From: an uncultured Oscillospiraceae bacterium
Lineage (GTDB): Bacteria; Bacillota; Clostridia; Oscillospirales; Ruminococcaceae
Direction of reading: 5' to 3'
Assembly: GCA_900547455.1 (NCBI GenBank)
Contig: URGV01000033.1
Coordinates: forward strand, 1 to 22,417
Length of the DNA stretch: 22,417 nucleotides
A program made the translations under genes and the position numbers. Positions 1 through 22,417 of the stretch are shown piece after piece. Position 1 is the first letter of the stretch, and the number at the start of each line of letters is the position of its first letter. The notes below the pieces were generated by a model that saw only the letters and a program-made list of their open reading frames with translations, searched no databases and was not told the origin of the DNA.

Positions 1-60
1 GCTCGAACCTGTGACCCTCTGCTTGTAAGGCAGATGCTCTCCCAGCTGAGCTAAATTCCC
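1..60 (-). tRNA. tRNA-Val (UAC), truncated by the window edge
   Basis: Read on the minus strand the sequence begins GGGAATT-TA-GCTC, with a D arm GCTC/GAGC, an anticodon stem TCTGC/GCAGA and the loop CTTACAA, which places anticodon UAC (valine, GUA/GUN codons). The T arm starts with AGGTTCGAGC and is cut off at base 1, so the 3' acceptor half and any CCA are outside the window. The call rests on the anticodon and on the canonical D and T motifs. Confidence 0.93.
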
Positions 61-80
61 CTGTTTTGGCAACGGAGGTA

Positions 81-109
81 ATTATACAACAAATTTCTCC
101 TTCTGTCAA
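81..109 (-). promoter_or_regulatory. Consensus sigma-A promoter of tRNA-Val
   Basis: On the minus strand TTGACA (104-109) is followed after exactly 17 bases by TATAAT (81-86), a perfect housekeeping promoter. Transcription would start near base 74, about 14 bases before the mature tRNA 5' end at 60. Confidence 0.88.
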
Positions 110-239
110 CACCTTGCGGTAAAAGTTTCTTTTTTTCAATCAGCCTTGATTGTCAATTGCCGCTTCTCTCCAATCGCAAGCTCCAAGCCCAAAATCATGA
201 CAAGAATAAAAAATTGTGAATCGGAATTTTTCTTTATAT

Positions 240-256
240 GGCAACCGATAGTTGCC
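240..256. promoter_or_regulatory. Inverted repeat upstream of the HTH gene promoter
   Basis: GGCAAC (240-245) and GTTGCC (251-256) form a perfect 6-bp dyad with a 5-base spacer. It lies just upstream of the -35 position of the promoter at 287-295, where the encoded HTH protein, or another regulator, could bind. Function is inferred only from position. Confidence 0.35.
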
Positions 257-286
257 GTGTAGTTGGTAGTCAAAAGGGAAATTTTC

Positions 287-295
287 TGGTATAAT
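287..295 (+). promoter_or_regulatory. Extended -10 promoter of the HTH membrane protein gene
   Basis: TGGTATAAT is an extended -10 element (TG, one base, TATAAT at 290-295). The -35 position holds only TAGTCA (267-272), a weak match, which fits an extended -10 promoter. The start site would be near 302, just ahead of the ribosome site at 304-312, so the leader is very short. Confidence 0.65.
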
Positions 296-316
296 GACAA
301 GCAAAAGGAGGTGCAG

Positions 317-1111
317 ATGATGACACTGGGCGAAAAAATCAAGGCCTGCCGGCAAGCTGCAGGGATGTCGCAGGAAAAAGTGGCTGAATTAGTCGGTGTC
401 AGCCGCCAGGCCGTCACCAAATGGGAAGCAAACCAGTCTGCCCCCAACACAGAAAATCTGTTCAAACTGGCAGAGATTTTTGGTACAACGGTCGACTTTC
501 TGCTCACTTCCCGGGAAGCTGAAAGCTCCCCAGCAGAACAAATTTCCTATCTCTACAAAATGGAGGAAGAAAAGAAAGCAAAAGCCCGCCGGGACAAACT
601 GCGGTCAAACCTGCTCCTTACCTTGACCGTTATTGGTGGATACCTTTTCATCTATCTGGCAGGACGCATTTTCACAACAACCGAATCACAGATGAGCGTA
701 ACGGGGTGGCTGTTTGGAAGTGACCCGCAGCAGCTGAGCTACTTATACGGCTGGCTGCTGCGCCAACATCTTTTCTGGGTCGCGATGGCCATATCTGCGC
801 TCCCCGCATTGTTCGGGAAACAATATTTTTCGTTTACTACGCTACTCGGTTTTGCGATTGCCCTGCTGGTTGGCGAGCTGTGCGGCCACAATCCGGCGGG
901 CGCCACATACGGACACGGCCACTACGGTTGGGCCATCTGGGGATTTGTCTTTGCATTCTCTGTGGTCATGGGAATGATTCTTGAAAAAATCGCCAAGAAA
1001 AAGCTGGACCTCCGCTCCAAAAAACTCCGGATTTGGCTTGCGGTTTATGCCGTTGGCGTGTTTGCAATCGTTTTAGCTGTTCGAGCAAGTATGCCTACAA
1101 GCTTCAGCTAA
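317..1111 (+). CDS. XRE-family HTH regulator fused to a multi-pass membrane domain
   Basis: This 264-residue protein has an N-terminal Cro/C1-type helix-turn-helix at about residues 5-62, with the recognition region VSRQAVTKWE followed by the usual Asn-x5-Leu continuation. A charged linker (EEEKKAKARRDK) leads into four or more hydrophobic segments: one at about residues 96-115, a pair covering about 155-195, one at about 210-230 and a last one near the C-terminus. It therefore looks like a DNA-binding domain held at the membrane. Target and signal cannot be read from the sequence. The start was moved to ATG 317 (MMTLGEK) because AAAGGAGGT lies at 304-312; ATG 320 is equally possible. The gene ends against a bidirectional terminator and faces the transglutaminase-like gene, so it is monocistronic. 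HTH-plus-membrane regulators of this size are common in Clostridia, but I do not recognise a named member. Confidence 0.9.
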   Translation: MMTLGEKIKACRQAAGMSQEKVAELVGVSRQAVTKWEANQSAPNTENLFKLAEIFGTTVDFLLTSREAESSPAEQISYLYKMEEEKKAKARRDKLRSNLLLTLTVIGGYLFIYLAGRIFTTTESQMSVTGWLFGSDPQQLSYLYGWLLRQHLFWVAMAISALPALFGKQYFSFTTLLGFAIALLVGELCGHNPAGATYGHGHYGWAIWGFVFAFSVVMGMILEKIAKKKLDLRSKKLRIWLAVYAVGVFAIVLAVRASMPTSFS

Positions 1112-1181
1112 TCCCATAACTGTAGCACAGACATTTTCAAATTTCCTCGATAGCATCCGCTCCCCTAAAAAAGGGAGCTGC

Positions 1182-1213
1182 AAAAAAGAGGACCTCTCAG
1201 AGGTCCTCTTTTT
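1182..1213. terminator. Bidirectional terminator between convergent genes
   Basis: GAGGACCTC and GAGGTCCTC pair around a TCA loop, flanked by an A run on the left and a T run on the right. It can stop both the HTH gene (+) and the secreted protein gene (-), which ends at 1224. Confidence 0.9.
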
Positions 1214-1223
1214 CATCTGTACA

Positions 1224-2204
1224 TTATGCTGCATAATCGCTGCTGGCCAGAGCCGGATAGCTGTAGCTGCCCTTTACGCGCTGGCTGTTGACGATGTTGC
1301 CCTGCAGGAAATAGTCGTAAATCAGGTAGCTGACGCTGTTGCCGCCCTTGGTCTGCGGGTCATCCCAGTCGGTGTCGACCTGATACCACTTGCCGTCCTC
1401 CATCTGGACATAGTTCCAGGCGTGGGTGCCGGTCTCGCCGATGTTGTTGGTGGCGGTGCCGACCACGATCAGGCAGGGGATTCTTTTCTGGTCGCAGGCA
1501 TACTTAAACGCCTTGGCGTATCCGTCGCAGACAGCCTCGCCCTCCACCAGCGGACCTACCGCCTGATGGTTGTTGTGGGAAGCATTGTCCGGGTCAGCCG
1601 GGTACTGGGTATTGTTGACGATGGTGTCGTGGATGGATTTGACCAGCTCATAGCGGGTGGAACCGGTCATCTTGCTGACCATGTTGTTCATCTTGGTCAG
1701 GGTATTCTGGATTGCGGTGGTGTTGATGGTGGAGGCGGTGGTGCCGTCCGAGCTGGCTGTGCCATAGCCCGCTGCCGGACGCGGATAGAAGATCAGCGTG
1801 TCATGATCGCTGGTAATCACCACGTTCTGCAGGGATGGGTCGAGCCAGAAAATCTCCGGATGCTCGTCAAAGATCATCTGCAGGGAGGTCTGGAAGGCGG
1901 TGTAGACCTCATTCTCACTGTAACCGCTGATGTCAACGGTGATTCTGCTGTTCGCCGCTCTCAGTCCGCTGAGGAAGGTATTGTGCATCCGCAGCGCAAG
2001 GGTATCGTTTTTCAGATACGTCTGGCACAGGTCATAGGCCTGCGAAGAACGGGAGGTGGTGGAAGTCGAGCTGCTGGTAGTGGACTGGGTGGAGTTGGTG
2101 GAAGATGTCACCTTGCCCGGTTTTCCCAACGCCGCAGAGCTGCTGACCGCCATGCTGAGCACCATGGTCATGGCAAGAACTGCAGAAAGGATTTTCTTGA
2201 TCAT
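1224..2204 (-). CDS. Secreted transglutaminase-like (papain-fold) domain protein
   Basis: The 326-residue product starts with a classical signal peptide (MIKK, hydrophobic core, SSSA at residues 21-24), then a Ser/Thr-rich linker at about 32-55. The C-terminal half carries the transglutaminase-like core: Cys226 in GEAVCDGYAKAF, His261 in THAWNYV and Asp277 in VDTDWDDP, the order and spacing of the Cys-His-Asp triad of this superfamily. In bacteria such domains act as proteases, peptidoglycan- or crosslink-related enzymes; the substrate here is unknown. There are no cell-wall-binding repeats or anchor, so it is probably released. ATG at 2202-2204 is preceded by AGGAGGAG (2211-2218). The mature N-terminus (ALGKPG) matches that of the CAP protein at 17434-17991. 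It is monocistronic with its own promoter and terminator. Confidence 0.9.
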   Translation of the reverse strand: MIKKILSAVLAMTMVLSMAVSSSAALGKPGKVTSSTNSTQSTTSSSTSTTSRSSQAYDLCQTYLKNDTLALRMHNTFLSGLRAANSRITVDISGYSENEVYTAFQTSLQMIFDEHPEIFWLDPSLQNVVITSDHDTLIFYPRPAAGYGTASSDGTTASTINTTAIQNTLTKMNNMVSKMTGSTRYELVKSIHDTIVNNTQYPADPDNASHNNHQAVGPLVEGEAVCDGYAKAFKYACDQKRIPCLIVVGTATNNIGETGTHAWNYVQMEDGKWYQVDTDWDDPQTKGGNSVSYLIYDYFLQGNIVNSQRVKGSYSYPALASSDYAA

Positions 2205-2264
2205 AAGTTTCTCCTCCTAAACGAAATTTGCCGTTTTCCATTCTCGAAAACTTCAGTTGTCTTT

Positions 2265-2293
2265 ATTATACAACATCGCCCGGGAGGAGTAAA
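2265..2293 (-). promoter_or_regulatory. Promoter of the transglutaminase-like gene
   Basis: On the minus strand TATAAT (2265-2270) is preceded, 17 bases upstream, by TTTACT (2288-2293), a four-of-six match to TTGACA. The leader to the ATG is about 54 bases. Confidence 0.65.
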
Positions 2294-2382
2294 GCCATTT
2301 TTTGTAAAATTTTTATTTCTGTCTGACAGTCCTTTTGTACCGGCCGGCAAGCTCCTTTTCCCCCACGGCAGCGCTGTGCACG

Positions 2383-3060
2383 TTAATTTTCCCCCTTCAC
2401 CTGCTTCCAGGCAACCCAGGAGTACCAGTAGATGAGCAGGCTGCTGAGCAGGATCGCCACGGCCATCACCAAAACACAGACCAGATCGGACAGTACAAAC
2501 GCCGCCGCAATCCCCACAACGCCGGAAATCATGTAGGCGTACCCGCCAAATCGCTGGGTGCGGCTCCAGACCGTCTCGTCCGAGAGGGCATAGCGGGTGC
2601 GGAAGCCATGCTTGCGCTGCAGGCGGTATTCCCAGGAAATTTTGGGCATATAGTTACCCGCCACAATCAGCAGCAACGAAATCAGCCCACAGACAATCTT
2701 GCCAAAATAAAATTCCATGATGTCGCTCTCCGGCCGAACGGTGACGTACAGCACCACCGGCTGAATCACATTAAAGACAAGCAAAGTGAGCAGCCCGCCG
2801 GTGCGCATCCCTTTGGGCTGGCGGGAAAAAGAATCGCGCAGCAGCAAAATGCCAAGAAACAGCACGATCGCGCCGGGGAGCAGCAGCTCCCACCGGCTGC
2901 CATAGCGGTCGGGCGAGCCGTCCACGCCCCAATGCACCGGGATAATGTCCGGCAGACCGGGCAGCACAAACAGCATCTCCGCCATCGGCAGCAGCATCAG
3001 CACCGTGACGGCAATCCGCCACAACTTTAAATTTTTCTCCTTCTTCTCCTGTTCCAACAT
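2383..3060 (-). CDS. SdpI/DUF1648-family membrane protein (toxin-immunity-like)
   Basis: The 225-residue product has about six hydrophobic segments. After the first one comes the DUF1648 signature (IPVHWGVDGSPDRYGS, about residues 40-55), and in the second half the SdpI-type cytoplasmic loop HGFRTRYALSDETVWSRTQR followed by FGG. In Bacillus subtilis SdpI gives immunity to the cannibalism toxin SDP and sequesters the repressor SdpR at the membrane; many homologues elsewhere have unknown ligands. I start it at ATG 3060 because AGGAGG (3071-3076) sits 10 bases ahead; a longer reading to 3168 would overlap the upstream gene. It lies 37 bases downstream of the ArsR-type gene, in one operon. No sdpABC-like toxin genes are visible within the window, so the agent it protects from, if any, is unknown. 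Confidence 0.88.
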   Translation of the reverse strand: MLEQEKKEKNLKLWRIAVTVLMLLPMAEMLFVLPGLPDIIPVHWGVDGSPDRYGSRWELLLPGAIVLFLGILLLRDSFSRQPKGMRTGGLLTLLVFNVIQPVVLYVTVRPESDIMEFYFGKIVCGLISLLLIVAGNYMPKISWEYRLQRKHGFRTRYALSDETVWSRTQRFGGYAYMISGVVGIAAAFVLSDLVCVLVMAVAILLSSLLIYWYSWVAWKQVKGEN

Positions 3061-3097
3061 AATCGCAATACCTCCTGTCGTATTTGATGATTTTACC

Positions 3098-3409
3098 TTA
3101 GGCGCGGCCATCCGGCTCATCCGGTTTTGCCGCGTCCGGCTTTTCCTGCTGATTGGAAAACTGCGCAATCCACATCATGATCTCCTCAAAGACGCTGGTG
3201 TTCAGCTGGTAGTAGATGTAGTTTTTTTTGCGCTCCTCCAAAATCAGGTCGGCTTTTTTCAGCTGCGAAAGGTGGTAGGAGACCGTCGCGCCGGTCATCT
3301 CAAAGTGCGCCGCAATCTCACCTGCGGACATCTTGCCCTTGCGCAGCAGCATCAGAATTTCTCTCCTTACCGGGTCGGAGAGGGCTTTGAATGTTTCTGC
3401 CAATCCCAC
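3098..3409 (-). CDS. ArsR-family repressor, SdpR-like
   Basis: This 103-residue winged-helix protein fits the SdpR branch of the ArsR family: ALSDPVRREILMLL in helix 2, the recognition region AGEIAAHFEMTGATVSYHL, then the wing ILEERKKNYIYYQLNTSVFEEIM. It has no metal-binding Cys motif of the ELCVC type, so a metal sensor is unlikely. Translation begins at GTG 3407-3409 behind AAGGGGG (about 3417-3423). It is the first gene of the operon with the SdpI-like protein. Two matching dyads flanking its promoter argue for autorepression, as known for sdpRI in Bacillus. The last 15 residues are polar, rich in Asp, Pro and Lys, and probably disordered. Confidence 0.9.
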   Translation of the reverse strand: MGLAETFKALSDPVRREILMLLRKGKMSAGEIAAHFEMTGATVSYHLSQLKKADLILEERKKNYIYYQLNTSVFEEIMMWIAQFSNQQEKPDAAKPDEPDGRA

Positions 3410-3434
3410 AAGATTTCCCCCTTTTCCAATTAAT

Positions 3435-3454
3435 ATTTAGAAAATTTTCTAAAT
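3435..3454. promoter_or_regulatory. Operator 1 of the SdpR-like repressor
   Basis: A perfect 20-bp palindrome, ATTTAGAAAATTTTCTAAAT. It covers the expected transcription start (near 3450) and early leader of the minus-strand promoter, where bound repressor would block initiation. Confidence 0.75.
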
Positions 3455-3456
3455 AG

Positions 3457-3484
3457 ATTATAGCACACCCCCATGAAAAGTCAA
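3457..3484 (-). promoter_or_regulatory. Promoter of the SdpR/SdpI-like operon
   Basis: On the minus strand TTGACT (3479-3484) and TATAAT (3457-3462) are separated by 16 bases. The promoter is bracketed by the two ATTTAGA-N6-TCTAAAT dyads at 3435-3454 and 3490-3509. Confidence 0.8.
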
Positions 3485-3489
3485 GTACT

Positions 3490-3509
3490 ATTTAGATAAA
3501 TTTCTAAAT
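3490..3509. promoter_or_regulatory. Operator 2 of the SdpR-like repressor
   Basis: ATTTAGATAAATTTCTAAAT has the same 7-bp arms (ATTTAGA and TCTAAAT) and 6-base spacer as operator 1. It lies just upstream of the -35 element. Centre-to-centre distance between the two dyads is 55 bp, close to five helical turns, so both could be on one DNA face. Confidence 0.7.
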
Positions 3510-3527
3510 AATTTTGTTCAAAAGAAA

Positions 3528-3566
3528 GGGAGGAAAGCCAAAGCAAAACGCCTTAGCTCTCCTCCC
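3528..3566 (-). terminator. Probable terminator of the YccF gene
   Basis: GGGAGGAAAGC (3528-3538) pairs with GCTCTCCTCCC (3556-3566) with one mismatch. On the minus strand it is followed by TTTCTTTTG, and it lies directly after the stop codon at 3584. Confidence 0.6.
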
Positions 3567-3583
3567 CGCTTAAAAAAACAAAA

Positions 3584-3958
3584 TTACGCATATCGTGCCA
3601 CGGCGACGTCCGCGCCAAACGGAGCCAGCGCCAGCCGCGCCATCTTAAAACATTGCAGGCCAAAGGGGATGCCGACGATGGTGACGCAGAAAATCAGCCC
3701 ATGGATTGCCGAGGAAACAGCCAGCGGCAGCCCGCCAAACAGGAGCCACAGGATGTTCATCAAAACCGAAGGCGCGCCGCCCCCGTACAGCACCACCTTG
3801 CCAAATGGGAAAAAGGCAAGGCTTGCAAACTTAAAGCACTGCAGCCCCACCGGGATACCGACGATGGTGACGCACCACAGCAGCCCGACCAGCGTCCAGC
3901 CAAGCCCCATCCAGAGCCCTCCAAACAAAAACCATACCAGATTACCCAAAAATTTCAT
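3584..3958 (-). CDS. YccF-domain inner membrane protein
   Basis: The 124-residue product is built from two similar halves, each with a hydrophobic segment ending in the near-identical motif CVTIVGIP(V/F)GLQCFK, at about residues 29-43 and 91-105. This internal duplication, FGG repeats and length are typical of the YccF family (formerly DUF307) of small bacterial membrane proteins. Their biochemical function is not established; a link to ion or channel-like function has been proposed only by fold and context. ATG 3956-3958 follows GAGGAG (about 3966-3971). The gene stands alone, divergent from the M24 peptidase gene. Confidence 0.88.
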   Translation of the reverse strand: MKFLGNLVWFLFGGLWMGLGWTLVGLLWCVTIVGIPVGLQCFKFASLAFFPFGKVVLYGGGAPSVLMNILWLLFGGLPLAVSSAIHGLIFCVTIVGIPFGLQCFKMARLALAPFGADVAVARYA

Positions 3959-4096
3959 CGAACATTCTCCTCACATCTTTATCGGGTGGTGGTTCAAAAT
4001 TGCCTTTCACCTATATAACGGAGAAGGGGAGGGAAATATTTCACCGAAGATTCAAACCTGCTGTAAAAAATTTGGGAAGAAATGCCGCCCCGCCTG

Positions 4097-4105
4097 TGCT
4101 ATAAT
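4097..4105 (+). promoter_or_regulatory. Extended -10 promoter of the M24 peptidase gene
   Basis: TGCTATAAT is an extended -10 (TATAAT at 4100-4105). No clear -35 stands at the right distance. The leader is about 30 bases to the ATG, with GGAGGG at 4127-4132. Confidence 0.65.
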
Positions 4106-4140
4106 AAAGAAGAAATCAATTTGACTGGAGGGCATCTGCC

Positions 4141-5385
4141 ATGAGACAAACTGTAGCACTCAAAAAACAGTACGAAATTGTGGACAATCAACTTTCTTTC
4201 CGCGTCCATCACCTGCTGCCCCGGCTGATGGAGGAGACCGGCTTTGACATGTGGATCGTCCTCTGCCGGGAGTACAACGAGGATCCGGTCTTCCCCACCA
4301 TGATCCCCTCGCTGTGCCTGACCGCCAGAAGGCTGTCCTGCCTGGTCTTTGTCAACAACGAGTCGGGCTTTGCCGCCTATAACTTTGGCCGCCCGGACGA
4401 GCGGCTTTCCACCGTCTACACCCAGGGCTACGACAATACCCTGCCCGGCGATCAGCTGCAGCAGCTGGCCGGCTTTGTCCGCAAAACAAATCCCAAGAAA
4501 ATTGGCATCAACACTTCACCCATCAGCGCGATGTGCGACGGCCTTTCCAAAACGCTGCACGACCAGCTGGTTCAGGCGCTGGATGAACAGGACCGCACCA
4601 AGCTCACCAGCGCCTACACCCTGTGCACCCGCTGGATCGAGGCCCGCACCGAGGAGGAGCTCTCCCGCTACCGCAGCATCTACGCGCTGGCGATGGACAT
4701 CTGCGAGGAGGCCTTCTCCCGCAGGGTCATCACCCCCGGCGTGACCACCACCACCGAGGTGGAGGAGTGGATTGCGCAGGAGATCAACCGCCTGGGACTG
4801 ACCTTCTGGTTCAGCCCCCACGTCGACATCCAGCGCAAGGGGATGCCGGGCGTCGGCACCACCGGCCCGATCATCCAGCACGGCGACCTGCTGCACTACG
4901 ACGTTGGCATCCAATATTTCGGCCTGTGCACCGACAGCCAGCGTCTGGGCTATGTGCTGCGGGAGAATGAAACCGAGGTGCCGCAGTACCTGCAGGAGGG
5001 CCTGCGCCGCACCAACCGCTTCCAGGACATCGTGGCCGAGGAGCACATCGCCGGCCGCACCGGCAACGAGATTCTCAAGCTGAGCCTCGACCGCGCCAAA
5101 TCCGAGGGCCTGCTCCCGATGCTCTACTGCCATCCGGTCGGCTTCTTCGGACACAGCGCGGGCACAGTGGTCGGCCTGTGGGACCAACAGGAGGGCACCG
5201 GCGCCTTCGGTGACTTCCCGCTGCACCACAACACCTGCTATGCGCTGGAGCTGAACACCGAGAGCTTCATCGCCGAGTGGGACAACCAGAAGGTCCGCTT
5301 CAACGCCGAGGAGACGGTGGCCTTCACCAAGGACGGGGAGCTGACCTACCTCTACCCCGGCAGGGACCGCATCTACGCGATCTAG
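4141..5385 (+). CDS. M24-family metallopeptidase (Xaa-Pro aminopeptidase/prolidase-like)
   Basis: The 414-residue protein has an N-terminal creatinase/prolidase-type domain (about 1-165) and a C-terminal pita-bread catalytic domain. All five expected metal ligands can be placed: Asp254 in HYDVGI, Asp265 in CTDSQR, His338 in GFFGHSAG, Glu370 in YALELN and Glu390 in AEETVAF. This indicates a working dinuclear-metal peptidase acting on N-terminal or proline-containing peptides, in the cytoplasm because no signal peptide is seen. Substrate preference cannot be read. GGAGGG at 4127-4132 lies 8 bases before ATG 4141. It is not obviously cotranscribed with the lipoprotein gene 277 bases downstream, which has its own ribosome site and probable promoter. 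Confidence 0.92.
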   Translation: MRQTVALKKQYEIVDNQLSFRVHHLLPRLMEETGFDMWIVLCREYNEDPVFPTMIPSLCLTARRLSCLVFVNNESGFAAYNFGRPDERLSTVYTQGYDNTLPGDQLQQLAGFVRKTNPKKIGINTSPISAMCDGLSKTLHDQLVQALDEQDRTKLTSAYTLCTRWIEARTEEELSRYRSIYALAMDICEEAFSRRVITPGVTTTTEVEEWIAQEINRLGLTFWFSPHVDIQRKGMPGVGTTGPIIQHGDLLHYDVGIQYFGLCTDSQRLGYVLRENETEVPQYLQEGLRRTNRFQDIVAEEHIAGRTGNEILKLSLDRAKSEGLLPMLYCHPVGFFGHSAGTVVGLWDQQEGTGAFGDFPLHHNTCYALELNTESFIAEWDNQKVRFNAEETVAFTKDGELTYLYPGRDRIYAI

Positions 5386-5506
5386 TGCTGCCCGGCAAAG
5401 GCATCAGCGCGCACCAATTTCGGTTTGCGGATGGAGAGCAGCTCCACACCACTGGGAGATGGAGCCTTGTCTGGAGGAGAATCTTTTGTAAATTTTTTCT
5501 TTTCCC

Positions 5507-5535
5507 TTGCAACAAACCGCGCTTTGCAATACACT
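5507..5535 (+). promoter_or_regulatory. Possible promoter of the small lipoprotein gene
   Basis: TTGCAA (5507-5512) and TACACT (5530-5535) are 17 bases apart, four or five of six matches each. Other AT-rich hexamers downstream (for example TATAGA at 5541) are competing candidates. Confidence 0.35.
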
Positions 5536-5662
5536 GATAGTATAGAAAAGGATCTCCCAATCTTCAAAAAGGGAAAAGCAAAGCGGGGTGCTCGACATGT
5601 AGCGCACGGGCGACTTTGGAATTTACATCATCATTGCTGATCCAGCAAAAAGGAGTGTTTAT

Positions 5663-6124
5663 ATGAGCGTTTTTCGTAAATTGCTTTCTCTTTGCGTTGC
5701 CGTTCTCTGCGTGATGTCCTTTACCGCCTGCTCTCAGTCCGGCTCCAGCGCCAGCTCCTTCCCCACCGACTATGGCTTTTCGGTACAGCTGCCAGAGAGC
5801 GTACAGGAGAATATCCGCTACGACCTCTCCAACCGGGAGGTGGGTGACGAAACCATCAACACCATCAATGTCGTCTATGAGGGCGAAACCGGCGAGGCCA
5901 ACATCCTGACCTTTGAGGAGATGAGCTCCGCCATGTGGGAGCAGATGCAGTCGGAGGGCGGCCCGCTGCCAACCGAACTCGGTGCCTCCGAGGACGGCCG
6001 GGTTGTCGTCATGTACCCGCTGCAGTCCAACCCTTATGAAGCGGGCACGGCCGACGCCGATGCGGTCGACCAGTTTGTCAGCGAGTCCTCCATCGTTACC
6101 GAAAGCTTCCAATTCCTGCAATAG
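5663..6124 (+). CDS. Small lipoprotein of unknown function
   Basis: The 153-residue product begins with a lipoprotein signal peptide: MSVFRK, a hydrophobic core and the lipobox FTAC with the modified Cys at residue 23. The mature part is soluble, acidic and begins with a short Ser-rich linker; it contains no motif I recognise. The pattern of alternating strands ending in SFQFLQ suggests a compact alpha/beta domain such as occurs in many surface lipoproteins, but this is a guess. AAGGAG at about 5650-5655 precedes ATG 5663. It is followed by a strong terminator shared with the convergent amidase lipoprotein gene. Confidence 0.88.
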   Translation: MSVFRKLLSLCVAVLCVMSFTACSQSGSSASSFPTDYGFSVQLPESVQENIRYDLSNREVGDETINTINVVYEGETGEANILTFEEMSSAMWEQMQSEGGPLPTELGASEDGRVVVMYPLQSNPYEAGTADADAVDQFVSESSIVTESFQFLQ

Positions 6125-6140
6125 AACCCCTTTCGTCCAA

Positions 6141-6176
6141 AAAGGAACGCGGAAAAATTCCGCGTTCCTTTTTTTC
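6141..6176. terminator. Bidirectional terminator between two lipoprotein genes
   Basis: AAAGGAACGCGGAA (6141-6154) and TTCCGCGTTCCTTT (6158-6171) form a perfect 14-bp stem with an AAA loop and a T run on the plus strand. It ends the gene at 5663-6124 and probably also the minus-strand gene ending at 6192. Confidence 0.9.
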
Positions 6177-6191
6177 TTACCTCAATCTCTT

Positions 6192-7478
6192 TTAATTCCA
6201 TCCGCAGATTTTGACCAGCACCTGATAGGTGTAGCCGTAGGCGCTGACCGGGAAGCTCTCCTGATTTGCGGTGTTGGAGTGAACCAGATAATCGACGACA
6301 TTCCCCTCCTCGTCGGTGACGACATCGGTGATGATGACCGCGTGATAGAGGTTTTCTTCATCGTAGCCGAGGATCAGCACGTCGCCGATCTCCCCGCTGT
6401 AATAGTCCGCATCCGCTACCGCGACCATGCCGCTGCCTGTATTGCTGGCGGCATACTGCAAAAATTCATCGACGCCCGACCAGGAAGCGGAGCGTCCCGC
6501 CATCTGCGGCAGGTTGTTGGGGGTGTCGCCGTACCACTTCCACACCGCGTCCCCGCTGGAATCCATCGGGATGCCGCCGGCCAGCAGGCACTGGGAGACA
6601 AAATTCTGACAGTTGCCGCCGCTCATCGAATAGTCCGGCCACTCATCGTTGCGGTCTGTCACCCACTGCTTTGCGTACGCCACCGCTGCCTGCCGGTCAT
6701 AGGCGTTGGCTGCCTGGGGCAGCGGCTCGTCTGAAGTCTGCTCCCGGCGGGCCACATTGACCTGCAGCAGCTCGATCAGCTCCTGTGCCTGCTGCTCCAT
6801 CTGGTCAGAGACATCCCCCTCCCCATTGCGCAGAGAGCGGGAGAGGGTCCAGTACAGGCGGTCCTGTCCGCCAGTGTGGGAGACCACCTTCCAGCTGCCA
6901 TCCTCCTGAGTAAGCTCAAACATATGGAAGCTGTCCAGCACGTTGGAGTCCACCTCCGGGTGCTGGGCGAAGTTCTGAGTCACATCCTCCCGCAGCATGA
7001 CCCGCAGGTTGCCGTCCTCCTCCTGCTGCACCGACTGCACCTGCAGGGTGGAGCTGTAGCCGGTCAGATGCAGGTCGGAGCGCTGGCTGGAGCGCACCTG
7101 AATGCCGTATTCCAGCACCAGCTGCTCGGCCAGCAGGCCGTTCTGCACATCGGAGGCAAACAGGTCGGACAGGTCCTGCTGCTCAAAGCTGCCCAGAATC
7201 TGATAGTAGCGGTCGATGTAATCGCAGAGCAGGTCCTGCTGCTCCTGGCTGAGTTCCCCCGCATCGGCAAACTGCACGCTGCCCTGCGGCTGTATCTCCT
7301 GCTGCTGGGCGGCGGTTTGCTCCACCGTGCTCTGCACCGAAAGGTTCTGGGTCTGCTGTGCCTGCGTCTCGGTCTGGGACTGTGCGGACTGAGCTGCCTG
7401 CTCATTGGAGGTGCAGCCGGCCAGCATCCCCGCCTGCAACACGAGAATGGCCGCCAACAATGCCGCTTTCTTTACCAT
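6192..7478 (-). CDS. Lipoprotein with C-terminal Amidase_6-type domain
   Basis: The 428-residue product has a lipoprotein signal with lipobox LAGC (Cys22), then a Gln/Ser/Thr-rich low-complexity linker to about residue 75, a middle region of unclear fold, and a C-terminal NlpC/P60-like 'putative amidase' domain. The latter is recognised by the pattern YDRQAAVAYAKQWV..., the nucleophile motif GGNCQNFVSQCLLAGG (Cys290), and His379 in YHAVIITDV with His400 in VHSNTA following. Members of this family are predicted cysteine amidases or peptidases acting on the cell wall; activity has rarely been shown. Start ATG 7476-7478 was chosen over the upstream in-frame codon because AGGGAG/GGAGAG (about 7488-7498) precedes it and because it puts the positively charged MVKK at the front of the signal peptide. 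Monocistronic. Confidence 0.87.
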   Translation of the reverse strand: MVKKAALLAAILVLQAGMLAGCTSNEQAAQSAQSQTETQAQQTQNLSVQSTVEQTAAQQQEIQPQGSVQFADAGELSQEQQDLLCDYIDRYYQILGSFEQQDLSDLFASDVQNGLLAEQLVLEYGIQVRSSQRSDLHLTGYSSTLQVQSVQQEEDGNLRVMLREDVTQNFAQHPEVDSNVLDSFHMFELTQEDGSWKVVSHTGGQDRLYWTLSRSLRNGEGDVSDQMEQQAQELIELLQVNVARREQTSDEPLPQAANAYDRQAAVAYAKQWVTDRNDEWPDYSMSGGNCQNFVSQCLLAGGIPMDSSGDAVWKWYGDTPNNLPQMAGRSASWSGVDEFLQYAASNTGSGMVAVADADYYSGEIGDVLILGYDEENLYHAVIITDVVTDEEGNVVDYLVHSNTANQESFPVSAYGYTYQVLVKICGWN

Positions 7479-7526
7479 ATATGAAATCTCCCTCTCCTGA
7501 TGAAAAATCAATCTTTGAACAAGAAA

Positions 7527-7535
7527 ATTATATCA
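7527..7535 (-). promoter_or_regulatory. Extended -10 promoter of the amidase lipoprotein gene
   Basis: Minus-strand TGATATAAT is an extended -10 (TATAAT at 7527-7532). The best -35 candidate, TTGATT at 7552-7557, is 19 bases away. The start site would fall about 40 bases before the ATG at 7478. Confidence 0.6.
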
Positions 7536-7581
7536 CCTGGAGTACACTCCCAATCAACAGAATATTGATAAAGAAAATGTA

Positions 7582-7618
7582 AAGTTCCTTTCAGGTTTTC
7601 GCACAGCGGCCGGAACTT
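7582..7618 (-). terminator. Possible weak terminator of the DUF5131 gene
   Basis: AAGTTCC (7582-7588) and GGAACTT (7612-7618) can pair around a long loop directly after the stop codon at 7619. On the minus strand it is followed by TACATTTTC, a poor T run. Confidence 0.35.
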
Positions 7619-8392
7619 CTATTCTTCCCGGTCCATCTCCCAGCTCTCCCGCTGCCAGGGAAGGCTCTTTTCCCCGCCGGGACAAAAATCAATCCCCGCC
7701 GCCCGCGCCTGGCTGTGCTGGTGCTTTCTGGGGATGCGGTAGCACTTTCCGTCCTTGAGCAGCCGCGCGCCGGTTTGCATAAAGTGGAAGGGCACCCCCG
7801 CCTCGACGCACTGCTGCCGCAGGTCCAGCACCCATCTGTAGTCGCAGACCCGTGCTTCCTCCCCCGACTCGCCGCCGACCACAACCTCCTCCATGCTGTC
7901 CGAAAGATAGGGGCGAAGGTCGATGGGGCCAAGCAAAGGGGAACAGATGATGCTCTTGTGCCGGATGGGCGCCTTGCAGTAAACCGGCAGCCGGATGTCC
8001 GCCTGCCGCTGGTTTTCCACCGTGCAGCAGATGTGGACATTCTCATACCCTTCGCCCCAGTCCGGGGGCAGGCAGCTTTGCAGCCGCAGGATGCGCTTGG
8101 TGATAAACAGAAACTGCAGGTCGCTGCGCCAGCGGATCATCTCCCAGGCGCGGTCCCGCCACGGGTCGGCCTCCTCCAGCAGGAAGTCGGAGCTGAAGCA
8201 GGTGTACACCCGCGAGCCGGGCGGAATCAGATAGCTTTTGTCCCGCCGGCGGCGCATGGGGAGGTCAAAGTCCTTGTTGAGAAAAATCTGGGAAGCGTCC
8301 TTTCCATGTGCGCTGTCGATGCGGTAGACATAGCAGTGCTGACAGCCCTCGCTGTATTTGCGGCAGCCGTGCCAGGGATTCCAGTTTGCCAT
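7619..8392 (-). CDS. DUF5131 / phage Gp37-Gp68-like protein with N-terminal Cys cluster
   Basis: This 257-residue protein starts WNPWHGCRKYSEGCQHCYVYRI, placing Cys10, Cys17 and Cys20 in a C-x6-C-x2-C cluster typical of the Gp37/Gp68 (DUF5131) family. The family is found in phages and scattered in bacterial chromosomes; the cluster resembles an iron-sulfur or radical-SAM-like site, but a reaction is not established. Other conserved-looking stretches are VYTCFSSDFLLEEADPWRD, FLFITKR, CTVENQ and VVVGGESG, in the usual order. Neighbours are unrelated housekeeping genes, with no phage structural genes nearby, so it is an isolated copy. ATG 8390-8392 follows GAGGAGGGG (about 8396-8404). It has its own strong promoter. 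Confidence 0.82.
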   Translation of the reverse strand: MANWNPWHGCRKYSEGCQHCYVYRIDSAHGKDASQIFLNKDFDLPMRRRRDKSYLIPPGSRVYTCFSSDFLLEEADPWRDRAWEMIRWRSDLQFLFITKRILRLQSCLPPDWGEGYENVHICCTVENQRQADIRLPVYCKAPIRHKSIICSPLLGPIDLRPYLSDSMEEVVVGGESGEEARVCDYRWVLDLRQQCVEAGVPFHFMQTGARLLKDGKCYRIPRKHQHSQARAAGIDFCPGGEKSLPWQRESWEMDREE

Positions 8393-8425
8393 TTCTTCCC
8401 CTCCTCGCTTCTTTCTATGGTCTTT

Positions 8426-8454
8426 ATTGTACTACGCTTTCCCTCTTTTTTCAA
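8426..8454 (-). promoter_or_regulatory. Promoter of the DUF5131 gene
   Basis: Minus-strand TTGAAA (8449-8454) and TACAAT (8426-8431) have a 17-base spacer; each differs from consensus at one base. The leader is about 28 bases. Confidence 0.78.
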
Positions 8455-8481
8455 CGCCGCACCCGGTCTTTGAACACACAG

Positions 8482-8527
8482 AAAAAGACCGACTGGCTCC
8501 CCGCAAGGGCTTGCCAATCGGTCTTTT
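8482..8527 (-). terminator. Terminator of the M18 aminopeptidase gene
   Basis: AAAAGACCGA (8483-8492) pairs with TCGGTCTTTT (8518-8527), with an inner TGGC/GCCA helix. On the minus strand a T run follows, 55 bases after the stop codon at 8583. The outer arm resembles that of the terminator at 12222-12269. Confidence 0.8.
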
Positions 8528-8582
8528 AGACAGTTTCCTTTTCACCTGCGGCAGGCAGACAAACTGCGTGCCGGACGAAAGT

Positions 8583-9896
8583 TTACTTATGGATTTCGTA
8601 GGTGCCGTCGCACTCGGCAACAACTGCGCTGTTGTAGAACGCCTCCATGCCGGCGATCATGTACCCCAGGTCAAGCACGCCCGCCGTCTCATAGCTGGAG
8701 TGCATCGCCAGCTGGGCCATGCCGATATCGACGGTGTTCAGCGAGACGTGGGAGTTTGCGATGTTGCCCAGCGTCGAGCCGCCCATGATGTCCGAGCGGT
8801 TGACAAAGTGCTGGCACGGAACATTCTGCTCCTTGCACAGCTTCTGGAAAATCGCCGAGGAAACCGCATCGGTGGTGTAGCGCTGGTTGGCGTTGTGCTT
8901 GATGACGATGCCCTCGTTTAAGAATACCAGGTTGGTCGGGTCGGTCATGCCGGGGTGGTTCGGGTGCAGCGCGTGGGCGTTGTCCGCCGACAGCATGAAG
9001 CTGGAAGCCACCGCGGTGTGGTAGTCCTCCTCGCTGCGGCCCAGGGCGGTGTTGACCCGCTTGAGCACATCGTAGAGGAAGGTGGAGTTTGCGCCCTGCT
9101 TGGTGCTGCTGCCGACCTCCTCGTTGTCGAAGATTGCGCAGACCGAAACACTTTCCTTGTTGCCGCCCTTGACAAAGGCCTTCAGAGAGGAGAAGGCGCA
9201 CTCCAGGTCGTCCAGTTTGGCGCAGGACATATACTCGTTGTGCGCGCCCCAGACCGCCGGTTTCATGCGGTTGTAGAGGAACAGGTCGGTGGAGAGCAGG
9301 TCCTCCTCCTGGACGCCGCAGGCCTCGGCAACCAGCTTGTCAAAGGTGTCCTTGGAAGCGGCATCGCCGTACAGCGGCAGCAGGTTGACCTGCGGGTTAT
9401 ACTTCATGCCGTCGTTGGCGGTGCGGTCCAGATGGATGGCCAGGTTGGGGATCACCACCAGGTCGCGGTCGATGTTGACCAGTTTGGTCTCTACCCCCTT
9501 GTCGGTCTTGACCAGCGCGCGGCCTGCCACCGACAGCGGGCGGTCAAACCAGGTGGAGAAGATCATGCCGCCGTATTTTTCGGTGTTGAGCTGCACATAT
9601 TTGCCCTTGACCTGCTGCTCCGGGTTGTCCTTAATCTTGAAGGTCGGGGAATCGCTGTGGCTGGCGATGATGTGGAAGGAAGCAAAGTCCTTGCCCGGCA
9701 CCTTGAAGGCGATGATGGAGGAGAGGTTGCGGGTGACAAAATATTTGCCGCCCTCCTGCAGCTGCCATTTTTTATTTTCAAACAGCTCCTCAAAGCCCTC
9801 CTCTACCAGTGTCTTTTTGACATTGTCGATGACGTGGAAGCAGCTTGGCGATTTTTCGATAAAGTCAAACAGTTCCTGCACTTGTTCTAAAGCCAT
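8583..9896 (-). CDS. apeB: M18-family aminopeptidase (aspartyl aminopeptidase type)
   Basis: The 437-residue protein matches the length and motif order of M18 zinc aminopeptidases: His80 in IIASHSDSP (with Asp82 beside it), Asp229 in SCAKLDDLE, Glu259-Glu260 in IFDNEEVGS, Asp305 in LSADNAHA and His399 in AMHSSYE. These are the expected metal ligands and the catalytic glutamate, so the enzyme should be active. M18 enzymes remove N-terminal acidic or neutral residues from peptides in the cytoplasm and form large dodecamers. ATG 9894-9896 follows AAAGGAT (about 9906-9911). It is transcribed alone from a perfect consensus promoter at 10001-10029 with a leader of about 100 bases. The symbol apeB is the name used for clostridial family members and is given by family only. 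Confidence 0.94.
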   Translation of the reverse strand: MALEQVQELFDFIEKSPSCFHVIDNVKKTLVEEGFEELFENKKWQLQEGGKYFVTRNLSSIIAFKVPGKDFASFHIIASHSDSPTFKIKDNPEQQVKGKYVQLNTEKYGGMIFSTWFDRPLSVAGRALVKTDKGVETKLVNIDRDLVVIPNLAIHLDRTANDGMKYNPQVNLLPLYGDAASKDTFDKLVAEACGVQEEDLLSTDLFLYNRMKPAVWGAHNEYMSCAKLDDLECAFSSLKAFVKGGNKESVSVCAIFDNEEVGSSTKQGANSTFLYDVLKRVNTALGRSEEDYHTAVASSFMLSADNAHALHPNHPGMTDPTNLVFLNEGIVIKHNANQRYTTDAVSSAIFQKLCKEQNVPCQHFVNRSDIMGGSTLGNIANSHVSLNTVDIGMAQLAMHSSYETAGVLDLGYMIAGMEAFYNSAVVAECDGTYEIHK

Positions 9897-10000
9897 CAGA
9901 AATCATCCTTTCGTTTTCATCGGTATTTCCGTATTCTGCATAAAAATAAGGTCGCGTGGCCCCGCACCCTCCGTATAAATTGCCGGGGCTCTTCCCCTTC

Positions 10001-10029
10001 ATTATAAAAGGTTTCCTACCCGATGTCAA
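10001..10029 (-). promoter_or_regulatory. Perfect consensus promoter of the M18 aminopeptidase gene
   Basis: Minus-strand TTGACA (10024-10029), 17 bases, TATAAT (10001-10006). The leader of about 98 bases contains a GCCCCG/CGGGGC pair but no riboswitch that I can recognise. Confidence 0.87.
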
Positions 10030-10042
10030 CCGCCACCGGATG

Positions 10043-10081
10043 CAAAAAAGCGCCTCCTTCCCTTTGCCGGGAAGGAGACGC
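10043..10081 (-). terminator. Terminator of the NPETG surface protein gene
   Basis: On the minus strand GCGTCTCCTTCCC and GGGAAGGAGGCGC form a 13-bp stem with one G-U pair, followed by TTTTTTG. It sits 28 bases after the stop codon at 10109 and 14 bases upstream of the next promoter's -35. Confidence 0.88.
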
Positions 10082-10108
10082 ACCTGATTTCATCGAACTG
10101 ATTTGTGC

Positions 10109-11287
10109 TTATTTTCTCTTTCTGAACAGAACAGCTCCAGCCGCTGCGGCTGCAACCGCGCCCGCTGCCGCAAGGCCTACAAAGTCCTCGGCGCCGGTCT
10201 CCGGGTTGACTTTACCGGACTGGTAGTCGTTGCTGCCGGAAACACTGCCGGTCTGCTGGCTGGACTCCTGGTTGGACTGGCCCTCATTGGAGACGCCGCC
10301 GTTCTGGGTTGTCTGATCCTGGGAAGGCTGCTGCGGCTGAGAGACAAAGCTCTCGTCCACCACGGTGCCGTCGGCGATCTCCTTGTCGGTCAGCACAAAG
10401 CGGCCCAGATTCTTGGTCTCGAAGGAAACGGTCTCGTTGTCCGCATCGACGGTGGCGTCGATCTTCTCCAGCACGCCCCTGAGGTAGCGGTAGACATGGA
10501 AATTGCCGCCAAAGTCCTCCATCACCTCGGAAACATCGATGGTCATGGTGCCGGTGAAGTCGAAGGCCGGGCCGCCCGGGAAGGAAACGTACATGAAGTT
10601 CTGGTCCTCAAACTTGGAGGATACCTCCCGGATGGCGCGCTCGTTGTAGAGCATATTGACCGCCTCCTGTCCGGAGACGCGCACCTCGTAGGTCCACATG
10701 CCGTTGGTGAAGGTCACCTTGCCGCCGTCCACATACTCGTCCAGCGCCTCAAACTGCTTGGTGCTGATGACCGGGGTGGCGGACTCGACAAAGACATACT
10801 CGCCGTCCTTGGCCGCTTCCAGCGCCTCGTCGCTGATGGTGGGGTAGCCGACAGTCAGATCCGCGTCGACGCTGCCGACCACCTTGCCGTTGGAGCGTTT
10901 GACCGCCTTGATGACGCCCTCCACCTCATCCTGAGTAGTGGGCCAGCCGGCTTCGGTGGTGACCTCCAGCTGGTAAGCGTCGTTCTCCTCCTCAACCTCG
11001 AAGGATGCGATGGAGGAGTTCTCGTCCTTGACCTCGGCGCGCAGGCGCAGCTCGTCCAGATGCTCGTCGGTCAGAGGAGCATGGGTGCCATCAATCTGCT
11101 CGATGTACAGCGGGTAAACGTAGGTCTCACCCGGCAGCAGCAGCTGGTCAAACTTTTCCTCGCCGAAAGAGAGCTTGATCTGCTCGTCGGAGGTGACGTT
11201 AACCGCCTGCGCCTGCTGCGCGAACGCGGTGACGCTCATGGTGGACAGCGCGCAGGCTGCCAAAAAGATAGATACAAATTTTTTCAT
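10109..11287 (-). CDS. Cell-surface protein with NPETG sortase-type anchor
   Basis: The 392-residue product has a signal peptide (MKKFVSIFLAACALSTMSVTAFA), an acidic extracellular region of about 300 residues, a Gln/Ser/Asn-rich stalk (about residues 310-355), then NPETGA at 361-366, a hydrophobic Ala/Gly-rich segment and the tail RKRK. This is the layout of a sortase substrate, with NPxTG replacing LPxTG. The extracellular part is rich in predicted beta strands and includes a segment (YLRGVLEKIDATVDADNETVSFETKNLGRFVL) that resembles the last repeat of bacterial surface modules, but I recognise no named domain or ligand. The ATG at 11285-11287 is preceded by AGGAGG (11297-11302). No sortase gene is in the window. 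Monocistronic. Confidence 0.88.
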   Translation of the reverse strand: MKKFVSIFLAACALSTMSVTAFAQQAQAVNVTSDEQIKLSFGEEKFDQLLLPGETYVYPLYIEQIDGTHAPLTDEHLDELRLRAEVKDENSSIASFEVEEENDAYQLEVTTEAGWPTTQDEVEGVIKAVKRSNGKVVGSVDADLTVGYPTISDEALEAAKDGEYVFVESATPVISTKQFEALDEYVDGGKVTFTNGMWTYEVRVSGQEAVNMLYNERAIREVSSKFEDQNFMYVSFPGGPAFDFTGTMTIDVSEVMEDFGGNFHVYRYLRGVLEKIDATVDADNETVSFETKNLGRFVLTDKEIADGTVVDESFVSQPQQPSQDQTTQNGGVSNEGQSNQESSQQTGSVSGSNDYQSGKVNPETGAEDFVGLAAAGAVAAAAAGAVLFRKRK

Positions 11288-11347
11288 TGAAGATTGCCTC
11301 CTGATTTTTAAAAATTACTTTTGTCTTTTTCCCTGGGTCCTGAGGCT

Positions 11348-11376
11348 ATTATAGTGGCTGTATTCTCTTTTTTCAA
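11348..11376 (-). promoter_or_regulatory. Promoter of the NPETG surface protein gene
   Basis: Minus-strand TTGAAA (11371-11376) and TATAAT (11348-11353) have a 17-base spacer. The leader is about 55 bases. Confidence 0.82.
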
Positions 11377-11866
11377 CCGGTTTTTTCTGGCAGCCCATAC
11401 AGATTTTTTGTTTTATTTATCTAATTTTTCAATCAAAAACGGTGTTATCATAGTCAATTTGTAAGATTTCTAATCTTTGCCGCTGCTATCTCCTTTACCC
11501 TTCCAGCTTTGTCCGCCTGCTGCTGGAAGGATTGCCAGCGCGCTGCCCGGGCTGACAGATCTTTCCGTCGGAAGATTTTGCGCCCACCAGAAAAATTCCC
11601 GTCAAAATCCCCGCCTTTTGGCCCTTCCTCTCTCAAACCGCCGCGGAAAGGATATACAGTATATGCCGCCGTCCCCGTTTTGGTCCGGGTTTTGCCGCAC
11701 CTTTTTTGCCCGCTGCCATACACTATGGATGGGGGCTTTTCCATCAGCAAGGACAGACGGGAGCCCAGGGCCCCCGCAAAAAATTTTTGAAAGATGTTTA
11801 ACGCCCGCCTCCCATGGTTACAATAACAGTGAAGTTCAAACAAACCAAATCGCGGAGCGTGATACT
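11377..11866. other. 490-base gene-free region upstream of mazF
   Basis: I see no convincing gene here: the open frames on both strands have no ribosome site and an unnatural residue mix. An extended -10-like TGTTATCAT lies at 11443-11451 (+), which would give mazF a leader of about 410 bases; a closer alternative is TACAAT at 11819-11824 with a poor -35. A 13-base perfect palindrome, ATATACAGTATAT, is at 11652-11664. No MazE/EndoAI-type antitoxin frame is visible. Confidence 0.5.
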
Positions 11867-12214
11867 GTGAAACGTGGAGATATTTATTACGCGGACCTGA
11901 GTCCAGTGGTCGGTTCAGAACAGGGTGGTGTCCGGCCGGTACTTATCGTTCAAAACGATATTGGCAATCGCTACAGCCCCACCGTGATTGCGGCGGCCAT
12001 CACCAGTCAAACCGAAAAGGCAAAGCTGCCCACCCACATCGAGCTGCACTCGCACAGCTGCGGCTTGTCCAAAGATTCGGTCGTGCTGCTGGAGCAGATC
12101 CGCACCATCGACAAGCGCCGCCTGCGCGAGAAGATGGGCACCCTGGACGCCGACTCGATGTCCCAGGTCAACAAGGCTTTATCAATCAGTTTCGGTCTTG
12201 GAAAAGGCCGTTAG
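11867..12214 (+). CDS. mazF: MazF/EndoA-type endoribonuclease toxin
   Basis: The 115-residue product, starting [20 protein letters not shown] after the first codon, is very close in motif order to Bacillus EndoA (NdoA): [17 protein letters not shown], the TSQ region, KLPTHIEL, and [17 protein letters not shown]. EndoA cleaves mRNA at short U/A-rich sites and is neutralised by a MazE-like antitoxin. The catalytic Arg of RPVL and the Thr of AAITSQ are present, so the toxin should be active. GTG 11867 was chosen because it matches the family's N-terminus and has GGAG (11854-11857) nine bases ahead; the much longer upstream extension has no family-like sequence. No antitoxin gene lies immediately upstream, where Bacillus has it. 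A strong terminator follows, so the gene is monocistronic. Confidence 0.92.
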
Positions 12215-12221
12215 CTGCAGA

Positions 12222-12269
12222 AAAAAGACCGATCTGCCGCTTTGAAAAAAGCGCGCAGACCGGTCTTTT
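12222..12269. terminator. Bidirectional terminator between mazF and the glycosyltransferase gene
   Basis: An A run, AAAAGACCG, an inner TCTGC/GCAGA and GCTTT/AAAGC helix, then CGGTCTTTT with T residues on both strands. It lies 10 bases after mazF and about 50 bases after the stop of the minus-strand glycosyltransferase gene. Confidence 0.85.
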
Positions 12270-12320
12270 GGTCTTATCGTAAAAATAGTATGCGGTTGTT
12301 TTTGTTTTCCCTCGGGGAAA

Positions 12321-13592
12321 TTACTTCATCTCCTCGGCAGACTTTGCCACGCTGTGGATGATCGGTGTCCACTGCACATTTTTGAACAGGGCCACAATCG
12401 AGATCGGGATATAGGTAAAGATAAACAGCGGGAAGGTGAAGGTGTACAGCACCTTTTTGTAGGCCGGGGCCTTGATCTTCTTCCACTCGGTGATGGTGGT
12501 CAGCAGACCCATTGCAAAAAGGATAATGTAAAAGTTGACAAAGGAGAACAGCAGCATTCTGCCCGCCAGCGCAACCAGCGTGTTCATGTAGTGCGGCTGG
12601 AAGATAGCCGTCAGCAGGAAAATTGCGTTGAGCACCATGCACCCCAGCGACAGCAGCGAGGCCGGCGCGATGGTCATGAGCATATCGTAGCAGGCGAAGG
12701 GGTGGTTTTTGTTGTGGATCAGGCGGGAAGCCAGCGCTCTGCCATACTTCCACATGACCTGATAAAAGCCCTTGGACCAGCGCAGGCGCTGCGCCCAGGA
12801 CTGCTGGAAGGTGGTCGGCTGCTCATCGTACAGCACAGCGGTGCCGCAGTAGCCGATGCGCTCCCCTTCCAGGGCGTTGACCACCGAGAACTCGATGTCC
12901 TCGGTCAGCAGGTGGAACTTCCAGCCGCCGTATTTCTGCACAATCTTGTTGCTGATCATAAATCCGGTGCCGGAGATGGCACAGTTGGTGCCCAGCATCA
13001 TGCGGGCGTTGTTTAAGTACTTGGCTTCGCGCAAAAACCACAGCGAATAGCCCGCTGTGATCCAGTTGGTCGCGTAATTTTTGGAGTTGCGGTAGCTGGT
13101 GATAATCTGATATCCCTGGCTGAAGACCGCGTTCATCTCATCGATGTAGTGCGGGTCGAGCAGATTGTCCGCGTCGAAAACAAAAAAGGCGTCATAGTAA
13201 TCGTTGCCGTAATCCTGCGCGATGCGCCGGAAAGCAAAATCCAGCGCGTAGCCTTTGCCGACCTCCTGCTTGTTGAACCGCTCGTACACCTTTGCCCCCA
13301 GCTGACGCGCGATCCCGGCAGTGTCGTCGGTGCAGTTATCCGCCACCACAAAAATATCCACCAGTTTGCCCGGATAGGTCTGGTTCTGGATGCTGCGAAT
13401 CAGGTTACCGATCACCATGCTTTCGTTGCGGGCGGCAATCAGCACGCCGTACCGGTGAAAGATGCAGGGCAGATTTTGTTTTTGTTTATTCCTCTTGAAA
13501 AGTACAACCGCGACATAGACTACCTGATACAGATAACACACCGTCAGGACGATAAAGACCAACAGGTTAATCCGTAAAATCCAATCTTTCAT
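12321..13592 (-). CDS. Membrane glycosyltransferase family 2 (BcsA/HasA-type processive)
   Basis: The product of 423 residues has an N-terminal membrane helix (about residues 8-33), a cytoplasmic GT-A domain and at least three C-terminal membrane segments from about residue 300. Numbering from GTG 13595, the GT2 signature residues are Asp86 (VADNCTDDT), the DxD motif Asp141-Asp143 (FDADN), TED at 231-233 and the QRLRW motif at 269-273, as in cellulose- and hyaluronan-type synthases. It is therefore probably a processive polymerase making a surface or extracellular polysaccharide; the sugar is not readable. ATG 13590-13592 was preferred to the adjacent GTG because GGAGAG (13601-13606) is 8 bases ahead. 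The gene stands alone; the flippase at 15285-16691 could serve the same pathway, but this is only context. Confidence 0.9.
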   Translation of the reverse strand: MKDWILRINLLVFIVLTVCYLYQVVYVAVVLFKRNKQKQNLPCIFHRYGVLIAARNESMVIGNLIRSIQNQTYPGKLVDIFVVADNCTDDTAGIARQLGAKVYERFNKQEVGKGYALDFAFRRIAQDYGNDYYDAFFVFDADNLLDPHYIDEMNAVFSQGYQIITSYRNSKNYATNWITAGYSLWFLREAKYLNNARMMLGTNCAISGTGFMISNKIVQKYGGWKFHLLTEDIEFSVVNALEGERIGYCGTAVLYDEQPTTFQQSWAQRLRWSKGFYQVMWKYGRALASRLIHNKNHPFACYDMLMTIAPASLLSLGCMVLNAIFLLTAIFQPHYMNTLVALAGRMLLFSFVNFYIILFAMGLLTTITEWKKIKAPAYKKVLYTFTFPLFIFTYIPISIVALFKNVQWTPIIHSVAKSAEEMK

Positions 13593-13648
13593 CACAATAA
13601 CTCTCCATCTCTTCTACAGTGTATGCGTAATACTACGCGTTTCTATAG

Positions 13649-13676
13649 AGTATAGCACAATTATTGCAAAAAACAA
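13649..13676 (-). promoter_or_regulatory. Promoter of the glycosyltransferase gene
   Basis: Minus-strand TGCTATACT is an extended -10 (TATACT at 13649-13654) with TTGTTT (13671-13676) 16 bases upstream. A small dyad GCGTA-ATAC-TACGC (13625-13638) lies in the leader. Confidence 0.6.
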
Positions 13677-13811
13677 TACAAGAACTTTAAAAGATTTTTA
13701 CTTTTTACTCTTTTCAGCTTTTTGGAATAAATCCTTCGGTTTTCCGGAAAGAATAATATCAAAAATCAACAACGGAAAAACCATTTTTTTGTCAGATATT
13801 TCAAAAGCAGA

Positions 13812-14288
13812 TCAGGATTGCTGCTTGCGCCAGTGGTGATAGCGCCGCCGCAGCTGCATTTTCTGGAACAGATGCACCAGCGAAGAGACGATCAAAACCC
13901 CCACCGCCAATGCTCCGGCGATGGCAAAGGTGTGGATGCCGGTCTCGATAAACTGGGAGGTCTGCCCGGAAACGCAGTACTCCATCGTGTAGTAGATGCC
14001 GCCTCCCGGCACCAGCGGCAGGATGCCGATGGTCAAAAAGCCGGTGACCGGGGCTTTGAACACCCGCGCCATCACCTCGGCGTAGGCCGAGACAACGATG
14101 GTGGAGATCAGGTACTGGGCCAGATCGCTGCCCAAAAAGGAGAAGGCCAGATAGAACACCCAACTGAGCATGCCGCCGGTGGCCGCCGCAATCATGTGGG
14201 ACAGCTTGTGAAACTTAAAAATAAAGCAGAAAGAGAAGCAGGCCAGAAAGGTATAGAAAAAAACAGGGATATTTTCCATTATCTGCAA
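13812..14288 (-). CDS. Threonine/serine exporter small subunit (ThrE_2 domain)
   Basis: The 158-residue, strongly hydrophobic protein carries about five membrane segments and the ThrE_2 (DUF3815) hallmarks: the GLLPLVPGGG-like sequence ILPLVPGGGIYYTMEYCV after the second half begins, and a positive C-terminus (RRRYHHWRKQQ). In ThrE_1/ThrE_2 pairs the two proteins together replace the single ThrE exporter of threonine and serine. The start is TTG at 14286-14288, because AGGAGGT (14297-14303) lies 8 bases ahead, whereas the in-frame ATG at 14279 would be 17 bases away. The ribosome site is placed just past the stop of the upstream gene, giving 15 bases between genes and likely translational coupling. 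Confidence 0.85.
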   Translation of the reverse strand: MQIMENIPVFFYTFLACFSFCFIFKFHKLSHMIAAATGGMLSWVFYLAFSFLGSDLAQYLISTIVVSAYAEVMARVFKAPVTGFLTIGILPLVPGGGIYYTMEYCVSGQTSQFIETGIHTFAIAGALAVGVLIVSSLVHLFQKMQLRRRYHHWRKQQS

Positions 14289-14303
14289 CGCCAGTCACCT
14301 CCT

Positions 14304-15071
14304 TTAAATTCCCGGAAAAAAATAGCGCAGGGTGGAGATGGCAAGACCGGCGCCCAGCGCGATGCCTACCGCCACCATCAGCGACTCGACCAGCTTGATG
14401 ATACCCGCAATCAAATCGCCGCCCAAAATGTCACGCATGACGTTGGTGATGGCGATGCCCGGAACCAGGTTCATCAGTGTGCCGATAATCATCTTGTCGT
14501 AGTTCACCGTCCAGCCCATCGCGGTGGTCCAGACCGACAGCCCCGCCACCAGTGCGCTGCCGAAGATGTTCTGGAAAAAGCTGTTGGTGCCAAAATTGCC
14601 CAACAGCGACAGCAGCAAAAACAGAAGAATGCCGATGAAGAAGGAGGCAAAGCTGTCTTGGAAATTGCCGCCGTAAAACAGGGTGAAGGAGGCCGAGATG
14701 GACGCGGTGAAAAAAAGCCGTGTCCAGAAGGAGTAGTCCTTTTTCCCCATGATGGCGTCCAACGAAGCGCGGATCTGCTCAAGCGGCGGCCGCTCGGTGC
14801 AGACGTGGCGGCAGAGGTTGTTGAGCTTATCGATTCGGTCAAAATCCAGCGAGGAGGAGCGGTTGCGCTTGATGCGGGTGAGTGCGTGGCCGTTTTCGTC
14901 ATTGACGGTGACGATGATGCAGGAGGGGATGGAAAAAACATCCACCTCCGCAAATCCGTAAGCTGCCAGCATCCTTTTGATCGATTCTTCCACCCGGTAG
15001 ATCTCCGCGCCGCTCTGCAGCAGCCGCCAGCCGATCTCGGTGGTGATTTCCAGCAATTGGTCGTTGTTCAT
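14304..15071 (-). CDS. Threonine/serine exporter large subunit (ThrE_1 domain)
   Basis: The 255-residue protein has an N-terminal soluble region with the ThrE_1 (DUF1212) signature LLQSGAEIYRVEESIKRML and a conserved-looking IIVTVNDENGHALTRI strand, followed by about five membrane segments with the typical LMNLVPGIAITNVMRDILGGDLI stretch. The family exports threonine and serine. ATG 15069-15071 is used: AGAGGG (15083-15088) precedes it and the probable transcription start at about 15125 lies inside the longer open frame, which rules out its first ATG. It is the first gene of the ThrE pair and is divergent from the flippase, sharing a 215-base intergenic region. Confidence 0.87.
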   Translation of the reverse strand: MNNDQLLEITTEIGWRLLQSGAEIYRVEESIKRMLAAYGFAEVDVFSIPSCIIVTVNDENGHALTRIKRNRSSSLDFDRIDKLNNLCRHVCTERPPLEQIRASLDAIMGKKDYSFWTRLFFTASISASFTLFYGGNFQDSFASFFIGILLFLLLSLLGNFGTNSFFQNIFGSALVAGLSVWTTAMGWTVNYDKMIIGTLMNLVPGIAITNVMRDILGGDLIAGIIKLVESLMVAVGIALGAGLAISTLRYFFPGI

Positions 15072-15131
15072 CCCGTTATCATCCCTCTTTATATCTGCCT
15101 GATCTGATGTTCCCATCTGAAAACATGTTGT

Positions 15132-15140
15132 ATTATAACA
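15132..15140 (-). promoter_or_regulatory. Extended -10 promoter of the ThrE operon
   Basis: Minus-strand TGTTATAAT is an extended -10 (TATAAT at 15132-15137). The -35 position holds no good match. The start site would be near 15125. Confidence 0.6.
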
Positions 15141-15215
15141 CATTCCCCTCCAATTTCCTACTCCTTTTTCTCCAAATTCTTTGCCTCGGCCGCCATTCCT
15201 TTTTTACACAAAAGG

Positions 15216-15224
15216 TGGTATAAT
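15216..15224 (+). promoter_or_regulatory. Extended -10 promoter of the flippase gene
   Basis: TGGTATAAT, an extended -10 with TATAAT at 15219-15224. A perfect 12-base palindrome GGCGGCGCCGCC (15252-15263) follows in the leader. Confidence 0.6.
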
Positions 15225-15284
15225 AGAAAAAGTCGCAGCGGCACACCACCAGGCGGCGCCGCCAAAGCCATCAACGGGAGCGTT

Positions 15285-16691
15285 TTGATTTTGAACAAAT
15301 ACTGGAAGCTGATATCGAATACCCTGATCTTTGCCATCGGCACCTTCAGTTCCAAGGTGCTGGTCTTTTTCCTGATGCCGCTGTACACCTCGGTGCTCAG
15401 CGAAGCCGAGTACGGCACCGTCGACCTGATGGTGCAGATCGGCAATTTTCTGCTGCCTTTAGTCTCCTGCGGCATCATCAACGGCATCATCCGCTTCGGT
15501 CTGGACAAGTACTACAAGAAAAAGGACGTCTTTACCACCGGCTTTGTGACCATCCTGGGCGGCTTTGGCGTGCTGCTTTTATTGGAGCCGCTGCTCTCCC
15601 GACTGCCCTATATGGGCGAAAACACCCTGCTGATCTACATCTTTGTCCTGATGTCCTCGCTGCGCTCGCTGTGCTCGCAGTTTGTGCGGGCCAAGGGCTA
15701 CGTCAAGCTCTACGCCCTGGACGGCCTGCTCTCCACCGCCACCACCATCTTCTTCAACGTGCTGTATCTGGTGGTCCTCAAGTGGGGCATCAACGGCTAC
15801 ATCCTGGCGATGGTTTCGGCCGATACCCTCTCCACCATCTTTCTGTTTTACATCGCGGGGCTGCGGCACTACCTGCACCTGCGCGGGCTCAACCGCCGGA
15901 CCTCCAAGGAGATGCTGCGCTACTCCATCCCCCTGATTCCGAACTCAATCTTCTGGTGGGTCAACAACATGGCCAGCCGCTACCTCATCGCCTTCTTTTT
16001 GGGGGAGGAGCTCAACGGCCTGTTCGCCGTCTCCAACAAAATCCCCACCGTCATCGTGCTGATGTCCAACATCTTTATGGACGCCTGGCAGATGTCCGCG
16101 GTCAGCGACGTGCCGCAAAAGCGCGCGCAGTTTTTCAGCCGCGTCTTTCTGTGCTATCAGGCGCTGCTGTGCACCGCGGCTTCGGGGCTGATTTTGTTCT
16201 CCAAGGTCATCACCAGCATTCTGGTGGCCGACTCCTACTACAGCTCCTGGAAATATATCCCGCTGCTGCTGATCTCCACTATCTTCTCCTGCATGTCCAC
16301 CTTTTTGGGCAGCGTGTACATGGTGGAGAAAAAGAGCATGCTCAACTTCATCACCACCGGCGCGGGCGCGGTGCTCAACGTGGTTTTAAACCTGCTGTTC
16401 ATCCCCTCGATAAAGGTCAACGGCGCGGCGCTGGCCACCCTGATCAGCTATATGGTGGTCTTTGTGCTGCGCGCCATCGATACCCACCGCTTTATCCCCA
16501 TGCGCTTTTCCCCAACGCGGCTTGTCTTTAACACGGTGGTGCTGCTGGCGCAGGCGGTCATCATGATCTTTGAGATCAAGGGCTGGATTCTCTTTGAGGC
16601 GGCGCTGACCCTGCTGATGATCATCGCCAATCTCAGCGCGCTGTGGGCCACCGCGCGCAAGGTGCTGTTTTCCCGCGCGCGGGAGAACTGA
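15285..16691 (+). CDS. Polysaccharide flippase (Wzx/MATE-like, MOP superfamily)
   Basis: The product of up to 468 residues has about 14 predicted membrane segments and the MOP-superfamily start NTLIFAIGTFSSKVLVFFLMPLYT followed by SEAEYGTVDL, the pattern of polysaccharide-transport (oligosaccharide repeat-unit flippase) proteins. Such proteins move lipid-linked sugar units across the membrane. The start is a TTG in either reading: 15285 has GGGAG (15276-15280) only 4 bases ahead, and the second TTG at 15291 has a spacing of 10, so the start is uncertain by two codons. No polymerase or other capsule gene is adjacent; the nearest glycan gene is the glycosyltransferase at 12321-13592. The end is followed by a terminator acting mainly on the opposite strand. 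Confidence 0.85.
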   Translation: MILNKYWKLISNTLIFAIGTFSSKVLVFFLMPLYTSVLSEAEYGTVDLMVQIGNFLLPLVSCGIINGIIRFGLDKYYKKKDVFTTGFVTILGGFGVLLLLEPLLSRLPYMGENTLLIYIFVLMSSLRSLCSQFVRAKGYVKLYALDGLLSTATTIFFNVLYLVVLKWGINGYILAMVSADTLSTIFLFYIAGLRHYLHLRGLNRRTSKEMLRYSIPLIPNSIFWWVNNMASRYLIAFFLGEELNGLFAVSNKIPTVIVLMSNIFMDAWQMSAVSDVPQKRAQFFSRVFLCYQALLCTAASGLILFSKVITSILVADSYYSSWKYIPLLLISTIFSCMSTFLGSVYMVEKKSMLNFITTGAGAVLNVVLNLLFIPSIKVNGAALATLISYMVVFVLRAIDTHRFIPMRFSPTRLVFNTVVLLAQAVIMIFEIKGWILFEAALTLLMIIANLSALWATARKVLFSRAREN

Positions 16692-16718
16692 GGTTTTCCC
16701 TCCGGTTGCAAAGCCGGC

Positions 16719-16770
16719 AAAAAAAACACCCTGTCCCCCGCCACTTGAAAGGATGGCGGTCGGACAGGGT
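16719..16770 (-). terminator. Terminator of the BlaI-like gene
   Basis: ACCCTGTCC pairs with GGACAGGGT, with an inner CCGCCA/TGGCGG helix. On the minus strand it is followed by eight T residues (16719-16726), so it mainly ends the BlaI-like gene. For the flippase gene it is a poor terminator because no T run follows on the plus strand. Confidence 0.8.
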
Positions 16771-16845
16771 TATTCATGTGCAGAGGTATTTCCCACGCTG
16801 TTTTATCTTTCAAAAGCTTTTACCATCGCACCATGTCGTTTGGAG

Positions 16846-17211
16846 TTAGCGATGATATTCCTCTACTGCTTTTTTCAGCTCAGCCAACTGCTGCTCGTCG
16901 ACGGACTCTCTGGAAAGGAAGGAAAGGATCATATCCTTGGAGGAACCCGCGAAAATCCGGTTGCACAGATTTTCCAGCTCGGACTGCTGAACCGCCTCTT
17001 TGGTGACCAGCGGAGTGACGATGAAGCCAGGCTCCTGTCTTTCCAAAGCGCCGCGGAGAGTCAGTCTTTTGATTACAGTGTAGGTGGTATTTTTCTTCCA
17101 ATGAAACGCATCCTGGGAATATGCTGCCAGAGCAGAGGCTGAGATCGGAGCATGTTCCCAAATATACTCCATCAATGGGTATTCCGCTTCAGAAATTTTG
17201 ACACAATTCAT
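16846..17211 (-). CDS. BlaI/MecI/CopY-family winged-helix repressor
   Basis: The 121-residue product matches the BlaI/MecI layout: SEAEYPLMEYIWEHAPISASAL at the front, the recognition helix region WKKNTTYTVIKRLTLRGAL with the conserved NTTYT, and a C-terminal dimerisation tail with the ESVDEQQLAELKKAVEE helix. In staphylococci the repressor is cleaved after a BlaR1 sensor protease signals beta-lactams; CopY members sense copper. Neither a BlaR1-type sensor nor a CopY Cys-x-Cys tail is present here. ATG 17209-17211 is preceded by AAAGGT (about 17220-17225). The likely target is its own upstream region, which has two dyads. Confidence 0.87.
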   Translation of the reverse strand: MNCVKISEAEYPLMEYIWEHAPISASALAAYSQDAFHWKKNTTYTVIKRLTLRGALERQEPGFIVTPLVTKEAVQQSELENLCNRIFAGSSKDMILSFLSRESVDEQQLAELKKAVEEYHR

Positions 17212-17225
17212 CTCAACACAACCTT

Positions 17226-17279
17226 TCTAAGATAAAATGTAAAAACCTTCTCACTAAAATAAGTCTACCATCTTAGATG
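17226..17279. promoter_or_regulatory. Dyads upstream of the BlaI-like repressor gene
   Basis: TCTAAGAT (17226-17233) and ATCTTAGA (17270-17277) are exact inverse copies 36 bases apart; the second is also part of an 11-base palindrome CATCTTAGATG (17269-17279). They flank the AT-rich stretch where the minus-strand promoter must lie (a TTTTAC/TAGACT candidate is weak). Autoregulatory sites are inferred, not shown. Confidence 0.4.
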
Positions 17280-17433
17280 CCGTCTGTCAATCCGAAAAGC
17301 AAAAACCTTTAAAAATGTTTACAAATCAACCGCATTTTTTTGTTTTCTTTTCGTCAGACTTTCACTCTTTGGACAAAGACGGCGCCTTCCCCTTTGTTTT
17401 TGCGGACGACGGACAGGCTCATTCCTCACAATA

Positions 17434-17991
17434 TCACTTGCACTTTGCGAACAGCTGCACCCAGTAGTAGCTGCCGTCCTTGTCCTTGGCGCGGCCAAAT
17501 CCGACCTGCTCAAAGTTTTCTCCCAGGATGTTTGCCTTGTGCCCTTTGGAGGCCATCCAGGACTTCATGGTGGAGGCGACGGTGTCCTGCTCCTCGTTGA
17601 TGTTTTCTCCCCACCAGGAATAGCTGACGCCCTGGTCGTCCATTGCCGTGCGGGAGGCTCTGCCGTCCGGTCGGGTGTGGCTGTACTTTTTCTGGCATTC
17701 CTCTGCGCGCACCTGGGCGGCCTTGCAGAGCGCAGTGTCCAGCTCAAGCTCGGCAAGGCCGGCTGCCTTGCGCTCCTTGTTGACGCTCTCCAGCATCTGC
17801 TGCTGCCACTTTGCAGTCTCTTCCTCGGTTTCCTTGACGTTCTTTTTGATAACCTTGCGCTCCGACTTTACCTGCTGCTGGACGCTGGCTGACGGCTGGC
17901 CCGGCCTGCCCAGCGCCGCAAAGGCTGTGGTCGGCATGCAGATCAACATCATTGCGGCGGCGGCCATGGCCGCAAGCTGCCTTTTATTCAT
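17434..17991 (-). CDS. Secreted CAP-domain protein (YkwD/SCP type)
   Basis: The 185-residue product has a signal peptide (MNKRQLAAMA..., ending TTAFA at about residue 25), a short Lys/Glu-rich, probably coiled linker (about 40-60), and a CAP domain with the expected motifs in order: MLESVNKERKAAGL, SHTRPDG, WGENIN and GHKANILGENFEQVGFG. CAP proteins in spore-forming and other Clostridia are extracellular, with no single established activity. The mature N-terminus reads ALGRPGQPSAS, matching ALGKPG of the protein at 1224-2204. ATG 17989-17991 was preferred to the adjacent GTG because AAGGGGAG (17998-18005) lies 6 bases ahead. Monocistronic, with its own promoter. Confidence 0.9.
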   Translation of the reverse strand: MNKRQLAAMAAAAMMLICMPTTAFAALGRPGQPSASVQQQVKSERKVIKKNVKETEEETAKWQQQMLESVNKERKAAGLAELELDTALCKAAQVRAEECQKKYSHTRPDGRASRTAMDDQGVSYSWWGENINEEQDTVASTMKSWMASKGHKANILGENFEQVGFGRAKDKDGSYYWVQLFAKCK

Positions 17992-18089
17992 CACAATCTC
18001 CCCTTATTTAGAACCGTTCACAAAATATTTTCTTTCCGGAATTGCTTTCACTGTAGCATAGTAGTAAAATAAAGTAAGGCCTTTATTTT

Positions 18090-18118
18090 ATTATAATAGA
18101 TTTGCTCTGTTTTTACAA
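18090..18118 (-). promoter_or_regulatory. Promoter of the CAP-domain gene
   Basis: Minus-strand TTGTAA (18113-18118) and TATAAT (18090-18095) are separated by 17 bases. The leader of about 90 bases shows no structure I recognise. Confidence 0.72.
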
Positions 18119-18193
18119 GAGCCTTTTCCCTAAATTTTCTATGTTATTCTGCCAATTTTGGATGGTCCTATTCCATCCAGTCAGGAGGTTTTT

Positions 18194-19732
18194 ATGCTGT
18201 ACCAAAAAAATGCGCTGCAACACTTTTCGTTTGCGGAATCCCCTCTCTCCAAAGAGGAGAAAAAGGAGGAGCTGCGCCGCCTGTCGCAGCGGATGGAAGC
18301 GCTGCAGCTTTCTGTCAAGCAAAACGATCTGCCGGTCATCGTGCTGGTGGAGGGCTGGGGCACCTCCGGCAAGGGCAGCCGCATCGCCGCCATGATCCGT
18401 CAGATGGACCCCCGCTTTTTCCAGGTAGTTTCCACCGAGGCGCCCACCGCCGAGGAGAAGGCCCGCCCGTTTTTGTACCGGCACATGAAGAAGATCCCGG
18501 AAAACGGGAAATTTCTGTTTCTCGATTCCGGCTGGATGGACCAGACGGTGCGCGAGCGGCAGAGCGGTCAGCTTGATGACCAGGACTACCAAAGACGGCT
18601 GGAGGAGATCCGCGTCTTTGAGCGGCAGCTTTTTGACAACGGCTACCTGCTGGTCAAGCTCTTTCTGCACATCGGCAAAAAGGAGCAGCACCAGCGCATC
18701 CAGAGCCTGCTGCACGACCCGGACACCGCCTGGCGGGTCAGCGAGCACGACCGCTGGCAAAACGAACACTATGAACAGAGCCTGGAGGACTTTGAGCAGT
18801 ACCTCGACGCGACCAGCCTCCCCTTTGCTCCCTGGCACCTGATCGACTCCACCCACCGCAAACAGTCGGAGATCGACTGCCTGCACGCGCTGTGTGCCGC
18901 CATCGAGGAGGCGCTTGAGCAAAAGGCCGACCATTGCTGGCCCCCGCTGCACCGGGACCCGGCCTTTAACCCGCTGGACCAGCAGTTTCCACTGCAGCCC
19001 ATCGAGCAGCTCTTCCAGGTCAAGCTCGGCCAGCAGATGAGCCGCAAGGAATACAAGCAGCAGCTCAAACACTACCAGGAGCGGCTGGCCGACCTGCACA
19101 ACCAGATTTACCGCTGGAAGATTCCGGTGGTGCTGGCCTATGAGGGCTGGGACGCGGCCGGAAAGGGCGGCAACATCAAGCGGATTGCCGGCGCGCTCGA
19201 CCCGCGCGGCTACGAGGTGGTGCCCATCGCCTCCCCCAAGCCCTACGAGCTGGCCCGCCATTATCTGTGGCGGTTTTGGGAAAAGGTCCCCAAGGCCGGA
19301 CACATCGTCATCTTCGACCGCACCTGGTATGGCCGGGTGATGGTGGAGCGGCTGGAAGGCTTCTGCACCGAGCGCGACTGGCAGCGTGCCTACACCGAGA
19401 TCAACGAGTTTGAGCGCCAGCTGACCGACTGGGGCGCGGTGCTGCTCAAATTCTGGATTCAGATCGACAAGGACACCCAGCTCCAGCGCTTTGAGGAGCG
19501 CCGGGACAACCCAGAGAAGCGCTGGAAGCTCAGCGACGAGGACTGGCGCAACCGGGAGAAGTGGGACGAATACGAGCAGGCCATCGACCAGATGCTGCAG
19601 CGCACCAACACCAGCTACGCGCCCTGGCACATTGTCGAGTCCAACTGCAAATACTATGCCCGGATCAAGACGCTGCGCTTGCTGACCGAGGCGCTGGAGG
19701 AGGCGGTGCGCCTGCGGCGCAGCGCTCGCTGA
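18194..19732 (+). CDS. Two-domain PPK2 polyphosphate:nucleotide phosphotransferase
   Basis: The 512-residue protein contains two PPK2 P-loop domains in tandem. The C-terminal domain has the full signature EGWDAAGKGG (317-326), DRTWYGRVMVER (375-386) and the ERR lid. The N-terminal domain has EGWGTSGKG (53-61) but a changed Walker-B region (DSGWMDQTVRER, 111-122) that lacks the DRxWY core. Tandem PPK2 enzymes (class II, polyphosphate:AMP phosphotransferase) transfer phosphate from polyphosphate to AMP; in studied members the second domain carries the activity. The start is ATG 18194, 5 bases after AGGAGG (18183-18188), rather than the longer frame at 18158. No ppx/ppk partner is adjacent. The gene is followed by an 800-base gene-free region. 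Confidence 0.92.
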   Translation: MLYQKNALQHFSFAESPLSKEEKKEELRRLSQRMEALQLSVKQNDLPVIVLVEGWGTSGKGSRIAAMIRQMDPRFFQVVSTEAPTAEEKARPFLYRHMKKIPENGKFLFLDSGWMDQTVRERQSGQLDDQDYQRRLEEIRVFERQLFDNGYLLVKLFLHIGKKEQHQRIQSLLHDPDTAWRVSEHDRWQNEHYEQSLEDFEQYLDATSLPFAPWHLIDSTHRKQSEIDCLHALCAAIEEALEQKADHCWPPLHRDPAFNPLDQQFPLQPIEQLFQVKLGQQMSRKEYKQQLKHYQERLADLHNQIYRWKIPVVLAYEGWDAAGKGGNIKRIAGALDPRGYEVVPIASPKPYELARHYLWRFWEKVPKAGHIVIFDRTWYGRVMVERLEGFCTERDWQRAYTEINEFERQLTDWGAVLLKFWIQIDKDTQLQRFEERRDNPEKRWKLSDEDWRNREKWDEYEQAIDQMLQRTNTSYAPWHIVESNCKYYARIKTLRLLTEALEEAVRLRRSAR

Positions 19733-19770
19733 TGTTGGCCCTTCGGGCCCGCAGCCCCTGCCTTCTTTGC

Positions 19771-19789
19771 GAGGGGGCGTTGCCCCCTC
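19771..19789. repeat. Palindrome GAGGGGGC-GTT-GCCCCCTC
   Basis: A perfect 8-bp stem with a 3-base loop, 38 bases after the PPK2 stop codon. No T run follows, so it is not a classical terminator. Nested smaller dyads (GGGAGC-ACA-GCTCCC, 19804-19818) follow directly. Confidence 0.75.
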
Positions 19790-19882
19790 TGCACTCCCTT
19801 TGTGGGAGCACAGCTCCCGAAGCAAGTCGCCAGACTTGGCTTCTACCCTCAGAGTGGAGGGCGCTCCGCCCCTCCGACCCCG

Positions 19883-19912
19883 GGTGACTTTCCCGTCGCG
19901 GGGAAAGTCACC
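19883..19912. repeat. 12-bp perfect hairpin
   Basis: GGTGACTTTCCC (19883-19894) pairs perfectly with GGGAAAGTCACC (19901-19912) around GTCGCG. It abuts a second hairpin, CCAAAGG-GCGC paired with GCGC-CCTTTGG (19911-19941). Such adjoining GC-rich palindromes are typical of dispersed intergenic repeats. Confidence 0.8.
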
Positions 19913-19970
19913 AAAGGCGCGCCAAGGGCTGCGCCCTTTGGAATCCCCCTGGGTTTCAGCAAAACTTTGG

Positions 19971-20037
19971 GAACCTGACGCAGTCAGGTTCGAAGGATGG
20001 AACGCAAGCCCTATTAAACTGGAAGCTATAACCATCC
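19971..20037 (+). ncRNA. 5' part of the candidate structured RNA
   Basis: A perfect 9-bp hairpin GAACCTGAC-GCA-GTCAGGTTC (19971-19991) is followed by GGATGG (19995-20000), which pairs with CCATCC (20032-20037) and encloses a conserved-looking single-stranded segment (about 20001-20031). The two helices could stack. Whether this belongs to the same RNA as 20073-20267 is an inference. Confidence 0.35.
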
Positions 20038-20072
20038 CTTACCGCCCTTTTCGCGCTCGCTTACGCATCACG

Positions 20073-20267
20073 CCGGGCTACCTTCTGCCTTCAACCTAGA
20101 TGGATTTGCCACTTTGAGCGGGTGGGCAAACTGGCCTATATTTTCTCCCCAAGATCTACCGGAGTCACACTCTCAGCTGTCAATCCGTGGCGCGGTAGGT
20201 GGATTGCTCCCGAGGATGCCGCAGTTTCTAAACCTCCACAACCAATACCGCTAGGGCAGAAGGCCGG
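20073..20267 (+). ncRNA. Candidate structured RNA domain with long-range helix and pseudoknot
   Basis: CCTTCTGCC (20081-20089) pairs with GGCAGAAGG (20255-20263), 9 bp, extended after a bulge by CCGG/CCGG (20073-20076 with 20264-20267). Inside are a hairpin TTTGCC/GGCAAA (20105-20110 with 20125-20130) and an H-type pseudoknot at 20154-20206. One helix needs a G-U pair on the plus strand (A-C on the minus), which weakly favours plus-strand transcription. No known RNA family can be named with confidence. Confidence 0.4.
20154..20206 (+). other. H-type pseudoknot
   Basis: ATCTACCG (20154-20161) pairs with CGGTAGGT (20193-20200), one G-U; CAATCC (20181-20186) pairs with GGATTG (20201-20206). The partners interleave, so the helices form a pseudoknot, and their right arms are adjacent, so they could stack end to end. 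Confidence 0.5.
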
Positions 20268-20274
20268 GGGATCA

Positions 20275-20319
20275 AAGGGGGCAGAAGTTAAAGCAGAACG
20301 CTTTTACTTCCGCCCCCTT
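20275..20319. repeat. Long imperfect hairpin
   Basis: AAGGGGG pairs with CCCCCTT, then an internal loop, then GAAGT-T-AAAGC with GCTTT-T-ACTTC, 17 pairs in total around the loop AGAAC. Confidence 0.7.
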
Positions 20320-20331
20320 CGCTGGGGGTCA

Positions 20332-20368
20332 AGACTTCTTCGAAGTCTAGGACCAGGAGGTTCCTGGT
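20332..20368. repeat. Two adjoining perfect 7-bp hairpins
   Basis: AGACTTC-TTC-GAAGTCT (20332-20348) and ACCAGGA-GGT-TCCTGGT (20352-20368). A third, GCAGCAT/ATGCTGC (20378-20393), follows at once. Confidence 0.7.
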
Positions 20369-20407
20369 GAGTCTTTCGCAGCATTCATGCTGCTAGTAGG
20401 CCGGGGC

Positions 20408-20453
20408 TTGGGGCGGAGCGCCCAAATGGTGGGTCGCAGGAGCCAGCGGCTCC
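20408..20453. repeat. Further short palindromes near the glyS stop
   Basis: TTGGGGCG-GAG-CGCCCAA (20408-20425, one bulge) and GGAGCC-AGC-GGCTCC (20439-20453). They lie 80-125 bases past the glyS stop codon and may help to end its transcript, though no T run follows on the minus strand. Confidence 0.6.
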
Positions 20454-20532
20454 GCAGAAACTCCCCGGGGTTGGAGGGACGGTGTGCCCTTCTCGCAAAA
20501 TCCCTCGTCCACGGCAGTGGGTCAAAAGTTTT

Positions 20533-21915
20533 TTAGAAGCGAACCTTCTTAATCAGGTAGTGGACCAGATCCTTCATCGGGACGCGCTCCTGCGCCATCG
20601 TGTCGCGGTCGCGGACGGTGACGCAGCCGTCTTCCTTCGACTCAAAGTCGTAGGTGATGCAGAACGGGGTGCCGATCTCGTCCTGACGGCGGTAACGCTT
20701 GCCGATCGAGCCGGCCTCGTCGTAGTCAACCATGAAGTGGTCGCTCAGCTCCTGGTAGAGCGCGGTGGCCTCCTCCGACAGTTTCTTGGAGAGCGGCAGG
20801 ACGCAGGCCTTAAACGGCGCCAGAGCCGGATGCAGATGCAGCACCACGCGGGTGTCGTTCTTCTCTGCGTCCACAACCTCCTCGTCGTAGGCGTCGCACA
20901 GGAAGGCCAGAACCACGCGGTCCGCACCCAGCGAAGGCTCGATGCAGTACGGGATGTAGTGCTCGTTGGTTTCCTGATCGAAGTATTCCAGCGGCTTGCC
21001 GGAGTGCTCGCTGTGGCGGCTCAGGTCGTAGTTGGTGCGGTCTGCAACGCCCCACAGCTCGCCCCAGCCGAATGGGAACAGGTATTCAAAGTCGGTGGTT
21101 GCGTTGGAGTAGAAGGCCAGCTCTTCCTTCTCGTGGTCGCGCAGGCGCAGGTTCTCGTCGGTCATGTTCAGATCCAGCAGCCACTTGTGGCAGAAGTCCT
21201 TCCAGTACTGGAACCATTCCAGGTCGGTGCCCGGCTTGCAGAAGAACTCCAGCTCCATCTGCTCAAACTCGCGGGTGCGGAAGGTGAAGTTTCCGGGGGT
21301 GATCTCGTTGCGGAAGGATTTGCCGATCTGGCAGATGCCGAACGGCAGCTTCTTTCTGGTGGTGCGCTGGACGTTTGCAAAGTTGACAAAGATGCCCTGC
21401 GCGGTCTCCGGGCGCAGATAGATCTGGTTTTTAGCGTCCTCGGTGACGCCTTGGAAGGTCTTGAACATCAGATTGAACTGACGGATGTCGGTGAAATTGG
21501 TGCTGCCGCAGTTCGGGCACTTGATGCCGTGCTCCTTGATGAAGTCCATCATCTGCTCGTTGGACCAGCCGTCGGCGGATTTGCCTGTGTAGTCCTCGAT
21601 CAGCTTGTCGGCGCGGTGGCGGGTCTTGCAGTCCTTGCAGTCCATCAGCGGATCAGAGAAGCCGCTGACGTGGCCGGTCGCAACCCAGACCTCCGGGTTC
21701 ATCAGGATGGCGCTGTCCAGGCCGACGTTGTAGGGGTTCTGCTGAACAAAGCGCTTCCACCAGGCGCGCTTGACGTTGTTTTTCAGCTCCACACCCAGCG
21801 GGCCGTAGTCCCAGGTGTTGGAAAGACCGCCGTAAATTTCGGAACCGGCAAAAATGAAGCCTCTGCCTTTGCACAGGGCGACGATTTTTTCCATCGTTTT
21901 CTCGGTATTGTTCAT
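20533..21915 (-). CDS. glyS: Glycyl-tRNA synthetase, homodimeric (alpha2) type
   Basis: The 460-residue protein is a class II synthetase of the alpha2 (GRS1-like) type, not the alpha2beta2 GlyQS type. It shows the [23 protein letters not shown] opening, a zinc-type CxxC pair (Cys93/Cys96 and Cys133/Cys136), motif 2 [25 protein letters not shown], motif 3 [15 protein letters not shown] and a C-terminal anticodon-binding domain (about 355-460). It charges tRNA-Gly in the cytoplasm. ATG 21913-21915 is preceded by AGGAGG (21927-21932) at 11 bases. No T-box leader is present upstream. Its promoter overlaps a perfect dyad (22034-22053), which is unusual for this gene. Confidence 0.96.
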
Positions 21916-22033
21916 CTTGAAAGTTTCCTCCTCACAAAAAATTTGGTAAAGAGCAGCGTATGTTTCTCTCGGATATAACCTTAAACCCGCAAACCCGCCA
22001 GTGAGAAAAGGTGCGGGAAAACAAACTCTTTAT
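21916..22033 (-). other. glyS leader, about 120 bases
   Basis: Between the glyS promoter and ATG the minus strand contains CCCGC, then two GCGGG copies, so alternative short helices are possible. There is no T-box specifier domain or the T-box antiterminator consensus, and no riboswitch that I recognise. Confidence 0.4.
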
Positions 22034-22053
22034 ATTGTTTAATGATAAACAAT
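22034..22053. promoter_or_regulatory. Perfect dyad overlapping the glyS promoter
   Basis: ATTGTTTA (22034-22041), spacer ATGA, TAAACAAT (22046-22053): 8-bp perfect arms. It overlaps the -10 of the glyS promoter (22042-22047), the place where a repressor would block RNA polymerase. The binder is unknown. Confidence 0.55.
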
Positions 22054-22070
22054 TTTAAGAGGGAAGTCAA
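22042..22070 (-). promoter_or_regulatory. Promoter of glyS
   Basis: Minus-strand TTGACT (22065-22070) and TATCAT (22042-22047) have a 17-base spacer, each with one mismatch from consensus. Confidence 0.7.
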
Positions 22071-22173
22071 GTAAGGTTCTGAGCAAAAAACGGCTTTGCT
22101 GCGCTCTTTTTCGCATCGGCAGGGACAAAGGGAAAAAGAAGGAGGAATTTGGACGAAAAAACAAAAAAAGGTA

Positions 22174-22202
22174 TTGACAAAACGGTGGAGATACTATATA
22201 AT
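22174..22202 (+). promoter_or_regulatory. Perfect consensus promoter of tRNA-Pro
   Basis: TTGACA (22174-22179), 17 bases, TATAAT (22197-22202). The start site would be about 10 bases before the mature tRNA. Confidence 0.9.
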
Positions 22203-22217
22203 AATGGACGTGCTCGA

Positions 22218-22294
22218 CGAGGCGTAGCTCAGTTTGGTAGAGTGCTTGGTTTGGGACCAAGATGCCGCAGGTTCAAGTCCTGTCGCCTCGACCA
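22218..22294 (+). tRNA. tRNA-Pro (UGG)
   Basis: Acceptor CGAGGCG (22218-22224) pairs with CGCCTCG (22284-22290); the discriminator A and encoded CCA end at 22294. The anticodon loop TTTGGGA between CTTGG and CCAAG gives UGG, proline. The T loop GTTCAAG is canonical. Confidence 0.96.
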
Positions 22295-22313
22295 AAAAAA
22301 TTTAGTGAAGCTA

Positions 22314-22342
22314 TTGACAATGGATCAAAAGCCTGCTATAAT
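22314..22342 (+). promoter_or_regulatory. Perfect consensus promoter of tRNA-Thr
   Basis: TTGACA (22314-22319), 17 bases, TATAAT (22337-22342). It lies between the two tRNA genes, so they are transcribed separately or with a second start. Confidence 0.9.
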
Positions 22343-22364
22343 AAATAGGCTGTCTCCACAATAT

Positions 22365-22417
22365 GCTGGTGTAGCTCAGTTGGTAGAGCAGCTGATTTGT
22401 AATCAGCAGGTCGGGGG
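22365..22417 (+). tRNA. tRNA-Thr (UGU), truncated by the window edge
   Basis: The sequence starts GCTGGTG-TA-GCTC, has D arm GCTC/GAGC, and anticodon stem GCTGA/TCAGC with loop TTTGTAA, giving UGU (threonine). It is cut in the variable region, so the T arm and 3' end are outside the window. Confidence 0.93.

Follow-up and report, generated by a model that had tools for sequence, protein, structure and literature searches.

The 800-base intergenic stretch that holds 20073-20267 of the DNA analysed here (22,417 nt from an uncultured Oscillospiraceae bacterium, hereafter the window) raises the question of what this region is. An earlier note had proposed an independent structured RNA containing a possible pseudoknot switch, or the RNA of a lost mobile element. 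Two genes converge on the stretch from its two sides, a two-domain PPK2 gene (18194-19732, + strand), with Pfam PPK2 matched in two stretches, and glyS (20533-21915, - strand). The window GlyS was 95% identical to that of an uncultured Negativibacillus genome (G001), 94% to that of G005 and 93% to that of G002, and the repeat described below belongs to a bacterium close to Negativibacillus. The window PPK2 protein was 70, 68 and 69% identical to its best relatives in G001, G005 and G002, respectively, compared with the 93-95% of GlyS next door. Very probably, the region belongs to a dispersed modular repeat.

The helices named in the earlier note were present as letters. They are the 9-bp Watson-Crick helix (20081-20089 with 20255-20263), the 6-bp hairpin (20105-20110 with 20125-20130) and, of the interleaved helices, the 6-bp pairings 20192-20197 with 20246-20251 and 20181-20186 with 20201-20206; the full 8 bp reported for the latter (20181-20188 with 20199-20206) requires two G-U pairs. 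The motif TACCG was found at all three places given for it (20040-20044, 20157-20161 and 20246-20250). The chance occurrence of this nested set had been judged low, but comparable helices were found in about half of the shuffles, with the features scored singly and not as a complete set. Of 200 dinucleotide-shuffled versions of 19733-20532, 50.5% contained one or more 9-bp Watson-Crick helices with a span of 100-260 nt (mean 0.66), as did 22% of 23 800-nt tiles of 1-18400. When the domain itself was shuffled 200 times, 58.5% of the shuffles had interleaved 6-bp and 6-bp Watson-Crick helices, and so had 63 of 100 195-nt tiles from the rest of the window. Folding gave the same picture, the domain being no more stable than its own shuffles on either strand (+ strand z -0.35, 68 of 200 shuffles equally good; - strand z +0.54, 142 of 200). 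The wider 19945-20345 folded slightly better than its shuffles (+ strand z -1.82, 4 of 100; - strand z -1.78, 5 of 100), and includes a 20-nt inverted repeat at 20275-20319, to the right of the domain. No family reached its threshold here in the Rfam 15 search that had been proposed as a check; the window gave no match at gathering thresholds apart from tRNAs, and the ten matches within 19730-20540 at E up to 5 were all under the gathering scores of their own families. That no coding frame explains the domain holds as far as tested. The frame at 20032-20367, the longest in the core region, had no match in a Pfam search, copies match in more than one frame, and a coding gene was rejected on the missing Pfam match and on the shift of frames between copies.

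Read outward from the domain, positions of approximately 19857-20425 make up a single copy of a non-coding repeat built from modules, in which a core is bracketed by two inverted hairpin modules. An imperfect outer left hairpin (19857-19875), with equivalents in relatives, precedes the left terminal module (19878-19951, - strand), which is inverted relative to the right one. This module contains a terminal hairpin with a 12-bp stem (19883-19912; loop GTCGCG at 19895-19900), an AAAG spacer with the linker GCGCGCC (19913-19923) and a middle hairpin (19922-19941), and the CGCG of its loop is complementary to the CGCG of its linker at 19918-19921. A C-run (19945-19949, + strand) can pair with a G-run (20266-20270, + strand), and together they would close a core of 316 nt (19950-20265) that contains the domain of the earlier note; the same closure was read in G001 and G005 copies. 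To the right of the core are a long hairpin (20275-20319) with 20-nt arms, complementary at 18 of 20 positions, the right terminal module (20336-20406, + strand) and an outer right hairpin (20408-20425). The terminal hairpin of the right module (20378-20393) departs from the rest of the family in its stem, and by reading its loop TTCA forms three Watson-Crick pairs and one G-T with the linker TGAG at 20368-20371. Further hairpins to the left of the element (19754-19855) recur elsewhere with the left module, as in the spurious open reading frame P0028 (95% identical over 19754-19948), and the mosaic thus extends past these limits.

The modules were recognised with a covariance model (R2) for which 41 modules from G001, G002 and G005, and no window sequence, served as input. 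R2 matched the left module at E 1.1e-14 (55.4 bits) and the right module weakly (20336-20405, E 7.1e-4), and its next-best match in the window (E 0.13) overlapped the left module on the opposite strand. A further model (R1), whose terminal stem is one column off on each side, gave E 1.3e-10 for the left module and 2.1e-4 for the right (20336-20406). The corrected stem partners of R2 raised the scores of modules from other genomes from 36.8 to 42.3 bits (L215), 34.8 to 41.1 (L216), 30.9 to 39.8 (L220) and 27.8 to 33.0 (L225).

Copies in G001, G002 and G005 were found by reading to share one order from the end inward. The outer hairpin comes first, followed by a short CG-rich linker and the terminal hairpin; next are the CTTTG spacer with its linker, the middle hairpin and a further hairpin, and innermost is a core closed by the C-run and G-run, with the left end being an inverted version of the right end. 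A search with one G001 copy returned 59 matches in G001, 16 in G002 and 28 in G005, several of them per copy and some of them palindromic echoes. The core measured 113-117 nt including the closing runs in 18 of 19 distinct G001 copies (the 187-nt copy was dropped from the core alignment), a few tens of bases in G005 by reading, and 316 in the window, which shows that cores differ between species. Among 86 typed modules in 48 relative loci, with three dropped as overlapping, 25 of 35 adjacent pairs had the -+ arrangement of the window with 73-284 nt between them, nine were +- and one was ++. A module was present 3' of glyS in G002 (L208), and G005 had no module at the corresponding place (L198). 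Several G001 copies (L164, L167, L174) also had a second hairpin-rich stretch (GACCGCACCTC ... GTGCGGTC, then a GAGAATGG/CCATTCTC-type hairpin) inside or beside them. By eye, the copies at L193 and L197 (G005) and L208 (G002) seem to start right after terminator-like hairpins with T-runs. Clusters of copies were observed in G005 on contig C2 (approximately 281-314 kb) and contig C1 (approximately 924-954 kb), and two of the C2 groups resemble repeated blocks, having equal match scores.

The strong structural signal was observed in these ends and not in the middle of the core. In the 41-module alignment, hand-chosen from 64 modules for variety, all 123 of the 123 cells in the three loop-linker columns were paired. 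In 52 of them both partners had changed; no cell had a change in one partner alone, and none was G-U. Because module types descend, or are swapped, as whole blocks, such cells are not independent. Among all R1 matches, with no pairing demanded, 33 of 39 unique loop-linker pairs (drawn from 85 of 86 matches) matched over at least 4 bases and six fell short, and the mean run was 3.77 against 2.49 (sd 0.14) for shuffled pairs, the highest of 2000 shuffles being 3.10. A wider set gave 39 matches out of 50 with 12 loop tetranucleotides (CGCG, CGAA, CACG, TGCG, TGTG, TACG, TGAA, TGTA, AACG, CGAT, CCAG, GCGT) and a mean of 3.76 against 2.30, and 57 unique hairpins, some of which are not modules, gave a run of 3.51 against 2.29. 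Hairpins collected by pattern from other genera gave a weaker match that still exceeded shuffles, 3.08 against 2.60 (13 unique; 23 of 5000 shuffles), several being without a match. In modules of other genera, the same rule was observed with other tetranucleotides, CCAG/CTGG in L225 and ATCG/CGAT in L215 and L220. The loop-linker pair, which played no part in choosing the modules, is stronger evidence than the stems. At L190 (G005, 292-367), the linker is accompanied by the reverse complement of its customary terminal loop, as though the hairpin tip had flipped over.

The stems were also well paired, although their purity is partly a product of selection. For 87 distinct R2 matches, in an alignment fitted to the structure and with stems partly chosen for pairing, 94.1% of cells were paired compared with 73.7% (sd 0.7) after shuffling and at most 62.4% with slid partners, the covariation score was 0.533 compared with 0.195 (sd 0.009), and 99.3 and 99.4% of the terminal stem cells were paired, with two G-U. 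In a set of 79 modules admitting at most two mismatches per stem, the terminal stem had 864 Watson-Crick pairs, one G-T, one A-C and one other, and the middle stem had 728, five, one and three, respectively; module alignment A3 admits at most one stem mismatch. Further standard pair types were not in excess in the 41-module alignment (28 against 29.9 shuffled) and were in excess among the 87 matches (40 against 31.9). A covariation scan of the G001 core gave a best score of 6, where column-shuffled alignments (40 shuffles) averaged 4.8 and reached 11. A GTAGAG/CTCTAC helix in this core that seemed by eye to covary was rejected, as the alignment fold had two-sided change in one of 14 pairs.

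Noncoding repeats are frequently mispredicted as proteins, and we therefore sought the core through its open frame at 20032-20367. The protein search returned 39 proteins at E up to 0.01, 19 of which entered protein alignment A1 together with the window frame to make 20 rows. A six-protein profile matched at least 304 predicted proteins at E up to 0.001, all regarded as spurious, with 120 of the 304 matches listed; many copies of the core are known solely in this form. Repeats of this sort are easily mistaken for genes or RNAs. The copies sit on differing flanks. P0001 carries a core near-identical to that of the window but a different upstream joint, and a different stretch replaces the window hairpin at 20275-20319, an exchange of blocks. 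Individual database proteins aligned to the window in two or more frames, which indicates that the conserved thing is the DNA. The DNA homologue search for the core in other genomes, also proposed earlier, found no real copies. Window-type core DNA matched three of 297 family genomes over 22-25 bases only, the window frame had one match (38% identity, internal stop) in 345 order genomes, and a 23-mer had three matches in 396 family genomes, each with three mismatches; all were taken as chance. A phage or plasmid origin was rejected, with no match by DNA or by protein P0023; among viral contigs searched with four patterns and one profile, 19 stretches matched a pattern and none was confirmed.

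We used 137 of these proteins in a codon-based test of the named helices, which back-translates peptides to possible codons and judges each pair alone, and is therefore permissive, its failures being firmer than its passes. Random position pairs at equal spacing passed in 3.6 to 17% of cases, and conservation alone also favours the real pairs. The chance-level 9-bp helix (20081-20263, + strand) was fully pairable in 15 of 29 copies, the 6-bp hairpin (20105-20130, + strand) in 83 of 122, and the two arms of the putative pseudoknot (20181-20251, + strand) in 37 of 72 (20181-20186 with 20201-20206) and six of 40 (20192-20197 with 20246-20251), the latter arm having at least one impossible pair in the other 34. 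The core helices named in the earlier note are probably incidental to the element, and the case illustrates how folding one sequence can suggest an RNA that its copies do not support. What had been suggested as a lost mobile element fared better, in that the domain forms the core of a repeat that is dispersed and whose structured ends are inverted relative to each other; the clear covariation lies in those ends and outside 20073-20267.

Loop-linker pairs that change only on both sides, elements whose modules face either way and hairpins that are exchanged as blocks suggest that selection or copying acts on DNA, and the near absence of G-U pairs and the turned-round loop of L190 are read in the same way. 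We consider it slightly more probable than not that the core forms the spacer at the centre of an intergenic repeat that is non-autonomous, ends in hairpins and resembles a MITE or BIME, and we are evenly divided on a mobile mechanism at the DNA level. Under such a mechanism, a recombinase acting in trans would recognise the two folded single-stranded modules, the loop-linker pair would serve as the address of the end, and the recombinase would move or exchange the element between intergenic sites. We infer the movement, the enzyme and the role of the loop-linker pair from the pattern described above. More tentatively, the terminal modules may represent a new kind of mobile-element end, in which a swappable tetranucleotide pair of loop and linker would form a pseudoknot in single-stranded DNA and act as the recognition code of a recombinase, with families of different codes coexisting within one genome and found across several genera of the order. 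The loop-linker covariation is in any case a testable rule, as it predicts which loop suits which linker and what a recognising enzyme needs.

Several observations weigh against mobility. The search for a transposase gene that shares these ends gave none (Y1_Tnp was absent from G002, and 27 Y1_Tnp loci elsewhere had no module better than E 0.3), the adjacent pairs include nine +- and one ++ among 35, the right module of the window has its unfamiliar stem and weak score, and the six short loop-linker pairs and the several unmatched hairpins of other genera depart from the rule. An immobile origin, in which recombination and template switching between copies have maintained and rearranged an ancient patchwork of intergenic hairpins, would account for the block exchange between P0001 and the window, the turned-round loop of L190 and the very regular stems. 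We regard it as rather improbable, since it sits poorly with the same rule being written in other tetranucleotides in other genera (L225, L215, L220), with the -+ arrangement of 25 of 35 pairs and with the finding that 13 of 197 order genomes conserve both the CTTTG spacer and the CTTTC stem. The modules might instead act as RNA, namely as pseudoknotted hairpins at 3' gene ends that end transcription or protect messages and have spread by being useful, an explanation that we think unlikely. It is consistent with the strong covariation of stems and loop-linker pairs, with an element lying between convergent genes in the window and with some copies being beside terminator-like hairpins by eye. 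RNA helices usually allow more G-U pairs, however, and almost none were found in the loop-linker pairs and terminal stems; the modules also stand in both orientations within an element, and the one terminator-like site found in the window element was in the core (1.3 expected), with none at the modules.

We find it very improbable that an independent structured RNA, or a switch, makes up the core and lies between repeat modules by chance. The named helices do exist, the 9-bp helix could be kept in about half of the copies that were informative for it (15 of 29), and one promoter-like site was found at 20114-20142 on the + strand. The pair 20084/20260 is T-A in the window, T.G as implied by the peptides P0040 and P0041 and C-G as implied by P0004, a path that would suit an RNA of the + strand and hints at a weak RNA case for the 9-bp helix. 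These points are set against helices at chance level, no excess stability, no Rfam match, a pseudoknot arm that 34 of 40 copies could not form in full, and covariation that stays within the range of column shuffles in the G001 core, which is shorter than that of the window and not alignable with it. The independent RNA with a pseudoknot switch put forward in the earlier note is thus disfavoured on stability, on Rfam and on the pseudoknot arm alike.

The preferred reading, a non-autonomous and hairpin-ended repeat, has partial counterparts among known systems. REP/BIME elements, associated with TnpAREP/RAYT, are inverted pairs of intergenic palindromes seen as non-autonomous elements (PMC8266576, PMC6006769). 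The present repeat is similar in that its many dispersed copies are palindromes between genes and frequently come as inverted pairs that flank a variable linker. It departs from REP/BIME in that each end has two hairpins and that loop and linker covary, and the 41 aligned modules have a CTTTG or CTTTC spacer in place of GTAG/GTGG at 0-2 nt 5' of the hairpin. The ends of IS200/IS605 elements are subterminal DNA hairpins, in which the pairing of a tetranucleotide with a short sequence gives specificity (PMC6006769), and recognition of folded single-strand ends exists in IS200/IS605 and REP systems. The guide at the 5' foot of an IS200/IS605 hairpin pairs with the cleavage site, whereas the pairing seen here is of hairpin loop with linker, and no IS200-type gene was found beside a module.

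MITEs are short and non-coding, have inverted ends and are dispersed between genes. The window element resembles them in its two inverted terminal modules around a short stretch with no gene (no Pfam match), but its ends are two-hairpin modules, and no parent transposon was found among the Y1_Tnp loci, the sole transposase type tried. Stem-loop repeat families that are likewise short and non-coding, and whose inverted-ended copies lie scattered between genes, are described in PMC2267715, and we recognised no description matching this repeat in the literature searched. The search for Y1_Tnp, which pools TnpAREP and IS200 TnpA, found genes in five of eight genomes and none in G002. The longest open frames at the 27 loci, taken with flanks of up to approximately 1.5 kb, were 178 aa, and no TnpAREP gene was found beside a module. 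On contig C1 of G058 there were 13 Y1_Tnp (IS200-type) matches with identical scores.

R1 at E up to 1e-4 matched five of 197 family genomes, with at least 24 matches each in G001 and G005, two in G058 and one each in G104 and G009; this count may miss weak matches owing to the displaced stem column, and the genomes are samples of larger groups. The pattern CTTTG-N4-CTTTCTT-loop-AAGAAAG was found in 13 of 197 order genomes and in one of 138 class genomes, which was G001 itself, and its reversed form in none of the same 197 and 138. An Rfam search of 12 relative loci returned only a guanidine-I riboswitch (L215 1305-1407, - strand, G058), located beside the module at 1501-1577. In other genera, a related hairpin (GAAGTTTTCTTTGCTTACTTTCTT...) directly adjoins what looks like 5S rRNA (L226, L229) and a tRNA (L227, L228).
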